A stretch of 64,000 nucleotides of DNA, from IMG/VR virus record IMGVR_UViG_3300008267_010368, positions 78,669-142,668 of that record; one strand, written 5' to 3'. Position 1 is the first letter of the stretch. Each line of letters opens with the position of its first letter. Positions 1 through 64,000 of the stretch are shown here, piece by piece. Under the pieces are notes generated by a model, which worked only from the letters and a program-made list of their open reading frames with translations, made no database searches and was not told where the DNA came from. The DNA comes from a virus. Made by a program: the position numbers and the translations under genes.

Positions 1-946
1 TTCTTAAAGTTGCAATAACTAAATCATCCCAACCTGAATACGGTGTACCTGAATATGTTGTACCTGAAATAATACAATAACCTGAATAAGAACCAACACC
101 GATAGAATTGATTGCTCCTAAAGTAGTACCAAAACCATAACCATCGTAAGAACCAACACTTGCAACTTGTGAATAGTCAAATAATGCGTAGTACCAAGGA
201 TCGTTTGTTGTTGCTGATAAATTTGCTTGAGATAATAATACATTACTTACACCAAAAGTTTCTGAATACGCACTTAATCCTGCACCAATTGTTGCACCTG
301 TAACAGAGTTAAAAGTCGCATCACTTACTGTACCCCAAAATAATGCGGTTGTACCTGATTGAGCATTTAAAGATGCGGTTGATTGGTAAACGATTTCGTT
401 TGCAATAAACGATTGGAAATTAGCATTCAAAGAAGATGTACCCCCGTTGAATGTAGTGTATGGATTGTAAAAATCTGATGAAATAAGAGATGGTAATGTA
501 CCTGTAATAACAACGTTAGAACTTCCGCCTGTAGTTCCAGTAAAGTTAACGATTTGTACACCTGATGTATTTGCAGATAAACCAATAGTTCCTGGATCAA
601 CATTACCAATAGTTGTAATTGACCAAGACGGTCCAGCGTCATAACCTGACAAACCTAAAACTCTTGTAACAAATAATTGATTTGATTGTTGCAAATACGC
701 TTTTGCAATATAAGATGTTTCGTATTTAGGTATTTGTGTGTTTGTGAATTTTTCAGGACTTGTTCCACCGAAATATACTTGATATTCGTCGAAATTAGTT
801 ATGAAAATAGGTTCGAAGGCTGGACCCTGTAAGGTTTCACCAACAATCCCCAATGTAGTTACCCCCACACTTTGGGCAACAAAAGTTAAATCTCTTTCTG
901 AAGTATAAACTCCAGGCGAAACGAATACTTTGTTTGTAGATGCCAT
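1..946 (-). CDS. Contractile tail sheath protein, N-terminal part (T4 gp18 family), runs off the left edge
   Basis: The frame is open from the ATG at 944-946 to the window edge, giving about 314 residues of the N-terminal part. The protein begins MASTNKVFVSPGVYTSERDL, and the following VGVTTLGIVGETLQGPAF and FDEYQVYFG are characteristic of the N-terminal domain of phage tail sheath proteins. The sheath polymerises around the tail tube and contracts to drive DNA injection. The Ser/Thr/Gly-rich stretch after residue 120 fits the surface domain. Its neighbours are the gp15-like and neck proteins, the usual tail/neck setting. A TATTTATA late-promoter-like box lies 32 bases upstream. The C-terminal polymerisation domain is outside the window. 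Confidence 0.9.
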   Translation of the reverse strand, partial: MASTNKVFVSPGVYTSERDLTFVAQSVGVTTLGIVGETLQGPAFEPIFITNFDEYQVYFGGTSPEKFTNTQIPKYETSYIAKAYLQQSNQLFVTRVLGLSGYDAGPSWSITTIGNVDPGTIGLSANTSGVQIVNFTGTTGGSSNVVITGTLPSLISSDFYNPYTTFNGGTSSLNANFQSFIANEIVYQSTASLNAQSGTTALFWGTVSDATFNSVTGATIGAGLSAYSETFGVSNVLLSQANLSATTNDPWYYALFDYSQVASVGSYDGYGFGTTLGAINSIGVGSYSGYCIISGTTYSGTPYSGWDDLVIATLR

Positions 947-978
947 TTTTAAAATTTATATATAGATTTATTTTACTA

Positions 979-986
979 TATAAATA
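979..986 (-). promoter_or_regulatory. Late-promoter-like box upstream of tail sheath gene
   Basis: TATTTATA on the coding (minus) strand, 32 bases before the sheath start. The same box sits before many first-in-unit structural genes here. The spacing is longer than the usual 11-15 bases. Confidence 0.4.
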
Positions 987-1083
987 TGTTCAAAATCTGT
1001 AAAAAACTTTGTTGATTATTTTATTAGGACATATAGTATGAAAAAATTCTACCTTTTTTCTACCTTAAAAAATATTTATTAAT

Positions 1084-1233
1084 ATGAAAAAAATTAAAAA
1101 TATAAAGATTTCAGAAGAAAGTCATTTTATGTTAAAAAAATACTGCGAAGCAAAAGGATTAAAAATTCACAAATTTATAGAAAGTCTTATAAGAAAAACT
1201 TGTGAAAAACCAAAAGACTTGTATGGTGAATAA
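1084..1233 (+). CDS. Small ribbon-helix-helix-like protein
   Basis: A 49-residue ORF, ATG at 1084 and TAA at 1231-1233, abutting without a gap the stop codon of the convergent gene that ends at 1234. The layout matches an Arc/CopG/MetJ ribbon-helix-helix DNA-binding unit: a short basic strand (IKNIKIS), helix (EESHFMLKKYCEAKG), a turn, and a second helix (HKFIESLIRKTCE). Such proteins act as dimeric repressors. It lies alone on the plus strand between minus-strand tail genes, with TATTTATT 3 bases before its ATG. I infer a small regulator. Because it is short, chance coding cannot be excluded, but the fit to the fold is good. Confidence 0.6.
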   Translation: MKKIKNIKISEESHFMLKKYCEAKGLKIHKFIESLIRKTCEKPKDLYGE

Positions 1234-2463
1234 TTAAATAAGTGACACTTTAGTTTTAATAATCGAAACTTCAGATGGGTTATTTTTGTAAGCAATTATT
1301 TTTAAGGTATCACCACTACTAATTTGTATCACAGGAACATTATCTCCAATATAATTGTTGTTTATATACACAGAATAACTTGAAGCACAAGACACCCCTT
1401 CAGTAATTGTTCCACCCGATGAAACCGTGAATGTTGGTGCTGTTGCTGATTTTACACATATAGTATTAGTATCACCTGAATTGGTTGGGACTGTAGTGAT
1501 AACACCTGAACAATCAGTGTACGTTAGGGTGTTATTTGTTATTGAAGAATATGTTACTGAATAACAGTTATCTAAATTCACGATACTATCAACAACAATA
1601 TCAGCATCATATCTAAAAACTTCAGTAAGTTGTGTGTTCCCTGTTACGAATGTAAAATCTAAATCGAAGTTTGTTGGATTTGACGGTTCAATTACTGCAC
1701 GTTTTTTTCTATTGTTTGTTGTAAATTCAAACAACGTTAGTTGCCTTGAAATTGCTGGTGTAACTTCAAATTCTTCTTCATCAATTAAAAGTCCCATCAT
1801 CAAAATCTTATAACTTGCAATATAATATTTCCTTTTTTCTAATTCTTTAGCAGATTCATCACTAACATCTTCTAACGTTAATGGAATATAATGTCCTTTT
1901 ATTTGTGTGTAAGCTTGTTTAGATGTGAAAGTCCTCATCAAAATTTTGTTGAACTCATTGACTTCACGCATTCTATTACAAAATAATTTAACCGTAAAGG
2001 TTAAGTCCACAGGGATTGGTTGTGGTATTTTATAAACATCAGCACCTTTTCTTTGTCCGTCCCAAGTGGGTACTGTATAATAAAAAAATTGTCGTCTTTC
2101 AGGTATGTTTGCTCTACCCGCATTATTTGTACCGTACTTTACTTCGGGAGCCCTTAATGTTGTGATAAAAGGTAACGTTATGTTTTTATCTAAATCTTGA
2201 AAATCCCAAGTTTGTGTAAATTGTGCCCAACTTTGGTTGGTAATGATTCTATCTATTGTTGGGACTTTTTTTTTGTCAACCACAAGCTCAAGTTTATCTT
2301 TAACAAAATCTAACATTCCTTTATCCAAGTCGGCATGTAAAACCCCTTTTGGAAGATAAGTCCCATCTTTTGTTATGTCTTGAAGTAATTCTTCCCTACG
2401 TTCCTTACCAGTTTTGGTAGGAATCAAAGGTAAAGTTTTTTTTATTTTTTTTGGTAAAGCCAT
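1234..2463 (-). CDS. Probable tail sheath stabiliser/completion protein (T4 gp15-like) with C-terminal Cys-containing extension
   Basis: 409 residues. The core, about residues 80-270, has the layout of T4 gp15: a region ending in PQPIPVDLTFTVKLF, a helix with NRMREVNEFNKILMRTF, then KYYIASYKILMMGLLID and a closing strand segment SRQLTLFEF. gp15 caps the top of the sheath and tube and joins the tail to the neck. It sits directly between the sheath gene and a neck-region gene, consistent with that job. Residues about 290-409 are an added Thr/Ser/Cys-rich domain (CYSVTYSSITNNTLTYTDC and onward) that T4 gp15 lacks and that resembles the cysteine modules of other virion proteins here. The identification rests on pattern and position only. 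Confidence 0.5.
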   Translation of the reverse strand: MALPKKIKKTLPLIPTKTGKERREELLQDITKDGTYLPKGVLHADLDKGMLDFVKDKLELVVDKKKVPTIDRIITNQSWAQFTQTWDFQDLDKNITLPFITTLRAPEVKYGTNNAGRANIPERRQFFYYTVPTWDGQRKGADVYKIPQPIPVDLTFTVKLFCNRMREVNEFNKILMRTFTSKQAYTQIKGHYIPLTLEDVSDESAKELEKRKYYIASYKILMMGLLIDEEEFEVTPAISRQLTLFEFTTNNRKKRAVIEPSNPTNFDLDFTFVTGNTQLTEVFRYDADIVVDSIVNLDNCYSVTYSSITNNTLTYTDCSGVITTVPTNSGDTNTICVKSATAPTFTVSSGGTITEGVSCASSYSVYINNNYIGDNVPVIQISSGDTLKIIAYKNNPSEVSIIKTKVSLI

Positions 2464-2465
2464 TA

Positions 2466-2981
2466 TTATAATCCTTTGAATTCATTTGTGTTAACAGGTG
2501 ATGCCGTGATTGTTCTATAAAATCTTTTGTATCCACCATATGTGTGCTTATTATCACCAAACACCCTTCCGTCATTTACAACAGAATAAAATCTTACAAA
2601 ATCTTCCGTTTCGTAATAACCAATATAATCACCAAATGATATTTCTATGTTCATGTCATCTAAATAACTTTGGTAAACACTGACTGTCAAATTACCTGGT
2701 TCTGATTGAGCAAGTTTAGAAGTACCCAAGTCGACATTAGTTGGTGCTTCTATTTTTACTAATCCTTTAAATTCGACAGGTGGTAAAAATTGTATACCGT
2801 CTTCCGTTGTTTCACCATAAACATCATCTTTATCTGTTTTTTGTCTATCAACCCTATACAACACAAGTGTAAAATTCATATCACCATGCAACCATTCAGA
2901 ACCCATTTCAATATCCAAATTGAAATCTTCTTCTGAAAAAAATTTATTTAATCTTGTAATTGGAACTTTATTTTGTGCCAT
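2466..2981 (-). CDS. Neck-region virion protein, possibly T4 gp14-like
   Basis: 171 residues, 2 bases upstream of the gp15-like gene and co-directional with it. It is beta-rich in the C-terminal half (SFGDYIGYYETEDFVRFYSV), with a GDYIGYY segment that loosely recalls the GDLIYFP segment of gp14 neck proteins. Its place between a gp15-like gene and, across the strand switch, a gp13-like gene supports a head-to-tail connector role. I do not recognise a decisive motif. A TATAAATA (TATTTATA on the coding strand) lies only 3 bases before the ATG, so the start could instead be further in. Confidence 0.4.
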   Translation of the reverse strand: MAQNKVPITRLNKFFSEEDFNLDIEMGSEWLHGDMNFTLVLYRVDRQKTDKDDVYGETTEDGIQFLPPVEFKGLVKIEAPTNVDLGTSKLAQSEPGNLTVSVYQSYLDDMNIEISFGDYIGYYETEDFVRFYSVVNDGRVFGDNKHTYGGYKRFYRTITASPVNTNEFKGL

Positions 2982-2984
2982 ATC

Positions 2985-2992
2985 TATAAATA
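2985..2992 (-). promoter_or_regulatory. Late-promoter-like box before neck protein gene
   Basis: AGTATTTATA on the minus strand, 3 bases before the annotated start of the 2466-2981 gene. It shares the AG prefix with the boxes at 23801 and 49373. Confidence 0.4.
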
Positions 2993-3026
2993 CTTTAATT
3001 GATTATTTATTAGAATTTACTATTTT

Positions 3027-3034
3027 TATTTATA
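3027..3034 (+). promoter_or_regulatory. Late-promoter-like box before SNF2 helicase
   Basis: TATTTATA 5 bases before the preferred ATG at 3040. The spacing is short, so this may be a chance match in an AT-rich leader. Confidence 0.3.
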
Positions 3035-3039
3035 GTGCA

Positions 3040-4803
3040 ATGGAAGAATTAGTATCATCTACACCAGAAAAAAAATCATTAGAAATATTAGAAGACTATA
3101 ATGGGTCTAATAATTTTATATTGAATCTTAAGAACAAAAAACTAAATAGTAAGTCTTTTACTCCCACAAGAAGTCAAGCTGAGTATATTATCAACTATCA
3201 AAATACAACCCCGAAAGTTGCAAAAAAATGGGTTAAGTTAGATTCTTATTTTGGAAAAAAACTTAAAGAAGATAAAATGTATACAAAAGAACCAACAGAA
3301 ATATATGTTGAAAAATTGTTGGTAGAAAAAGACAAATCATATCATATTTGGGGAAAAATTTGGAGTGGTGAAACTATTCATGATTTTTGGTTACCAAAGT
3401 CGGCATTAATAAAAGACAATGAAGTTAAAAACGTTGTTGTCGATTACGGAAAGTATAACCATAGACTTCCAATGGAACACCAAAAAGAAGCCATTCAAAA
3501 ATTGGTAGGTAACAAAAAGTTTATTTTGGCAGATGACATGGGACTTGGTAAAACAACATCAACAATTATATCTGCTCTTGAATCAGGAGCAAAGAAAATT
3601 TTAATTATTTGTCCCGCATCACTTAAAATAAATTGGCAAAGAGAAATAGAAAATTATTCAGATAGAAGTGTATATATTTCAGAAGGAAAAAAATTTTCAA
3701 CTGAATCTGATTTTGTGATTATTAACTACGACATTTTAAAAAACTTTCACGATCCGAAAAAGAAAGATGAATCAGTGATTTTAAATACTAAGTTTGATTT
3801 GGTAATAATGGATGAAGCTCACATGATTTCGAATCCACAAGCTCAAAGAACAAAAATAGTCAATGACTTGTGTGACAAACTAGATAGGGTTTGGCTTTTA
3901 ACAGGAACACCAATGACATCAAGACCGATGAACTATTATAATTTATTAAAACTTGTTGAAAGTCCTGTTGCTGCAAATTGGATGGCATATGCTAAAAGGT
4001 ATTGTAACGGATATCAATTTAGTGTGGGTAATAGAAAAGTTTGGAACGTAACGGGAGCATCTAATCTTGATGAATTAAGGGAACGAACACAAACACATAT
4101 CTTAAGAAGACTAAAAGAAGATGTTTTAGATTTACCCGATAAAATTATTACACCCGTTTATTTAAGATTAAAATCAAAAGAATATGAAGAATTGATGGGC
4201 GAATATTATAATTGGTATGATGGTAACTCCGAAGAATCTTCGTCACTTACAATTCAGTTTGGTAAATTAATGAAAGTAAGAAAAGTGTTGGCTGAAGAAA
4301 AAATTAAAAACACCATAGAACTTGCAGAAAACATTATTGAACAAGGAAAAAAAGTAATTATATTTACGAATTTTACAGATACGTTACGAACTATATATGA
4401 ACACTTCGGAAAAGAAGCTGTTTATTTAGATGGTTCATGTTCAAAACCACATAGACAAAAGGCAGTTGACGACTTTCAAGAAAACGATAAAATAAAAGTA
4501 TTTGTTGGTAACTTGAAAGCTGCGGGAGTTGGTATCACATTGACTTCCGCTGAAGCAGTAATCATGAATGATTTATCATTTGTTCCTGCTGAACACGCAC
4601 AAGCTGAAGATAGATCACATAGAATCGGACAAAAAAAGTCAACTTCGGTTTATTATCCCCTATTTGAAAACACTATAGAAGGTGTAATATATGATATACT
4701 TAATAGAAAGAAAAAAATCATTTCAACCGTAATGGGTGATGATATGTTAGATGATGCGTCAACAATAGAAGAAATGTTAAATATGATTTCGTATAGTAGG
4801 TGA
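3040..4803 (+). CDS. SNF2/DEAD-like superfamily 2 helicase
   Basis: 587 residues from the ATG at 3040. The same frame is open upstream, with an ATG at 2920, but that would put about 40 codons antisense inside the neighbouring neck gene, so I reject it. Helicase motifs in order: Walker A DDMGLGKTTS (about 165-175), Ia ILIICPASLKINW, II MDEAH (about 256), III LLTGTPM (about 287), and C-terminal motifs V-VI ending AEDRSHRIGQ (about 525). The LTGTP and HRIGQ signatures mark the SNF2 group, like SMARCAL1-type annealing helicases and phage SNF2 proteins. The likely role is remodelling or annealing DNA in replication or recombination. It overlaps the next gene's possible GTG start by 4 bases. Confidence 0.88.
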   Translation: MEELVSSTPEKKSLEILEDYNGSNNFILNLKNKKLNSKSFTPTRSQAEYIINYQNTTPKVAKKWVKLDSYFGKKLKEDKMYTKEPTEIYVEKLLVEKDKSYHIWGKIWSGETIHDFWLPKSALIKDNEVKNVVVDYGKYNHRLPMEHQKEAIQKLVGNKKFILADDMGLGKTTSTIISALESGAKKILIICPASLKINWQREIENYSDRSVYISEGKKFSTESDFVIINYDILKNFHDPKKKDESVILNTKFDLVIMDEAHMISNPQAQRTKIVNDLCDKLDRVWLLTGTPMTSRPMNYYNLLKLVESPVAANWMAYAKRYCNGYQFSVGNRKVWNVTGASNLDELRERTQTHILRRLKEDVLDLPDKIITPVYLRLKSKEYEELMGEYYNWYDGNSEESSSLTIQFGKLMKVRKVLAEEKIKNTIELAENIIEQGKKVIIFTNFTDTLRTIYEHFGKEAVYLDGSCSKPHRQKAVDDFQENDKIKVFVGNLKAAGVGITLTSAEAVIMNDLSFVPAEHAQAEDRSHRIGQKKSTSVYYPLFENTIEGVIYDILNRKKKIISTVMGDDMLDDASTIEEMLNMISYSR

Positions 4804-4814
4804 TATTTATTTAT

Positions 4815-5528
4815 ATGCTATTAAAAAGTTTACATAAAAAAATAGATATCATTGAATCTAAACTTGACGTTGTTTCACCAAAAAAACAAGATATCATTTC
4901 TGAAATCAAAAAAATAAGTATAGACAAACTTCCATACGAATACGATTCACTTGAAAGTTTTATTGATGCAGAAACAATGAAAACACATTATAGTAAACAC
5001 TATAAAGGTTATGTTGATAAGTTGAATGTTGAACTTGAAAAAGTTAAAGGTAAAGATTTAGATTTAGAACAAATCATTAAAAGTATATCCAAATTTAATG
5101 ACAAAGTAAAAAACAATGGAGGTGGAGCATTTAATCATGCTTTATTTTGGAAAATGTTATCACCAAAAAAACAAAAATTTGAAGGACCGATTAAAGAAAA
5201 AATTGAAAAAACTTTTGGTTCATTTGACAATTTTAAAGAAGAATTTGAAGAATCAGCAAAAAATAGGTTTGGTTCAGGTTGGGTATGGTTAATTTTGAAA
5301 GATAATGGTAGATTAAAAATAGTAACAACTGCAAATCAAGACAACCCACTAATGAATACGGAAAAAGAAAGAGGTTATCCAATATTAGGCTTAGATGTTT
5401 GGGAACACGCATATTATTTAAAATACAAAAATCAAAGGGATAAATACACTTCCAATTTTTGGAAAGTTGTAAATTGGGGATTTATCAATGATTTGTATAC
5501 CACCCAAATTAAAAGAAACAAGTATTGA
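4815..5528 (+). CDS. Superoxide dismutase, Mn-type (Fe/Mn SOD family)
   Basis: 237 residues from the ATG at 4815; a GTG at 4800 overlapping the previous stop is the alternative. It converts superoxide to oxygen and hydrogen peroxide. All four metal ligands are present: His58 (in THYSKHY), His108 (FNHALFW), Asp194 and His198 (LDVWEHAYY), with the gateway Tyr66. Gly104 and Gln175 (TTANQDNPLM) match the Mn-type arrangement rather than the Fe-type Gln/Ala pair, so manganese use is predicted. About 38 extra N-terminal residues, polar and possibly helical, precede the SOD fold; no signal peptide is evident, so it probably acts in the cytoplasm. It lies between a helicase and a neck gene, likely protecting the infected cell from oxidative damage. 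Confidence 0.93.
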   Translation: MLLKSLHKKIDIIESKLDVVSPKKQDIISEIKKISIDKLPYEYDSLESFIDAETMKTHYSKHYKGYVDKLNVELEKVKGKDLDLEQIIKSISKFNDKVKNNGGGAFNHALFWKMLSPKKQKFEGPIKEKIEKTFGSFDNFKEEFEESAKNRFGSGWVWLILKDNGRLKIVTTANQDNPLMNTEKERGYPILGLDVWEHAYYLKYKNQRDKYTSNFWKVVNWGFINDLYTTQIKRNKY

Positions 5529-5547
5529 ATATTTTGATTTAGCAAAA

Positions 5548-5555
5548 TATTTATA
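5548..5555 (+). promoter_or_regulatory. Late-promoter-like box before gp13-like gene
   Basis: TATTTATA, 11 bases before the ATG at 5567, in the 39-base gap after the SOD gene. It is one of the best-spaced copies of the box. Confidence 0.55.
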
Positions 5556-5566
5556 CAAAAAAGTCT

Positions 5567-6685
5567 ATGACAACTACCATAATTACAGAACCAGAAAGAA
5601 GTAAACTTTACAAAAGAATTAAAAATCTTTTGGGTGCACCATTACGTTCAGTAGAACTTGAAGACGAAATGATGGATTCACTTCTTGAACTTTCCATACA
5701 AGATTATGCACAACACGTTAATGATTGGCTTATTGAAAGTCAATGGTCATCATTATATGGTTTAAATTTGGATGAACAATCTGTAACAAGGGCTTTTACT
5801 ACAAGAAGTATGGATTGGGAAACCCAATACACTTACGCATATTCAAAGATAGTTGGACTTCAAGCTGGTGGTGATTCTGTATTAGAAAAAGATTATATTG
5901 ATTTAATACCAGGTCAACAAATATATGAAATACCTGCAGGAAGGGAACTTAATGAACTATTATGGTTCGCAAGACCTGAACTTGACGCAGCATATTTTGA
6001 TCCGTTTATGGGTGGTTTTGGTGGTTTTGGTGGTATTGGACTTGGTGGTGGTGCCGGTTTTTCACAAATGGGAACTACTGGTAATTATTTTATCACACCA
6101 GCATTTGACATTCTTTTAAGAATGGCAGACATTCAAATGAAAAGAAGAATCATAACAGGTGATTTAACATATAGGGTAACAGCACTTCCTGAAGGAAAAA
6201 AAGCAATACACTTAATGAATGTACCTGGAGGAAAGTTTGATTTTGGAAACATTCAAAGAAATCAATATCGTGTATGGTATTGGTATTACGATACTTTCGA
6301 TAGGGAGGATTGTTTGAAGAAAAATCCCGACATCGTAAGATTACCATCAGATGTTCCAATAGATGAAATATCTTGGGACGAATTAAATTCACCTGCTAAG
6401 ACATGGGTAAGACGATGGTTTACCGCATATTGTAAAGAAACATTGGCAAGAGTAAGAGGTAAGTATAGCGGTAACTTAAAGACTCCGGATTCAGAACTTA
6501 CCTTAGAATACACTTCACTTCAAACGGAAGCAAAAGATGAAAAAACAATATTGTGGGAAGAACTAAAATTAAGACTTGAAAGATTAAGACCTGAAAAACA
6601 ATGGGAAATTAAAGGGTTACAAGCGGAAAATATGAACAAGGCTTTAAAGTTCAGAGCGTTTACAAGTCCTTATAATGTTATTTAA
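5567..6685 (+). CDS. Neck protein, T4 gp13 family (head-tail connector)
   Basis: 372 residues. The N-terminal region is helical (YKRIKNLLGAPLRSVELEDE), as in connector proteins, followed by QIYEIPAG and a Gly/Phe-rich loop at about 145-170 (FMGGFGGFGGIGLGGGAG). The C-terminal part carries the gp13 hallmark: WVRRWFTAYCKETLARVRGK followed by YSGNLKTPDSELTL and a helical tail about LEELKLRLERL. gp13 joins the completed head to the tail through gp14. The gene has been separated from the other neck/tail genes by a helicase and an SOD on the opposite strand. The glycine-rich loop is an unusual insertion. Confidence 0.75.
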   Translation: MTTTIITEPERSKLYKRIKNLLGAPLRSVELEDEMMDSLLELSIQDYAQHVNDWLIESQWSSLYGLNLDEQSVTRAFTTRSMDWETQYTYAYSKIVGLQAGGDSVLEKDYIDLIPGQQIYEIPAGRELNELLWFARPELDAAYFDPFMGGFGGFGGIGLGGGAGFSQMGTTGNYFITPAFDILLRMADIQMKRRIITGDLTYRVTALPEGKKAIHLMNVPGGKFDFGNIQRNQYRVWYWYYDTFDREDCLKKNPDIVRLPSDVPIDEISWDELNSPAKTWVRRWFTAYCKETLARVRGKYSGNLKTPDSELTLEYTSLQTEAKDEKTILWEELKLRLERLRPEKQWEIKGLQAENMNKALKFRAFTSPYNVI

Positions 6686-6692
6686 AAACTTT

Positions 6693-7025
6693 ATGGCAAT
6701 ATTCAAATCAACACCTATTACAAGAACTGTAAACGGAAAAGAAACTTTATCTTCTGAATCTGTAATTGTAAGTAATAGTCAATATGATACTAATGGTGAA
6801 AAATTCATAGTAGTAAAAGGTATTTCAGAATGTAACCTTTATTTGGATTCTAAAACATCTGACCACGTTATCGTAAAAGCACTTACGGTAATTAACATCA
6901 CAAGTGACAAAAAAATAGATGAAGAGTTTGACATCATAGAACTTAATAAAGGAGCATGTGTAGAATTCAAACTAATTGGTGATTTTTGGTACATACTAAG
7001 TAGTGATGGTTTGAAAATGGATTAA
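6693..7025 (+). CDS. Small beta-rich protein of unknown function
   Basis: 110 residues from the ATG at 6693 (MAIFKSTPITRT). An in-frame ATG at 6675 overlaps the end of the gp13-like gene and is less likely. It is rich in alternating hydrophobic residues (KFIVVKGISECNLYLDSK, ending FWYILSSDGLK), suggesting a small beta-sandwich, perhaps a virion decoration or head protein given its neighbour. I do not recognise a family. Its TAA stop overlaps the stop of the convergent DNA polymerase gene by sharing the bases TTAA at 7022-7025. Confidence 0.6.
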   Translation: MAIFKSTPITRTVNGKETLSSESVIVSNSQYDTNGEKFIVVKGISECNLYLDSKTSDHVIVKALTVINITSDKKIDEEFDIIELNKGACVEFKLIGDFWYILSSDGLKMD

Positions 7026-9922
7026 TCAAAAATTAAAGAAGTTAAATCCGCTTCAGTATCAAACTCAAAAAATTCATCTTCATCAACCTTTGACACTTTT
7101 ATTTCTTTTTCCATCAACTCTTTATTATTTTTAACTCTACTTTCATCAACTAAATTAATGGTATCATCTATGTACATATAGTACGGATCGATTCCAACTG
7201 ACTGCCAAAATTTAATTTCCATATCAGATAGCGTTAACACCTCATCTAAATTGTCTTGATCCTTTTCTTTCATCGGAAATCCTCTACCCAATACAGTTTG
7301 TGACTTTGTAAAAATTGGTTGATCTTTAGGATCTTCAATTAAAATATCTTTTCTAATATCAGGACTATAAACAACAAGTAACGGCTCAATTCTTTTGTTA
7401 AATGCCGCCAAGTATCTTGGAACATTATACTCACCTAATAAATCAGGATTGTTTTCAATTTCTTTTTCATCAATCAAATAACAATTTAGAATCACTTCAC
7501 TTTTAGATAACATTTCAGGAGGAACCTCTCCATGAATATTCATATAATCTTCTATTTGTTTTTTTGTCATTTTTGTGGTTTTTTTCTGAACATCACCGTG
7601 TGATTTCTTTTCTCCATTATTAACATAATAGATAGTATCTCCTAAACCTGGTTTTTTTCCTGCATTCATTAAAAGTTCCATATGTGCCTGTCTAGACATT
7701 AAACTTCCCGCCTTTGTTGTTTTTGTAATATGTACTTTATAATCATCTATTGATTGTTTAACACGGGATTTGTTTGCTATTTTTGCTAACGGAATTTTTT
7801 TATTATAAATTTTACTTACATACTCATAATAAAAATCTAAAAACTCACCACCTTTACCATCAAGTAACATTCTTAATCCTTTATCCAAAAACTCTGCAAC
7901 ATATGTTTGAAGTTTTTTAGACTTAATAGAGTTACCAGTAAGTTTAACTTTACCTTTATCTGTAAGAAGTGCATAGTTTTTACGTGCCACGTTGATTGTT
8001 GCCGGCCATACACCATCAATATCAAGACCCATTTCATTTCGCATAAATAAGTCATTGTATTCTGCAACATCCGCTTCAGCACCCACATATTCTTTACCTT
8101 CTTTAACTAAACCATTAAGTCCTTTACCGATGTACTTATAGTTTTCTCTATCTTCAGGGGTTTCGAAGTTTACACCATCCGTGTCCATCACCAATGGAAC
8201 ATATCCACGTTTCATAAAGTACATAATCATCTGACGAAGATACTGTCTACCTGTACAAGTAATCTGTTCACCCATATCAATATCACCCCAAGGAAATACG
8301 TGAGGAGCAGATAACGAACCAAAGAATGCGTTGATAAAGATTTTAATTGGTAATTGTTTTCTATCGTATGAAATTGATGCTTTTAAATCTATTGATTTGT
8401 ATTCCCCCGCCAAGTTTTTATATTTAATACGAGTATCACGGAAATACTTTAACATACTTTTCATTGCACCTGTAACATCACAAGCAGGAAACACATCATG
8501 TACCAACTGAATGGAAGGGTATAGTGAAGAGTAGTCAAGTTTTAATACGTTTCTTGAATACCCAACCTGAACCAACCTAGAAAGTCCTCCCGTAAATTTA
8601 CGTTTTTCTTTCTTTTTAGGTAATGCCAAATTGTTTTTGTATGACCAAGCACACATAATCATTTTCCAAAGAGTTGCCGTACCCATAGTAGAAAGACGTT
8701 CGTATGTTGTTGGTACAAGTTTTGACAACAAGAAATTTGCTTGATTAAATTGCTCGTCAACAATCATTGTTTCATACAAGTCATCGTCCAAGTATTGTTC
8801 AATTATTTTGGAACCTGTTGTTTTATCATAGACATCAGTTCTTCTACCACAAACTTCATCTATATTTTCATCCAAACCAACTTTTTTGTAGGCTCCGTTT
8901 TCTTTATTCATCCAATAATCCTCATTGTCAAAATAAATTTTACCAATCTTATCTCCTTCAACATAAACACGATTTTGTTTTTCGGCTTCAATAAATTTGG
9001 TAATATACTTCAGAGACCAACTTTTAATATCTGAATTGATTGCTTGTGCCCTTCTTACTGCGTGTGCTATATCTATAATGTTGTAACCCCACATTTGTGT
9101 TTGTGTATAGGGTTCCATTTCATTTGCCAATTTCAATATTCCTTCTTTTTGTTTTAAAGTATAATCGGGGTTTAATGTTTTCGTTATTTTTTTAATGTTT
9201 AGATTTAATATTTCTGCTCTTTTTAGAATAAAAGGAAAGTCAAAGAATGCTGAGTTGTAACCACCAATAAGTGAAGGTTTTAATTCGTCGATTGTTTTGA
9301 AAAATTCGACAATCATCTTTCTTTCTTCATCAGGATTTTGTGCAGATAATAATTTCAAAAAACCACGATTGTCTTTCATTCCAATAAGGAATATACTACT
9401 TGATTTCGGATCAAGTCCCGTTGTTTCAATATCGAATACGAATCTATGGATTTCATCGTATTCTTCAAACCCTTTAAAAAGTCTTTTGTTTTTTTGAATT
9501 AAGTATTGTTCCACTGGAGATAAAACAGTAATACAATCTGAATTGTCCCTCCCCCAAGGATCAAGCCCACCACCTTTGAAAAAGTTTATAAGGTTAGAAT
9601 ATGTTTTTGTGGTTTTAACAATAAATGTTAAACCCGTTTTAAGTCTTTCATCACCGTGATCTTGAAGTTTTTCAATGATGATACCATTTTCAGACATTGC
9701 ACGTTTTTGTGCATCTTTATTATTTTTATAAAAATTTTTACCTCTTAAATCACCAACCCAAGCAAACGGAATAAAAGTATCCATTCGTAAAAGTTTACCT
9801 TTTACAGGGTCCTGTATTACTTTAAAAATTTTGGATGTTTTGTAATCGTATTCGATAGATACGATATATTTTTCTTCGTCTTCACCTAATAAAAAGCGTT
9901 CGATTTCTTCTTGTGCTACCAT
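7022..9922 (-). CDS. Family B DNA polymerase with 3'-5' exonuclease (T4 gp43-like)
   Basis: 966 residues, the normal length for a T4-type replicative polymerase. Exonuclease motif I is FDIETTGLD (about 163-171, Asp164/Glu166) and motif II is GYNSAFFDFPFI (about 225). Polymerase motif A is KLDYSSLYPSIQ (about 460), motif B is KIFINAFFGSL (about 530) and motif C is VMDTDGVNF (about 580), with both catalytic aspartates. The C-terminal acidic tail (DEDEFFEFDTEADLTSLIF) could be the sliding-clamp contact, as in gp43. It copies the phage genome with proofreading. It stands alone on the minus strand. A near-perfect 16-base palindrome lies about 30 bases upstream and may be an operator. Confidence 0.96.
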   Translation of the reverse strand: MVAQEEIERFLLGEDEEKYIVSIEYDYKTSKIFKVIQDPVKGKLLRMDTFIPFAWVGDLRGKNFYKNNKDAQKRAMSENGIIIEKLQDHGDERLKTGLTFIVKTTKTYSNLINFFKGGGLDPWGRDNSDCITVLSPVEQYLIQKNKRLFKGFEEYDEIHRFVFDIETTGLDPKSSSIFLIGMKDNRGFLKLLSAQNPDEERKMIVEFFKTIDELKPSLIGGYNSAFFDFPFILKRAEILNLNIKKITKTLNPDYTLKQKEGILKLANEMEPYTQTQMWGYNIIDIAHAVRRAQAINSDIKSWSLKYITKFIEAEKQNRVYVEGDKIGKIYFDNEDYWMNKENGAYKKVGLDENIDEVCGRRTDVYDKTTGSKIIEQYLDDDLYETMIVDEQFNQANFLLSKLVPTTYERLSTMGTATLWKMIMCAWSYKNNLALPKKKEKRKFTGGLSRLVQVGYSRNVLKLDYSSLYPSIQLVHDVFPACDVTGAMKSMLKYFRDTRIKYKNLAGEYKSIDLKASISYDRKQLPIKIFINAFFGSLSAPHVFPWGDIDMGEQITCTGRQYLRQMIMYFMKRGYVPLVMDTDGVNFETPEDRENYKYIGKGLNGLVKEGKEYVGAEADVAEYNDLFMRNEMGLDIDGVWPATINVARKNYALLTDKGKVKLTGNSIKSKKLQTYVAEFLDKGLRMLLDGKGGEFLDFYYEYVSKIYNKKIPLAKIANKSRVKQSIDDYKVHITKTTKAGSLMSRQAHMELLMNAGKKPGLGDTIYYVNNGEKKSHGDVQKKTTKMTKKQIEDYMNIHGEVPPEMLSKSEVILNCYLIDEKEIENNPDLLGEYNVPRYLAAFNKRIEPLLVVYSPDIRKDILIEDPKDQPIFTKSQTVLGRGFPMKEKDQDNLDEVLTLSDMEIKFWQSVGIDPYYMYIDDTINLVDESRVKNNKELMEKEIKVSKVDEDEFFEFDTEADLTSLIFD

Positions 9923-9951
9923 AAATATATTTTAAGTTTGGTCTATTAGCT

Positions 9952-9967
9952 GTTACACATGGGTAAC
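9952..9967 (-). promoter_or_regulatory. 16-base palindrome upstream of DNA polymerase
   Basis: GTTACACATGGGTAAC is palindromic at 14 of 16 positions and lies 30-45 bases before the polymerase ATG. It could be a protein-binding site or an RNA hairpin operator; T4 gp43 is known to repress its own translation through a hairpin. The role here is inferred. Confidence 0.35.
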
Positions 9968-10008
9968 ATTTACCTTCGTCTTAAATATAAGATTAATTCT
10001 TACTCTTG

Positions 10009-10362
10009 TCAAACAATATTGATATAAAGATTTTCTCTAATTGGTGATATTAGTTCTCCGTTAGGTAACAGTATACAAAATTCACCAACGTATCTTCCTT
10101 TTATTTTAGTATCATTTGCATTCCATTTGTAGTAAATATAGTATTCTTTTGGTGCGTTTGGTTGGATATTAAACTTTTGTACAACATAGGCTGGATTCAT
10201 GAAGATTTTCTGAATACCATTGTCAATATTCTTCATTGAAAATCTTATGTTTGAATTATATAAGACAGAATAGAAATTATTTGCAGCGTCTGTTCTACCA
10301 TCTTTTACTACATCCATTTTTAAAATTGGCAAAGAAGCTCCTTGTTGAATAAAAAATTCCAT
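10009..10362 (-). CDS. Baseplate/fibre protein resembling the BppU N-terminal domain
   Basis: 117 residues. The layout fits the Ig-like N-terminal domain of phage baseplate upper proteins: an opening FFIQQGASLPILKM strand, a central NIRFSMKN, then YYIYYKWNANDTKIKGRYVG and FCILLPNGE followed by LYINIV. In such proteins this domain anchors receptor-binding parts to the baseplate. It is the last gene of the fibre-region operon, 10 bases after the next gene upstream. Here the domain makes up the whole protein, with no receptor-binding extension. Confidence 0.5.
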   Translation of the reverse strand: MEFFIQQGASLPILKMDVVKDGRTDAANNFYSVLYNSNIRFSMKNIDNGIQKIFMNPAYVVQKFNIQPNAPKEYYIYYKWNANDTKIKGRYVGEFCILLPNGELISPIRENLYINIV

Positions 10363-10372
10363 TTATTTTTTG

Positions 10373-10615
10373 TTATTTGTTTTTCAATAAATTTAAAAGT
10401 TCTTTTCTTTCTTCTTTTGAAACAGGTTTACTTTTTGAGTAATCTATCATTTCTTTTATCTGTTCTTGGGAATATGTATTTAAAAGATTTTCTTTTATTG
10501 TTTCACATTCTTTAAATGTCATAATTAATGCATCGTTAGAGTTATCCACCCAAGTATCCAATTCTAATGATTGTAAAAATTTATTGTCTGTTGTTCTTTT
10601 AATTATTTTTACCAT
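10373..10615 (-). CDS. Small unknown protein in fibre operon
   Basis: 80 residues with a charged, helical C-terminal half rich in Lys and Glu (SKEERKELLNLLKNK). No recognised family. It lies 11 bases downstream of a virion protein gene and 10 bases before the BppU-like gene, so it is probably co-transcribed. Its size and position suggest a chaperone or small fibre accessory, but nothing in the sequence proves this. Confidence 0.6.
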   Translation of the reverse strand: MVKIIKRTTDNKFLQSLELDTWVDNSNDALIMTFKECETIKENLLNTYSQEQIKEMIDYSKSKPVSKEERKELLNLLKNK

Positions 10616-10626
10616 ATTTCTTATTT

Positions 10627-11586
10627 TTAATCGCTGTATACCTCAAAAGTTAATGTTCCACTTGAACAGAATCTATTTTTAAGATTTGTTGGTATTGTCA
10701 AATAAATGTCAGTACCGTCTTCAGAATATGTCCCCAAGAAACTTGTTTGAATATTACTATTTAAAACATTTACCAATTCTGGTAAATCATTGACTGTGAT
10801 ATTATCACCAACAAAAACATCAACATAATTTCCGTTACAATTCAATTGTATACTTGGATAACTAAATGAATAAGGAACTGTGACAGAACCATTAATTGTT
10901 AAAGGGGTTGTATCCAAATCTTGTTTAATATTTATTTCAATGGGAGTGTAAAATAAAGTATCATCAACAGAAAGTTGGGTGTCTGAGTTCCAAGCCTGAA
11001 AAATAATAATATCATCTAAAGAGTTAAATGAAGTTGGTTGGGAATAATATTTTACATAATCCAAATCTAACGCCAACCCAATTAATGTTTGTTGAGTTGC
11101 AACTGAAACCTTTCTCCTTGGAAAACCGTTATATTTCGGTCCAATATTTTGAGGATATGCTATATAAAATCCTGGTATAAAAAACATACTCCATTCGAGA
11201 TCATAACCTAAACTATTTTCTATAACGTCGACTACTAAATTCCCTGAAGATATTAATTCAGAATTACTAGACCAATCGTTTGGACAACACCCCGTTGCAA
11301 TAAAAACACAACCAGCTTGATTTATTGTTCCACTTTGGACATCAGCAACATTTGAAAAATCGTCACCGTTATTGTATGTATTTATTGTGTAAGTTTCACC
11401 AACAATTAACGAAAGGTTAAATGTGTTTAAATTAAAACCTGATATTGGAGCAGTTTGAGTTAAAAGTGCCTTGTAAGTTGCTACACCACTTGTTGTACTA
11501 CCAGTCACACTCAAATTACCATTTATGGTAATATCACCTGTTATTGTTTGTCCCGATACGTTATCTACTATATATTTTGTTGCCAT
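10627..11586 (-). CDS. Tail fibre/virion structural protein
   Basis: 319 residues. It begins MATKYIVDNVSGQTITGDIT, followed by NGNLSVTGSTTSG, the short beta-repeat style found at the start of phage fibres. The rest is Asn/Ser/Thr-rich and beta-predicted, with a Cys pair in ATGCCPND. No enzymatic motif is seen. It sits between a Cys-motif virion protein and small accessory genes in the fibre operon, so a role in the fibre or baseplate periphery is likely. Confidence 0.55.
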   Translation of the reverse strand: MATKYIVDNVSGQTITGDITINGNLSVTGSTTSGVATYKALLTQTAPISGFNLNTFNLSLIVGETYTINTYNNGDDFSNVADVQSGTINQAGCVFIATGCCPNDWSSNSELISSGNLVVDVIENSLGYDLEWSMFFIPGFYIAYPQNIGPKYNGFPRRKVSVATQQTLIGLALDLDYVKYYSQPTSFNSLDDIIIFQAWNSDTQLSVDDTLFYTPIEINIKQDLDTTPLTINGSVTVPYSFSYPSIQLNCNGNYVDVFVGDNITVNDLPELVNVLNSNIQTSFLGTYSEDGTDIYLTIPTNLKNRFCSSGTLTFEVYSD

Positions 11587-11597
11587 TTTTTTTAATT

Positions 11598-12164
11598 TTA
11601 TTTAGGAACATTTATAGTTCTATTGTTTATATATTCATTATAGTTATCTCTAAGAAGTTGTTGTTTTTGTTGAAACCCCGCATTGTTATTTCTTTCTTCT
11701 AAAGCCAAATCAAAAGGTGAAGGACTACATTCTTCACAAGTATTGAATTCTTCAGGTATACCTGAAAAAGTAGAACTTCCAGGATTATTAAAATTTTGTT
11801 CTGTAAATTCGTAACATTTTGGTTCAACATCTTCATCAATTAACATTTGATAAACTTTATTAATTGTAGGTAAAGTTAAAAAATTAGTAGAATTTATTTT
11901 GTAAATGTTTTCTGGAAATTCACATTCTGTAAAAGAAAATGAAGGGTTGAAAACACCAAAACATTCTATGCAATCGGGAAATACTTGACTTCCTTCGAAA
12001 GCGGTTGGTTGTAAGTCTGTTTGTTCAATAATAGAAAAACACCCCAAGTCAAAACCATTTCCGGCAACTAAAATAACCCCTCCAATGTTAAAAGTTTCTT
12101 TTTGTTCCGCAACAACATAAGTTTCACTAGGATTTATACAATTTTGTACTATAAAATTTGCCAT
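11598..12164 (-). CDS. Cysteine-motif virion protein (MANFIV family)
   Basis: 188 residues. The opening MANFIVQNCINPSETYVV closely matches the start of the plus-strand protein at 52927 (MANYIVEGCLDGLEYIV), and both carry closing CxxC motifs (here FPDCIEC and NTCEEC). Residues 75-150 repeat the module seen many times in the 671-residue protein at 50880. I infer a virion surface or fibre-adaptor protein built from small cysteine-stapled beta modules. The C-terminal 35 residues are polar and helical (QQKQQLLRDNYNEYINN). Confidence 0.6.
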   Translation of the reverse strand: MANFIVQNCINPSETYVVAEQKETFNIGGVILVAGNGFDLGCFSIIEQTDLQPTAFEGSQVFPDCIECFGVFNPSFSFTECEFPENIYKINSTNFLTLPTINKVYQMLIDEDVEPKCYEFTEQNFNNPGSSTFSGIPEEFNTCEECSPSPFDLALEERNNNAGFQQKQQLLRDNYNEYINNRTINVPK

Positions 12165-12166
12165 AA

Positions 12167-15100
12167 TTAATTATCTATATTTGTTATATTTAATACATCT
12201 GAATTATCATAATATGATAATCTTGGTGTTCCGTCTTGTCTATCGAAAATGTTTTTGTTCATGTTACTATCATATACATAAGTAGACATAGTAAAGTCAT
12301 AACCATATACTTGTGTCGATGTAATTATATTTTTAGTAAATCCACTACCAACGGTATTTCCTCCGAAATTGTTTGTACCATCATTACCAAAATTATTTCC
12401 AATTTGATTGTTTGTAAAATCATCACCAATTTGGTTATCGCCATTTGCATTTCCAAAAAAATCACCTACCACATTTTTTTGAAAACTATTTCCAATAGTT
12501 GAAAATGCAAAATAATTTCCGATTTTGTTACTTGAAAAATTATTACCTAAATCGTTTGTAACATAAACGTTGCCGATTTGGTTGTCTGAAAATCCAGTCA
12601 GGATAGTATTAAAAATAAATGAATTACCTATTACGTTGTTAGAAAAATTTTCATCACATGCGTTGAAGTAAAAATTATCCCCGATTGTATTGTTTTGAAA
12701 ACCGTTATTGATTACATTTCCTCCGTCAGTATTTGTTCCATCGTTACCAAAATAATTTCCTATCTTGTTAAATTTGAAATCATTAATAATTGTGTTTTGA
12801 ATGTTACCTCCATTTTGTCCAAAATAGTCACCAATTGTATTACTTTCAAATCCATCACCAATTGTGTTTCCTATAAAATAATTTTTAATTGTGTTGTTTT
12901 CAAAATAATCACCAACTAAATTATTTGTATAATAATTACCTATGTTATTATTGTACATAAACGCCCCAACTTCGTTGAACTCAAAACGATCTAAAATTAC
13001 ATTACCATAAGGTGTACCACCACCAAAACCAAAATCGTTTCCAATTATGTTGTTGTAAAAATTGTTACCAATTTTGTTATATGCAAATCTTTCACCGTTA
13101 TTTGGTTGTGTATATATTGAATTCCATGTTGTCCCACTTGGTGATATACCTCCATTCCAAGATACTTCTGTAACAGTGTTATAGATACCATTTTGATTAC
13201 TTCTAGTGATTTCAACAACCCCAGGGACTATCACATCCACTTCAGAACCATTATTTGTTTTAGTAAAATAAATTGTTGGACCGATATTATTTCCTGATGA
13301 ATCTATTTCAGTTCTTTCCCACTGAAACCCACCACCATTACCGTTTTGTGTCCATTGGGTAATTTTAATTTTAAAATATTGTGAAGTTGGTACAACTTGC
13401 ATAACAAGTTCTTTGCCTAATACTTTACGTCCTATTTGTCCTCCACCTACAACTTGATTGAAAACGTCAAAAGTTCTTGATGTTACAGTACTCAAATCAA
13501 ACCAACTTGAAAGAGTGAAATTGGACGGTTTATTACTTTCGAAGTACTCACCAATATTGTTAGAAAAAAAGGAGTTACTCACTCGATTACTACGAAAATA
13601 ATATTTTGTTGAATTTTGATAAAAACTGTCGTTTACTACGTTTTGATTAAATCCGTTTCCAATTTCGTTAAGATTGAAATATGCACCTACTGTGTTATTA
13701 TTAAATCCATTTAATATTGTATTACCAACAAATTCTCCATTAATTGTGTTATTTTGATAGTTTGTACCTATTTGATTATTTTGGAATGTTTGTCGTATAG
13801 TATTATTATTGAAGTTATTTCTGATATAATTCCTATAAAATTCGAAGTCAGTCAAGTTACCAAAGTCTCCGATAGTATTATTATTAAATTCGTCTAATAT
13901 TTCATTTTTATAAAACCAAGAGTAAATGGTATTGTTATTGAAATTATTACCAATAATGTTACTATCAAAAGAATCATTATTTTCCGCTAATAATTGATTA
14001 TTATAAAAATAGTTACCAATCTGATTGTTTATTAGATTGACATTTAATAAATTTCTATAAAAATAATGACCGATGAAATTATCATCAATATCATTTGTTG
14101 ATACGTTTTCATAACAATAGTCCCCCCAAACGTTGTTTTGGTTATCAGTACCAAAAGTATTATTATAACAATAATCACCAAATTTATTACTTTCGTATTG
14201 ACCTTCTAAAAATACATTGTTAGATAATAAGAAAGTTCCTGAACCTGCATTTTGATAGTTGTTTGCATAATTTCCTATGTAATTATTTTTTGCATAACTG
14301 TTTGAAAGTGCATCACCAAAAGTTGTGTATTCAGCAAAATCATCACTATATACATTTGTTTGTTTGAAACTGAAGTATCCCGTTCCGTTTGTTTCTTCTA
14401 TTGCCTTATAGAAAGATGAACAACATCCAAACGATGATATAGTATCACCCGAAACATTCATAGTAGTATTATCGGTAATTCCTGTAATTTCGTAGAACAA
14501 AGAATTTCCATCCATATAAATTATATCACCAACAGTTAAACCCGTAAAGTATGTATTTGTACCAAGTACAGTACCATCGGATTGTAGTTCTATTGAACCA
14601 TTTAATTGTTGTCCAGGTCTAATAGTATATAATTTATATCTTTTAAATAAAACATTTCTGTGGTCATAATCAGTTCTGTTATTAAACTCATCAATTCTTT
14701 CAGTGATTCTACCAAAAGCAACTCCACCAGTAACCTCAGTTGTATTCCAAGTCCAGTCATATAATATTCTATCTTTAGGGTAAGATGGTTGATAAGCAAT
14801 CTCACTGATTGTGTTTGCACTTGTTGCTAAAACTAAAATAGGTTCAACAGGACCTTGTTTGTAATTACCTGTTGTTATAGGGCTACCATTATAATCAAAA
14901 TCAGGTTGATCGTAACAAGTTTGGTAATCTGTTATTAAATAATATTTTCCTTCACAAAGAGTCCCACCCGTTATATTATCAACTAATTCAGAATAGGTTA
15001 CAGATTCAGAATTACAAGGTAAATTTTGATATGTTGTTGCGGAAATAGTTGATGCAGTTAAACCTGAAGGAAAGAATGTTTCACCACTTACTGTACCTCC

Positions 15101-15286
15101 TGTAAATGTTGTACCACCGCCTTCAAAATTTATTGTATTACCACTCGGATCTAATCCTTCTAAATTATTAGTGAACGGATCGAATCCTAAAAAATAGGTG
15201 TTAGTTTGAGCGGACAACCCCGAAAAAGATAGTCCATTTATAAATTGAGTTTCAAAACCGTTATTTCTTAAAATTAATTTTCCCAT
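12167..15286 (-). CDS. Long tail fibre with 9-residue beta-helix repeats
   Basis: 1039 residues. Residues 1-310 form an N-terminal attachment region (GLSAQTNTYFLGFDPFTN, then a Thr/Ser/Gly-rich linker). From about 315 to 585 and again from about 735 to 1000 the chain is made of 9-residue repeats of the form xNNxIGxxF, predicted to fold as a right-handed beta-helix. The two helix stretches are separated by an inserted non-repeat domain at about 590-730 (KELVMQVVPTSQYFKIKI, QWERTEIDSSG). A fibre or receptor-binding role is likely. It is the first gene of the operon and has a well-spaced TATTTATA box upstream. Confidence 0.75.
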   Translation of the reverse strand: MGKLILRNNGFETQFINGLSFSGLSAQTNTYFLGFDPFTNNLEGLDPSGNTINFEGGGTTFTGGTVSGETFFPSGLTASTISATTYQNLPCNSESVTYSELVDNITGGTLCEGKYYLITDYQTCYDQPDFDYNGSPITTGNYKQGPVEPILVLATSANTISEIAYQPSYPKDRILYDWTWNTTEVTGGVAFGRITERIDEFNNRTDYDHRNVLFKRYKLYTIRPGQQLNGSIELQSDGTVLGTNTYFTGLTVGDIIYMDGNSLFYEITGITDNTTMNVSGDTISSFGCCSSFYKAIEETNGTGYFSFKQTNVYSDDFAEYTTFGDALSNSYAKNNYIGNYANNYQNAGSGTFLLSNNVFLEGQYESNKFGDYCYNNTFGTDNQNNVWGDYCYENVSTNDIDDNFIGHYFYRNLLNVNLINNQIGNYFYNNQLLAENNDSFDSNIIGNNFNNNTIYSWFYKNEILDEFNNNTIGDFGNLTDFEFYRNYIRNNFNNNTIRQTFQNNQIGTNYQNNTINGEFVGNTILNGFNNNTVGAYFNLNEIGNGFNQNVVNDSFYQNSTKYYFRSNRVSNSFFSNNIGEYFESNKPSNFTLSSWFDLSTVTSRTFDVFNQVVGGGQIGRKVLGKELVMQVVPTSQYFKIKITQWTQNGNGGGFQWERTEIDSSGNNIGPTIYFTKTNNGSEVDVIVPGVVEITRSNQNGIYNTVTEVSWNGGISPSGTTWNSIYTQPNNGERFAYNKIGNNFYNNIIGNDFGFGGGTPYGNVILDRFEFNEVGAFMYNNNIGNYYTNNLVGDYFENNTIKNYFIGNTIGDGFESNTIGDYFGQNGGNIQNTIINDFKFNKIGNYFGNDGTNTDGGNVINNGFQNNTIGDNFYFNACDENFSNNVIGNSFIFNTILTGFSDNQIGNVYVTNDLGNNFSSNKIGNYFAFSTIGNSFQKNVVGDFFGNANGDNQIGDDFTNNQIGNNFGNDGTNNFGGNTVGSGFTKNIITSTQVYGYDFTMSTYVYDSNMNKNIFDRQDGTPRLSYYDNSDVLNITNIDN
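12210..14340 (-). repeat. 9-residue (27-base) beta-helix repeats within the fibre gene
   Basis: Degenerate tandem repeats encoding xNNxIGxxF units, interrupted by a non-repeat insert at about 13090-13530. The repeats are visible in protein rather than as exact DNA copies. Confidence 0.7.
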
Positions 15287-15299
15287 TTTTTCTTTTTAC

Positions 15300-15307
15300 T
15301 ATAAATA
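15300..15307 (-). promoter_or_regulatory. Late-promoter-like box before 9-residue-repeat fibre gene
   Basis: GATATTTATAGT on the minus strand, 13 bases before the ATG at 15286. Spacing and flanks match the boxes at 52906 and 49373. Confidence 0.55.
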
Positions 15308-15388
15308 TCTATTTTATACGTAATTGTTGATGGGAAAGAAAATTAATTTAAAATCAGTTAAAAAAGTAAATAAAAAAAGAAAAATATT

Positions 15389-16267
15389 TTATATGGATTC
15401 TAAAACATTTTCGATATCAAACATTTCATCCAAACTATAGTATGGACATTCGTGGCTTATACCTTCAAATGAATAATCAAATAAGTAAGCATCAATTAAT
15501 TTAGTAGTACCTGATGGTTTTTTTGCCACAATATTGTTATGTAAAGAATAACCAAAGTTTTCAGGTGATGTTCCAATCCAAAAAACGGTAGAAGGTAGAT
15601 TTAAAGCCGCAGCAGCATGTTGTAAACAAGAATCAATAAGTATTCTTTTATCACTCGCTATTAGTAATCCGAAAAGTTCCATAGAAGAAATTTGATGTTC
15701 GACTATTTCACAGTCAGGCAACTTCATTGATCTTGGTTTACAAACTTGCACAATATGGTGTGAATCTTTGTATTTTTCAACTATTTGTAAAGCAATACTA
15801 TATGGTAAATCTCTTGTCCATGAATATGGTTGATTACTTTGTAAAAATCCACCATTAGTTTGTATAACAAGTATAGGTTTGTTTCTTTCCCAATTTAAAA
15901 CATTTCTTTGTTGTATGAAATTAAAATTCAAAATTGGTAATTGAAAATTATAATCAATTCCCATTATTTTACACCAATTTGAAATCAAATGTTTTTGTTT
16001 CAAAATATGTTGAGTTTCGTAATACGGTTCGTGTTTGAACACTAAGGTATCTTTATCTTTGATATAATCGTCATAAAAATACTGTGTAGAACCTAACTTA
16101 TAAACTCTGTAAACAGAAGGTAAATTTAAAAATATTTCAGGGTATGACGCGACAACAACTATTTTTCTGTCGTTGTATTTTTCTTTAAGTGATTTTAATA
16201 ATGCTGTTGCTGCTATATTTTTTCCTAAACCACCTTCTATATGCCAAACTAAATATTTTTCTTCCAT
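15389..16267 (-). CDS. GT9-like (heptosyltransferase-type) glycosyltransferase
   Basis: 292 residues with the GT-B layout of ADP-heptose:LPS heptosyltransferases. The N-terminal glycine loop is HIEGGLGKNIAATALLKSLK (about 9-28), followed by IVVVASYPEIF. The C-terminal nucleotide-sugar half has ILVIQTNGG, the IDSCLQHAAAALNLPSTVFW segment (about 212-231) and a GTSPENFGY loop. It would transfer a sugar from a nucleotide donor to an unknown acceptor. Its place among fibre genes, beside a sulfotransferase, suggests it modifies either the fibres or a cell-surface glycan. The substrate cannot be read from the sequence. Confidence 0.65.
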   Translation of the reverse strand: MEEKYLVWHIEGGLGKNIAATALLKSLKEKYNDRKIVVVASYPEIFLNLPSVYRVYKLGSTQYFYDDYIKDKDTLVFKHEPYYETQHILKQKHLISNWCKIMGIDYNFQLPILNFNFIQQRNVLNWERNKPILVIQTNGGFLQSNQPYSWTRDLPYSIALQIVEKYKDSHHIVQVCKPRSMKLPDCEIVEHQISSMELFGLLIASDKRILIDSCLQHAAAALNLPSTVFWIGTSPENFGYSLHNNIVAKKPSGTTKLIDAYLFDYSFEGISHECPYYSLDEMFDIENVLESI

Positions 16268-16289
16268 AAGAAAAATGTAAGAAGTTAAA

Positions 16290-16532
16290 TTATGAAATAA
16301 ATAATTTACCGTTTTCTATTGATAAATCAATATCGTTTTTTTGTTCTGTAGATAATGCTTCAGAAAACCAATCTTTACTCATCATAACTTCTAAATGTTC
16401 AAAATTACGTTTTACTGTGTTTTTATTTTCCTCATTTTTTTCTGTTGTCAACAAATTGTTTATTAAGTTAACAGAATCAAATGCTGCTAAAATACTACTT
16501 TGGATTTGTTCTTGTGTTAATTCTTCTTTCAT
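16290..16532 (-). CDS. Small acidic protein of unknown function
   Basis: 80 residues, helical and acidic (MKEELTQEQIQSSILAAFDS, later SEALSTEQKNDIDL). No family recognised. It sits between the sulfotransferase and the GT9-like gene with gaps of 22-27 bases, so it is part of the same unit. Confidence 0.6.
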   Translation of the reverse strand: MKEELTQEQIQSSILAAFDSVNLINNLLTTEKNEENKNTVKRNFEHLEVMMSKDWFSEALSTEQKNDIDLSIENGKLFIS

Positions 16533-16559
16533 TTTTTTATTTTTTTATGTTTTATTTTA

Positions 16560-17381
16560 TTATATATAGTTAAATATTCTAAAATACCAATCATAATGTT
16601 GTTTCAATCTATCACAATTTTCTTGTCCTAAAATTTCGACATAATCATTTTTAATTGGTTCTACTTTAGGTTTAATTTTGTGATCTCCAAAAATACCGTG
16701 AATAACATCATTTTCATGTGTCAATTGTTGAACATTGTTGAAATCGTGATTGAAGTGTGGGAGTTTTAAATAATTATAAATTTTTTTGACTTCAGTTTCG
16801 GGGTCAGTTGTCAAATCTTCAAAACGTATAAATAAAATATCATTGTTTTGTCCTCTTTGAAAAGTTTCTGATAACCATTCTAATGAAGGCCCGATTGGAG
16901 GTGCAACCGAAAAATGATCGATTCTAGACGTAGTTGTCATGTTTTTTAACTCAATAGTGTTAATAATATTAGCATCTTTGTCAGGATTTTTTCTGAAGTT
17001 TTTTTCCATAGATGCAAATATTCCTCTTAAATCACGAACCATACAAATCATTTTTGGTTTTTCTCCCATAAAAAATTCTACAAAATCTTGATACCCGAGC
17101 CATCCTCTACTTTTTTCTATTACATAAGGTCTGTCAGTTACTCCATTATAAAAACCATATAAACCTTTTAAACAAAAGTTTTTGAATCCTAATTTCATGG
17201 TTTCGGGATCTTGAGCCTTGAAAGCGTCGTTATTTGTGTAAATTGTTCTGGCGGTTGATAATAATTCTATTATTCCTGATGTAGGAGTTGAATATATATC
17301 AGGATTTTGCATTAATATATTTTGTATTAATGTTGAACCCGCTCTTGGGAGTGAAGTATTAAAAAAAATCTTTTGTACCAT
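16560..17381 (-). CDS. Sulfotransferase (PAPS-dependent family)
   Basis: 273 residues. The 5'-phosphosulfate loop is NTSLPRAGSTLIQNIL (about 8-23) and the 3'-phosphate-binding region is VRDLRGIFASMEKNFR (about 115-130, Arg116 and Ser124), followed by FIRFEDLTTDPETEVKKIYN, the conserved C-terminal strand-helix of the family. It would move sulfate from PAPS to a sugar or protein hydroxyl. It lies immediately downstream of the giant repeat fibre and upstream of a GT9-like gene, pointing to sulfation of fibres or of host surface glycan. No signal peptide is evident. A sulfotransferase inside a phage fibre operon is unusual. Confidence 0.82.
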   Translation of the reverse strand: MVQKIFFNTSLPRAGSTLIQNILMQNPDIYSTPTSGIIELLSTARTIYTNNDAFKAQDPETMKLGFKNFCLKGLYGFYNGVTDRPYVIEKSRGWLGYQDFVEFFMGEKPKMICMVRDLRGIFASMEKNFRKNPDKDANIINTIELKNMTTTSRIDHFSVAPPIGPSLEWLSETFQRGQNNDILFIRFEDLTTDPETEVKKIYNYLKLPHFNHDFNNVQQLTHENDVIHGIFGDHKIKPKVEPIKNDYVEILGQENCDRLKQHYDWYFRIFNYI

Positions 17382-17419
17382 TGAATTAAGTTTATAAAAG
17401 AAAATAAGTGTAAAGAAAA

Positions 17420-20400
17420 TTAAGCCAATAGTAATTTATACAAATTACCATTTACCCTAATTTGCCAAGTTTTACTTGATGTACACGCTTCGGTTGTAAT
17501 TGTCCCTAATGGTGTCCCTACACTACCAACAACAAATTCATTATTTGCACTTGCGGTTGCGCCAGCACCTAAAATTACAGAGTTAGAAAAATTACCGGTT
17601 TGTGTTAGACAACCTATGGCAACATTTGTTGAACCTGTGACATTACTACAAGAACTACTCAAACCAATTGCAATGTTATTACATCCTGTTGTGTTGTTAA
17701 GTAGAGAACCTTGACTTAACGATATATTGTAACATCCTGTAGTATTTTGTGTAAGTGACTGATAACCTATGGATAAATTACTATTACCATAGGTATTATA
17801 TTGAAGAGAAGATACACCTATAGAAATATTGTGTGAACCTTGGAGATTATTTTGTAGTGAAAGAGTACCCAAAGATAAATTGTAAGAACCGCTAGCGTTA
17901 CATTGAAGTGAATTTGTACCCAAAGCAATGTTATTGACACCTAATGTATTTGATTGTAGTGATTGTTTTCCTAAAGCAATATTGCTACCACCAACACTAT
18001 ATCCATTAACACCATAGAGTGATTTTTCACCAATTGCAATATTATTATCTGCACTTGAATTATACTTCAAAGAATTTTTACCCAAGGATATATTATTACA
18101 ACCTGTTAAATTTTGAAGTAACGAATTGTAACCGAAGGCAAGGTTATGATTACCAATTGTGTTTGTACTCAAAGCTGCCGGTCCTATTGATACGTTGTTA
18201 CTTCCTGTTGTGTTTGAAAATAGAGATGCGATTCCAATAGCAACATTATTATTACCCGTAACATTTGAGTTCAATGTTAATCTACCTATTGCTGTATTAT
18301 AGATTCCTCCAGTGTTAGAATAAAGTGATTTATAACCTAATGCAACATTGTCACAACCTGAAACATTTTTGAACAAAGAACTTCTACCGATTGCTACATT
18401 TTGATTTCCAGTAGTGTTATCACGAAGAGAATTTAATCCTAAAGATACGTTGTTATTACCTGTCGTGTTTGAACGAAGTGAACTTTGACCCAACGAAACG
18501 TTATCACATCCAATAGTGTTGCAGTATAAAGAACGATACCCAATACCAATATTATGACATCCCGTAGTGTTTAATCCGAGTGAATATGAACCTATTGAGA
18601 CGTTGTTCAATCCATATGTATTCGATCCTAAAGTGCTACATCCTATAGCAACATTATTACATCCTGTCGTGTTCCTTCCTAAAGAACACCTACCCAACGA
18701 CACGTTGTTATTTCCTGTTGTATTACAACATAAAGAAGCATAACCTAAAGATACATTGTGACATCCCGTTGTATTAAATCGTAGTGAATTACAACCCAAC
18801 GATATGTTGTAAATTCCTGTTGTGTTTGAACAAAGTGAACTTCCACCCAAAGATACGTTGTTAACTCCGGTTGTATTCAACAATAACGATCTATATCCTA
18901 ATGATATGTTGTTACCGCCCGTTGTGTTAGATTGGAGTGAACTTGTACCCAACGATACGTTGTTAGATCCGGTTGTGTTGAACCGTAGAGGATTATATCC
19001 TAATGCCACATTGTTAGAACCGGTAGTGTTGGAAAAGAGAGGTAATCTACCAATACCAACATTAAAATTCCCAATTGAGTTATTAAATAAACTAGATGTA
19101 CCCAATGCAATGTTATAACATCCAATTGTATTACAACGCATGGATGTGTTCCCTACCGCAAAATTACCGGACCCAGTTGTGTTTGCTAATAATGAACATA
19201 CACCTAACGACACGTTATTATATGAAGTTGTATTATTCAAAAGAGCATTACAACCTATAGCAATATGATTACCACCAGTAGTGTTACATCGAAGGGCGTT
19301 TGTCCCTATCGCAATATTAGGTGTACCCGTAGTATTACGATACAAAGCCTGTGATCCGATTCCTATATTAAAACTTGCAGTTGTATTACACCTTAAAGCG
19401 TAAAATCCAACAGCAACATTACTTCCTCCCGTTGTGTTAGATTGTAAAGTATTCGCCCCGATGACAACATTACCCGGACCGGTTGTGTTTGATCGAAGTG
19501 ATGATTTTCCTAAAGATACATTATTACTACCCGTTGTATTACCTAACATGGCAGCATCACCTATAGCAATATTGTAACATCCTGTAGAATTTGTACATAA
19601 AGAAGTTCTTCCCATTGCAAGGTTACTAAATCCTGTTGTGTTACTACGTAAAGCACCCTGTCCAACTCCAAAATTTTGGGTTCCCGTTGTGTTATTTCTT
19701 AATGTTTGATCACCAAATGCGATATTATAACCACCAGTAGTATTACCAAACAATGCTTGATACCCAACCGCTAAATTCTTACTTCCCGTTGTATTTCTAG
19801 ATAAAGTATTCCAACCAATACCAACATTACCATTTGATAAATTACAACATAATGATGCATAACCAATACCTATGTTGTTATTTCCTGTTGTGTTATATTG
19901 TAAAGAAAATCTACCCAACGCAACGTTTTGAAATCCCGTGGTGTTACATCGAAGTGAACTTGTACCCAACGATACGTTATTACCTCCTGTTGTGTTAGAT
20001 TGGAGTGAACTTTGACCTAATGATATGTTATTACCTCCTGTTGTATTTGAATAAAGTGAATTTGCACCCAACGATACATTGTTACTTCCTGATGTGTTAC
20101 AAAATAGTGTTTGATACCCTAATGATACATTATTACTACCAGTAGTGTTGAATCGTATAGAGTTTCCACCCAACGACACGTTGTTATTACCGGTTGTATT
20201 TTTATACAATGAAAATATTCCCAATGACACGTTTTGACATCCTGTTGTGTTATTATACAATGATAATGTACCCAAACCAACGTTGTTTTGTCCTGTTGTG
20301 TTTTTAGATAAAGAACCAGTTCCAAGTGCCAAATTATTTATTCCTGTTGTGTTTGAACATAAAGCGAATCTACCAACAGCAACATTATAATTTCCTTGTG

Positions 20401-21790
20401 TATTATTTAATAAACTTCTTTCACCAATTCCAATATTACCCGTTCCTCCTGTGTTGTTTTGGAGTGCTAAAAATCCTAAAGACACATTACGACTACCTGT
20501 TGTATTGTTCACAAGTGATTGAGTACCAAGTGATATGTTATTATTACCGGAAGTGTTAGATTGAAGAGATTGGTTACCCAATGAAATGTTGTTATAACCT
20601 GATGTATTGGATAATAAAGAACATTGTCCCAATGATACGTTGTTGTTTCCTGTTGTGTTTGAACATAAATTATTTTTTCCTATCGCCACATTTGTATTTC
20701 CATCGGTGTTCGAATATAACGCCCTATATCCTATAGCGACGTTATCGTATCCACAACCATTATTTCTTAAAGTGTTTCTACCAAGAGCAACATTTCTACC
20801 ACCCGTTGTGTTTTGAACCATAGATTCATCACCTATCGCAACGTTGAAATTACCACTATTATTATTATACAATGAAATACCTCCAATTGCGATATTTTTA
20901 CAACCAGTTGAGTTGCTTTGAAGTGAAGAAATTCCAATAGAAATATTTGAATTGATGTTTCCAGCACCAATACCTAATTTTAAACTATTAACAGTATTTG
21001 CGGTAACTCCTTGAGTGAAAATAGTGTTACCTGTAACTGTGCCACCACTCAAAGGTAAAAACTCACCCCCTAATAAATTTTGAATATTTGTTCCGTTTAA
21101 ATAAAAAGTTTCACCACTAATAGTCGACCCACTTAATCCTTCATGAAAATTTGAAAAACTTAAAATATTAATTGGAGAACAACCAGATATTGAATCAGTA
21201 AAAAGGGTTCCATTGGTTGCACATAAATCAATTGTATTTGCAGTAATTGAAGTTGCCGATAATGAGTTTGTTGATAAGTTATTTACATTACCACCTGTAA
21301 AAGACAGTGATGATAAATCTGTTTCAAACGGTACGAATCCAAAATTACCTGTAAATGATAATTTTTTTGTATTTGAATCGAGTGTTGCGTTAGTTAAGAA
21401 AGTGTTATATTCAGGTAATGTGATTGAATAAGTTAATCCTGAATTATTTATTGTTCCTCCACTTACTATTATTGCACCATTCAACACAACTAGTTCGGCA
21501 CCATTTTCAATATTTAATTCACCTTGAACTACTAAATCACCAAAAATTAAATTTTGATAATCTTCATATATTGTTATAGATGTCCCTGATGGAATGAAGT
21601 TTCTTGTAAAAGATTCGATTACAGTTTCAATAGTACCACCCGTAGGGTTAGTCAAAATCAATGTATTATTTTCATAAGTTCCACCTGTATAACCGATACT
21701 CTGTAAGAAGTATAAGTTATTATCCATTTGTGCAAAACTCAACTTTGATCCTTGTGCATCAGGTCCTATCGATCTAGTTATTAACGCCAT
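17420..21790 (-). CDS. Giant tail fibre/adhesin with about 65 tandem 17-residue repeats
   Basis: 1456 residues. The N-terminus (MALITRSIGPDAQGSKLSFA, then MDNNLYFLQ) and residues to about 275 form the attachment part. Residues about 277-1397 are tandem 17-residue units of consensus NTTGxNNVSLGxxSLxS, the pattern of YadA/Hia-type trimeric adhesin head repeats, which stack as a left-handed beta-roll. The C-terminal cap contains NSVILGAGATASANNEFVVG and ends with WQIRVNGNLYKLLLA, the usual terminus of such fibres. It probably trimerises into a long fibre. Many units carry Cys at the position after SL. It heads the operon and has a TATTTATA box 15 bases upstream. Confidence 0.85.
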   Translation of the reverse strand: MALITRSIGPDAQGSKLSFAQMDNNLYFLQSIGYTGGTYENNTLILTNPTGGTIETVIESFTRNFIPSGTSITIYEDYQNLIFGDLVVQGELNIENGAELVVLNGAIIVSGGTINNSGLTYSITLPEYNTFLTNATLDSNTKKLSFTGNFGFVPFETDLSSLSFTGGNVNNLSTNSLSATSITANTIDLCATNGTLFTDSISGCSPINILSFSNFHEGLSGSTISGETFYLNGTNIQNLLGGEFLPLSGGTVTGNTIFTQGVTANTVNSLKLGIGAGNINSNISIGISSLQSNSTGCKNIAIGGISLYNNNSGNFNVAIGDESMVQNTTGGRNVALGRNTLRNNGCGYDNVAIGYRALYSNTDGNTNVAIGKNNLCSNTTGNNNVSLGQCSLLSNTSGYNNISLGNQSLQSNTSGNNNISLGTQSLVNNTTGSRNVSLGFLALQNNTGGTGNIGIGERSLLNNTQGNYNVAVGRFALCSNTTGINNLALGTGSLSKNTTGQNNVGLGTLSLYNNTTGCQNVSLGIFSLYKNTTGNNNVSLGGNSIRFNTTGSNNVSLGYQTLFCNTSGSNNVSLGANSLYSNTTGGNNISLGQSSLQSNTTGGNNVSLGTSSLRCNTTGFQNVALGRFSLQYNTTGNNNIGIGYASLCCNLSNGNVGIGWNTLSRNTTGSKNLAVGYQALFGNTTGGYNIAFGDQTLRNNTTGTQNFGVGQGALRSNTTGFSNLAMGRTSLCTNSTGCYNIAIGDAAMLGNTTGSNNVSLGKSSLRSNTTGPGNVVIGANTLQSNTTGGSNVAVGFYALRCNTTASFNIGIGSQALYRNTTGTPNIAIGTNALRCNTTGGNHIAIGCNALLNNTTSYNNVSLGVCSLLANTTGSGNFAVGNTSMRCNTIGCYNIALGTSSLFNNSIGNFNVGIGRLPLFSNTTGSNNVALGYNPLRFNTTGSNNVSLGTSSLQSNTTGGNNISLGYRSLLLNTTGVNNVSLGGSSLCSNTTGIYNISLGCNSLRFNTTGCHNVSLGYASLCCNTTGNNNVSLGRCSLGRNTTGCNNVAIGCSTLGSNTYGLNNVSIGSYSLGLNTTGCHNIGIGYRSLYCNTIGCDNVSLGQSSLRSNTTGNNNVSLGLNSLRDNTTGNQNVAIGRSSLFKNVSGCDNVALGYKSLYSNTGGIYNTAIGRLTLNSNVTGNNNVAIGIASLFSNTTGSNNVSIGPAALSTNTIGNHNLAFGYNSLLQNLTGCNNISLGKNSLKYNSSADNNIAIGEKSLYGVNGYSVGGSNIALGKQSLQSNTLGVNNIALGTNSLQCNASGSYNLSLGTLSLQNNLQGSHNISIGVSSLQYNTYGNSNLSIGYQSLTQNTTGCYNISLSQGSLLNNTTGCNNIAIGLSSSCSNVTGSTNVAIGCLTQTGNFSNSVILGAGATASANNEFVVGSVGTPLGTITTEACTSSKTWQIRVNGNLYKLLLA
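17600..20960 (-). repeat. 51-base tandem repeats (about 65 copies) in fibre gene
   Basis: Direct coding repeats, each 51 bases and 17 codons, with consensus protein NTTGxNNVSLGxxSLxS. Copies are diverged, and some neighbours are more alike than others, which suggests past duplication of groups of units. An odd, longer unit near 17985-18025 (KSLYGVNGYSVGGSN) breaks the period. Confidence 0.85.
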
Positions 21791-21805
21791 TTTTTAATTT
21801 TATTA

Positions 21806-21813
21806 TATAAATA
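21806..21813 (-). promoter_or_regulatory. Late-promoter-like box before giant fibre gene
   Basis: TATTTATA on the minus strand, 15 bases before the ATG at 21790. Confidence 0.5.
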
Positions 21814-21819
21814 TAAAGT

Positions 21820-23769
21820 TTATTGATTAAATTGTGGATCATAATATTGTGGTTCAATATAAAGATAATCAGTATATAGATAAATTAATGGAAGACAATC
21901 CAAACACCAGTAGTCAATCAAATCATATTTATCCTTAATTATTCTGTAGTTATGTTGAATTTGTGTAAAATCTAATGGTTCTGTATACATTCTAAATTGT
22001 GAAATTCCACCCATAAAGGTTCCACCAAAATTTTGTTCAAGTAAAATATCAGTTGTTAATCCACTTAAAGTCGTTGCTGAAAGTATATTGTTAGGAAACA
22101 ATTCAGGATCTTGTATATAAGGTCCATAAGGTGTCGTACAAGAAGAAAAAATTAAGTTTTCATGTAACCCTTGTGTTCCACCACCGAAAGATATATTATA
22201 TGGTACGCCGATTTGTTTTTCTTTTTCGGTATTTAATTCTCTTGGAATTATTTCTTCAAAGTTTCGAATTATCATAAAAAGATAACCGTTAACAAATATT
22301 TTTAAATCACCAAGTCTATATCTTACCTCATCATACCATTTTCTGTTAAAATTAATAATATGTATTTTTTGTTCTTTTGTTCCACCTGTATGTGTTTGAG
22401 GAGGACTTATTAATTTATATGACATACCATCCAAAGAAGATTGATATGTTTCTTTTCTTATATCATTAATTCCACCTTTATTTAATAAGTCGCAATCTTC
22501 CAAGTATTCATACCTTTCAAATACCGCACTGACATAAACCCATCTTTCTTCAGTGTTATCATCACAATTGTAATTACAAGTACCATAGATTGGTGATGAT
22601 ACATATTCATCAAATGTGTATCCTGTACTATATGTTAATCCTGTAGTTGAGCAAGAACCTGTTGTGATACAAGATCCCGTTGTCACAATTGATTTTACAA
22701 CCAATACGGGATTCACTGCACAACCACTTAATCTAATTGATAGTGCATTAGATAGTACATCTATTTTAGGATCGTAAGGTTTTGATGTAATGTCTATTGT
22801 TTCACTTAAACATCCACAATCACAATTTTTTGAATGAGTTTTAGATGTTGTTGATTGAGGATACACACCAAAACAGTTTGAATTTGTCACCGCTGAATTT
22901 GCACATGCACAAGTTTCAATACAAGTAAGTCCACTTGTTATTCTACTATAACCTGAAAAACTTTCTGATGTTCCCGTTGCATAATGATAAAATTTATTTT
23001 CAGCTCTTGCGCCAAAATAAAAAAATGTTCCAGCATTTTCAGGATAAACATCATTCAAATATTCTTCGGTATCAGTATCAATTTCATAGTCGTCAAATTG
23101 TCTTGGTTTGATGACGGCTTCCATTGTCCAACCTTTGTTGACTCTTTCGGGAAAAACTTCATAATCATAACCTTTCAATTTGTAAAATCCTTGATAAAAC
23201 CCACCATAAAGTTCTTGATAATATCCTACGGTACTTGCAGACTTTGACTCAATATTATATATAGTATTTTTAGGTCTACCTGAAAAAACAACGTTTGGTT
23301 GTCTTGTGTATCCGGTTACGGGAACCATTTTGAATCTTCTATCACGGTAATGTGGATTGAATTTATAATCATCACGAATACCCATAGAATAGTATAATGT
23401 TTGTCCCGTTAAACCAGTGTATAAACCATTATCGGTTCCAACAAGTCCAACGTCACATAATCCTGTAAATGCTGAATAACAATTCAAATCTACATTATTT
23501 GGATTGTAAAAATTACTTGATACTAATGTGTTTGATTGATTATATTCACCAAATTGTATTACATTTTGTGGATTATTATTTGAAGAAGATAAATCAATTT
23601 TAATTGGTAATATTGTTCCGTTATTTGACGCTATCAAATCATTTGAAAACACCACTTCTTCATCATAATCCCTTTCATCTGAAGCAAGTGTCAAATCAAA
23701 ATAGTTTGAACTATTAAGTAACACCTTATATTTTTTGTAATAATACGAATTCAGATTTTGTGTTGGCAT
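21820..23769 (-). CDS. Virion structural protein with LamG/lectin-like fold
   Basis: 649 residues. The segments GWTMEAVIKPRQFDDYE, FFYFGARAENKFYH, RWVYVSAVFERYE, LKIFVNGYLFMIIRNFEE and GGISQFRMYTEPLDF occur in the order of a concanavalin/LamG jelly-roll, interrupted by an insert rich in Cys (CIETCACAN, NCDCGCL; about residues 285-330). The N-terminal 100 residues look like a virion-binding domain. The likely role is a tail or capsid surface protein that binds carbohydrate. It is upstream of the giant fibre gene and divergent from the plus-strand gene at 23822. Confidence 0.6.
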   Translation of the reverse strand: MPTQNLNSYYYKKYKVLLNSSNYFDLTLASDERDYDEEVVFSNDLIASNNGTILPIKIDLSSSNNNPQNVIQFGEYNQSNTLVSSNFYNPNNVDLNCYSAFTGLCDVGLVGTDNGLYTGLTGQTLYYSMGIRDDYKFNPHYRDRRFKMVPVTGYTRQPNVVFSGRPKNTIYNIESKSASTVGYYQELYGGFYQGFYKLKGYDYEVFPERVNKGWTMEAVIKPRQFDDYEIDTDTEEYLNDVYPENAGTFFYFGARAENKFYHYATGTSESFSGYSRITSGLTCIETCACANSAVTNSNCFGVYPQSTTSKTHSKNCDCGCLSETIDITSKPYDPKIDVLSNALSIRLSGCAVNPVLVVKSIVTTGSCITTGSCSTTGLTYSTGYTFDEYVSSPIYGTCNYNCDDNTEERWVYVSAVFERYEYLEDCDLLNKGGINDIRKETYQSSLDGMSYKLISPPQTHTGGTKEQKIHIINFNRKWYDEVRYRLGDLKIFVNGYLFMIIRNFEEIIPRELNTEKEKQIGVPYNISFGGGTQGLHENLIFSSCTTPYGPYIQDPELFPNNILSATTLSGLTTDILLEQNFGGTFMGGISQFRMYTEPLDFTQIQHNYRIIKDKYDLIDYWCLDCLPLIYLYTDYLYIEPQYYDPQFNQ

Positions 23770-23780
23770 TCTTTTTTAAT

Positions 23781-23788
23781 GATAAATA
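23781..23788 (-). promoter_or_regulatory. Late-promoter-like box before lectin-like protein gene
   Basis: TATTTATC on the minus strand, 11 bases before the ATG at 23769. It differs from the consensus in the last base. Confidence 0.4.
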
Positions 23789-23800
23789 GTTTAGTTGAAG

Positions 23801-23808
23801 TATTTATA
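23801..23808 (+). promoter_or_regulatory. Late-promoter-like box in divergent promoter region
   Basis: AGTATTTATA, 13 bases before the ATG at 23822. The 52-base divergent gap holds one box for each direction. A 6-base-pair hairpin (TATAGG/CCTATA, 23805-23822) overlaps the box and reaches the A of the start codon. Confidence 0.55.
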
Positions 23809-23821
23809 GGTAAAAGCCTAT

Positions 23822-24538
23822 ATGAAATCATATAAATATTCTACAAAGGATAGAGCATTAAGAGTAGCAAGGACTTTGGGTTGTGATGGATATCATTCAC
23901 ATGAAGTCGATGGTAGAAAAAAATTTATGCCTTGTAAAAGTCATAAAATATTTTTATCCAAAACAAAAAAAGAAAATAATAAAAAAGAAGAAGATGGTGA
24001 AGTTACAGAGCTTGTAGATTATGATGGTACATGGTTAACTTCAAGTATTGGACTTCAAGATCCAGCATCTACGGTTCAAGGTTTTACAAGCACAGAAAAA
24101 ACTGTTGCAATGTCAAGAAACCCAAGAGATCCACTACTTCGTGGATGGTACGGATATTACGGTGAAGGTCACGTAAAAGAGGAAGATATGTCAAAAGCAT
24201 TCGGATATAAAAAGACAAAAGATTTAGACGCTAAAGAAACAATTAAATTTTATAAAAAAAAATTAGGTGACGAACAAAAGGCAAAAGATAGAGCAAAAGA
24301 ATTAGGAAAAGATTTAAAATTTGAAAAAAATGCTTCGAAAAAAATTAAAAATAAAAAAGATTTTGTAACTAGAGGTATAATAAAAGAAAAAGATGTTAAT
24401 GACATTTCCGAAGACAAGTTATTACATAAAAAAGAATATAGTAATATTTTAAAAAAGAATGTAAGGGCATTAAAAAATATGGCAGATAAACAAGGAATTA
24501 GTATTGATGACTTAATAAGTCTTTTAAAAGATGAATAA
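23822..24538 (+). CDS. Basic protein of a phage family of unknown function
   Basis: 238 residues, very rich in Lys. The N-terminal 45 residues (ALRVARTLGCDGYHSHEVDG, then KKFMPCKSH) look like a small folded unit with two Cys and two His that might bind a metal. It is followed by a charged linker, then SRNPRDPLLRGWYGYYGEGH (about residue 100) and a helical, lysine-rich tail. Short proteins with a similar N-terminal unit occur in T4-like marine phages, without known function. It may be a head-associated or DNA-binding protein. It is the first gene of the small operon that ends at the 26322 terminator. Confidence 0.6.
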   Translation: MKSYKYSTKDRALRVARTLGCDGYHSHEVDGRKKFMPCKSHKIFLSKTKKENNKKEEDGEVTELVDYDGTWLTSSIGLQDPASTVQGFTSTEKTVAMSRNPRDPLLRGWYGYYGEGHVKEEDMSKAFGYKKTKDLDAKETIKFYKKKLGDEQKAKDRAKELGKDLKFEKNASKKIKNKKDFVTRGIIKEKDVNDISEDKLLHKKEYSNILKKNVRALKNMADKQGISIDDLISLLKDE

Positions 24539-24977
24539 AAATCTTTACGATAGAAAAGCAAAATTACCTGATTCTTTAATAAAACATTTAAAGGATTGTT
24601 TTAATTCTGTTGAAGCCGATTCAAACACTGAAGGTTACAATAGAAACCAAGATTTGGTGGACAATGGTTACGTTACTTATCAACAAATTAAAAGAATTAA
24701 AAATTGGTTTGATGAATATAGTGGTAACGAAGAAGACGCTCCATTTGTTTTGAATGGAAAATACAGAATGAAAAATTGGTGTGATGAAGTTTTAAGAGTT
24801 TGGAGGGATAATGATTCAAATAGTAAAGACACTAAACAAGATGCTGGAATGCAAAATACACACCTTTCTTCACATGAAAAAAACAGTTTTAATTTAAATG
24901 ATAAACATGGGACAACTGTGGATGATTTAAAAGAAGAAGTAATTAAAATAAATAAACTGATAAAAAAAATAATATAA
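24531..24977 (+). CDS. Conserved phage protein of unknown function
   Basis: 148 residues; its ATG overlaps the stop of the previous gene by 8 bases, indicating coupled translation. The pattern of a YQQIKRIKNWFDE helix, PFVLNGKYRMKNWCDE, then AGMQNTHLSSHEKN recurs in T4-like phages of marine bacteria, where it is annotated only as hypothetical. It is probably a head or DNA-packaging accessory by location, but this is inference. Confidence 0.6.
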   Translation: MNKNLYDRKAKLPDSLIKHLKDCFNSVEADSNTEGYNRNQDLVDNGYVTYQQIKRIKNWFDEYSGNEEDAPFVLNGKYRMKNWCDEVLRVWRDNDSNSKDTKQDAGMQNTHLSSHEKNSFNLNDKHGTTVDDLKEEVIKINKLIKKII

Positions 24978-24978
24978 A

Positions 24979-25272
24979 ATGGCAGTACAATCAGATAAGT
25001 TAGATTTTTCACAACCTGAAAATGAAATGTCAAGAATCGCCGAAGAACAAAGAAAAAAATTGTTCCCAAGAAATGATTTCAAACCAACCGATCCTTATTC
25101 ATCTGTACATCCCGACGCATTGGCAAACGGTGATAAAATTGGTAGAGGAACAGGTGGTGATTTAGATATTTACAACCAAAATGCAGGAACAAGTGTTGAT
25201 AAGCAAGAAAGAATTGAAGACATCAAAGTTAACAAGTACACAAGTAATAATCCATATTATACAGTAACGTGA
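24979..25272 (+). CDS. Small polar protein of unknown function
   Basis: 97 residues, Asp/Asn/Gln-rich and low in hydrophobic residues, so it may be largely extended (DLDIYNQNAGTSVDKQERIE). It starts one base after the previous gene, and its TGA overlaps the GTG of the next. Found in a compact unit of phage-specific genes. No recognised family. Confidence 0.55.
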   Translation: MAVQSDKLDFSQPENEMSRIAEEQRKKLFPRNDFKPTDPYSSVHPDALANGDKIGRGTGGDLDIYNQNAGTSVDKQERIEDIKVNKYTSNNPYYTVT

Positions 25273-25670
25273 AACTTTTAGGTAACTTAAAACATATAAT
25301 TAACGAAATTGCATCAATAAATGATTTACAAGATAGTATCAAAAAGAAAAAACTTGTAATAATTTATTATGATGGAAAAGATAATGGGGGTAAAGGTTTA
25401 AGAACCATTGAACCGGTATGCTTGGGTTACAGTAAAAAAGGTAATTTAGTTTTAAGAGCATGGGAACGTGAGGGTGCATCCTATAGCGAAAAAAATGAAA
25501 ACAACATATTACCAGGATGGAGGTTATTCAGATTAGATAAAATATTTACATTATCACCAACAATGGATAATTTTTATGAAATGAGACCGAACTACAACCC
25601 TAATGGTGACAAATCAATGACAAGGGTTTTAGTGAACGCAAAATTTAATAATGAAGAAAATATAACATAA
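25269..25670 (+). CDS. WYL-like domain protein
   Basis: 133 residues. It starts with GTG at 25269, overlapping the preceding TGA (GTGA); there is no in-frame ATG before the conserved region, so the overlap decides the start. Residues 28-95 resemble a WYL-type SH3-like domain: LVIIYYDGKDNGG, RTIEPVCLGYSKKGNLVLRA, then WRLFRLDKIFTLSPT. WYL domains sense nucleic acid ligands and regulate transcription or defence systems. Here it stands without a DNA-binding domain. A regulatory role is possible. Confidence 0.5.
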   Translation: MKLLGNLKHIINEIASINDLQDSIKKKKLVIIYYDGKDNGGKGLRTIEPVCLGYSKKGNLVLRAWEREGASYSEKNENNILPGWRLFRLDKIFTLSPTMDNFYEMRPNYNPNGDKSMTRVLVNAKFNNEENIT

Positions 25671-25676
25671 CATAAC

Positions 25677-26315
25677 ATGGGATCAGCAGAAGAGTTAATG
25701 CAAAGACTTGCAGTTTCAAAAAAAATAATGGAACGACAAGAACAAATTAAACCAGGTTCTATTGATAATAGAAGAATCAATACTCCAATGGTAGACAATT
25801 TTGAGCCGGTGGCAGCAAATTATAATTTACCACAAGAATTTTTAAGTGAACAAAAACCACAAAGACAATTCGACCCAACAAAACCAATAGAAGAAACAAA
25901 GATTATCAATTCCAAATTACCAGACGAAATAAAAAGATTAATGATTGAACAACCAATTGTTCAACCGTCTAGTGTAGGAACAACTGTAATTTCAGATGAT
26001 ATCATCGAAGGTGCTCAAAGATTAATGAAAATGGGTAATAATAAAATTACAGATTACCCCGAAAACGTAAAAACACAACAACCAACAAAAATGCCAGTTT
26101 CAGAAAGTTATAGTTCAAATATAAATGTTTCAGAAATCAAAAGTATGATAAGGGATGTTGTAAGAGACACTGTTAGGGATGTTGTAAGAGAAGAACTAAA
26201 AGATGCAGGAATGATTGTTGAATCCACAGAAAATTTAAATGAAGTTATTCAATTTAAAGTGGGGCAACATTTATTCATAGGAAAAGTTACCAAAGTAAAA
26301 AAGTTACAAAAGTAA
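25677..26315 (+). CDS. Conserved phage protein, possible head-core/scaffold type
   Basis: 212 residues. The first 120 are Pro/Gln-rich and probably disordered. The C-terminal 65 contain an amphipathic helix VSEIKSMIRDVVRDTVRDVV, then EELKDAG and a small beta unit IQFKVGQHLFIGKVTKVKK. This helix-plus-GKVTK ending recurs in T4-like marine phages as a protein of unknown function. It is the last gene before the terminator at 26322. A capsid-core or scaffold-associated role is only a guess. Confidence 0.5.
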   Translation: MGSAEELMQRLAVSKKIMERQEQIKPGSIDNRRINTPMVDNFEPVAANYNLPQEFLSEQKPQRQFDPTKPIEETKIINSKLPDEIKRLMIEQPIVQPSSVGTTVISDDIIEGAQRLMKMGNNKITDYPENVKTQQPTKMPVSESYSSNINVSEIKSMIRDVVRDTVRDVVREELKDAGMIVESTENLNEVIQFKVGQHLFIGKVTKVKKLQK

Positions 26316-26321
26316 AAATAG

Positions 26322-26350
26322 AATCCACCAAATAGGTGGATTTTTTATTT
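26322..26350 (+). terminator. Rho-independent terminator
   Basis: Stem AATCCACC / GGTGGATT with a 5-base loop (aaata), followed by a T-rich run, 6 bases after the gene ending at 26315. It separates the small-protein operon from the glycan operon. Confidence 0.85.
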
Positions 26351-26385
26351 TATTAAACTTATATTTTACTTAAAACAAATTTCAA

Positions 26386-27600
26386 ATGAGTAAAATAAAA
26401 GTTTTAGTTCTTCCTTCAGACCGTACAGGTGTTGGAAAATTCCGTTCAGTAGATCCACATATCATGTTACAAAATAGTCATTCTGATGATTTTCATGTTG
26501 ACATTGATTATGAACCAAAAATTAATGATATAAATTATTGGAAAAATTATGATATTGTACATTTTCACCGTTCAATTGGAAATGATTACAATCAATCAGT
26601 GTCAATTATTCAAAATTTAAACAATATGGGTATTGTCACAATAATGGATTTAGATGACTATTGGTTACCTACAAAGGAACACCCTATTCATCAGTTGGTT
26701 ATTCAACATAAATTACATGAAAAAATTATTGCAAATTTAAAAGTTGCAAGATATGTGACAACAACAACTAGCGTTTTTGCAACCGAAATTTCTAAGTTGA
26801 ATAAAAATGTGTTTGTATTACCAAACGCAATCAATCCAAAAGAACCACAATTTTCACAAGAAACGGAAAAATCAGATAAGTTAAGATTCGGTTGGCTTGG
26901 TGGTTCTTCACATTTGCATGACTTGAAACTTTTGGATGGTACGTTTAGCAAGTTATCCACATTAAAAGACAAGTTTAGTGTATATCTTTGTGGTTTTGAC
27001 ACAAGAGGTACTGTGACTGAAATCAATAAAGATACAGGAGAACAAAAACAGCGAGAAATTAAACCTGAAGAAACGGTATGGGCAAGATATGAAGAAATTT
27101 TTACAAACAACTATAAATTGGTAAGTCCTGAACATAAAAATTTACTTATGAAATTTGAACAAAGTGATTTGATTTCAAAGGATGAATATTTTTACAACCG
27201 TGTTTGGACAAAACCTGTAACAACATATGCATCAAACTACAGATGGTTTGACGTGTCACTTGCACCAATTAAAAATCATATATTTAATAGAGTTAAATCA
27301 CAACTTAAAGTTATTGAAGCGGGGTTTTATAAAAAAGCAATAATTGCATCGAATATCGGTCCTTACACTATTGATTTAAAACACGCACTTAATCAAGGAA
27401 ACTTTACAGATGGTAACGCACTTTTAGTAGACGAAGTTAAAAACCATTCAGATTGGGCGAAATACATGAAAAAATTAATTGAAAATCCAAATTGGGCGTT
27501 TGATTTAGGTGAAAGATTGTATGAAACCGTTAAAGACACTTATGATTTAAATAAAGTAACATCCGATAGAGCAGAACTTTATAAACAACTTGTAAAATGA
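26386..27600 (+). CDS. Glycosyltransferase, GT-B fold (GT4-like)
   Basis: 404 residues. The N-terminal Rossmann half opens with KIKVLVLPSDRTGVGKFRSV and has DIVHFHRSIG and TIMDLDDYW. The C-terminal half has FGWLGGSSHLHDL (about 165-178) and LKVIEAGFYKKAIIASNIGP, the nucleotide-sugar-binding end of GT4 enzymes. It is the first gene of the long operon after the terminator, and its stop overlaps the next start by 4 bases. Donor and acceptor are unknown. Confidence 0.75.
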   Translation: MSKIKVLVLPSDRTGVGKFRSVDPHIMLQNSHSDDFHVDIDYEPKINDINYWKNYDIVHFHRSIGNDYNQSVSIIQNLNNMGIVTIMDLDDYWLPTKEHPIHQLVIQHKLHEKIIANLKVARYVTTTTSVFATEISKLNKNVFVLPNAINPKEPQFSQETEKSDKLRFGWLGGSSHLHDLKLLDGTFSKLSTLKDKFSVYLCGFDTRGTVTEINKDTGEQKQREIKPEETVWARYEEIFTNNYKLVSPEHKNLLMKFEQSDLISKDEYFYNRVWTKPVTTYASNYRWFDVSLAPIKNHIFNRVKSQLKVIEAGFYKKAIIASNIGPYTIDLKHALNQGNFTDGNALLVDEVKNHSDWAKYMKKLIENPNWAFDLGERLYETVKDTYDLNKVTSDRAELYKQLVK

Positions 27601-28319
27601 TTAATATACCAATTACCAAAATTTTGTTTATGGACATTGAAACAGTTGGTGGGTGTCCTGATTATGAATCTTGTATTAGATTTAATCCTGAATTAGCCAA
27701 TCAATATAAGAAATATTTTGATTGGTTTTTGAAAAGGTTTCCAGAAGAATCAGAAAATAATGGGTGGAGTGAAGAAGAACATATGAATCATGTTTTTCAG
27801 TCAAGAGCAGCACTTGTTCCCGAATTTGCAAAAATTGTTTGTGTTTCTTTGGCGTTTGTTTTAGAAAATGGAGAAACCAAAAAACAAACTTTTTCAGGTG
27901 ATAGTGAAAAAGAATTATTACTACAAGTAAGAAATCTATTGGATAGATGTCATAAATTGGATTTTTATCTTTGTGGACACAACCTTAAGAATTTTGATAT
28001 TCCGATGTTAGCAAAAAGAATGATTATCAATGGAATTATGCCATCAAAAATTCTTCCATCATATGACACAAAACCATGGGAAGTAAAAGCTATTGACACA
28101 AAAGAAATTTGGCAATATGGTTCATACTCTTCTATTGGTTCATTAGATTTACTTTGTGCATGTTTGGATATACCAACACCAAAAGATGGTGAAGTGAATG
28201 GAGGAATGGTACATCAAGCATATTGGGGTAATAATAGATTACAAGAAATTGCAGATTACTGTGAAAAAGATGTTGAAGTTTTAATTGAAACAATAAAAAA
28301 ATTAAAAAGTTTAGAATAA
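27597..28319 (+). CDS. DnaQ-like 3'-5' exonuclease (PolB-exonuclease type)
   Basis: 240 residues. Exo I is FMDIETVGG (about 10-18), exo II is CGHNLKNFDIPMLAKR (about 127-142) and exo III is YCEKDVEVLIET (about 220-231), giving the DEDD acidic set. The family resembles the predicted PolB-like 3'-5' exonucleases. It may repair or trim phage DNA, or assist the polymerase, which has its own exonuclease. It lies oddly inside a glycosyltransferase operon, with ATGA coupling to the upstream gene. Confidence 0.82.
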   Translation: MINIPITKILFMDIETVGGCPDYESCIRFNPELANQYKKYFDWFLKRFPEESENNGWSEEEHMNHVFQSRAALVPEFAKIVCVSLAFVLENGETKKQTFSGDSEKELLLQVRNLLDRCHKLDFYLCGHNLKNFDIPMLAKRMIINGIMPSKILPSYDTKPWEVKAIDTKEIWQYGSYSSIGSLDLLCACLDIPTPKDGEVNGGMVHQAYWGNNRLQEIADYCEKDVEVLIETIKKLKSLE

Positions 28320-28320
28320 T

Positions 28321-28923
28321 ATGCAAGAAGATTTAAATGAAATAACACAAAACCTTAAACTACTTAAGGATTTACAAGAAAATATGAATGATTTTGATAT
28401 GGATAACCCTGAATCAATATTAGAATCATTAGGAATAACTGAAGAAGAACTTTCAAATATGTTCTTACAATCTATGGATAATCATAAAATAGATTTAGGA
28501 TTCATTAACAAATCAGATTCTGATAATCCAAAATATGAACATTTGTCTGATTCAGGTTTTGATTTGAGAGCGTCGGAAGAAGTTTGGATTCAAGCTAATG
28601 ATAGAAAACTTATACCGACAGGACTTGTGTTAGATATTCCTGATGGACATGAAATTCAAATTCGTTCAAAAAGTGGATTAGCCCTTAATCAAGGACTTAT
28701 GGTTTTAAATTCACCAGGAACTGTAGATAGTGGTTACTTGGGGGAAATCAAAGTAATTTTATTCAATACCACATCAGAAAGAATTAAAATTTCCAAAGGA
28801 CAAAAAATTGCACAAGCAGTACTTTGTCCTGTAATTTCGGGAAAATGGATTAATTTTGTAGAACTTTCTGAAGTGGGAACAAAAGACAGAAACGATAACG
28901 GATTTGGAAGTACTGGGTTATGA
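28321..28923 (+). CDS. dut: dUTPase with N-terminal extension
   Basis: 200 residues. It hydrolyses dUTP to dUMP and pyrophosphate, keeping uracil out of DNA and supplying dTMP synthesis. All five trimeric-dUTPase motifs are present: SDSGFDLRA (I, about 76-84), RSKSGLAL (II), GTVDSGYLGE (III, catalytic Asp136), KGQKIAQAVLCPV (IV) and RNDNGFGSTG (V). The first 58 residues are an additional acidic helical segment not found in standard dUTPases. It overlaps the next gene by 4 bases. Confidence 0.95.
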   Translation: MQEDLNEITQNLKLLKDLQENMNDFDMDNPESILESLGITEEELSNMFLQSMDNHKIDLGFINKSDSDNPKYEHLSDSGFDLRASEEVWIQANDRKLIPTGLVLDIPDGHEIQIRSKSGLALNQGLMVLNSPGTVDSGYLGEIKVILFNTTSERIKISKGQKIAQAVLCPVISGKWINFVELSEVGTKDRNDNGFGSTGL

Positions 28924-30557
28924 TTACAATAGGATTTTCAACAAGAAAAATAGATTCTGATTTTGTATCAATGTTGAAAAAAACATCAGGGGTATCTAAT
29001 TTGGAAATAGTTCCTGTGGAAAATAATGGTGAATATTCTTTGACTGAAGTATACAACAAAATACTCGAAAATTCTAAAAATGACGTTGTTGTGTTATGTC
29101 ACGATGATATATATTTCGATTCAAAGAATTGGGGACAAAAGATATTAAATCATTTCAAAAGAAATTCTAATTATGGTGTTTTAGGTTTAGCAGGTTCTAC
29201 TTTGTTACCTAAAAGTGCAAAGTGGTGGGAAGACTTTTCCAAAATGAAAGGAATAGTAAACCATGAACATGAAGGAAAAAAATGGGAATCAAAGTATTCA
29301 AACAGTAAGGGAAATCAGTTAGATGATGTTGTTTTAGTTGATGGTTTGTTTATTGTAGTTAATAAAAAAAATATCCAACACAATTTTAATGAAGAAATAA
29401 AAGGGTTTCATTTCTACGATGTTGATTTTTCATTTAGAAATTTTATGTCTGATGTGAAAATTGGTGTAATGTACGATGTTAGAGTCACACACAAGTCGAT
29501 TGGACAAACAAATGAACAATGGGAAAAAAATAGAGAATTGTTTGCAGAAAACTACAAAGAAGTTTTACCTATAAAAATTAAAAGAAATTTAAATTTAGAA
29601 TCCCCCATCAAAGTTTTGTTATCGTGTTTGTTTTTCAAAACATATACTGGTTCAGAAATGTATGTTTATGAATTAGCAAGAGGACTTAAAAAATTAAATT
29701 GTGACGTGACGGTATTGTCGGATATCAACGGACCTTTATCTAAAATAGCACAACAACAAGGAATAAAAACATTACCATTTAATGAACCACCTGGTTATAA
29801 ATTAGGTGATGGAAAATGGGGATTTAAAACACCACAAGGAAATCAAGTATCACAACCAAACTTAATGTACAAAACAGGTGATGTTGATTTTGATATAATT
29901 CACACACAACATTTACCAGTTACAAATAAAATTTGTGAATTATATCCTAATATCGATAAAATTAGTACAATACATTCAGAAGTAATTGAATTAGAAAATC
30001 CAGTTATAAATGAAAAAATAAAAAAATATATTTGTATCAGACCTGAAATTCAAAAACATATTGTTCAAAATTTTAATATTCCTACTGAATCCACTGAAGT
30101 CATATATAATCCAATTGACTCTGATAGGTTTAATACCAAAAATATAAAAGATAATGATTATGTATTATTTGTTGGTACAATTGATTATTTAAGAGAAAAC
30201 GCAATAAAAGATTTGTTATTTTACACAAAATCAATAGGAAAAGAATTTTGGATTGTTGGGGAAAATAAATCGAATTATTTAAATGATTTATTAATTTATA
30301 ATCATGTCAAACATTTTGAACCGACACAAAAAATTGAAAAGTATGTGAAAAATTGTTCTGAAACTGCAGGAATACTTTTAGGTAGAACAACAATTGAAGG
30401 GTGGATGTGTGGGAAATACGGTTGGATTTATAATGTAGATAACAATGGTACTATCTTGGAAAAGAAAAGATATTCAGTTCCTAATGATACTGATAAATTC
30501 AATTACATAGAAGTTGCAAAAAAAATTAAAACTGAATACATAAAAATATTAAATTAA
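28920..30557 (+). CDS. Two-domain glycosyltransferase (GT-A plus GT-B fusion)
   Basis: 545 residues. Residues 1-215 are a GT-A domain (opening MITIGFSTRKID, acidic metal site VVLCHDDIYFD at about 60, GFHFYDVDFSFRNF at about 160). Residues 228-545 are a GT-B domain of GT4 type (VLLSCLFFKTYTGSEMYVYE, DIIHTQHLPVT, VLFVGTIDYL, and RTTIEGWMCGKYG at the nucleotide-sugar site). One chain could add two sugars in succession. It overlaps dut by 4 bases and is followed by the epimerase with a 1-base overlap. Confidence 0.78.
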   Translation: MITIGFSTRKIDSDFVSMLKKTSGVSNLEIVPVENNGEYSLTEVYNKILENSKNDVVVLCHDDIYFDSKNWGQKILNHFKRNSNYGVLGLAGSTLLPKSAKWWEDFSKMKGIVNHEHEGKKWESKYSNSKGNQLDDVVLVDGLFIVVNKKNIQHNFNEEIKGFHFYDVDFSFRNFMSDVKIGVMYDVRVTHKSIGQTNEQWEKNRELFAENYKEVLPIKIKRNLNLESPIKVLLSCLFFKTYTGSEMYVYELARGLKKLNCDVTVLSDINGPLSKIAQQQGIKTLPFNEPPGYKLGDGKWGFKTPQGNQVSQPNLMYKTGDVDFDIIHTQHLPVTNKICELYPNIDKISTIHSEVIELENPVINEKIKKYICIRPEIQKHIVQNFNIPTESTEVIYNPIDSDRFNTKNIKDNDYVLFVGTIDYLRENAIKDLLFYTKSIGKEFWIVGENKSNYLNDLLIYNHVKHFEPTQKIEKYVKNCSETAGILLGRTTIEGWMCGKYGWIYNVDNNGTILEKKRYSVPNDTDKFNYIEVAKKIKTEYIKILN

Positions 30558-31621
30558 TGAAAAACATAATTACAGTTACGGGTATTCGTCCAGATTTTAT
30601 AAGAATGTCTGAAATCTTTAAAAAATTAGACAAAGAGTTTAATCACGTATTAATTCACACAGGACAACATTTCGATAGACTTTTGTCTGACGTTTTTTTT
30701 GAAGAGTTACAAATCAGGGAACCCGATTATAATTTAAATATTGGGGGTGTAGGTAAAGAACACTTCCATCAAACATCGGAACTTTCCATTAAATTAATTG
30801 AATTAATTAGAAATGAAAATTTAAATCCAGATATTATAATATTTTTGGGAGATTCAAATTCTGTGGTTTCTTCAGTTTCTTTAAAAAAAGAAGGTTACAA
30901 AATCGGTCACATTGAAGCTGGAATGAGATCATACGACAAAAGGATGTTAGAAGAAATAAATAGAATCGTATGTGATCATTGCAGTGATTTTTTATTTGTT
31001 TATCATGATAATTACAAAAATAAAGCAATTAAAGAAAACATTGATAGTGACTCAATTTATGTTGTAGGTAATACCATTGTTGAAGTGGTGAATAAATTTA
31101 AACCGTTAAGAAAAAAACTTAATGACAAAATAATTTTAGACATACATAGACCAGAAAATTTCAAACATAAAGAAAGATTAGAAAATATAATAGAATACTC
31201 AAAACTCATGTCATTAGAACATAATTTACCTTTGTATATGTTAGGGTTTAAAAGAACAATAGACTACATTAAAGAATTTAAAATTGATTTAGGGGATATG
31301 CAAGTTATTGACTTACTTCCATTTAAAAAGTATATTGATTATGTATACGATTCTAAATTCATAATTTCAGATTCTGGTACAGCACAAGAGGAGCCTGCAC
31401 TTTTAGACACTCCCGTTATAGTGCCTAGGGATTTTACTGAAAGACCAGAATCTATCGATAATTATTGTTCTTTTATGATTGACGTTAATAAAAACAACGA
31501 TAAATCTTGGTATAATAGTAAAAAATGGTTGACTGAATATAGTAATAAAAAAAATACAGAATGGTTAGGTAATGGGAAAACTTCCGATATAATTGTAAAA
31601 ATATTAAAAAATTTAGAATAA
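30557..31621 (+). CDS. UDP-N-acetylglucosamine 2-epimerase family (WecB-like)
   Basis: 354 residues, close to the usual 370. It would interconvert UDP-GlcNAc and UDP-ManNAc. Visible signatures: VTGIRPDFIRM (N-terminus), LIHTGQHFD (about 34-42), FLGDSN, GHIEAGMRSYDKRMLEEINR (about 116-135), LDIHRPENF (about 195), and SDSGTAQEEPALLDTPVI with RDFTERPE (about 272-298). It provides a sugar precursor for the neighbouring glycosyltransferases. The start and end each overlap the neighbours by one base (TAATG). Confidence 0.9.
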   Translation: MKNIITVTGIRPDFIRMSEIFKKLDKEFNHVLIHTGQHFDRLLSDVFFEELQIREPDYNLNIGGVGKEHFHQTSELSIKLIELIRNENLNPDIIIFLGDSNSVVSSVSLKKEGYKIGHIEAGMRSYDKRMLEEINRIVCDHCSDFLFVYHDNYKNKAIKENIDSDSIYVVGNTIVEVVNKFKPLRKKLNDKIILDIHRPENFKHKERLENIIEYSKLMSLEHNLPLYMLGFKRTIDYIKEFKIDLGDMQVIDLLPFKKYIDYVYDSKFIISDSGTAQEEPALLDTPVIVPRDFTERPESIDNYCSFMIDVNKNNDKSWYNSKKWLTEYSNKKNTEWLGNGKTSDIIVKILKNLE

Positions 31622-32427
31622 TGAAAATTTCAATAGTAACATCATATTACAATAGAAAAAAACAATTAATAAATACTTTAAATACAATACAAAAGTCAAA
31701 ACACGTAGACAATGTAGAGTTTATTATTACAGACGATTGCTCTTCATTAGAACATGATATTACAGATATCCCCGAAATTTTTCCATTCGTAAAAGTACTT
31801 AAAGTATTACCAACAGAAAGATGGTACACAAATCCTTGCGTTCCTTTTAATAAATCAATAAATGAAGCAACCGGAGATATTATAATTTTACAAAATCCAG
31901 AATGTTTGCATGTTGGGGACATATTAGATGATATTGTAAATAATATAAATGATGAAAACTATTTAACGTATGCGGTCTATTCATTAAACAAAACCAAAAC
32001 AGAACAACTACAAAATTTAGACTTCAGTTATGATGATATTTTTGATAAAATTATAAATGTATCACTACCATTTAATAATATTAATTATGTTAGAGAGGGT
32101 GAGTCTTGTTGGTATAACCATTCAATTTATAGACCCGCTCATTATCATTTTTTGTCCGCAATTACAAAAAAAAATATGGATAAATTAGGGGGGTTCGATG
32201 AAAGATTTTCTAATGGAATTGGGTTTGATGATGATGAGTTACTACATAGAATTAAACTATTAGGTTTAGAATTAAAAATACAAGACACTCCATTTGCAAT
32301 TCATCAATGGCATTATAGTGAAAATAATTTTTTTGCTAAATCACATAATATAATGGAATCAATCAGAAAAAATCAAAACCTTTTTGAAAATATTACAAAA
32401 AATTTAATTAATCCTCATGTTAACTAA
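31621..32427 (+). CDS. Family 2-type glycosyltransferase
   Basis: 268 residues, GT-A fold. The start KISIVTSYYNRKKQLINTL and FIITDDCSS are the nucleotide-binding elements. The C-terminal GGFDERFSNGIGFDDDELLH is the acceptor/catalytic segment. It resembles the gene at 34734 along its whole length (NPC.PFN, GDIIIL.NPE, GFDERF..G.G.DDDE), so the two are paralogues. It overlaps the next gene by 11 bases. Confidence 0.8.
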   Translation: MKISIVTSYYNRKKQLINTLNTIQKSKHVDNVEFIITDDCSSLEHDITDIPEIFPFVKVLKVLPTERWYTNPCVPFNKSINEATGDIIILQNPECLHVGDILDDIVNNINDENYLTYAVYSLNKTKTEQLQNLDFSYDDIFDKIINVSLPFNNINYVREGESCWYNHSIYRPAHYHFLSAITKKNMDKLGGFDERFSNGIGFDDDELLHRIKLLGLELKIQDTPFAIHQWHYSENNFFAKSHNIMESIRKNQNLFENITKNLINPHVN

Positions 32428-33223
32428 AATTCCTAAAATTATGCATTTTTATTGGGACAAATCTAAATTGTCTTATCTTCAATACATGACAATAGTAAGT
32501 TTCAATAAATTTAACCCTGATTGGCAAATTATTTTACATGAACCTAAGAAACCATTTTATGGGGATATTACTTGGAAAACCGGAGAGCAAGAATTAAAAT
32601 ATGATGGGTATAATTGGTACTACGATTTAAAGAATTTAAAATACATTAATTTCAATGAAGTGGATTTTGAAAAAATTGGTTTTACTAATGAAATACCTGA
32701 AATTTATAAATCAGATTTTTTGAGATGGTACTTGTTAAGTACTGACGGTGGTGGTTGGTCAGATATGGATATTTTATATCTAAAGCCCTTGGATTTTTTA
32801 AATGTCGGGGATTCAGATACTGTAATTTGTTTAAGAAAAGATATTCACATAATTGGGTTCTTTTTATCTATCCCAAATAACATTTATTTTAAAAAAATAG
32901 TAAATTTAATTGACGTAAATTTTGATAGGACAAAGTACCAATCTATTGGTTCTACTTTACTTAATCAACTTTACCCAAAAGGGTTTGATAAAAATTTACC
33001 TAATAAAATGAAAATTATTAATCCGACCTGTTTTTACCCATTTAGTGATACTGAAATAGAAAAAATATTTTCAGGTATAAATTTGGGAAATTTGTCGGAC
33101 GACACCATTGGTATCCATTGGTATAATGGATCTAATATAAGTAAAAAATTTAATAATTTTTACAATTACAAAACAAAAAATATTAATAACACAATAACAG
33201 AATTAATAAATAAATTTATATGA
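32417..33223 (+). CDS. GT32-type glycosyltransferase (DXD sugar-binding)
   Basis: 268 residues. The opening IPKIMHFYWDKSKLSYLQY, then NPDWQIILHEP and KSDFLRWYLLSTDGGGWSDM ending DILYL (DXD at about residue 114) are the signatures of the DXD-containing, GT32-like family related to Och1 and toxin-type transferases. GIHWYNGS near residue 233 is the usual conserved end. It overlaps both neighbours by a few bases in the operon. Confidence 0.82.
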   Translation: MLTKIPKIMHFYWDKSKLSYLQYMTIVSFNKFNPDWQIILHEPKKPFYGDITWKTGEQELKYDGYNWYYDLKNLKYINFNEVDFEKIGFTNEIPEIYKSDFLRWYLLSTDGGGWSDMDILYLKPLDFLNVGDSDTVICLRKDIHIIGFFLSIPNNIYFKKIVNLIDVNFDRTKYQSIGSTLLNQLYPKGFDKNLPNKMKIINPTCFYPFSDTEIEKIFSGINLGNLSDDTIGIHWYNGSNISKKFNNFYNYKTKNINNTITELINKFI

Positions 33224-34737
33224 AAATAGTTGGTTTTACACAATTAAGAAATGAACTTTCTAAAGGAAATTTAGAAAATTGGTTTAAACAAATGTCAGTT
33301 TGTGATTATATCTATGTATTCGATCAAAATTCTGACGATGGTAGTTTAGAATACTATAAACAATTTAAAAATTGTGTGGTTATTGAGTCTCCGACAAATA
33401 GATTTAATGAAGAATTAATTTGTAAAAAGGAATTGCTGGAAAAATTATTATCTGAACACCCTGACACTGATTGGATTCTTTGGTTAGATGGCGATTTATT
33501 ATTGGATGGTAGATTATTAAAGAACAATGGGGAAGAATTAAAAAATATGTGTCAATTAGGGACAAATTATGGAATTGATGGATTTTTTTTCAATCACTAC
33601 AATCTTTGGAGAAGTGATATACATTATAGAATAGATGATTCATATCATTCTTTAAATGGCGGTTGGTGCCCATTATGGAGAAATAATGGTAAACTTAATT
33701 TTCAACCATTGTCCGGTTTACATTTACCGCAATATCCTAATGGTATTCAAAAAGTAAGTAAAACCGATTTTTCGGTTGTACATCGAGGATTTGCCACTGA
33801 CTATCAGATAATAACAAAATATAATGTTTACAAGTCTAACGGACAAAATGGATGGAAACTTGAAAGGTTATTAAATGAAATGACTTTGAAAGTAGAAGAA
33901 TTAGATAAAAATTTATTACCCGATTGGTTTATAATTACAGATGATATAAATCCAAAAAATAAAAAACTTATTAGAGAAATTTATAATGAAAATAATGGAT
34001 TAATAACTAATGAAAAAAAAGAAATAGAAGTAATTAGTCTTATTTTTAAATCAGAAGATTATTTAAATTTGATACATAATGAAATGAAAAGCAAAAAATC
34101 AAAAGTTTTTGGTTGGGATGTAAAATTTAGAATTGTTGCAAATGACGCTACTGAAGAAATCATAGAAAAATTAAAATCTTTAGATATCCCATACTCAATT
34201 TACAACGATCCAAATCCCAATGATTATTATTTAAATAGGGTTTATAGATGTTGGAATTTTGCAGGAAAAACAAGTCAATACGATAACATATGTTTTGTAA
34301 ATTCGGACATGGTTTTTAGTGATGGGTGGCTTTCTAACTTGTTGAAACACCATGATGGTAAAAATATACCTTGCTCTAGATTAGTGGAAAGTGGTAAATT
34401 ATTAAGTGGACAACACGCAATTAGTTATAATTGTGGTAAAACACCTAATGAAATTGATTATAAAAAGTGGCACGATGTTGTAGATAAACTCACAAACGAG
34501 TCAATTCAAAACGGAGGGTTATTTATGCCGTGTGTTTTTGAAACTAAAAAATTTATAGAGTCTGGTATGTATCCTGAAGGTAATATATACAGGGATGGTA
34601 TTGGTACTTTAAATGGTTTTGTACAATCAGGAGATGATTGGTTTTTTAAAAAATTAGAAAAAGATTATGGAATGAAACATATAACTGTTTTTGATTCTTT
34701 AGTGTACCACATACAAGAAGGAGAAAAAGATTCATGA
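33220..34737 (+). CDS. Tandem GT-A glycosyltransferase (two catalytic domains)
   Basis: 505 residues with two GT-A units. The first (1-240) has YIYVFDQNSDDGSLEYY and DWILWLDGDLLLDG (acidic metal site at about 85). The second (265-505) has EVISLIFKSEDYLN, NICFVNSDMVFSDGWLSNLL (about 360-380) and a terminal SGDDWFFKKL. It could be a bifunctional polymerising or two-step transferase. It overlaps both neighbours by 4 bases. Confidence 0.72.
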   Translation: MKIVGFTQLRNELSKGNLENWFKQMSVCDYIYVFDQNSDDGSLEYYKQFKNCVVIESPTNRFNEELICKKELLEKLLSEHPDTDWILWLDGDLLLDGRLLKNNGEELKNMCQLGTNYGIDGFFFNHYNLWRSDIHYRIDDSYHSLNGGWCPLWRNNGKLNFQPLSGLHLPQYPNGIQKVSKTDFSVVHRGFATDYQIITKYNVYKSNGQNGWKLERLLNEMTLKVEELDKNLLPDWFIITDDINPKNKKLIREIYNENNGLITNEKKEIEVISLIFKSEDYLNLIHNEMKSKKSKVFGWDVKFRIVANDATEEIIEKLKSLDIPYSIYNDPNPNDYYLNRVYRCWNFAGKTSQYDNICFVNSDMVFSDGWLSNLLKHHDGKNIPCSRLVESGKLLSGQHAISYNCGKTPNEIDYKKWHDVVDKLTNESIQNGGLFMPCVFETKKFIESGMYPEGNIYRDGIGTLNGFVQSGDDWFFKKLEKDYGMKHITVFDSLVYHIQEGEKDS

Positions 34738-35543
34738 AAAAAAAAGTTTCCATAATTTTACCTTACTACAACAGAAAAGAATTAATTTTAAATACTTTAA
34801 AAAGTTTTGAATTTTTTTATTCAAACTATGATAATTTAGAAATAATTATAGTCGACGATTTTTCTTCTGAAAACGAAAGATTAGATAACGTTTTGAATTT
34901 CAATTTAAATATAAAATTAATAAGATTAAAAACAAAAAATGGTATTAATCCTTGTTATCCGTATAATGTTGGTGTTAGAAATTCAGTAGGGGATATTATA
35001 ATATTAAGTTCCCCAGAAACTTTTCATACTACAAATATGTTTGAACTAACTAATAATTTTGAAAATTTAAACGATTCAACTTATATATTGATGTCTGTGT
35101 TTTGTTTAACTGATTTAACTTTGATTAAAGATTTATTGGTTAATTTCGAAGATAATATAGAAAATTTTAATCTGAATAAGGAATTTTTTGAAAAAAATTT
35201 GGGTGAATTGGGTTATTCGTTTAATAACAAACTTGGTTCATGGTATTTACATTCTATCCATAAACCATCTGGATTAAATTTTTTATCGGCAATATCAAGA
35301 AATACTTATTTTGAATTATCCGGGTTTGACGAAAGATTTAGATTTGGTACTGGGTATGATGATGACGAATTTAAAGAAAGGTTACTTGAAAATAATTTAG
35401 ATTTTATCTATTATGATAATATATGTGCAATCCATGTTAACCATGAAATTGTTAATAATTTACCTCCTACCACAAATTATAATCTTTTTATTCAAACAAA
35501 AAAAAATAAATATTTAAAAAATAATTCATGGGGAATAAATTGA
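34734..35543 (+). CDS. Family 2-type glycosyltransferase, paralogue of 31621
   Basis: 269 residues. Elements: KVSIILPYYNRKELILNTLK, IIIVDDFSS, GDIIILSSPETFHT and SGFDERFRFGTGYDDDEF. It has the same architecture as the gene at 31621, which implies duplication within the operon and probably a related acceptor. It overlaps its neighbours by 4 and 16 bases. Confidence 0.8.
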   Translation: MKKKVSIILPYYNRKELILNTLKSFEFFYSNYDNLEIIIVDDFSSENERLDNVLNFNLNIKLIRLKTKNGINPCYPYNVGVRNSVGDIIILSSPETFHTTNMFELTNNFENLNDSTYILMSVFCLTDLTLIKDLLVNFEDNIENFNLNKEFFEKNLGELGYSFNNKLGSWYLHSIHKPSGLNFLSAISRNTYFELSGFDERFRFGTGYDDDEFKERLLENNLDFIYYDNICAIHVNHEIVNNLPPTTNYNLFIQTKKNKYLKNNSWGIN

Positions 35544-36568
35544 AAATTGGGCAAATTGTTTCTTTTGGTGTTGGTGGGGCTGACAAATGTGCCTTAAACT
35601 TGATAAAAGGATTATTAAATTTAGAAACTGATATAACAGTATTTTACAATAAGTATTCACACCCAAGAATTGATGAGTCTGAAACCAACCCTAGTCGTTT
35701 CGATGAATACAAAACCTTACCAATAAAAATGATAGAGTTTAATCATGTATCAGAATTAAATAATTACGACATAGATATTTTACAAACACATAGATCAGGG
35801 AATGATACTTGGTTTTTACCTGATTTCGAAACAACAGAATTTAAATTTAAAGTTGTTGAGACAAACTTTCATGGTTATAATCAAACTAAATCAGATTTTA
35901 GAATTTATCCTTCAATAACATTAACAAATCATCTGCAAAAAACAAATATACCGTATGTTGTAATCCCTAACCCAATTAATACAACCATAACAAATCAAAA
36001 TTTACGTGATGAATTAAATTTAAAACATAAATTTATTTACGGAAGAATTGGTAGACCTGACAGTAATATATATAGTGATATAAATTTAAGAGCATATAAA
36101 AAAATTGAGTCTAACGATACGTGTTTTCTTTATATGGCACCAAATCAGAAAGCGATTGAGGATGCCAAAAAATTAGAAATAAATAATATTATTTTTTTAA
36201 AACCTTCATCAAACGAATTGGATGTTTCTAAATTTTACAATACCATTGATGTTTTATGTCATAGTAATTCTTTAGGTGAAACTTTTGGGAATACTATCGC
36301 AGAAGCAATGATTAATAAAAAACCCGTAATAACCCATGTCGGTATGGAATCTTGGCCACAAGCACATAGAGAGTTGGTGGGTGATTTCACGGAGTTGTTT
36401 GTGTCGGATAATATAGTTGAAAACTATTCAAATTTAATGTTAAAATTGAAAAATGATTCCAGTTACTATAAAATGGTATCGGATTATTTGAAAACTAGAT
36501 CTGATGATCTTTACGATTACATTAATGTATCAAAAAAGTATCTTAAACTATATAAAAATTTATTATGA
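35528..36568 (+). CDS. GT4-type glycosyltransferase
   Basis: 346 residues with a GT-B fold. The N-terminal glycine-rich loop is KIGQIVSFGVGGADKCALNL, with ILQTHRSGND. The C-terminal catalytic pair sits in SLGETFGNTIAEAMINKKPV (E-x7-E, about 250-268), followed by ITHVGMESWPQAHRELVGD. It probably retains configuration at the donor sugar. The acceptor is unknown. Confidence 0.8.
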   Translation: MGNKLKIGQIVSFGVGGADKCALNLIKGLLNLETDITVFYNKYSHPRIDESETNPSRFDEYKTLPIKMIEFNHVSELNNYDIDILQTHRSGNDTWFLPDFETTEFKFKVVETNFHGYNQTKSDFRIYPSITLTNHLQKTNIPYVVIPNPINTTITNQNLRDELNLKHKFIYGRIGRPDSNIYSDINLRAYKKIESNDTCFLYMAPNQKAIEDAKKLEINNIIFLKPSSNELDVSKFYNTIDVLCHSNSLGETFGNTIAEAMINKKPVITHVGMESWPQAHRELVGDFTELFVSDNIVENYSNLMLKLKNDSSYYKMVSDYLKTRSDDLYDYINVSKKYLKLYKNLL

Positions 36569-37194
36569 GATTAGAAATTAATATGCAACAATTTGTAGAT
36601 ATTACAAAAAAATATTTCAAAGATGATGAAATAAAAAACATAATGGAAATTGGTTCATTACATGGCAAAGATTCTTTATTTTTCAAAACTTGTTTTCCAA
36701 ACTCGAACGTTTATTGTATTGAAGGGTTACCTGATAATTATGAAAAATATTTGAAAAACTTATCAGAAATAATACCTATAAATATTGTCGTTGCTGATTA
36801 TGATGGTAAAATTGAATATTATAAAAAAAACATAAATGGTTTACATGGTATACGTAATCGAGGTAATGAATATGGTAGTGAAATATTATTATTGAAATGT
36901 AAAACAATAAAAACAATATGTGACGATTATAATATTCCTAATATAGACTTGGTAAAGATAGATGTTGAAGGGGCAACTTATGAAATATTATTTAGTATGT
37001 CAGACATAATTAATAATATTAAAATAATGCATATTGAAACTGAATCATACCCTTTTTTTGAAAACCAAAAATTACACAAAGATGTTGTGAATTTTTTGAC
37101 AAAAAAAGGATTTAGTATGGTTGATATGACAAGTGTCACTATAAACGGACAACAACAACATGATTCTGTTTGGATAAATAATAATTTTTTATGA
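36565..37194 (+). CDS. FkbM-family methyltransferase
   Basis: 209 residues. The SAM-binding motif I is NIMEIGSLHGKDSLFF (about 27-42). The FkbM hallmark is DLVKIDVEGATYEILFSM (about 130-147), with IMHIETE following. These enzymes O-methylate sugars or polyketides; in this operon methylation of the glycan product is likely. It overlaps both neighbours by 4 bases. Confidence 0.85.
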   Translation: MRLEINMQQFVDITKKYFKDDEIKNIMEIGSLHGKDSLFFKTCFPNSNVYCIEGLPDNYEKYLKNLSEIIPINIVVADYDGKIEYYKKNINGLHGIRNRGNEYGSEILLLKCKTIKTICDDYNIPNIDLVKIDVEGATYEILFSMSDIINNIKIMHIETESYPFFENQKLHKDVVNFLTKKGFSMVDMTSVTINGQQQHDSVWINNNFL

Positions 37195-38108
37195 AAAAAG
37201 GATGGTTAGTTAACGACACATTAACTTGTATACCAAATACAAAAACATTCTGGCATGATTTGTTAGAATGGATACCTAATTTAGAAGACAAATGTAACGG
37301 TTACACACCTTTTCATGTCTTACCTAATAATATTGAATTTGATGCCTTAAATAATGGTGTACCTGACTATATAATAAGGAATGCAACATATTTCAGACAA
37401 ATGAATATACCGACTAAAACTATTAGTTTGTTACAAGATTTGACACCTAATAATTATGAACAAATTAAAGTTTGTAATAATTCCGATATTGTAGTTTTTA
37501 ATTCACCATATACTCAATCACATTATGAAAATTTAATAACAAGTAAAACTGTCATGATACCTCTAGGTGTCGATTTCAACAAATTTAAACCTTTGAATTA
37601 TAATTTCACTGATAATTTAGGATTATTACCAAATTCAATCCTTTTTATTGGGGCGGACAATATTACACCAAAAGGTTTTGACATTATGATTAATATCATT
37701 GAAAATACTAATTATAATTTTTGTTTAGTAATGAAAGATGATTTTTCGATTAAAAATGAAAGAGTCAAAGTTTTTAACCGCATCGATCATGATTTGCTGG
37801 TAAAAATCATGAATTCTTGTCAACTTTTGGTTTGTACTTCAAGAGTAGAAACTTTACATTTAGCGGGAGTAGAAGCTGCCGCATGCGGTTTACCATTAGT
37901 CACGTCAAATGTAGGTATATATTATAATAAACCAAATGGGAAATGGGGTAGAAACACAAAATCATTTGATTACAAAGATTTTATACGTGAAATTAATTAC
38001 GTTATAAATAATAAAACTGAATTCGACCCTAGAAAAGACTTTATTGAAATGGGATTAACTACCGATTTTTGTAAGGAAACATGGTTGAATTTAATAAATT
38101 CATTATAA
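37191..38108 (+). CDS. GT4-type glycosyltransferase
   Basis: 305 residues. The start GWLVNDTLTCIPNTKTFWHD is atypical, but VVFNSPYTQSHYE, VMIPLGVDFNKFKPL and CTSRVETLHLAGVEAAACGL with the following PLVTSNVG form the GT-B nucleotide-sugar site (E-x7-E form). It lies 40 bases before a methyltransferase gene, the largest gap in this part of the operon. Confidence 0.78.
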   Translation: MKKGWLVNDTLTCIPNTKTFWHDLLEWIPNLEDKCNGYTPFHVLPNNIEFDALNNGVPDYIIRNATYFRQMNIPTKTISLLQDLTPNNYEQIKVCNNSDIVVFNSPYTQSHYENLITSKTVMIPLGVDFNKFKPLNYNFTDNLGLLPNSILFIGADNITPKGFDIMINIIENTNYNFCLVMKDDFSIKNERVKVFNRIDHDLLVKIMNSCQLLVCTSRVETLHLAGVEAAACGLPLVTSNVGIYYNKPNGKWGRNTKSFDYKDFIREINYVINNKTEFDPRKDFIEMGLTTDFCKETWLNLINSL

Positions 38109-38148
38109 ATAATGTTTACAAAAAATTAAAAACAATCATGTTTACAAC

Positions 38149-38730
38149 ATGGATTATTTAGAAACCTATAGTAAACTTTTTAGTCAAAAATATAACGAGT
38201 ATGGGGGAAGCCCTGTGAGTGGTAAATATTCGATTGACTTTATTAAAAAAAACAACATAAAATCCATAATTGATATAAGCACGGGTACTGGAACTTTTTT
38301 AAAATTACTTTCAAGTGAAGTTTCGGATATACAAATAACTTGTACAGATTTGAATAAATTTAATAATTTGGATTACGAATTTATAAGTTTGGATTTATCA
38401 AATGATAAAGACTTTGAAAAAATTAAAAAGAATAGTTACGAACTATTAACTTGTTTAGATGTTTTAGAGCACTTAGATAAGTCATTTATTGAAAATGTTT
38501 TAAACAATTTTGCACAAATATCTAAAAATGTTATTTTAACAATAGCAAATCATCATGATATACAGAATGGTGTTGAATTACATACAATTATAGAAGATAT
38601 GAATTATTGGGAACCTATCATTAGTAAATATTTTTATGTAGTTCATCAGGAAACCCATGAATTCCGGCAGGTTAATAATAACATTAACTATCTATATGTT
38701 TTAACTTTAGATAGTAAAATAATAGAATAA
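38149..38730 (+). CDS. Class I SAM-dependent methyltransferase
   Basis: 193 residues. Motif I is SIIDISTGTGTFLKLL (about 38-53), motif II is ITCTDLNKF, and LLTCLDVLEHLDKSF (about 100-114) is the post-II region. It is one of two methyltransferases in the operon. The gene is short for the class and lacks an obvious acceptor domain. The acceptor is probably a sugar, by context. Confidence 0.78.
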   Translation: MDYLETYSKLFSQKYNEYGGSPVSGKYSIDFIKKNNIKSIIDISTGTGTFLKLLSSEVSDIQITCTDLNKFNNLDYEFISLDLSNDKDFEKIKKNSYELLTCLDVLEHLDKSFIENVLNNFAQISKNVILTIANHHDIQNGVELHTIIEDMNYWEPIISKYFYVVHQETHEFRQVNNNINYLYVLTLDSKIIE

Positions 38731-38742
38731 AATTTTAAAAAA

Positions 38743-39702
38743 ATGAAAAAAAAAGTATTGTTATGTGGAGGAGCAGGTTATATTGGTGGGTTGACTTGTG
38801 ACTATCTAATTAGAGACGGATTTGAAGTAACTGTTTTTGATAATTTATTGTACGAAAATAGGTTCTTAAAAGACATAAATTTTATTTATGGGGATATTAG
38901 GGATACTGAAAAACTATATAACGTATCCAAAAATTTTGATATAATAGTTTTAATGTCTGCACTTGTTGGTGATCCAGCATGTAGTGTCGATCAACACCTT
39001 ACTGAAGAAATAAATTACAAATCAATTAAAGACTTTTGTGATGTGGTTTTACCTAACAAACATTTAGTTTTTATGTCTACTTGTTCCGTTTATGGTGCAC
39101 AAAATGGATGGTTAAATGAAGAAAGTGAAACAAACCCATTATCGTCATATGCCTCGACAAAATTAGCCGCAGAAAAATACATTTTACAAAAAGGTGGTAC
39201 TGTTTTTAGATTGGGCACCGTATTTGGTTTAGGTGACACCTATAGTCGTTTAAGGATGGATTTAGTTGTAAATGTTTTGACAATGAAAGCAGTTAAAGAA
39301 AAAGAAATAACAATAAATGGTGGTGAACAATGGAGACCAATAATAGCGGTGAAAGACATCGCCGAATATGTTACTGAAGCTTGTAAAGAAAAATATTCAG
39401 GAATATTTGTTTTAGCAAAAGAAAATGTTATAATTAAAGAACTAGGTGAAAGGGTAGCTAAATTGATTCCAGGAACTAAAATAAACTACACTGAAATTAG
39501 TTTTCAAGATGCAAGAAATTATAAAGTTGATAATTCAAAGTCATTAAAAGTTTTTAAATATAAACCACAGGTAACCGTAGAAGACGAAGTTATCAGAATG
39601 GTAAAAATGTTTAATGAAAATAGAGTATCAAATCCAGAAGATAAAGTATATCATAATGGGGCATATCTAAAAAATAAAAAAGAAAAAAATGAATTAGTAT
39701 GA
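38743..39702 (+). CDS. NAD-dependent sugar epimerase/dehydratase (extended SDR)
   Basis: 319 residues. It binds NAD through GGAGYIGG (about 9-16), has the MSTCSVYG strand and the catalytic YASTK (about 138-142). It belongs to the nucleotide-sugar epimerase/dehydratase group. It is followed by RmlC-like and RmlD-like genes, so the three may make a 6-deoxy or epimerised sugar nucleotide. It overlaps the RmlC-like gene by 4 bases. Confidence 0.85.
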   Translation: MKKKVLLCGGAGYIGGLTCDYLIRDGFEVTVFDNLLYENRFLKDINFIYGDIRDTEKLYNVSKNFDIIVLMSALVGDPACSVDQHLTEEINYKSIKDFCDVVLPNKHLVFMSTCSVYGAQNGWLNEESETNPLSSYASTKLAAEKYILQKGGTVFRLGTVFGLGDTYSRLRMDLVVNVLTMKAVKEKEITINGGEQWRPIIAVKDIAEYVTEACKEKYSGIFVLAKENVIIKELGERVAKLIPGTKINYTEISFQDARNYKVDNSKSLKVFKYKPQVTVEDEVIRMVKMFNENRVSNPEDKVYHNGAYLKNKKEKNELV

Positions 39703-40118
39703 ATGGTACAAAATTAATAAATGGTGGTATTTCTGTTGATGATAGAGGTACTGTGCGTTTTGTTAACGACTTCAATTTCCAAAATGTAAAAAGATTTTAT
39801 CACGTAGAAAACCACAGTAAAGGGTTTATAAGGGCTTGGCACGGACATAAAAAAGAAGGTAAATATGTTTATGTCGCATCGGGTTCGGCACTAATTGGTG
39901 TTGTAAATATGGAAACCAATGAAATTTCAAAATACATTTTATCAGATAAATCACCTAAAGTACTTTTTATCCCACCAGGTAATTTTAACGGATTCAAATC
40001 ATTAGAAGAAAACACTAAATTGTTATTTTTTTCAACGACAACATTGTCTGAAAGTTTAGACGATGATATAAGAGAAGAACACAATAAATGGAATATCTGG
40101 GAAGAAAATTATAGATAA
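39699..40118 (+). CDS. RmlC-like cupin sugar epimerase/isomerase
   Basis: 139 residues, cupin fold. Visible: ISVDDRGTVRFVNDF, HVENHSKGFIRAWHGHKKEG (catalytic His region, about 32-51), KYVYVASGSALIGVVN and FIPPGNFNGFKSL. It resembles dTDP-4-dehydrorhamnose 3,5-epimerase and the related 3,4-ketoisomerases, but is shorter than canonical RmlC (about 180). Which isomerisation it performs cannot be decided from the sequence. Confidence 0.8.
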   Translation: MNGTKLINGGISVDDRGTVRFVNDFNFQNVKRFYHVENHSKGFIRAWHGHKKEGKYVYVASGSALIGVVNMETNEISKYILSDKSPKVLFIPPGNFNGFKSLEENTKLLFFSTTTLSESLDDDIREEHNKWNIWEENYR

Positions 40119-40130
40119 AAAATAAAAATT

Positions 40131-40949
40131 ATGAAAGTTTACATTATAGGAAATACAGGAATGTTAGGTAACTATGTATCAACATATTTATCTGAATTTT
40201 ATGAAATAGTTAATGTTGGAAGGAAAGAAATTGACGCATCAAAAATTGACGAAAATAAATTAAAAAGTCAATTAATTAATATTGACATAAAAGAAAATGA
40301 CATTTTAATTAATTGTGCAGGAACTATCAAACCAAGGGTAGACGAATTAGGAGATTTGAATGCAATTTTAGTCAATTCTGTTTTCCCAAGAATGTTGTCC
40401 AATGTTTGTAAATTGTTGGGTGTTAAAATGATTCATCCTACTACGGATTGTGTTTATACGGGTAATAAAGGAAAATATAACGAAAACGATAAATACGATG
40501 TTAGCGATGTGTATGGTATGTCAAAAGCACTGGGTGAGCCCGATAATTGCACCGTAATAAGAACATCAATTATTGGTGAAGAAATAAATCAAGGTAGATC
40601 TTTAGTCGAGTGGATTAAATCCGAAAAAAACAACACGGTAAACGGATTTACTAATCATTTTTGGAACGGTATGACGTGTTTACAATTTGCAAAAATTTGT
40701 AAAAAAATTATTGACGAAAATCTTTTTTGGAATGGGATTAAACATATTCATTCTAACACAGTTAATAAAAAAGATTTGGTAGAATTAATCAGTGAAATAT
40801 ACGGATTAAACTTAAAGGTGGTTCCTGTGGAAGCTACAAATTTTTGTGACAGAAGTATTACGTCTATTTATGATAAATTTGTAGACGTACCAAATCTAAA
40901 ACAACAAATTGAAGAAATGAAAAATTTTTCACAAAAGTTGTATAAATAA
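40131..40949 (+). CDS. RmlD-like dTDP-4-dehydrorhamnose reductase family
   Basis: 272 residues. The NAD(P)-binding loop is YIIGNTGMLGNYV (about 4-16), followed by NDILINCAG, the VKMIHPTTDCVYTGNKGKYN substrate region, and the catalytic YGMSK (about 128-132). It would reduce a 4-keto sugar nucleotide made by the two preceding genes. It ends the deoxysugar trio and is followed by phoH after 13 bases. Confidence 0.83.
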   Translation: MKVYIIGNTGMLGNYVSTYLSEFYEIVNVGRKEIDASKIDENKLKSQLINIDIKENDILINCAGTIKPRVDELGDLNAILVNSVFPRMLSNVCKLLGVKMIHPTTDCVYTGNKGKYNENDKYDVSDVYGMSKALGEPDNCTVIRTSIIGEEINQGRSLVEWIKSEKNNTVNGFTNHFWNGMTCLQFAKICKKIIDENLFWNGIKHIHSNTVNKKDLVELISEIYGLNLKVVPVEATNFCDRSITSIYDKFVDVPNLKQQIEEMKNFSQKLYK

Positions 40950-40962
40950 GAAAAATTTCATA

Positions 40963-41700
40963 ATGACAAGAAAAAAACCACAAACTCAAAGTGAAGAACC
41001 TGAAGGTAAACCGTTTTCAAGAAAAGACTTCATAAATTCTGTTATTAAGAAAAAACAAAAAAATAAGTTTTTATCACCAAATCAAGAAGATTACTACAAT
41101 ATCCTCAAAGAAAATCAAATCACAATTTGTTCAGGACCTGCAGGTGTAGGTAAAAGTTACATAGCAATGAAAGCTGCGGTTGATTTACTTATGGATTCCT
41201 CGAATAGTTATGAAAAAATTATTATTGTACGTCCAGCGGTTGAAGCCGAAGAAAAATTAGGCTCATTACCCGGTAATTTAGAAGAAAAGTTAGATCCATA
41301 TATTTTTCCATCCTACTACCTTTTAAATAAAATTATTGGGAAAGATGCCCGTGAAAAATTAAAAGATGCTGAAGTTATAGAAGTTTTTGCATTAGCATAC
41401 ATGCGTGGTATGAACATAGACAATTCTATTTTGATTTTTGAAGAAGCACAAAACGCAACACCAAATCAAATGAAATTACTATTGACAAGAATCGGTTATA
41501 ATAGTAAATTCTTTATATCTGGTGACTTGGAACAAACCGATAGATATAAAGATAAAAAACAATCGGGATTGTACGACGCACTTCAAAGATTTAATAATAT
41601 AAACGATATTGGTGTGTATGATTTTAGAAACGCTAAAAACGTTAGAAATCCTTTGATTGGAAAAATTCTTGAAAAATACGATGAAGAAAATAGGAATTGA
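40963..41700 (+). CDS. phoH: PhoH-like ATPase
   Basis: 245 residues. Walker A is CSGPAGVGKSYIAMKA (about 58-73), followed by IIIVRPAVEAEEKLGSLPGN, Walker B SILIFEEAQNATPNQMK (about 150-166) and FFISGDLEQTD. The family is common in marine phages and has been linked to phosphate stress and RNA metabolism, but its role in infection is unsettled. The first 35 residues are basic and probably disordered. It overlaps the next gene by 20 bases. Confidence 0.93.
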   Translation: MTRKKPQTQSEEPEGKPFSRKDFINSVIKKKQKNKFLSPNQEDYYNILKENQITICSGPAGVGKSYIAMKAAVDLLMDSSNSYEKIIIVRPAVEAEEKLGSLPGNLEEKLDPYIFPSYYLLNKIIGKDAREKLKDAEVIEVFALAYMRGMNIDNSILIFEEAQNATPNQMKLLLTRIGYNSKFFISGDLEQTDRYKDKKQSGLYDALQRFNNINDIGVYDFRNAKNVRNPLIGKILEKYDEENRN

Positions 41701-42334
41701 AGTTAATGGTGTTTTACGTGATACTATTGGTAAATTTAAACAATTATATGAAAAACATATGATTGATGAAAAAACTGACGATGACATTGTATCATATGAA
41801 ATTGACGAATCAGGAAACACTAGTCAGGTATTACAACAAGAAGTATTCAACTATGAAATCATTAGTGATGTTACATCATTAGATTTAACAAATCATTTTA
41901 GATTTAAAAATGAAGAAGAACTATATAGTTTTATGTATGAAGATTTTGCAATGCAAATTTTTGGACATGCCGGTTCTACAGAAACTTTTACTTTTAACGA
42001 CTTGAATGAATTTTATTTGAAATATAGGGATGAATATGAAATTTTGATTGTTTCAGATGAGGTTGGTAAATCCAAACCTGCAACATTATTTTTCTTATCA
42101 AAGTTTGGTTGTTTAATTGAAAAGATAAAATTTTATTCAAAATCAACAATTCAAACAATGTGGGATGAGGTAGACATTTTACTTACGGCAAATCCTGATT
42201 ATATTACAAATACACCTGAAGGTAAAACAATAGTAAAATACAAAACAGAATACAATAAAAATATCGAAACTAAATACGAAATAGATGTTCTAAAAGGGTT
42301 CGATGAAATAATACAAAAAATGACAGTATGTTAA
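41681..42334 (+). CDS. HAD-like protein, probably inactive
   Basis: 217 residues from the ATG at 41681 (MKKIGIEVNGVLRD); an in-frame ATG at 41657 lies deep inside phoH and is less likely. The N-terminus matches HAD phosphatase motif I (DxDGVL), but both aspartates are changed, reading IEVNGVLRD. Later elements YEILIVSDEVGKSKPATLFF and DILLTANPDYITNTPEG match motifs II-III and the C-terminal loop of HAD-like 5'-nucleotidases seen in T4-like phages. With the nucleophile lost, it may bind rather than hydrolyse. It overlaps the next gene by 7 bases. Confidence 0.6.
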   Translation: MKKIGIEVNGVLRDTIGKFKQLYEKHMIDEKTDDDIVSYEIDESGNTSQVLQQEVFNYEIISDVTSLDLTNHFRFKNEEELYSFMYEDFAMQIFGHAGSTETFTFNDLNEFYLKYRDEYEILIVSDEVGKSKPATLFFLSKFGCLIEKIKFYSKSTIQTMWDEVDILLTANPDYITNTPEGKTIVKYKTEYNKNIETKYEIDVLKGFDEIIQKMTVC

Positions 42335-42612
42335 AATTTTTAGGAGAAAATTATTATTTAGACATCGACGAAATCGAAAAACGTGTAAGTTTTGAAGGAA
42401 CACAAAACAAAGAAGAAAATTTCAGTGGTACACCCGAACAACAAATAAGTGTTACCAAGTATGAAATTTTAAAAGGTATGGTTGATGTTATTCTAACAGA
42501 AAGGGAAGACATTGACGAAGGACTTGGAGCACATGCTGGTAAAGACTTATCCATACCATTCAAATTTGCATTTAATACACTATTAATAAACCGTATAATT
42601 AAAAATTTATAA
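42328..42612 (+). CDS. Small conserved phage protein of unknown function
   Basis: 94 residues (LKFLGENYYLDIDEIEKRVS, then KYEILKGMVDVILTEREDID). It is coupled by overlap to the HAD-like gene and followed 5 bases later by a glycosyltransferase. Proteins of this pattern accompany HAD-like genes in other T4-like phages, but I know of no function. Confidence 0.6.
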   Translation: MLKFLGENYYLDIDEIEKRVSFEGTQNKEENFSGTPEQQISVTKYEILKGMVDVILTEREDIDEGLGAHAGKDLSIPFKFAFNTLLINRIIKNL

Positions 42613-42617
42613 ATAAA

Positions 42618-43676
42618 ATGGAATTAGAAAAAATTCAAAAAATTGAACAATCGGTATCAAACCTTGAAAACAAACAATCAAGAATTTATTTTTTGGTTCA
42701 AGATACCAAAGGTAACCCAAGAGCGGGTATCAGACACATTTATGACATGGCACTTGTGTTAAGAAAAAATGGTTACAACTCAATTATCATGCACGAAACA
42801 AGTGAATATAAAGGTGTTTCTGAATGGTTAGGTGAAGAATATATGGAAATACCACACCAAGTAATTGAAGGACAAAACTTACCAATAGCACCTGAAGATT
42901 TTGTAATAATACCTGAAATCTATGGGCACGTTATGGAACAAATTAAAAATTTACCATGTGCAAAAATTGTCCTATGTCAATCGTATGATTATATGTTGGA
43001 AACATTACCACCTGGTGTGAATTGGAGTCAATACGGTTTTATGAAATGTATTACCACTTCAGAATACCAAAAAAATTATATCAATCAAATTATGAGAAAT
43101 GTAAGTATTGATGTATTATCTATTAATATTCCTGAAGTATTCACTAAAAAAGAAAAACCATCAAAACCAATTATTGCAATTCATACAAGAGAACCAAGAG
43201 ATACAGCAAAAATTATTAAAACCTTTTATTTAAAGTATCCTCAATTTAGATGGATAACATTTAGAGACATGCGAGGTATTACACAAAAAGATTTTGCAAA
43301 CTTTTTAAAAGATTCATTCGTATCTGTATGGGTAGACAATGAATCAGCCTTTGGGACTTTTCCTTTAGAATCAATGCTTTCAGGTACACCAGTAATTGGT
43401 AAAATACCATCATTGAAACCTGATTGGATGACAGAAAATAACGGAGTATGGACTTATCAGTTTAATGAAATTGTAGACATTCTTTCAACTTTTACACAAA
43501 ATTGGCTCGAAGATAATATTTCTGAAAATTTATATGAAGAAATGTCTAACACAGCAAAAGAATTTCAAAATAGAGAATCTTATGAATCAAATATTGTGAC
43601 TTTGTTTGATTCATATTTTACAAAAAGATTAGAGTCGTTTTCTGAACAATTAGAAAAAATAAAAGTAGAACAATAA
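42618..43676 (+). CDS. Glycosyltransferase, GT-B fold
   Basis: 352 residues. After a short helical lead, RIYFLVQDTKGNPRAGIRHI opens the N-terminal half. The C-terminal site is FGTFPLESMLSGTPVIGKIP (about 247-266). It resembles GT4 enzymes, although the HTREPRDTAKIIKTFYLKYP segment is unusual. A coiled-coil tail (ESFSEQLEKIKVEQ) closes it. It is separated from the main glycan genes by phoH and two small genes, yet is co-directional. Confidence 0.68.
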   Translation: MELEKIQKIEQSVSNLENKQSRIYFLVQDTKGNPRAGIRHIYDMALVLRKNGYNSIIMHETSEYKGVSEWLGEEYMEIPHQVIEGQNLPIAPEDFVIIPEIYGHVMEQIKNLPCAKIVLCQSYDYMLETLPPGVNWSQYGFMKCITTSEYQKNYINQIMRNVSIDVLSINIPEVFTKKEKPSKPIIAIHTREPRDTAKIIKTFYLKYPQFRWITFRDMRGITQKDFANFLKDSFVSVWVDNESAFGTFPLESMLSGTPVIGKIPSLKPDWMTENNGVWTYQFNEIVDILSTFTQNWLEDNISENLYEEMSNTAKEFQNRESYESNIVTLFDSYFTKRLESFSEQLEKIKVEQ

Positions 43677-43685
43677 AAAAATATT

Positions 43686-44495
43686 ATGGAAATGAATAAA
43701 TTTAATGTATCAGTAATTTTACCAGTTAGTTCTTCAAATGTAAGGGATTTTGATAGTCTATTTGAAAGAAGTATACAATCAATTAAAAATCAAACAGTCA
43801 AAATTAATGAATTAATCATTGTACATTCACAAGACGAAACACTTAAAAATAAGTTGGATTCTATTGACTTTGAAAACATAAATGTTGTCAAGATTGAAAA
43901 TACTGGTGATACTGACTTTTCATCACAAGTTAATTTGGGTGTAAAAAATGCTACAAGTAAGTGGGTGTCTGTTTTGGAATTTGATGATGAATACTCTGCA
44001 ATTTGGTTTAAAAATGTGAAACGGTTTGAAGAATCATATCCTGAAGTTGATACTTTTTTACCGTTAGTTGTTGATACTGATGATAAAGGTGTGTTTGCTG
44101 GATTTACAAACGAAGCAACTTTTGCAGTGAGTATTAATACAGAAATGGGATATCTTACAAATGATTTACTTTTAAATTATCAAAATTTTCAAACCAGTGG
44201 TATGGTAATTAAAAAATCAGTGTTTGAAGACAATGGGGGATTTAAACCATCTATTAAACTTACATTTGTATATGAATTCCTTTTAAGACTTACATATAAT
44301 TCGGTAAAAATTATGACAATTCCAAGAATCGGTTATAAACATACGAACATGAGGGAAGGTTCTATTTTTTGGAATTACAAATTTAGCGACGAAAGAATTT
44401 CAGACACTGAAGTTAGTTTTTGGTTAGAAACGGCAAAAAAAGAATACTTTTTCACTACCGATAGAAACATAAAATTCGAACCACAAGAAGTTTAA
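43686..44495 (+). CDS. Family 2-type glycosyltransferase
   Basis: 269 residues. NVSVILPVSSSNVRDFDSLF and INELIIVHSQDE form the nucleotide-binding start, KWVSVLEFDDEYSAIWF (about 98-114) the acidic metal site, and SGMVIKKSVFEDNGGFKP the acceptor region. A second ATG two codons in is equally possible as the start. It ends overlapping the sigma-factor gene by one base. Confidence 0.75.
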   Translation: MEMNKFNVSVILPVSSSNVRDFDSLFERSIQSIKNQTVKINELIIVHSQDETLKNKLDSIDFENINVVKIENTGDTDFSSQVNLGVKNATSKWVSVLEFDDEYSAIWFKNVKRFEESYPEVDTFLPLVVDTDDKGVFAGFTNEATFAVSINTEMGYLTNDLLLNYQNFQTSGMVIKKSVFEDNGGFKPSIKLTFVYEFLLRLTYNSVKIMTIPRIGYKHTNMREGSIFWNYKFSDERISDTEVSFWLETAKKEYFFTTDRNIKFEPQEV

Positions 44496-45241
44496 TGTTT
44501 ATTTCAGGTGAAAATGAAACAACCAGTATAGAATTTAAAAAGACGAATAAAGTAAAAAAAAATAATTACTTTGACGTTCGTGAAGAGCAGGCAGTTAAAG
44601 ATTACCTTTTATCTAACTCTCGTGAAGAAAAAGAATTTATCTATAATACGTGTCTTCGGGAACCATTGAACAAAATGATAGAGTCAATTATCCGAAGATA
44701 CAAATTATATAGAAGAGATATGAATTTTGAAGATAATCATTCAGACACACATTCTTTTCTAATGACAAAAATTGATAAATTTAAACCGGCAAAAAATAAG
44801 AAGGCGTATTCTTATTTTGGTACTATTTGTAAAAACTATCTTATGGGGCAAATCCAAAAAGATCAGAAAGACACAAATAGAAAAATTTCTTATGAAGATA
44901 TTTCATCAACATTAGAAAATCGTCCTGATATGATTTATTATTTGGAATTTGAAAAAATTGATGCCGAAAAAGTTATAGATACATTTTTGAGTGACTTAAG
45001 ACTTTACGTTCACAATAAAATAGAAAATGAAAATGAATTAAAACTAGGTCACGCACTTATTGAATTATTTGACAATTATGGAAATATTTTCATTGGTAAT
45101 GATAATAATAAATTCAACAAAAACATTGTATTGTTATCGTTAAGAGAAATGACTAATCTAAACACTAAAGAAATTAGAATTTACTTAAAAAAATACAAAA
45201 CTTTATATTTAGACACACTCAAAAGAATTCACAATTCATAA
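44495..45241 (+). CDS. Late-transcription sigma factor, T4 gp55-like
   Basis: 248 residues. The region NYFDVREEQAVKDYLL, then EFIYNTCLREPLNKMIESII followed by RRYKLYRRD, and KAYSYFGTICKNYLMGQIQK (about 107-126) are sigma-like helices shared with gp55 proteins of marine T4-like phages. gp55 directs host RNA polymerase to late promoters, working with the sliding clamp and gp33. Its presence fits the recurring TATTTATA boxes before late genes in this window. It ends the long plus-strand operon at 45241. Confidence 0.72.
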   Translation: MFISGENETTSIEFKKTNKVKKNNYFDVREEQAVKDYLLSNSREEKEFIYNTCLREPLNKMIESIIRRYKLYRRDMNFEDNHSDTHSFLMTKIDKFKPAKNKKAYSYFGTICKNYLMGQIQKDQKDTNRKISYEDISSTLENRPDMIYYLEFEKIDAEKVIDTFLSDLRLYVHNKIENENELKLGHALIELFDNYGNIFIGNDNNKFNKNIVLLSLREMTNLNTKEIRIYLKKYKTLYLDTLKRIHNS

Positions 45242-45254
45242 ATGATAAAATAAA

Positions 45255-45262
45255 TATTTATT
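45255..45262 (+). promoter_or_regulatory. Late-promoter-like box before baseplate operon
   Basis: AATATTTATT, 3 bases before the ATG at 45266, in the 24-base gap after the sigma-factor gene. Differs from the consensus in the last base, and the spacing is short. Confidence 0.35.
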
Positions 45263-45265
45263 ATT

Positions 45266-45637
45266 ATGAACAGGACAAGAAAAAAAGAAATTACACTTAA
45301 CAAAGATTCTGTGTTAAGTTTGATGCAAGAAATTTATAATGAACTAGTTGAACAAAGAGCAACCGCTTTAAGAATTCAAAACAAAATGCTTTCACTTTTG
45401 AAAGATGCCGAAGATATGACTGTTATCGGTCCAATTATCAAAGAACAACAAAAAATCATAAACGACACAATAGAAAAAAAATTAAGTCTTTCTAAACTTC
45501 AATCCACAATATGGGAAAAGAGTAATAGTAGTAAAGATGAATCTTTCACTTTAAATGATGTTGATGACGACATAATTCAAAATTTAATCAAAAGAGATGT
45601 CGATAAAAGTAGTGATCAAAAATATACTTTAGATTAA
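45266..45637 (+). CDS. Helical protein of unknown function, baseplate operon
   Basis: 123 residues, nearly all predicted helix, with coiled-coil potential (LMQEIYNELVEQRATALRIQ, IKEQQKIINDTIEKKLSLSK). It precedes a large structural gene by 2 bases, so it is probably a virion or assembly protein. No family recognised. Confidence 0.55.
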   Translation: MNRTRKKEITLNKDSVLSLMQEIYNELVEQRATALRIQNKMLSLLKDAEDMTVIGPIIKEQQKIINDTIEKKLSLSKLQSTIWEKSNSSKDESFTLNDVDDDIIQNLIKRDVDKSSDQKYTLD

Positions 45638-45639
45638 TT

Positions 45640-47592
45640 ATGTCTACAAGAAAAAAATATGATGACGCCAAAAGCAAAGTGGATTCTTATAAAACTGTAA
45701 GAGATCAGAAAAGAAAAGAAGCCCAAGAAAGAAGGCAAGCATCAAAAGAAAATTTAGATCAACGAAAACAAGATGCAGTAAAACAGATTAATGACTTTAA
45801 AAAAGATGCAAAAAATAAAGTCAAAGAAATTAAATCACAAGTAAAAAATCAGTTAGAAGAACTGTTAGATATATACAAACAAATACTTCCAAGTGGTGGT
45901 GGAACAGGTAATGGGCTTTCAACATTAAGTGTTTTATTTTTAGAAGCATGTGAAAACACCAAAAATAGAATGCAAGAAATACTTGTAGAGGAAATAATAT
46001 CTACTATTGGGTGTTCAGAAGAACAAAATTTTCAAGCAGATATTCCTATTTACATCAAAGTAAGTCAAATAGATTTATTCAAAATATTAAAAGACGGTCC
46101 TGATGGTGAATTTGCCAAATTTTATTATGAAAAGGCAGACACACCTAATGGTACTTTACCTTATTCAATGAATAGAGAACTATATAAAAGGTTACAATCA
46201 CCACAATCCTTTGTACAAGAATATGGTAGTAGGTATATTGGCTCATCTGGTGCTGGATTGTTTAACATTAGATATGTCGATCAATACACAGATGCAAATA
46301 ACGTAGTTCAATATGGTGATTTTTATGAAGTCACAGTATCATCACAACCAAATGGAAACATATCTATTACTAATTTTCTTTTTGATTATTTTGAAAGTAT
46401 TCAGTTATTTAACATAGAAGACATTGCAACAAATTTATTAAATTATTTTTTAGGTTCATTAAGTTTTGGACTTGAAACATCAAAAGCAGATTTAACAGAA
46501 TTAGAAAAATTCTTTAAAATCATAATGCGTATTATGGGACTTTGTTTCGATCCAACAAAAAAAATAGATGTTGCAGGAACCGCAAAATTACCTGAATTTG
46601 ACATTATAGATGATGATTTTTTTGAAGTTACAAATCAAGAATTAAGACAAATTGAATATAATGTTGAACTTACAGTTAATGGTTTGGTTGAGTTTGAGGA
46701 TTGTGGTAACGTTCAATTACCAGTTAACCCTCAAGCAACTGTCAATATTTTAGAAGAAATAATAACAGAGGTTACAATACCTAACAAAATCAAAAAACTA
46801 TTTAAGGGATTAAATGATACCGCAAATGATCCTAATTGGCAAAATCTTATCGCACCAACAGTAGATATCAACGCTAATTTATTATTGAATTTAATTAAAA
46901 GTTTACCAATGTTACTTGTTAAAATAATTCTTTCACCAAAAGTAATGTTGGGTTTTATTGTCATGTTAAAATCTATAGTGGCAAACATTGAATTAAATTA
47001 TTCTAATCTTGAAGAATTTTTAAAAGTATTCAAAAAATTTATAGTTAATTTTTCTAGAAGAATTTTTGCAATATTCATTGAAGAAATATTCAATATAATA
47101 AAAAGAGAGATTAAGTTGTTAGTAGAAAGTCTTATTCTTGATATCGTAAAAGAAGCAAAAGATAAAAGAATTCAGATGTATTCGACAATTATTTATATTT
47201 TACAACAACTTGTTCAGGCATTTATAGATTTTAGAAGTTGTAAAAGTGTTATTGATGAAATATTAAAACTATTGAATTTAGGACTTAGTCAACTTAATTT
47301 AGGTTTACCACTGTTTGTACTTGCTGCTGCCGATTTACTTGGTGGAGTTTCAGATACAAGAGCCTTTGCAAATGTTATAGAAAATTTACAAAGGGCAGGT
47401 TTACCAACAGGAGATAATGGTGATGGTTCACCAAATAGAATGAATCAAGCTATGTTTGGAATGATTAAAGGACAGAATAAAGAACAGGCACAAAATGGAA
47501 AAACTGAAGTATACATACCAAATATAATTGGAACTGCAGGTCCTTATCCAATATTAACTAAACCAACTAAAGGTGTCGGTAAATCTTATTAA
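45640..47592 (+). CDS. Large virion protein, baseplate region (possible tape-measure or wedge-like)
   Basis: 650 residues. Residues 1-85 are a charged coiled coil rich in Lys/Gln (RKEAQERRQASKENLDQRK). The middle has beta-rich stretches, and residues about 410-450 (SLPMLLVKIILSPKVMLGFI and onward) and about 545-565 (LGLPLFVLAAADLLGG) are strongly hydrophobic, which could be membrane-active or buried in a helical bundle. It lies directly upstream of a gp5-like hub gene. I do not recognise the family; a role in tail or baseplate is inferred from place and size. Confidence 0.5.
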   Translation: MSTRKKYDDAKSKVDSYKTVRDQKRKEAQERRQASKENLDQRKQDAVKQINDFKKDAKNKVKEIKSQVKNQLEELLDIYKQILPSGGGTGNGLSTLSVLFLEACENTKNRMQEILVEEIISTIGCSEEQNFQADIPIYIKVSQIDLFKILKDGPDGEFAKFYYEKADTPNGTLPYSMNRELYKRLQSPQSFVQEYGSRYIGSSGAGLFNIRYVDQYTDANNVVQYGDFYEVTVSSQPNGNISITNFLFDYFESIQLFNIEDIATNLLNYFLGSLSFGLETSKADLTELEKFFKIIMRIMGLCFDPTKKIDVAGTAKLPEFDIIDDDFFEVTNQELRQIEYNVELTVNGLVEFEDCGNVQLPVNPQATVNILEEIITEVTIPNKIKKLFKGLNDTANDPNWQNLIAPTVDINANLLLNLIKSLPMLLVKIILSPKVMLGFIVMLKSIVANIELNYSNLEEFLKVFKKFIVNFSRRIFAIFIEEIFNIIKREIKLLVESLILDIVKEAKDKRIQMYSTIIYILQQLVQAFIDFRSCKSVIDEILKLLNLGLSQLNLGLPLFVLAAADLLGGVSDTRAFANVIENLQRAGLPTGDNGDGSPNRMNQAMFGMIKGQNKEQAQNGKTEVYIPNIIGTAGPYPILTKPTKGVGKSY

Positions 47593-47594
47593 TA

Positions 47595-47798
47595 ATGAAA
47601 TCAGAAGACGTACTTGAAATATTGAAAGATTATAAAAATGCATCAAATAAAGATATAATTGGTGTTATGGATTTTTTAATTGAAGATTTTAACAAAACAA
47701 AGGATTTAATAATGAAACTTACACACCATTTGGACGCAACTGAAAATAGTTACAATAAACTTTTAGATGAATACAAAAAAAGAATAGATAATGCCTGA
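47595..47798 (+). CDS. Short coiled-coil protein
   Basis: 67 residues, all helical (FLIEDFNKTKDLIMKLTHHL, NSYNKLLDEYKKRID). It lies 2 bases after the large virion gene and overlaps the hub gene by 8 bases, so translation is coupled. Probably an assembly factor or small virion part, with no known family. Confidence 0.55.
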   Translation: MKSEDVLEILKDYKNASNKDIIGVMDFLIEDFNKTKDLIMKLTHHLDATENSYNKLLDEYKKRIDNA

Positions 47799-49371
47799 AG
47801 AAATAAAACAAACCCCAAGGGATTTACCATTCGATATAACGCAAAATTTCTTTTTTGGTAGATGTTTGGACGCAAATGATCCGTTGATGCTTGGACGAAT
47901 TAGGGCAGTATCAACAACGGATAACTACGAACAAAGAATACAATCTGCAGTTGGTTTCGATCAGTTTGGTACGTTTGAAAAAAATGGCCCATGGTCAGAT
48001 AAAGATCCTTTTATATTTTTATCTTATTTACCTTACTTCATAAACCAAGTCCCACAAGAAAACGAAATGGTTATGTTGTTCTATTTTGATGCACGAAACA
48101 GATCAGGTAGAAACAAGTTTTATATGATTGCACCTTATTCATCACCGATGACAATTAAGTTTGAAGATTTTCAATCGGCAAGAACAAGACTTGATTTTGG
48201 TAGACAAAATTCATCTATAAGTTTTCCACCAATTAAAAATGGTAATGGAGAATTTAAAAATCCAACACAAAATAAAGGGGTTTTTGTTGAACCTTCAGAC
48301 ATTTCATTAAATGGTAGGGATAGTGCAGATATTATTATTAAAAATAATGAACTTTTATTACGTGCAGGAAAACATTTACCATTTGAAAGAGGACAAATTC
48401 CTGTTGCTAATGATAACAGGGCATTCATACAGTTGACTAATTTCGATAAACAAACAGTAAATGGTGCAACAAAAGAATATCGAAGACTTACAAAACAAAA
48501 TTTAAAATTTAAATATTTAATTGAGTATTATTGTTTGAATCCTGAAACACAATTTGATGTTTATACAGGTGGAGTTTTAATATATGAAGTACCCGATAAT
48601 CCATTTTCGAGTGAAATGCAAGTTGGGTTTTTTGGTTATGGTACAAATTACACCGGGGAAACTAATTTGATATATCAAAAACAAATTAATTCTGTAAGTG
48701 GTGTAACAGAATTTGCAAAAGAAATTAATGACGTAATAATTAATTTCAAAGATACTCCAAATCTTATTACATCAACAGCAAATGGACAACAATTTCCATT
48801 TTATTACAGACCTGATTTAAATTTCAGAAAGATTTTAACAGAACTTACCGGAAATATTGATTTGGTTAAGTTAGGAAATTTAACAAGAATACAAGATGCC
48901 GTTAGATTGTCTACCACACAAGAAATTGCAGGATACGGTACAGTTTTAAACAAAAAATTGGATCAAAACATTCCATTAGAAGCCGTTGATGAAAAAGTGA
49001 CAGAAAAAATAACAGAAAAAATTGATAATTCTGTAGGTATTGTTGGTGCAAATCAACTTTTCTTTTTATCACATAAAACAAATATTGAAGGAAAATCACC
49101 TGGTGTTGATTTAAAAAATACAATATATGGTGTCGATTATGATGCAATTGTTGATAATTTAGAACCAAGTACATCACCGATGGTTAGGGGTGATGAATTA
49201 ATGGATTTATTACAATTAATTGTTGAATTTTTATTAACCCACGATCACCCATACCCGATGTTACCACCAACACCAGTTGCACTTTCGTCAAATATATCAA
49301 CACAACAAGTATTAACTAAACTACAAGAAGCCTACGATAAAGTATTGAACAAAAATATTCGAATCAATTAA
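47791..49371 (+). CDS. Baseplate hub/spike protein with gp5-type OB fold
   Basis: 526 residues. Residues 15-120 resemble the OB-fold domain of gp5/VgrG-like proteins: FFFGRCLDANDPLMLGRIRA, PYFINQVPQENEMVMLFYFD and KFYMIAPYSSP. Later come DIIIKNNELLLRAGKH and a helical stalk, then THDHPYPMLPPTP near residue 484, a motif seen in hub and spike proteins. No lysozyme domain is visible, unlike T4 gp5. It likely forms the central baseplate hub. Confidence 0.6.
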   Translation: MPEEIKQTPRDLPFDITQNFFFGRCLDANDPLMLGRIRAVSTTDNYEQRIQSAVGFDQFGTFEKNGPWSDKDPFIFLSYLPYFINQVPQENEMVMLFYFDARNRSGRNKFYMIAPYSSPMTIKFEDFQSARTRLDFGRQNSSISFPPIKNGNGEFKNPTQNKGVFVEPSDISLNGRDSADIIIKNNELLLRAGKHLPFERGQIPVANDNRAFIQLTNFDKQTVNGATKEYRRLTKQNLKFKYLIEYYCLNPETQFDVYTGGVLIYEVPDNPFSSEMQVGFFGYGTNYTGETNLIYQKQINSVSGVTEFAKEINDVIINFKDTPNLITSTANGQQFPFYYRPDLNFRKILTELTGNIDLVKLGNLTRIQDAVRLSTTQEIAGYGTVLNKKLDQNIPLEAVDEKVTEKITEKIDNSVGIVGANQLFFLSHKTNIEGKSPGVDLKNTIYGVDYDAIVDNLEPSTSPMVRGDELMDLLQLIVEFLLTHDHPYPMLPPTPVALSSNISTQQVLTKLQEAYDKVLNKNIRIN

Positions 49372-49372
49372 G

Positions 49373-49380
49373 TATTTATA
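49373..49380 (+). promoter_or_regulatory. Late-promoter-like box before 49393 virion gene
   Basis: AGTATTTATA beginning 2 bases after the preceding stop codon, 12 bases before the ATG at 49393. Same AG prefix and spacing as the box at 23801. Confidence 0.55.
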
Positions 49381-49392
49381 TATAAAAAACAA

Positions 49393-50877
49393 ATGTCTAT
49401 ATATAAATCTTATTTTGATAAGTCGGATACGTTACTTTATAATTCATATACCAACACTTCAAGAAACCCAATTGTTGAATTGTTTTATGGTAGGTTGGAT
49501 AATGTAGGTATACCATTTGGTTTTAGTCGTTATATTTTTGATTTAGATTTGACAAATCTAACAAATCTTCTTAGTGATGGTGTAATATCAACGGATTGTA
49601 CTGGTTTTAATAACATCAAACATACGTTAAGAATGACAAACACTTCTTTTTTTGATAGTGATTTGTTAAATGACAAAACATCACAAGGTAGAAGAAGGGC
49701 AACTTCATTTGATTTAATACTTTATCGAATTCCACAAACATCAGGAGAAACAGGGACACCACAAAGTTGGGACAGTGGTGTTGGGTACGATTATTACGAT
49801 TATAAAATAAATCCATATAACGACAAATCTTATTCTGATAGACCTGTAAATTGGTTTCAAACAACAACAATATCTAATTGGTCTTTGCCAGGAATTTATG
49901 ACAACACTAATTCACAATTATCACTAACAGGTGTTAATTTTAGTGCTCTTACAATAATTGATACTCAACATTTTGAATTCGGAAATGAAGATATTGAATT
50001 CGACATGACAAATGAAATCAATGGTATATTAGATGGGAGTATAATGGGTGTTACAGGTTGGGGCATTTCTTTCTACCCACAAGTTGAAAATATATCGGGA
50101 CTTACTGAAAACTATTCGGTAGGTTTCTTTTCACCACACACACAAACGTTTTACGAACCATTTTTGGAAACTTCTTATAATGATTTAATTATCGACAATA
50201 GAACAACGTTTTACGCAGGAAATAATAACAACTTGTATTTGTTTGTTTATCAAAATGGAAATCCTGTAAATTTAGATCAAAATCCATTGGTTGACATTCA
50301 GGACATGAACGGTTCTTTTGTTTCTGGATATATTAATTTACCTACTTGTCTTGTAACAAAAGGGGTTTATAAAGTCCTTGTAAGTAATTTAACAGGTGCA
50401 ACAACACCTTGTTTGTATTATGATATTTGGAAAGGACTTAAATTAAATGGAGCAAATTTATCCAACCAAGAAAATGAGTTTGTTTTACTTGAAAAAAATG
50501 GAAACATTAAAATTGGTGCAACTACTGAAACTCCGAAATTATATGGATTTGATTTTTTTGGAATTAAACAAAATGAAAAAATATTGAACACTGATGTTAG
50601 AAAAGTAAATGTGATTATAAAACAAGCATATACGTCAAGTCAACCATTATTTAATGTCGAAGCATATTACAGAGTTTACGTTAGGGAAGGTGCAAATACT
50701 GAAGTTCAAGTTCAAGATTGGACAAGAATTAATCAAACTGTAGATGGTTATTATTTCATTTTTGACACCACTGATAAAATACCAAATGAATATTTTATAG
50801 ATATAAAAGTTAACACTGATAGAAATATTGACACTTATAAACGCGAATTACAATTTGAAATAGTAAATAAGAAATAA
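49393..50877 (+). CDS. Virion structural protein of unknown type
   Basis: 494 residues, beta-rich and aromatic (YDYYDYKINPYNDKSYSDRP), with no catalytic motif. The C-terminal 250 residues look like tandem Ig-like or beta-sandwich domains (LFVYQNGNPVNLDQNPLVDI, then VEAYYRVYVREGANTEVQVQ). It lies between the hub gene and the cysteine-motif genes, so it is probably a baseplate or tail-fibre adaptor part. Confidence 0.5.
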   Translation: MSIYKSYFDKSDTLLYNSYTNTSRNPIVELFYGRLDNVGIPFGFSRYIFDLDLTNLTNLLSDGVISTDCTGFNNIKHTLRMTNTSFFDSDLLNDKTSQGRRRATSFDLILYRIPQTSGETGTPQSWDSGVGYDYYDYKINPYNDKSYSDRPVNWFQTTTISNWSLPGIYDNTNSQLSLTGVNFSALTIIDTQHFEFGNEDIEFDMTNEINGILDGSIMGVTGWGISFYPQVENISGLTENYSVGFFSPHTQTFYEPFLETSYNDLIIDNRTTFYAGNNNNLYLFVYQNGNPVNLDQNPLVDIQDMNGSFVSGYINLPTCLVTKGVYKVLVSNLTGATTPCLYYDIWKGLKLNGANLSNQENEFVLLEKNGNIKIGATTETPKLYGFDFFGIKQNEKILNTDVRKVNVIIKQAYTSSQPLFNVEAYYRVYVREGANTEVQVQDWTRINQTVDGYYFIFDTTDKIPNEYFIDIKVNTDRNIDTYKRELQFEIVNKK

Positions 50878-50879
50878 TT

Positions 50880-52895
50880 ATGTCAAGAGATTTAACAGTT
50901 CAAAAATGTTGTGGCGATTCGGTAATAAATATTATAGTTGACGACCGAGTTAGTGCAATCACAACAGGAAATACCTATTTATTTACACTTTTAACTGAAC
51001 CAAATACTACGGATTGTTATACTGTATTAATAATAAAAGATACTGAACAAATAGTAAATGCAACACTTGATGGTTCTTACACATCTTGTGAAGAATGTTT
51101 GAGCGGCATTACAACAGCGGTAAGTGTTGTTGATTGTGTAAGAGGTGAAACTTATTTTATTGACATTAATACTTTTACAACTCTTCCGACAATTGATGAT
51201 ATATATTATTTGTCATTTTCATTAGAAGATAGTATTAAAACGTTGTGCGCAACTATTGAATGTTTTGTTACACCAAGAGACGGTGATTTTATTTATTCTT
51301 TGGCATCAATAAGTGATTCGTATACGGGTTGCACTGAATGTTTAACCAATAATTTTTCAGTTTATTCGGTAAATACTTGTTTGGAACCTACTACCACTTA
51401 CTTGATTGCATTTCCTCTTGGTTTTGATTATACCAATTATGTAGTGACTTTTATTGATAGTTTTGGTGATATACAATGTGGGATTGTTGATGTTATTCAA
51501 GAAGGCACCGAAACATCCGGAACGTTAGTTTCTGTTTTAGGTACAAAATTTGAAGTTACTTGTGAAGATTGTTTAGCAATTAGTAACGAAAAAAGAATTA
51601 TAACAAATTGTTTAACCCGACAAGACGAAGTTGTATGGGGTTCTGTGTTTTACGAAGGAAATGAAGTATCAAATCTTTCTACCATCGATGGGTGTTTTGA
51701 AGTGGGCGATTTGACAGAATCGGCAGTAACAATAAATACTTTTTTAAACTTCGATCCACAACCTGATTGTCAAGAATGTATTCAATGTAATGGTTTATAT
51801 TATTCTTATTCGAGTTGTACTAATACAGGTCCGATTGGAAACATAACTTATGACACGGGTGTAGGATTATTAGATGGAGAATATCTTAATCTGACAGGCA
51901 CAACAGATGGTAATGGTGTAGGTGCTTATTTTGACGTAACCGTTCAGAGTGGTAGTATTTTGAATATAGGTTTTTTTGGTGGTATTGGATATCAAGTTGG
52001 TGATACTATATCGATTTCATCACCTCCTTTTGGTGGTGTTAATCCATTTATTATAGAAGTAACAAGTATTTCAACTACAGGTACTGTTTTTTCGTATAAA
52101 TACGTTCAAAACCCAATAGGTAAAATATTTTATGTCCCACAACTTAATGATTGTGTTGAAATCACAGGTATTGAAATTAATGATGCATATTATGCTGTAT
52201 CAAGTTTCGAAGTTTTTGAAAGTTGCACAGAATGTCAAGCAAATGCCGATAATTATTATATTTGGTTAACTGAAGAGTGTGGAACTGGTTACAATAACAT
52301 TGTTGTATTAACTTCAAATTCATTTACAACAGGTGATTACGTAAAGGTATTAAGAGGAACCTCGGAATTTCAGTGTCAAAAATTATTGTCACCCTACACG
52401 TATGTTGGTGGAAGTGGTATTGCTTATATTTCAAACACGTTGACTCCTTTTGATGATTGTGCAACGTGTAATACTGGAACATTAATTGGTGCATCTATTG
52501 TCAAATGTGGTGGTGGAAACCAACAGTTTGTTAATATCCCAATTGATATTTGGAATATAATGGCTTATACAGACGGACAATTAGTGTTTGTGACTCAAAA
52601 TTATGGACAATGTTATATTTTATTAAATAATTGTCCATTAGAACCAAATTACACAACTATAACCCCCGTATCGACATATTATAATTGTATCCAATGTGCT
52701 TTTGACAACACAAGATTTCCAAGAAGTGCAAATACAGAAACTTTAATATGTGTCGTTTGTTGTGATTGTGGTTCTTCAGGAAGTACAATAACACAAGTGG
52801 CACCACCACATCCAGTATATACCGATCAATATGGCATTGATGTGACACAAATGAATATGGTGGTACTTGGTGGTCCGAGAGGATTGAATAATTAA
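50880..52895 (+). CDS. Cysteine-motif virion protein with repeated CxxC modules
   Basis: 671 residues. About seven modules of 70-120 residues each end in a CxxC motif: SCEEC, GCTEC, TCEDC, DCQEC, SCTEC, DCATC and NCIQC, each preceded by a Cys about 25-60 residues earlier. This suggests small beta domains stapled by disulfide or metal. The last 60 residues (starting PRSANTE, then CVVCCDCG and ending LGGPRGLNN) are shared almost unchanged with the next gene. It is probably displayed on the virion exterior. One module is interrupted by a Gly-rich insert at about 315-400. Confidence 0.55.
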   Translation: MSRDLTVQKCCGDSVINIIVDDRVSAITTGNTYLFTLLTEPNTTDCYTVLIIKDTEQIVNATLDGSYTSCEECLSGITTAVSVVDCVRGETYFIDINTFTTLPTIDDIYYLSFSLEDSIKTLCATIECFVTPRDGDFIYSLASISDSYTGCTECLTNNFSVYSVNTCLEPTTTYLIAFPLGFDYTNYVVTFIDSFGDIQCGIVDVIQEGTETSGTLVSVLGTKFEVTCEDCLAISNEKRIITNCLTRQDEVVWGSVFYEGNEVSNLSTIDGCFEVGDLTESAVTINTFLNFDPQPDCQECIQCNGLYYSYSSCTNTGPIGNITYDTGVGLLDGEYLNLTGTTDGNGVGAYFDVTVQSGSILNIGFFGGIGYQVGDTISISSPPFGGVNPFIIEVTSISTTGTVFSYKYVQNPIGKIFYVPQLNDCVEITGIEINDAYYAVSSFEVFESCTECQANADNYYIWLTEECGTGYNNIVVLTSNSFTTGDYVKVLRGTSEFQCQKLLSPYTYVGGSGIAYISNTLTPFDDCATCNTGTLIGASIVKCGGGNQQFVNIPIDIWNIMAYTDGQLVFVTQNYGQCYILLNNCPLEPNYTTITPVSTYYNCIQCAFDNTRFPRSANTETLICVVCCDCGSSGSTITQVAPPHPVYTDQYGIDVTQMNMVVLGGPRGLNN

Positions 52896-52905
52896 AACAT
52901 AATGA

Positions 52906-52913
52906 TATTTATA
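52906..52913 (+). promoter_or_regulatory. Late-promoter-like box before second Cys-motif gene
   Basis: GATATTTATA, 13 bases before the ATG at 52927, in a 31-base intergenic gap. Its flanks resemble those of the minus-strand box at 15300. Confidence 0.55.
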
Positions 52914-52926
52914 TAAAAAAGAAAAA

Positions 52927-53553
52927 ATGGCAAATTATATTGTAGAAGGTTGTTTAGATGGTTTAGAGTATATTGTATCGGCATCTACAACACTATCACC
53001 TCTTGAAGTTATTGGTTTTAACTTTGGCGAAGAATCAGAAATTTGTGGTACAGTTATATCTGTAACTGAAGATGAACCCATACCGTTATATTCTTATTCA
53101 CACCCTTATACTGATTGTTGTGATTGTTTCACGGGCGGTACTTTACAATCTTTGGAATTTCAAAACTGTGACGGGACAACTTTTTTATACAGTATAAGTG
53201 GTTTTTGTGAAGTTTATGGTAGTAACCCAAGAAAAGATGAGGTATTCCAATTTTCTGAAAATGAAGTATTCTTTTGTGCTACATTTATAGATGGAAAAGA
53301 AGATTTACCTGATGAAAACAATTATTTTCCTGAAGCCGGACCATTTGTGAGCTGTTCTGATTGTGAAAGTGATATTCCAAGAAGTGCAAATACAGAAGCA
53401 ACCGTATGTGTGATTTGTTGTGATTGTGGTGCGACAGGTAGTACAATAAATCAAATTACACCACCTAACCCAGTGTGGACTGACGGTTTTGGTACTGATG
53501 TAACACAACTAAATATGATAGTTCTTGGTGGACCTAGAGGATTAAATTCTTAA
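52927..53553 (+). CDS. Cysteine-motif virion protein, paralogue of 50880 and 11598
   Basis: 208 residues. The N-terminus MANYIVEGCLDGLEYIV pairs with the protein at 11598. CxxC motifs occur in TDCCDC and SCSDC. The C-terminal 58 residues (PRSANTE, CVICCDCG, LGGPRGLNS) match the end of the 671-residue neighbour. It thus joins the N-terminal module of one relative to the C-terminal module of another. The shared tail is probably a docking or trimerisation element. Confidence 0.6.
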   Translation: MANYIVEGCLDGLEYIVSASTTLSPLEVIGFNFGEESEICGTVISVTEDEPIPLYSYSHPYTDCCDCFTGGTLQSLEFQNCDGTTFLYSISGFCEVYGSNPRKDEVFQFSENEVFFCATFIDGKEDLPDENNYFPEAGPFVSCSDCESDIPRSANTEATVCVICCDCGATGSTINQITPPNPVWTDGFGTDVTQLNMIVLGGPRGLNS

Positions 53554-53556
53554 CTT

Positions 53557-54018
53557 ATGAAAAATATTAATAACATCATCAAAAAAGTATTGATGGAAAC
53601 CCGTCAAGAATCACAAAGATATATGTTCTTTTCAAATCTTGAACAAATGAAAAGACAATGTGAAACATTATTGGAGATGGACAAATCTGAAATTGAACAA
53701 ATTTTAGATCACGGACATGATTGGGCTCAAGACCATATTGCAGAAGCAAAAAACAACATGGATCAAGTTTTTGATTTTCTAATGAACGAAATGAAAGGTG
53801 GTGATATGTCATCTGAAATGGATATGGAAGATGATGAGGTAATGATGGAAGGTAGAAAAAAAACAGGAACAAAACTATGTGCTAGAGGTAAATCTGCAGC
53901 AAAAGCAAAATTTGATGTTTACCCTTCGGCATATGCAAATGGTTACGCAGTTCAGGTGTGTAAAGGAAAAATCAAAGGTCTTGACGGAAAAAAACGTTGT
54001 TCAGGTACGTATTGTTAG
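53557..54018 (+). CDS. Small protein with C-terminal Cys/Lys-rich conserved module
   Basis: 153 residues. Residues 1-95 are helical and acidic. The last 50 (GTKLCARGKSAAKAKFDVYP, then SAYANGYAVQVCKGK) form a compact module with several Cys that recurs in T4-like marine phages in proteins of unknown function. It shares the opening style NINNIIKKVLMETRQ with the minus-strand gene at 54333 (DLNNIIKKVVKEAN), so the two probably belong to one functional group. Confidence 0.6.
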   Translation: MKNINNIIKKVLMETRQESQRYMFFSNLEQMKRQCETLLEMDKSEIEQILDHGHDWAQDHIAEAKNNMDQVFDFLMNEMKGGDMSSEMDMEDDEVMMEGRKKTGTKLCARGKSAAKAKFDVYPSAYANGYAVQVCKGKIKGLDGKKRCSGTYC

Positions 54019-54036
54019 AAAATTTTATTATCTTTG
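54012..54036 (+). promoter_or_regulatory. Possible Bacteroidetes-type host promoter
   Basis: TATCTTTG at 54029-54036 fits the Bacteroidetes -7 consensus TAnnTTTG exactly. A TTG lies at 54012-54014, but 14 bases away rather than the usual 19 or so. It would start transcription about 20 bases before the ATG at 54058. Confidence 0.4.
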
Positions 54037-54057
54037 TTCTTCAACAAATAAATTTAT

Positions 54058-54336
54058 ATGAAGAACAGAAAAGTATATGTGTTAAGAACTGGAGGACTTT
54101 CTAAAATTGATAATCGGTTTCATTTTCACGATATTGAAGTTTTTTCTTCTGATAAAAAAATTAATTATGAAGTCAGAAAAAGAATTGAAATTAATAAAGG
54201 AACTAATGTCAGACATGACGAAGGATTCTGTGGTTATGGAACATATCAAAATACCTTGATTACTTACGATTCAATAGATATTGATGAAAATCCAATAACA
54301 ATCAGATATGAATTATTAGAAAAAAAGTTAAATTAA
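54058..54336 (+). CDS. Small protein of unknown function
   Basis: 92 residues (KVYVLRTGGLSKIDNRFHFH, then RIEINKGTNVRHDEGFCGYG). No family recognised. A host-like promoter is possible just upstream. Its TAA overlaps the stop of the convergent gene in the shared bases TTAA at 54333-54336. Confidence 0.55.
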   Translation: MKNRKVYVLRTGGLSKIDNRFHFHDIEVFSSDKKINYEVRKRIEINKGTNVRHDEGFCGYGTYQNTLITYDSIDIDENPITIRYELLEKKLN

Positions 54337-55052
54337 AGAATAGATAAAATACTCTTTACAAGAAAATCAACAGATTCCTTTTGAGTTCTTTTCTTTTTTG
54401 GTTTATATGATGTCATTACAGGTTTTTGTCCTTTTCCTGTTTGTGTATCTTGTTTTTCCGCTTTTCTTTTTTGTTGACATGCTGCTCTTTTTTGTACATC
54501 TGTCATGTTTCTTGCAACACCTACGGCTCTACATTTAGGATAACCCTTCGATTCACCTTCAGGTCTACCACACGGTGGATGTCCTCCACCTTTCTTTTTC
54601 CTACAAATGTTAACCCAAGGACCTTGTGGTTGTTTAGTACCTTTACCTTTCTTTTTTGTTCCAAACCATACTGCCAAATCTTCATTTAAAACAATTGAAT
54701 CCAAATCAACCCATTCTTTTAATGGAACAAACTTCAAGTTTTTACCTGGTGTTTGATTTATTATTCCACCATCTTCGTCGTTAGGTGTTTTGTGTTTTTT
54801 GTTATATAAAGATATTTTTTTGGCTTTAGTTTCAAGACTTTTAGCCTTTTTTTTACTCATATCTAATGAACCGTCATAACTATCATATTCTAATTCGGCA
54901 TTGAAGAAATTAGATACTTTAGTATCGAAAGGTCCAAGTTCTTGTTTACCCCAATCGATTTCACCCATAGACAAAGGTCCGTTATATGAACCGGCATACC
55001 TATCGGAATTTGCTTCTTTAACTACTTTTTTTATTATATTATTTAAGTCCAT
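54333..55052 (-). CDS. Basic protein with conserved C-terminal Cys/Arg/Lys module
   Basis: 239 residues. N-terminal half: SDRYAGSYNGPLSMGEIDWG and a lysine-rich stretch. C-terminal half: PWVNICRKKKGGGHPPCGRP, then KGYPKCRAVGVARNMTDVQK, a module found in small basic proteins of T4-like marine phages and of some bacteria, without known function. The N-terminal DLNNIIKKVV helix matches the start of the protein at 53557. It is the last gene before the exported-protein cassette, and a TATTTATA box precedes it. Confidence 0.6.
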   Translation of the reverse strand: MDLNNIIKKVVKEANSDRYAGSYNGPLSMGEIDWGKQELGPFDTKVSNFFNAELEYDSYDGSLDMSKKKAKSLETKAKKISLYNKKHKTPNDEDGGIINQTPGKNLKFVPLKEWVDLDSIVLNEDLAVWFGTKKKGKGTKQPQGPWVNICRKKKGGGHPPCGRPEGESKGYPKCRAVGVARNMTDVQKRAACQQKRKAEKQDTQTGKGQKPVMTSYKPKKKRTQKESVDFLVKSILSIL

Positions 55053-55065
55053 TAAAATGTGGATT

Positions 55066-55073
55066 TATAAATA
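55066..55073 (-). promoter_or_regulatory. Late-promoter-like box before 54333-55052 gene
   Basis: TATTTATA on the minus strand within the longer run TATTTATTTATA, 13 bases before the ATG at 55052. It lies in the 42-base gap after the exported protein gene that ends at 55095. Confidence 0.5.
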
Positions 55074-55094
55074 AATATCTGAAAGTTTATAAAT

Positions 55095-57086
55095 TTATTG
55101 TTTATAAACTCTTTTCATTGAACCGTCATCATAAACTTTGAAATAAACACCTGTTGCAGACATAACATCAATTTCTTGTCCTGTAATATTAATATACTTT
55201 ACCACTTTTTTATTTGAAAGTGTATTATCTAAAGACACTATGTTAAAAAATTCAGTAGTTCCATCATAGTCAGTTTGTGAAAGTCTATAATAATTAATCA
55301 TATTTCTTGAAAATGTTTCATCTGAATATGAATAAGAAAGTTCTTGTGTTGATTGCCCTGCGGCAACTATTTTTGTCACTTCTTCCCAATTTTCACCATC
55401 ATTAGACCTTTCCAAGGTAAAATAGTTATTGTTGTGTTCAGAAGCAGTTAACCAATATAATAAGTTACTACTACCATTATTAACACCATCAAAACTTATT
55501 AATTCTATTGGTAACGCACTTATTCTTGATACTGTTACGTTTCTACAATTAGCATCATCTAAACAATACCCATTTGCATTTATGTGAACATAGTAAGTTG
55601 CATTTATTGATGCCGTAAAATCTAAAGGAGATGAACCATAAGAAACGACTGTTCCGTTAGGTGTTGAAACTGTAACTGTAACCCAATCAGTAGGTATACT
55701 TGATAATACAGTATAAGTTACTCCAGCAACACCATTATTCCATTGGCTATATTCATCTGTGTATTGTCCATTACCCGCTGAACACAATGTGGTTACGTCA
55801 GGTGTTGTGGTTGTTGGTAGGTTTTCTACACTCCAAGCTGTTGTATTCAAACAAGGACCTGGTGGTGGTGGAGGTGAACACGTAAATGCTAAACTAAAAG
55901 TTGATGTTGTACTATATCCGTGTACAAGTATAAAATATGTTACACCTGGTGTTGAAGTCCAAGAATACGATGCTGCAGTCCCCGTACACGACGGTCCGTT
56001 ATCATCTATACCACCTACACAAACAGGTGTTGTACAAGAACCTTGAAACACTGACATCTTACTGTCCCAAGCTGTGACACACAGAGATGCGGTCATTACA
56101 TCTCCGGTGCCAACAACTTTATACCACACACCTCCCGTCGTTTGTGTGGTCCCACAAGAACCTCCTTCACCTGCACCTGTTAGGGTTGAACCCACAGTAG
56201 TTCCCCCGACTAATGAACCACAAGTAATTGTAGTCGCATTACATATTAAATCATTAGCAGGTGCAACAATTGGACAACCCAAATTAAATGTTACATTATA
56301 TGTACCTGTTGTTTCAGGGTCTAAAAGAATATAATATGTAACACCAGCAGTAAATGTCATTGGGGTTACTCCATTAAAACTTCCTGTAAAGCTAATGTCA
56401 TCAATACAGTTCCACCCTGTACTACCACACCCACCTGACGCAGGTTTCCAAAAGAAATCAACGTATCCTCCTGTGATTGATGTCACATTAAGAGTATATG
56501 TTCCTGTCTGAGTAGGTGTGAATTGGAATATTCTTTCTTGTCCTGGTGTTGAAAATCCACAGGTACTGACATTCCACCCTGCCCCTCCACCTGACATTGT
56601 TGTAGAAACATTAGTTCCACAACTTGCAATTGTTGTAATCGAAGAACAAGGATTATATACAGGAGCACAAGTGACTCTGTAACTTAATATTGTTGTTGCA
56701 CTTAGATTTGCACAACTATAATTTGTAACAAGTATTGAATACGTTCCATTTGCAGGACAAACCCAAGTAAGTGATGCCTTTGTTCCACCACAAAACGGAC
56801 CGTTGTCGTCATTCTGAGCCAATACAGTTCCACCTGTAGCGGTTGAGTATAGTCTTAAATATGTATCATTTGTAAACGCACTATTACAAGTAGAAAAATC
56901 GTAAGTACATCCAGCTGTTGCCGTGAATCTCCAATACCTTTTTGCTGATGATGCGTTTGACACATTTTGGAATGTCCCTGTTGGTGTAATAACACCCATA
57001 TTCACAAGACCTGTTGTTGAACAAAATTGTGAAAGTAGATTAAAATTTACTAATAACGTAAATAGGAGTAATGCAAGTTTTTTCAT
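55095..57086 (-). CDS. Exported multidomain protein with host-type C-terminal domain
   Basis: 663 residues. Signal peptide MKKLALLLFTLLVNFNLLSQ. At least three beta-sandwich PPC-like domains follow, each with a YxLxV or YFILVHG strand (examples NGTYSILVTNYSC at about 110, TYTLNVTSITGGYVDFFW at about 205, VTYFILVHGYS at about 385). From about 525 to 663 there is a C-terminal block starting ALPIELISFDGVNNGSSNLL, with YWLTASEHNNNYFTLERSND and a last SMKRVYKQ. The LPIELxxFDG entry into such a block is typical of Bacteroidetes exported proteins just before their sorting region. It resembles the neighbour at 57279. The function is unknown; adhesion or enzyme binding is possible. Confidence 0.75.
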   Translation of the reverse strand: MKKLALLLFTLLVNFNLLSQFCSTTGLVNMGVITPTGTFQNVSNASSAKRYWRFTATAGCTYDFSTCNSAFTNDTYLRLYSTATGGTVLAQNDDNGPFCGGTKASLTWVCPANGTYSILVTNYSCANLSATTILSYRVTCAPVYNPCSSITTIASCGTNVSTTMSGGGAGWNVSTCGFSTPGQERIFQFTPTQTGTYTLNVTSITGGYVDFFWKPASGGCGSTGWNCIDDISFTGSFNGVTPMTFTAGVTYYILLDPETTGTYNVTFNLGCPIVAPANDLICNATTITCGSLVGGTTVGSTLTGAGEGGSCGTTQTTGGVWYKVVGTGDVMTASLCVTAWDSKMSVFQGSCTTPVCVGGIDDNGPSCTGTAASYSWTSTPGVTYFILVHGYSTTSTFSLAFTCSPPPPPGPCLNTTAWSVENLPTTTTPDVTTLCSAGNGQYTDEYSQWNNGVAGVTYTVLSSIPTDWVTVTVSTPNGTVVSYGSSPLDFTASINATYYVHINANGYCLDDANCRNVTVSRISALPIELISFDGVNNGSSNLLYWLTASEHNNNYFTLERSNDGENWEEVTKIVAAGQSTQELSYSYSDETFSRNMINYYRLSQTDYDGTTEFFNIVSLDNTLSNKKVVKYINITGQEIDVMSATGVYFKVYDDGSMKRVYKQ

Positions 57087-57088
57087 AT

Positions 57089-57191
57089 GACCTTTAATTT
57101 TGTGGGTTTAAAACTAAAGTCACACTTGAAGAACCTTGTGGTGGAACCCCCATCTACCATGGGCCGGTCGTGTCTTTACTATAAATAGAAA
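57089..57191. other. Leader region of the exported gene at 57086
   Basis: The gap 57087-57278 holds an AGGTCATATG leader (also before 58235), a GC-richer stretch with CCATGGGCCGGTCG around 57158-57170 that stands out from the AT-rich surroundings, the TACGTA element at 57192-57213 and the terminator of the upstream gene. I see no further gene. Confidence 0.4.
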
Positions 57192-57213
57192 GATATACGT
57201 AAAAATACGTAGT
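57192..57213 (-). promoter_or_regulatory. TACGTA inverted-repeat element
   Basis: On the minus strand, TACGTATTTTTACGTA with an added AC before and TATC after. It is an inverted repeat of TACGTA around a 4-base spacer, 105 bases before the gene at 57086. A very similar element occurs at 62114-62134 before the protease gene. It is probably a regulator site shared by the two exported genes. Confidence 0.5.
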
Positions 57214-57219
57214 GAAAAT

Positions 57220-57252
57220 ACCAAAAAAGGGGTGAATTATCATACACCCCTT
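57220..57252 (-). terminator. Terminator of the exported gene 57279-58235
   Basis: On the minus strand, stem AAGGGGTG / CACCCCTT with a 10-base loop, followed by a run of T. It lies 27 bases after the stop at 57279. Confidence 0.75.
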
Positions 57253-57278
57253 CTTGTTTAATATTTAACAGTTAATAA

Positions 57279-58235
57279 TTAATATTGATAAGTTTTAACA
57301 AATTCACCATTTTTATAATAAATGATAACTATCCCTTTATAATATTCGTTAACTTCTTTACCTGACAAATCAACAATTTTTTCGACTTCTTTTTGATGTC
57401 TGTTATCAATTGCTATTATTGGATATACTTTTGTTTTACCGTCAAAATCGTATTGAATAAGTCTATAGTAATTAATTACATTTTCTACTTTCATGTCAAG
57501 TAAATCATAATCTATAATGTTTTGTGAATATCCTGAACCCAAAATATTTCCAACAATTGTTGAATTTTTAAAATCACCTGTGGTTGTTTTTTCGATTATA
57601 AAGTGACTTGAATTAAATTCTGATGCCGTTTGCCACTTCAATAAGTTAAAACCATCTTGTTTTACACCATCAAAATATGTGAGTTCAACAGGCAAAGATA
57701 CAGGACTTGTTAATGTTATATCATCAATTCTGAATTGAGTTGATGTTGATGTTTGAGTAAATCTAATTCTTAAGTTATTAGTAATTGGAATTGTTCCTGA
57801 TGGACTTATTAATCTCCATATTGCCGTTCCACCTCCAGTTGGACGACTATAAGATAAAGTTGTATAATTAATACCATCCGAACTAACTTGTATTAATAAT
57901 TCATTATTACCAGCTATTGTACTTTTGAAATGATTTAATGTTAAAAATACTTCAGAATACGTTGATGTGTTGATTCCTGAAATTGTAAAACTTCTTGGTG
58001 TGGAATTTGTAAAAAAAACATTAGCATTGTCATCATTTGGTGTTGGTGAAGATGGTTGTGTCCTCCTTACATCTACATTTCCTGTGTATGTAATTGGGCT
58101 TGAATTTTGCCAACCATTAAATGAACTGACAGAAGTGTTAGAAGTTACTGTACCAAAATTTTCAGAATAGATGGTTGTTTGGGAAGATAGAATTTGCGAA
58201 ACCATTAACGCAAACATTAACAATAAATTTTTCAT
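57279..58235 (-). CDS. Exported protein with host-type C-terminal domain
   Basis: 318 residues. Signal peptide MKNLLLMFALMVSQILSSQ. Residues 20-180 are a jelly-roll-like domain (IYSENFGTVTSNTSVSSFNG, FTISGINTSTYSEVFLTL and IRFTQTSTSTQFRIDDITL). The C-terminal block (about 183-318) begins LPVELTYFDGVKQDGFNLLK and includes WQTASEFNSSHFIIEKTTTG, the same style as the neighbour at 55095. The start is preceded by AAAAGGTCATATAATG, almost the same leader as at 57086. It is probably on the cell surface or secreted. No enzymatic motif is seen. Confidence 0.75.
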   Translation of the reverse strand: MKNLLLMFALMVSQILSSQTTIYSENFGTVTSNTSVSSFNGWQNSSPITYTGNVDVRRTQPSSPTPNDDNANVFFTNSTPRSFTISGINTSTYSEVFLTLNHFKSTIAGNNELLIQVSSDGINYTTLSYSRPTGGGTAIWRLISPSGTIPITNNLRIRFTQTSTSTQFRIDDITLTSPVSLPVELTYFDGVKQDGFNLLKWQTASEFNSSHFIIEKTTTGDFKNSTIVGNILGSGYSQNIIDYDLLDMKVENVINYYRLIQYDFDGKTKVYPIIAIDNRHQKEVEKIVDLSGKEVNEYYKGIVIIYYKNGEFVKTYQY

Positions 58236-58260
58236 TATATGACCTTTTAATTATAAGTAT

Positions 58261-58268
58261 CAAAAATA
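58261..58268 (-). promoter_or_regulatory. Possible Bacteroidetes -7 element before exported gene 58235
   Basis: TATTTTTG on the minus strand fits TAnnTTTG, 25 bases before the ATG at 58235. A properly spaced -33 TTG is not evident. Confidence 0.3.
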
Positions 58269-58292
58269 TAAGAAAACAATGTTAATTTTAAA

Positions 58293-58320
58293 TTAAAAAA
58301 CCCCCAAATTCTTGGGGGAT
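58293..58320 (-). terminator. Terminator of the SprB-repeat genes
   Basis: Stem CCCCCAA / TTGGGGG with a 4-base loop, followed on the minus strand by a run of T. It lies 60 bases after the stop at 58383 and ends the 59829-58383 unit. Confidence 0.8.
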
Positions 58321-58382
58321 TTCTTTTTTGTGGAACCAACAATAATCAAAGAATTATTATTCTTTTTTCGACTTTGTTATTT

Positions 58383-58979
58383 TTAATTGTTTGAAATTGT
58401 ATTTTGTTGAAAACCTTGTGTATTAGGGTTATATGAAGACGGAAAACCACTTGCGGATGGTTGATCGATTATAATTCTCTTATTATACACACAACCATCA
58501 ATCGCCGTTATTTCAATATTGTATATTCCTGCCGTTAACAAAAATTGATCTTCTTGATTTGGGATAATACCTGAGCCATTGCCAGTCCAATTATATGTAG
58601 CAGTACCGTTTAATATTGTGACATCCGCAGAACCATTATTTCCACCAAATGTCGTAACGTCAGTTTTTAATATTTGTATTACCAACGGTTGTGGATCTGT
58701 CAATGTTAAAGTAGCAACTGAAGAACTCAAATTAGAGTCGGTTACATCAAAAACATATTGTCCACCAGATAAATTAGTTGCAATAAACTGAGTTCCATTT
58801 ATCTGTAAACCATTTATTGTGTAAGGTTCAACACCTCCTGTTATATCAATAATAATTTCTCCGTTATTGTACCCGTTACATGATGGGTCTATTTTGGTTG
58901 TTTGTAATGACATCTGTTGTGAAAATGATACAGATACCGTTAAAAATAATGATGCTAATGTGATGATTAAATTTTTCAT
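58383..58979 (-). CDS. Small exported SprB-repeat protein
   Basis: 198 residues. Signal peptide MKNLIITLASLFLTVSVSFSQ. Two SprB-type repeats follow: DPSCNGYNNGEIIIDITGGV to YVFDVTDSN (about 32-90), and TTFGGNNGSADVTILNG to YNIEITAIDGCVYNKRIIID (about 110-172). There is no T9SS C-terminal sorting domain, and the end is short and Asn/Gln-rich. It lies 22 bases after the next upstream gene and is probably co-transcribed with it. It may be the partner or surface subunit of its sorted neighbour. Confidence 0.75.
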   Translation of the reverse strand: MKNLIITLASLFLTVSVSFSQQMSLQTTKIDPSCNGYNNGEIIIDITGGVEPYTINGLQINGTQFIATNLSGGQYVFDVTDSNLSSSVATLTLTDPQPLVIQILKTDVTTFGGNNGSADVTILNGTATYNWTGNGSGIIPNQEDQFLLTAGIYNIEITAIDGCVYNKRIIIDQPSASGFPSSYNPNTQGFQQNTISNN

Positions 58980-59001
58980 GTTCTTTTTTTTATTTTAATT
59001 A

Positions 59002-59829
59002 TTAAAGTATAGTTATTCTTTTTGTTTCTGTTCCTTTTTCTGTTGTTACATAAATCATATAGATACCTGTTTTAAGATTATCAACATATAATTTTGATAA
59101 AGATGATTTGTCGTTATAAACTTCTTCACCATTGATTGTATTCACAATTCTAATTTCACTTACATTTTCTTTAGTCTCTATTGTGAAATTACCATTTGAT
59201 GGGTTTGGATAAGTTGAAATGGCTGATGTGTTGTTAGAAATACTTGGACTAATCAAGTTAGGATTGTTAAGAGTTGGTAATGATGGGTTTGGTTGTGAAA
59301 TTGTAAAATAACCGATTCCTACACAACCAATAGAAGCTGTAACCATTATTTTATAATAACCTGAAGTTAATCCTTGTTGGTCTAAATTACCTTGGTTTTG
59401 AAAACTACCACCCGCAGTAAACCATTGGTAAGTAAATGAACCTGTTGTATTTGAAATATCTACAATATCTATTTGTCCGTTAGACAAACCAAAAGAAGTT
59501 ACATTTGATTGTGTTCCTGAAATTGTGATAGGAAGTGGATTGTCAACTGTAAGAAATGCTGCGATTGTACTGTTGTAAGAATCTGTTACAGTTACTGAAT
59601 AATTTCCTGCCGAAAGATTTGATATCGTTTGAGTGGTATCACCATTACTCCATTGGTAAGTATAAGGAGGAAAACCACCTGAAGGAAGTGCGGTAATTTC
59701 ACCATCAGAAAAGTTAACACAAGTTGGGTTAGTTTGAGAAACCCCAAGATTGAAAGGTACTTTAGTTTGTGCGAATGTTACAACTGTTAGAAGTGTAAAA
59801 AGAATTGTGTTTAAAATTTTTGTTTTCAT
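59002..59829 (-). CDS. Exported SprB-repeat protein with T9SS type A sorting domain
   Basis: 275 residues. Signal peptide MKTKILNTILFTLLTVVTFAQ. Two SprB-type repeats: NPTCVNFSDGEITALPSGGF with PYTYQWSNGDTTQTISNLSA (about 34-100), and SFGLSNGQIDIVD to YKIMVTASIGCVGIGYF (about 110-178). The C-terminus is a canonical T9SS tail: STYPNPSNGNFTIET (about 204), IRIVNTINGEEVY and TGIYMIYVTTEKGTETKRIT. T9SS would carry it across the outer membrane. SprB repeats occur in the gliding adhesin of flavobacteria. Confidence 0.88.
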   Translation of the reverse strand: MKTKILNTILFTLLTVVTFAQTKVPFNLGVSQTNPTCVNFSDGEITALPSGGFPPYTYQWSNGDTTQTISNLSAGNYSVTVTDSYNSTIAAFLTVDNPLPITISGTQSNVTSFGLSNGQIDIVDISNTTGSFTYQWFTAGGSFQNQGNLDQQGLTSGYYKIMVTASIGCVGIGYFTISQPNPSLPTLNNPNLISPSISNNTSAISTYPNPSNGNFTIETKENVSEIRIVNTINGEEVYNDKSSLSKLYVDNLKTGIYMIYVTTEKGTETKRITIL

Positions 59830-59902
59830 TTTTTTTATTTTTTAATTGTTAGTTATTTTTTGTTTCTACAAATATATAGGTGATGTATGTTGTTAAATCC
59901 TG

Positions 59903-59932
59903 TTTTCGGAGGGTAGGTATTTTGAAGTTCAG
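59903..59932 (-). promoter_or_regulatory. Conserved element upstream of SprB gene
   Basis: A 30-base segment, 23 of 30 bases identical to one at 62068-62097 upstream of the protease gene. Core on the coding strand: CAAAATACCTACCCTCC. It lies 73 bases before the ATG at 59829. Candidate operator or promoter. Confidence 0.45.
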
Positions 59933-59960
59933 TAGTTGTTATTAAAATGATTAAGTGTTA

Positions 59961-62012
59961 TTACTTAACAACTAACTTTTGAGTTACATTATTTACTGTC
60001 ACAAGGTAAACACCTTCACATAAATCACTTACAGACACCTCACCGATAAAGGTAGATTGAGTTACAACAATTTGTCCGTTGATGTTTGTGATTGTTAAGT
60101 TACAATCATCATCCTTACCTGTTTTAATCGTTACAGAACCATTTGAAGGGTTAGGGTATACAAGTAGTTCATTTGAAGTTAATTCACTCACAGATGAGGT
60201 ATTTTGGGTGTTTAACATTGTATTCTCAGAAGTCATACAACCATTTGCGTCTGTTACAAGAAGTTCATAGAATCCTTCAGAAAGATTATTTAAGTTTTGT
60301 GTTGTGTCACCATTGTTCCATTCGTAAGTGTATGGTAATGTTCCACCATTAACTGTAATGTTAATTGAACCATCAGAAGTGATTGTAGGGTTCACAGAAG
60401 TTATGTTTGATACAAGTAGTTCAGGTTGTCTTACACTTAAAGTGTCAGAGTGAACACAATCAAATCCATCAACAACTGTAAAAATATAATTACCTGAAGT
60501 TAAATTTGTTAAAGTGTTACCAACAACACCGTTATTCCATACAGCATCAGATACAAATTCACCACCTGAAATGTTTACAGAAATTTCACCATTTGACATC
60601 CCAAAACATTTTACGTCAGAAACCAAAGATTCACTTGTAATTTTTTCGTATTTTTCAACATAAACTGAATCAGTAAATCTACAACCATTCGAATCAACAA
60701 TTTGAACTAAAACAAACCCGTCGTTTGATACTGAAATTGTTTCGTTAATATCACCATTCATCCATTCATAGTTATAAGGTGTTGTTCCGTCAAGGTTCAA
60801 TACAGATACAATCTTATCTCCTGACACACAATCAACATTAGTTTTGAATGTTCCACTGATTGTGTTGAATTCTTTTGCCATTTTCACAGCCAAATGAGAA
60901 TTCAATGTTCCTGCTCCAAGTAATCCCTGATAATTTGGGTTAATTAAATACATATCAGAGTTTGCGGTTTCTTTTAAGATATACTCAATATTATCAACAG
61001 TTAAACAAGGATTAACAGATAACATAAGAGCGACAGTTCCTGAAACAAAAGGAGATGCAAATGAAGTTCCATTTCCTGTGACGTATACCCCAGGTGAAGT
61101 AGTTAATGGAACGTCATATCCTGGTGCACAAATATCAACCATTGAATTGTGTTGGTGAGTTGTGTTTGGGTCTCCCATGAATCTTTCGTGGTTATTTGCA
61201 AACCCCACAGATGAAACAGATATTACGTGGTTGTATGAAGCAGGATAAACAAGATTAAAAGAACCACCACAAGTAGAACCATTTCCTGCTGAAGCAACAA
61301 TTACAGTTCCGTTAGAATAAACCTCATCAATTACCATCTGAGCATATGAATTGAAAGAACAAGAAGATGCCCAACTTGCGTTTATAACTTTAGCTCCTGA
61401 ATATGTGGCATCAAGCATTTCATTATAAGACATTGTTCTTAGTTGTAATCTTGAATTATAACCAATAGATGAAGTTCCAACAGTGTTATTAGTATTTCCA
61501 CCTGCAATTACAGCAACTGCAGTTCCATGTCCGTAGTTCGTGTTTGTATTGTTTAATGTAATGTAATCATATTTTCCTGTTAAATCTTCGTGATTAACGT
61601 AAAAGTTAGCGTCAGTAATAGCAATAGTCACAGTTGAACCTTTTGTGTAATCCCATGCCTCTTTTGAACCAATCATATCAAGTGCCCACTGATTTGGAAC
61701 GACAGTGTTATAATCGTTTGGAGTTTCTAGTGTTTGATAGTCAGGACCCACTTCAGGGTTCACAAACAAATCGTTTCTTTTTTTAAGTGATTCAACAATA
61801 ACTGTAGAACTTACATTTGATTGTAATTCATATACGTTTTGAAGTGTTTGACTTTTTGATGATGGAAACGCCTTTTCAACAGAAGTAATGTTTAGTGTTT
61901 GTAGTTCAGTTCTTACTGACTCAATGTTTGGAATTGTAACCCATACTCTATTTTGAGCGAATGTGGTTAACATTGTTAAAGTTGTTGCGATTGTTAAAAA
62001 TACTCTTTTCAT
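59961..62012 (-). CDS. Exported subtilisin-like protease with SprB repeats and T9SS sorting domain
   Basis: 683 residues. Signal peptide MKRVFLTIATTLTMLTTFAQ. A propeptide-like stretch (about 21-100) precedes an S8 protease domain with an intact triad: Asp134 (TIAITDANF), His162 (NYGHGTAVAVIAGG) and Ser317 (GNGTSFASPFVSGT), plus the oxyanion Asn244 (ASAGNG). Three SprB-type repeats follow from about 390 to 600 (for example VKCFGMSNGEISVNISGGEF and PYTYEWNNGDTTQNLNNLSE). The T9SS tail is VYPNPSNGSVTIKTG (about 616), then LTITNINGQIVV and CEGVYLVTVNNVTQKLVVK. It is directly downstream of the major capsid gene, after a terminator. The likely site of action is the cell surface or the medium. Confidence 0.93.
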   Translation of the reverse strand: MKRVFLTIATTLTMLTTFAQNRVWVTIPNIESVRTELQTLNITSVEKAFPSSKSQTLQNVYELQSNVSSTVIVESLKKRNDLFVNPEVGPDYQTLETPNDYNTVVPNQWALDMIGSKEAWDYTKGSTVTIAITDANFYVNHEDLTGKYDYITLNNTNTNYGHGTAVAVIAGGNTNNTVGTSSIGYNSRLQLRTMSYNEMLDATYSGAKVINASWASSCSFNSYAQMVIDEVYSNGTVIVASAGNGSTCGGSFNLVYPASYNHVISVSSVGFANNHERFMGDPNTTHQHNSMVDICAPGYDVPLTTSPGVYVTGNGTSFASPFVSGTVALMLSVNPCLTVDNIEYILKETANSDMYLINPNYQGLLGAGTLNSHLAVKMAKEFNTISGTFKTNVDCVSGDKIVSVLNLDGTTPYNYEWMNGDINETISVSNDGFVLVQIVDSNGCRFTDSVYVEKYEKITSESLVSDVKCFGMSNGEISVNISGGEFVSDAVWNNGVVGNTLTNLTSGNYIFTVVDGFDCVHSDTLSVRQPELLVSNITSVNPTITSDGSINITVNGGTLPYTYEWNNGDTTQNLNNLSEGFYELLVTDANGCMTSENTMLNTQNTSSVSELTSNELLVYPNPSNGSVTIKTGKDDDCNLTITNINGQIVVTQSTFIGEVSVSDLCEGVYLVTVNNVTQKLVVK

Positions 62013-62067
62013 ATTGTTAAATTTTTGGTTCTAACAATAGATAGGAGTATATTATAGTAGAATCCCC

Positions 62068-62097
62068 TTTTTGAAGGATGGGTATTTTTGATTTCAG
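62068..62097 (-). promoter_or_regulatory. Conserved element upstream of protease gene
   Basis: Copy of the element at 59903-59932; core on the coding strand CAAAAATACCCATCCTTC. It lies 55 bases before the ATG at 62012. Confidence 0.45.
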
Positions 62098-62113
62098 AAA
62101 TAGGACTTAGAAC

Positions 62114-62134
62114 GATATAGTAAAACTACGTAGT
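62114..62134 (-). promoter_or_regulatory. TACGTA element upstream of protease gene
   Basis: On the minus strand, ACTACGTAGTTTTACTATAT, closely similar to the element at 57192-57213. A further GTATACGTATAC palindrome stands upstream of it at 62146-62157. The 202-base gap 62013-62214 also holds the capsid gene terminator; no gene is seen in it. Confidence 0.5.
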
Positions 62135-62161
62135 TAGTAGGAAAAGTATACGTATACAAAC

Positions 62162-62188
62162 AAAAAAAGGGGAATTTACATTCCCCTT
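62162..62188 (-). terminator. Terminator of the major capsid gene
   Basis: On the minus strand, stem AAGGGGAA / TTCCCCTT with a 6-base loop, followed by a run of T. It lies 27 bases after the capsid stop codon at 62215 and separates the capsid gene from the exported cassette. Confidence 0.82.
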
Positions 62189-62214
62189 GTTTCTTATTCT
62201 ATTTTTAGATTTGA

Positions 62215-64000
62215 TTATCTCAATTCTCTTAAATCGAATGTACGTACACCATCAACTGTGATACGTCCGTAGAAACGGTTATTAACCATTTTCTTAGCGT
62301 ATCTTGTCATAATACCTTTGATAGGTGTGAAGTTGAATGGATTGTACATTGTAGGTGTTAATTGTAGAGGTACATACGGTGCGTAAACATAACCTGTGTC
62401 AAGTAACGATGTTCCTTTGTGTCCAATCAAAACTTGGTTTGGTGGGAAGTAAGGATCACGGTATACTTGATAACGTCCTGCAAGAGTACCAACTCTTTCA
62501 ATACCCATGTTATACTGATCTTGCTCAGGAGATGCATTAGATACGTGGAAGTATTCTAAATCATCAAAGATTGCTGAAACTTCAGAAGATACAACGATCC
62601 AGTTAGCACCACCTCTTAAAGTAGATTTGTGGATTTGTGCTGACAATTGGTTGATTGCTGTAATCAAAGTTTGGTTCCAGTCTTTTTGAGTGTAAGAAGT
62701 TTGGTTAGCAATTCTTCTCCATCCGTTGTAATCCCAACGAAGGTTCCATGCCGCTCCTTTACGTAAGTCACGTAAAATTTCACGATCGATTTCTGCAGCA
62801 ACTTGTTCAGACAATAAAGCTGTCAATTCAGCTTCAGCATCAATGTTGTGGAATGCAGAAACGTCTTGTGCCAATTCAGGAGACCATTGTGCTCTTAATT
62901 TTCTTTCTGTTACAGATACAGTAACTGACTCAAGGTCGAAAGAAACTTCACCGATAGCATCTTCAAATTCAAGTTCCGCATATCTTCTATAAGTTGCAGA
63001 AAATGCAGTTCCTGAAGTCACAGCAGAAAGGGTTGCTCCTGTGTAACCATCAAGTGAAGTAGCGTTACAGTCAGCACATACAGGACAAGAAAGATCCACT
63101 TCAAGGAAAATACAACCATCTTGATCACAAATGTTATCGTAAGAACCACCATTTCCGTTAGGGAATGTAGTAGATACTTGTGAATAAGTAGGACTAACAA
63201 TACCTTTACCATATTGTTGAGTAACAACTCTAAATAATAAAGAACCTGTTCCTACTGTACAAGGTGAGTCAGCACTTACACCTAAACCAGCACCTTTAGT
63301 GATTGTTAAATCAGAAAGGAATGCTTCAGTATCGATTTCAGAACCATCAGGACCCATAAGTTTACCAACACCAGCGTCATAGAAACCACACATTTTGATA
63401 ATTACTTTTCTTACTCCTGTTGTTTCATAATCAGTTTCGTTAGGTACTAAATTACCATTACTCCAAGAAACTGTAGTAGTAGGAGAAGTCACAGCAGTCC
63501 ATCTTCCTTTAGAATAATCGAAAAGTCCTGGAGGATCTAATCCAGCTTCAGCCCCTTCGTAAAATAAATCATAAAGATTTTTAGCGTACTGTGTACCGTC
63601 ATTATATCCAGTGTTAGTAGTTGCGTTTGAACCTGGTGCACCAATTGGTTGGTTGTGAATTGCACTTGTGGTAGGATTTGCAGTTGTGTAACCTTGGATT
63701 TTAGGTACGAAGTAGAACAATTTACCAATAGGTAAGTTCATTGCTTGTACAGAAACGATGTCGTTAGCCAACAATTTAGAGAATACACGACGAACGATAG
63801 GGAAAACTACAGTTTCGAAAGAACCTGAACTATCAGTTGACGCGGCTTCGTTAATTAGGTGAGACGCTTGGTTTTCATATAATTGTGCCATGTTCTCTTT
63901 GATGTGTCCTTTAAGACCGTCTAGGAATCCTAATTTATCCCATTTGTTAATTGTATCTTCTTTGATAACTTTAAGGTGCTTAAGACCGATGTTACCAACA
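62215..64000 (-). CDS. Major capsid protein, T4 gp23 family, runs off the right edge
   Basis: The frame stays open upstream of the ATG at 63891 to the window edge, adding at least 36 residues (KWDKLGFLDGLKGHIKEN just before that ATG), so that ATG is internal. Total in the window is 594 residues. gp23 signatures: YENQASHLINEAAS, FPIVRRVFSKLLANDIVSVQ followed by AMNLPIGKLFYF, LRAQWSPELAQDVSAFHNID, AEIDREILRDLRKGAAW and RYQVYRDPYFPPNQVLIGHK, ending in ITVDGVRTFDLRELR. It forms the head shell after processing by the prohead protease. An insert with CPVCADCNATSLDG (about 310) carries a CxxCxxC motif not typical of T4 gp23. Confidence 0.95.
   Translation of the reverse strand, partial: VGNIGLKHLKVIKEDTINKWDKLGFLDGLKGHIKENMAQLYENQASHLINEAASTDSSGSFETVVFPIVRRVFSKLLANDIVSVQAMNLPIGKLFYFVPKIQGYTTANPTTSAIHNQPIGAPGSNATTNTGYNDGTQYAKNLYDLFYEGAEAGLDPPGLFDYSKGRWTAVTSPTTTVSWSNGNLVPNETDYETTGVRKVIIKMCGFYDAGVGKLMGPDGSEIDTEAFLSDLTITKGAGLGVSADSPCTVGTGSLLFRVVTQQYGKGIVSPTYSQVSTTFPNGNGGSYDNICDQDGCIFLEVDLSCPVCADCNATSLDGYTGATLSAVTSGTAFSATYRRYAELEFEDAIGEVSFDLESVTVSVTERKLRAQWSPELAQDVSAFHNIDAEAELTALLSEQVAAEIDREILRDLRKGAAWNLRWDYNGWRRIANQTSYTQKDWNQTLITAINQLSAQIHKSTLRGGANWIVVSSEVSAIFDDLEYFHVSNASPEQDQYNMGIERVGTLAGRYQVYRDPYFPPNQVLIGHKGTSLLDTGYVYAPYVPLQLTPTMYNPFNFTPIKGIMTRYAKKMVNNRFYGRITVDGVRTFDLRELR

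What the first reader, a model, noticed from the sequence alone, without database searches (positions are those of the whole stretch)
55095..62012. Cassette of five exported, host-type proteins, some T9SS-sorted, embedded among T4-like virion genes
Five consecutive genes each begin with a signal peptide. Two end in canonical T9SS type A sorting domains (YPNPSNG, then G-I/V-Y-x-V), three carry SprB-type repeats, and two share an LP(I/V)EL..FDG C-terminal block. They are flanked by the major capsid gene and by phage-type small genes, all on the minus strand. T9SS and SprB repeats are established features of Bacteroidetes secretion and gliding. A lytic-type phage that sends its own proteins out through the host's T9SS would be a new form of host manipulation, for example superinfection exclusion, stopping motility, digesting the surface or freeing progeny.
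Basis: partly seen in the sequence, partly recalled or inferred. Interest (0 to 1): 0.92.

Follow-up and report, generated by a model that had tools for sequence, protein, structure and literature searches.

The report
Phage genes built for host secretion
A large bacterial virus, probably of Flavobacteriales, carries next to its capsid gene five genes for proteins dressed with the bacterium's own export signals, and dozens of related viruses carry similar genes there, so these viruses probably make infected cells put viral enzymes and adhesins on their surface.

Summary
All five minus-strand genes (55095-62012) start with a signal peptide with Gln at +1. P4/P5 carry T9SS type A sorting domains, P3-P5 SprB repeats, P5 is an intact-triad subtilase, P1/P2 share an LPVEL-FN3 block. 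It is no chimera: two near-identical records carry the cassette, and diverged relatives carry cargo downstream of gp23 in 13 of 48 closed intervals. Cargo is under purifying selection; phage cargo genes share promoter-like boxes absent from 27 bacterial module genes. P1/P2 end in a short tail that no T9SS model matches; Flavobacteriales use it too, and it replaces type A tails on 65-84% identical phage bodies: probably a minimal T9SS sorting tail. P1 follows a three-way-junction RNA leader seen only in phages; it precedes an exported protein in 37 of 37 readable cases, near-copies included. Phage-encoded T9SS cargo was proposed before (Cryophage, PMC7468147), so the kind is known; the gp23 locus, repeated protease capture, short tail and leader are new variants. 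Transport and function are inferred; surface remodelling or superinfection exclusion is likeliest.

The parts
59961..62012 (-). P5: exported subtilisin-like protease with SprB repeats and a T9SS type A sorting domain (683 aa)
   Evidence: triad D134/H162/S317 and oxyanion N244 conserved in every aligned relative that covers them
60954..61640 (-). Peptidase_S8 domain of P5 (aa 125-353)
   Evidence: PF00082 1.7e-27
59964..60161 (-). T9SS type A sorting domain of P5 (aa 618-683)
   Evidence: TIGR04183 40.6 bits, cut-off 23
59002..59829 (-). P4: exported SprB-repeat protein with T9SS type A sorting domain (275 aa)
59008..59211 (-). T9SS type A sorting domain of P4 (aa 207-274)
   Evidence: TIGR04183 37.7 bits, cut-off 23
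58383..58979 (-). P3: exported SprB-repeat protein without a recognisable sorting domain (198 aa)
   Evidence: PF13573 3.3e-8; no T9SS model matches
57279..58235 (-). P2: exported protein, body without a Pfam match + LPVEL-FN3 + short C-terminal tail (318 aa)
57282..57698 (-). C-terminal module of P2 (aa 180-318): FN3-like fold (about 184-278) plus short tail
   Evidence: AlphaFold2 pLDDT block means 88-98 for 181-318, whole model 70.3; matches to FN3 chains, Z about 10-11
55095..57086 (-). P1: exported protein, body without a Pfam match + LPIEL-FN3 + short C-terminal tail (663 aa)
55098..55514 (-). C-terminal module of P1 (aa 525-663)
   Evidence: alignments A3 and A4
57106..57180 (-). three-way-junction RNA element in the presumed 5' leader of P1
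   Evidence: model R1 73.2 bits; the same sequence (as L320) is in the training set
57181..57187 (-). TATTTAT promoter-like box just before the RNA element
   Evidence: sequence printed; spacing
62037..62043 (-). TATCTAT promoter-like box 31 nt before P5
62167..62188 (-). intrinsic-terminator-like hairpin between gp23 and P5
58301..58318 (-). intrinsic-terminator-like hairpin between P3 and P2
57229..57250 (-). terminator-like hairpin between P2 and P1 (read by eye; not in the scan's list)
   Evidence: sequence printed
62215..63891 (-). gp23 major capsid protein, upstream neighbour
   Evidence: PF07068 3.1e-74
54333..55052 (-). conserved phage gene that closes the variable interval (anchor)
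   Evidence: phrog_23735, 1.9e-6; anchors intervals

Best explanation
The cassette is a set of phage genes, probably late genes, that encode host-type secreted proteins. Shown by sequence: each protein has a signal-peptide-like start of the Bacteroidetes type (Gln at +1), and P4/P5 have T9SS type A sorting domains. Inferred: the proteins cross the inner membrane by Sec, and the host's T9SS moves P4, P5 and, by their short tail, P1 and P2 to the cell surface or medium; P3 may stay in the periplasm. Inferred: late in infection the subtilase trims host surface proteins while the SprB-repeat and LPVEL proteins (whose relatives carry CUB, GEVED and galactose-binding domains) coat the cell, which would block or destroy receptors (superinfection exclusion, progeny release) or change cell-cell contact. 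My confidence is about 0.85 for phage-encoded export aimed at T9SS, about 0.65 that the short tail is a T9SS signal, and about 0.4 for receptor destruction or exclusion as the main benefit.
For: Signal peptides and Q-rule: 89 of 100 distinct 5'-complete cargo ORFs of viral loci have a signal core, all 89 with a small-x-small|Gln site against 21.1 expected from shuffles; the Q-rule is a Bacteroidetes feature (PMC5837995, passages). T9SS models hit P4/P5 over cut-off. Recurrence: 13 of 48 closed gp23-anchor intervals hold LPVEL-module or S8 cargo; in loci fetched by the cargo itself, 42 of 69 distinct module genes and 19 of 27 distinct subtilase genes lie downstream of gp23 on its strand. Subtilases were captured more than once: four phage/host changes on the tree, three forced by starred branches. 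Triad intact wherever covered (D 33, H 32, S 30 of 36 rows covered). dN/dS 0.10-0.42 in ten informative cargo pairs. Phage control: TATTTAT within 45 nt of 29 of 131 genes of the record and within 60 nt of 43 of 64 phage module genes, against 0 of 27 bacterial module genes. Host side: best subtilase homologue in the order of G004 57% identical, and 19 of 26 host homologues printed show an NP/PNP-type tail by eye, most others being cut by the locus end; SprA in 13 of 13 bacterial genomes tested that hold the module with its tail. Domain bodies of relatives: GEVED, CUB, T9SS-associated galactose-binding. F. columnare gld/spr (T9SS) mutants resist phage (PMC9233685, passages).
Against: No expression, secretion or infection data. 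The signal-peptide call is a heuristic. The short tail matches no T9SS model (0 of 63 members at the C-terminus; the one T9SS-named match, E 0.035, lies on P2's signal peptide), and its profile match to classic tails is weak (hhalign probability 41.5%, P 2.7e-4, one comparison). P3 has no tail. The phage's real host is unknown. Many related phages lack the cassette (34 of 48 closed intervals without any exported gene by my test), so it is not essential. phrog_2973 (Hoc-like head decoration) matches P4 (6.5e-7) and P3 (0.003). Phage-encoded subtilases as such are not new: phrog_3677 'protease' matches P5 at 1.3e-37 and 48 phage records hold a distant match, mostly of its protease domain, at 23-34% identity in the 20 rows listed.
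Confidence: 0.78

Rival explanations
1. Virion decoration: the beta-rich repeat proteins are Hoc-like outer-capsid proteins encoded beside gp23.
For: Position next to gp23; phrog_2973 Hoc-like match to P4 6.5e-7 and P3 0.003; the cultured Flavobacterium phage immuto has a 546-aa repeat protein as the second gene after gp23.
Against: All five have signal peptides with Gln at +1 while the immuto protein shows none by eye; sorting tails; a subtilase with intact triad and host homologues with sorting-type tails.
Confidence: 0.08
2. Periplasm or outer-membrane action only: Sec-exported proteins act inside the envelope (for example in lysis), and the tails are relics of host genes.
For: P3 has no tail; most complete phage subtilases end in shortened tails; short tails match no T9SS model at the C-terminus.
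Against: Short tails sit at the extreme C-terminus (70 of 70 full viral matches within 3 residues of the end) and keep a conserved Gly and a basic C-terminal pattern; dN/dS is low.
Confidence: 0.13
3. Host-benefit cargo: the secreted protease and adhesins feed or attach the infected cell (metabolic moron) rather than exclude other phages.
For: Cargo differs between phages like host accessory genes; Cryophage T9SS cargo includes an endoglucanase and a GH39 (PMC7468147).
Against: Promoter-like boxes shared with other genes of the phage suggest expression with the virion genes, which would leave little time for feeding; timing not measured.
Confidence: 0.22
4. Chimeric assembly or host contamination.
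For: Host-like proteins inside a metagenomic record that ends just past gp23.
Against: Records 3300042691_055965 (229 kb) and 3300031857_021280 carry the same cassette between the same flanks (near-identical, so not independent lineages); diverged copies (P5 66% identical in L194) sit beside gp23; 27 bacterial module genes lack the phage box.
Confidence: 0.01

Closest known systems
Cryophage T9SS cargo (PMC7468147; passages read)
   Same: Phage-encoded proteins with T9SS type A sorting domains, variable between variants; hijacking of the host T9SS and superinfection exclusion proposed there.
   Different: A 76-kb Bacteroidetes phage; cargo is an endoglucanase, a GH39 and a PA14 protein. Here: a gp23 (T4-like) phage, an interval after gp23, subtilase and SprB/FN3 cargo, a short tail and an RNA leader; the passages I read mention none of these.
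crAss-like cluster 2 T9SS-domain ORFs (PMC6949934; passages)
   Same: T9SS sorting-domain ORFs beside the head section.
   Different: BACON proteins; the passages read name no subtilase and propose no function.
P. gingivalis phage Q-rule proteins (PMC10367356; passages)
   Same: Exported phage proteins obeying the Q-rule.
   Different: The term search found no T9SS, type IX or sorting mention in that text.
T9SS type A sorting domain (TIGR04183/PF18962)
   Same: P4 and P5 are members by score; the short tail aligns weakly with its second half.
   Different: Short-tail proteins carry 134-139 residues from LPVEL to the end against 185 in their type A relatives, and lack the PNP half.
Phage subtilases (phrog_3677 'protease'; Bacillus and other phage records)
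   Same: P5 matches phrog_3677 at 1.3e-37; 48 phage records hold a distant match.
   Different: Low identity (23-34% in the 20 rows listed); signal peptide, SprB repeats and sorting tail were not examined in those records.
Moron / accessory gene cassettes
   Same: Own promoter-like boxes and terminator-like hairpins, patchy presence.
   Different: Cargo is addressed to a host secretion system.

Membership tests
T9SS type A cargo | N-terminal Sec signal peptide | tested here: met
   heuristic, all five proteins; no trained predictor available
T9SS type A cargo | C-terminal TIGR04183 domain, P4 and P5 | tested here: met
   37.7 and 40.6 bits, cut-off 23
T9SS type A cargo | C-terminal TIGR04183 domain, P1, P2, P3 | tested here: not met
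   no match; 0 of 63 short-tail members. P1-P3 are therefore not filed as type A cargo
T9SS type A cargo | secretion depends on the T9SS | not testable with these tools
   needs an experiment
T9SS type A cargo | host has a T9SS | tested here: inconclusive
   host unknown; SprA in 13 of 13 genomes tested that hold the module (13 of the 27 loci)
Peptidase S8 (subtilase) | catalytic Asp-His-Ser and oxyanion Asn | tested here: met
   PF00082; D134, H162, N244, S317
SprB gliding adhesin | SprB repeats | tested here: met
   PF13573 in P3-P5
SprB gliding adhesin | very long adhesin with a role in gliding | tested here: not met
   198-683 aa only; the length of known SprB is recalled; gliding untested
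T4-like phage | gp23-type capsid with terminase, portal and prohead protease upstream | tested here: met
   PF07068; phrog_2, phrog_213, phrog_207 upstream of gp23 in L002
Hoc-like decoration protein | Hoc-like repeats on the capsid | tested here: inconclusive
   phrog_2973 E 6.5e-7 on P4; capsid presence untested
Known RNA family | Rfam match of the leader element | tested here: not met
   window 50000-64000 at gathering: none; three loci at E<=1: no match on the element

The most novel reading that the evidence does not exclude
Phages of Flavobacteriales carry a dedicated export programme: a phage promoter box at near-fixed spacing, a phage-only three-way-junction RNA at the 5' end of the message, and interchangeable cargo ending in a new minimal T9SS sorting tail taken from the host. 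The leader would mark or tune messages for secreted proteins, so that different phages can swap surface effectors under one control element.
Probability: 0.35. Interest if true: 0.92.

Novelty: new variant of a known kind. Interest (0 to 1): 0.8.

Why it matters
If true, phages of a major aquatic bacterial order use the host's T9SS to rebuild the host surface during infection, with proteases and adhesins swapped between phages. It gives a direct test of how gliding and T9SS adhesins serve as phage receptors, offers a minimal T9SS signal of about 40 residues for finding overlooked cargo, and adds a structured RNA leader tied to exported phage proteins.

Tried and rejected
Chimera: rejected. Sigma-70-type promoters: no excess over shuffles (45 against 45.5). 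Single-sequence folding of three leaders is not better than shuffles (z 0.37, 0.71, -0.21); the case for structure rests on the alignment, where the number of pairs with double changes is only modestly above shuffles (4 against 2.2, reached by 15 of 500). The one bacterial hit of the RNA model (G497, 32 bits) lies inside a recombinase-like ORF and lacks the GGCCC core: rejected (that search used strict filters and scored 24 candidates a genome). Fold search on P2: the best row is a pectate lyase chain (Z 12.0), then FN3 chains; rows cover 180-280, so the tail's fold is open, and it was not searched alone. INPHARED with one module protein (L071) matched only four uncultured records. Single-linkage of 68 viral bodies gave 5 groups, one of 59, so I do not claim many unrelated bodies. 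A locus without gp23 does not mean no capsid nearby, since my MCP profile covers this clade only; neighbours in six such loci include portal, RNA ligase, GroEL and dehydrogenase genes. The phylum co-occurrence test (module in 126 of 296 genomes, 125 of them with SprA over cut-off, SprA in 228 of 296) mostly reflects the FN3 half, as few listed hits reach the tail, so it supports the tail only indirectly. Rows dropped: L082, L001 and the window in the cargo list; loci below L112 in the synteny count; L335 left out of A9 because of an insertion (27 of 28 distinct leader sequences used).
Full report
WHAT IS THERE. The window is bases 78669-142668 of a 142,668-base virus record. Between gp23 (62215-63891) and a conserved small phage gene (54333-55052) lie five minus-strand genes, P5-P4-P3-P2-P1 in order of transcription. 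P5 is a subtilase with SprB repeats and a type A sorting domain; P4 has SprB repeats and a type A sorting domain; P3 has SprB repeats only; P1 and P2 share a C-terminal LPVEL block and have no Pfam match. All five have a signal-peptide-like start with a small-x-small|Gln site. In the whole record only one other ORF of 125 (record bases 5979-6386 minus, 135 aa) is called the same way. Terminator-like hairpins separate gp23/P5 and P3/P2, and one read by eye separates P2/P1.

IT IS PHAGE DNA. The same five genes lie between the same flanks in IMGVR_UViG_3300042691_055965 and 3300031857_021280, both near-identical to the window there. Terminase, portal and head-protease profiles match genes upstream of gp23 in the first. 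In 48 of them the interval from gp23 to the anchor or the next conserved genes is closed; 13 of the 48 hold a gene with the LPVEL module or the subtilase profile and 14 hold any exported gene (near-identical loci are not merged). Scans for the module and for the subtilase gave 80 loci (best of 272) and 41 loci. Among loci L112-L228, after merging identical ends, 42 of 69 module genes lie downstream of gp23 on its strand, 2 on the other strand, and 25 have no gp23 in the locus (7 of these with under 2.2 kb upstream); for subtilases 19 of 27 lie downstream and 8 have none (2 short). Ten informative cargo pairs give dN/dS 0.10-0.42, gp23 itself 0.13 (Nei-Gojobori, pairs chosen by me; a twelfth comparison was identical).

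EXPORT SIGNALS. Of 100 distinct 5'-complete cargo ORFs in viral loci 89 have a signal core; all 89 have a small-x-small|Gln site, 21.1 expected from shuffles. The 11 others look like extended starts or fragments. In other viral ORFs the combined call is met by 34 of 1174, several of them other cargo in the same interval. Gln after the cleavage site is the Bacteroidetes Q-rule (PMC5837995, mean 71% of substrates; passages), seen before in P. gingivalis phages (PMC10367356; passages).

THE PROTEASE. D134, H162, N244 and S317 are conserved in 33 of 33, 32 of 32, 30 of 30 and 30 of 30 covering rows of 36; near-copies are included and one row is the window's own fragment. In 199 genomes of the order of G004 (the genome of the Fluviicola-labelled locus L088), 182 have a match at E<=0.001; the best is 57% identical to the phage enzyme of L004. 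Of 26 host homologues printed, 19 show an NP/PNP-type tail by eye and most of the rest are cut by the locus end. The tree of 56 rows needs four phage/host changes, three forced by starred branches; it warns of long branches, one of them the phage group L060/L062/L073, so I read it as at least two captures. Most complete phage subtilases end in a short tail of the form V-D-NGK...PG-Y...KKIYKN; P5 and L193 keep a full one. Phage subtilases as such are known: phrog_3677 matches P5 at 1.3e-37 and 48 phage records hold a distant match.

A SHORT TAIL. Twelve aligned modules share about 130 C-terminal residues. The match ends within 3 residues of the C-terminus in 70 of 70 full viral matches and within 5 in 26 of 27 bacterial ones. 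A genome scan found 27 bacterial loci; 21 bear the labels Flavobacteriales, Fluviicola, Crocinitomicaceae or Cryomorphaceae, the other six Chryseobacterium (2), Bacteroidetes, Kuenenia, Deltaproteobacteria and Ignavibacteriae. In such genomes the LPVEL-FN3 domain is followed either by the short tail or by another tail. Of 24 proteins of the latter kind that I took match TIGR04183 at E<=0.01, while of 63 short-tail members none matches a T9SS model at its C-terminus; one T9SS-named model touches P2's signal peptide at E 0.035. In phage genes behind the RNA leader, bodies 65-84% identical (the 12 best pairs listed) carry one tail or the other. The two tails thus fill the same slot. hhalign aligns the short tail with the second half of classic tails (P 2.7e-4, probability 41.5%), the half that by my reading holds the conserved-Gly loop and the basic last strand, motifs shown to matter for T9SS sorting in P. 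gingivalis (PMC11285876; passages). SprA was found in 13 of 13 module-bearing genomes tested. AlphaFold2 gives pLDDT block means of 88-98 for P2 181-318 but a poor body (whole model 70.3, pTM 0.48); about 184-278 is FN3-like, the best row being a pectate lyase chain at Z 12.0, then FN3-named chains at about 10-11.

CONTROL ELEMENTS. TATTTAT lies within 45 nt upstream of 29 of 131 ORFs of the record; the next of its 21 permutations reaches 13 and overlaps it, median 5. Phage module genes have it within 60 nt in 43 of 64, phage subtilase genes have TATCTAT in 17 of 26, bacterial module genes have TATTTAT in 0 of 27. P5 has TATCTAT at -31. Late timing is my inference from the capsid neighbourhood.

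RNA LEADER. P1 is preceded by a leader (57106-57180) whose 22-base core recurs in 41 viral stretches, 28 of them distinct over 75 bases. All 37 readable downstream ORFs are exported by my test, near-copies included, and 17 of 18 distinct complete ones end, by eye, in a short (10) or PNP-type (7) tail; 6 of the 18 match TIGR04183 at E<=0.01. A TATNTAT box lies within 45 nt before the core in 37 of 41, in 33 of them 12-15 nt away. On 27 sequences a three-way junction has 95.6% of cells paired, against 92.1% in shuffles and at most 54.5% when slid, and 16 double-change cells against 5.8; RNAalifold finds nearly the same fold. Seven of the eight pairs of the central stem never vary, so covariation speaks for the other two helices. 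A model found it in 6 of 82 sources: window, L121, L151 and L174 share sequence with its training set, and L193/L194 (alike) are not in it. No Rfam family matches, and 199 bacterial genomes gave one false hit. The leader precedes only a minority of the gp23-linked cargo genes.

PRIOR WORK. I searched the paper library. Of the papers listed I read passages of PMC7468147 and PMC6949934, which report phage T9SS-domain proteins, and of PMC7113391, which only cites a T9SS paper; the others were seen as listings. None of these searches listed a paper whose title or abstract start names a gp23-linked cassette, this tail or this leader; subscription papers and preprints are not covered. T9SS/gliding mutants of F. 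columnare resist phage (PMC9233685; passages), which makes receptor removal plausible.

VERDICT. A real, recurrent, selected set of phage genes addressed to the host's secretion route. The kind was known, chiefly from Cryophage; the capsid-linked locus, repeated protease capture, interchangeable short tail and RNA leader are new variants. What the proteins do outside the cell is open.

Noticed in passing
window 57106-57180 (-); L299-L339: Three-way-junction RNA element in front of exported phage cargo genes, absent from Rfam and from 199 bacterial genomes searched.
   Followed up: yes
L010-L081, between gp23 and the anchor gene: The same interval often holds HNH-like homing endonuclease genes (cluster of 32 of 147 cargo ORFs; family named from a recalled motif, not scanned), a possible route for cassette movement.
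   Followed up: no
L003, L004, L037, L044, L049, L055, L066, L078: A small membrane-protein-like family (92-159 aa) follows LPVEL cargo genes; the two members scanned (L044, L004) matched no PHROG.
   Followed up: partly
L223:5633-5998: A 121-aa protein that is little more than a signal peptide and a sorting-tail-like domain (PF18962 24.3 bits, below cut-off 27).
   Followed up: partly
L060, L062, L073: A distant second subtilase subfamily with signal peptide, downstream of gp23 in the same interval.
   Followed up: partly
INPHARED records LR756502, LR745206, LR756504, LR756500: Uncultured 462-642 kb phage records encode parts of the LPVEL module; LR756502 also matches the SprB-repeat parts of P4 and P5.
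   Followed up: no
G000:C1:5979-6386 (-), L270: The only other signal-peptide + Gln ORF of the record (135 aa), no PHROG match.
   Followed up: no
L269 (G011:C58): A bacterial genome with five short-tail proteins close together.
   Followed up: no
L310:2967-4008: A cluster of eight tRNA matches on the strand of a leader-preceded cargo gene, just before it.
   Followed up: no
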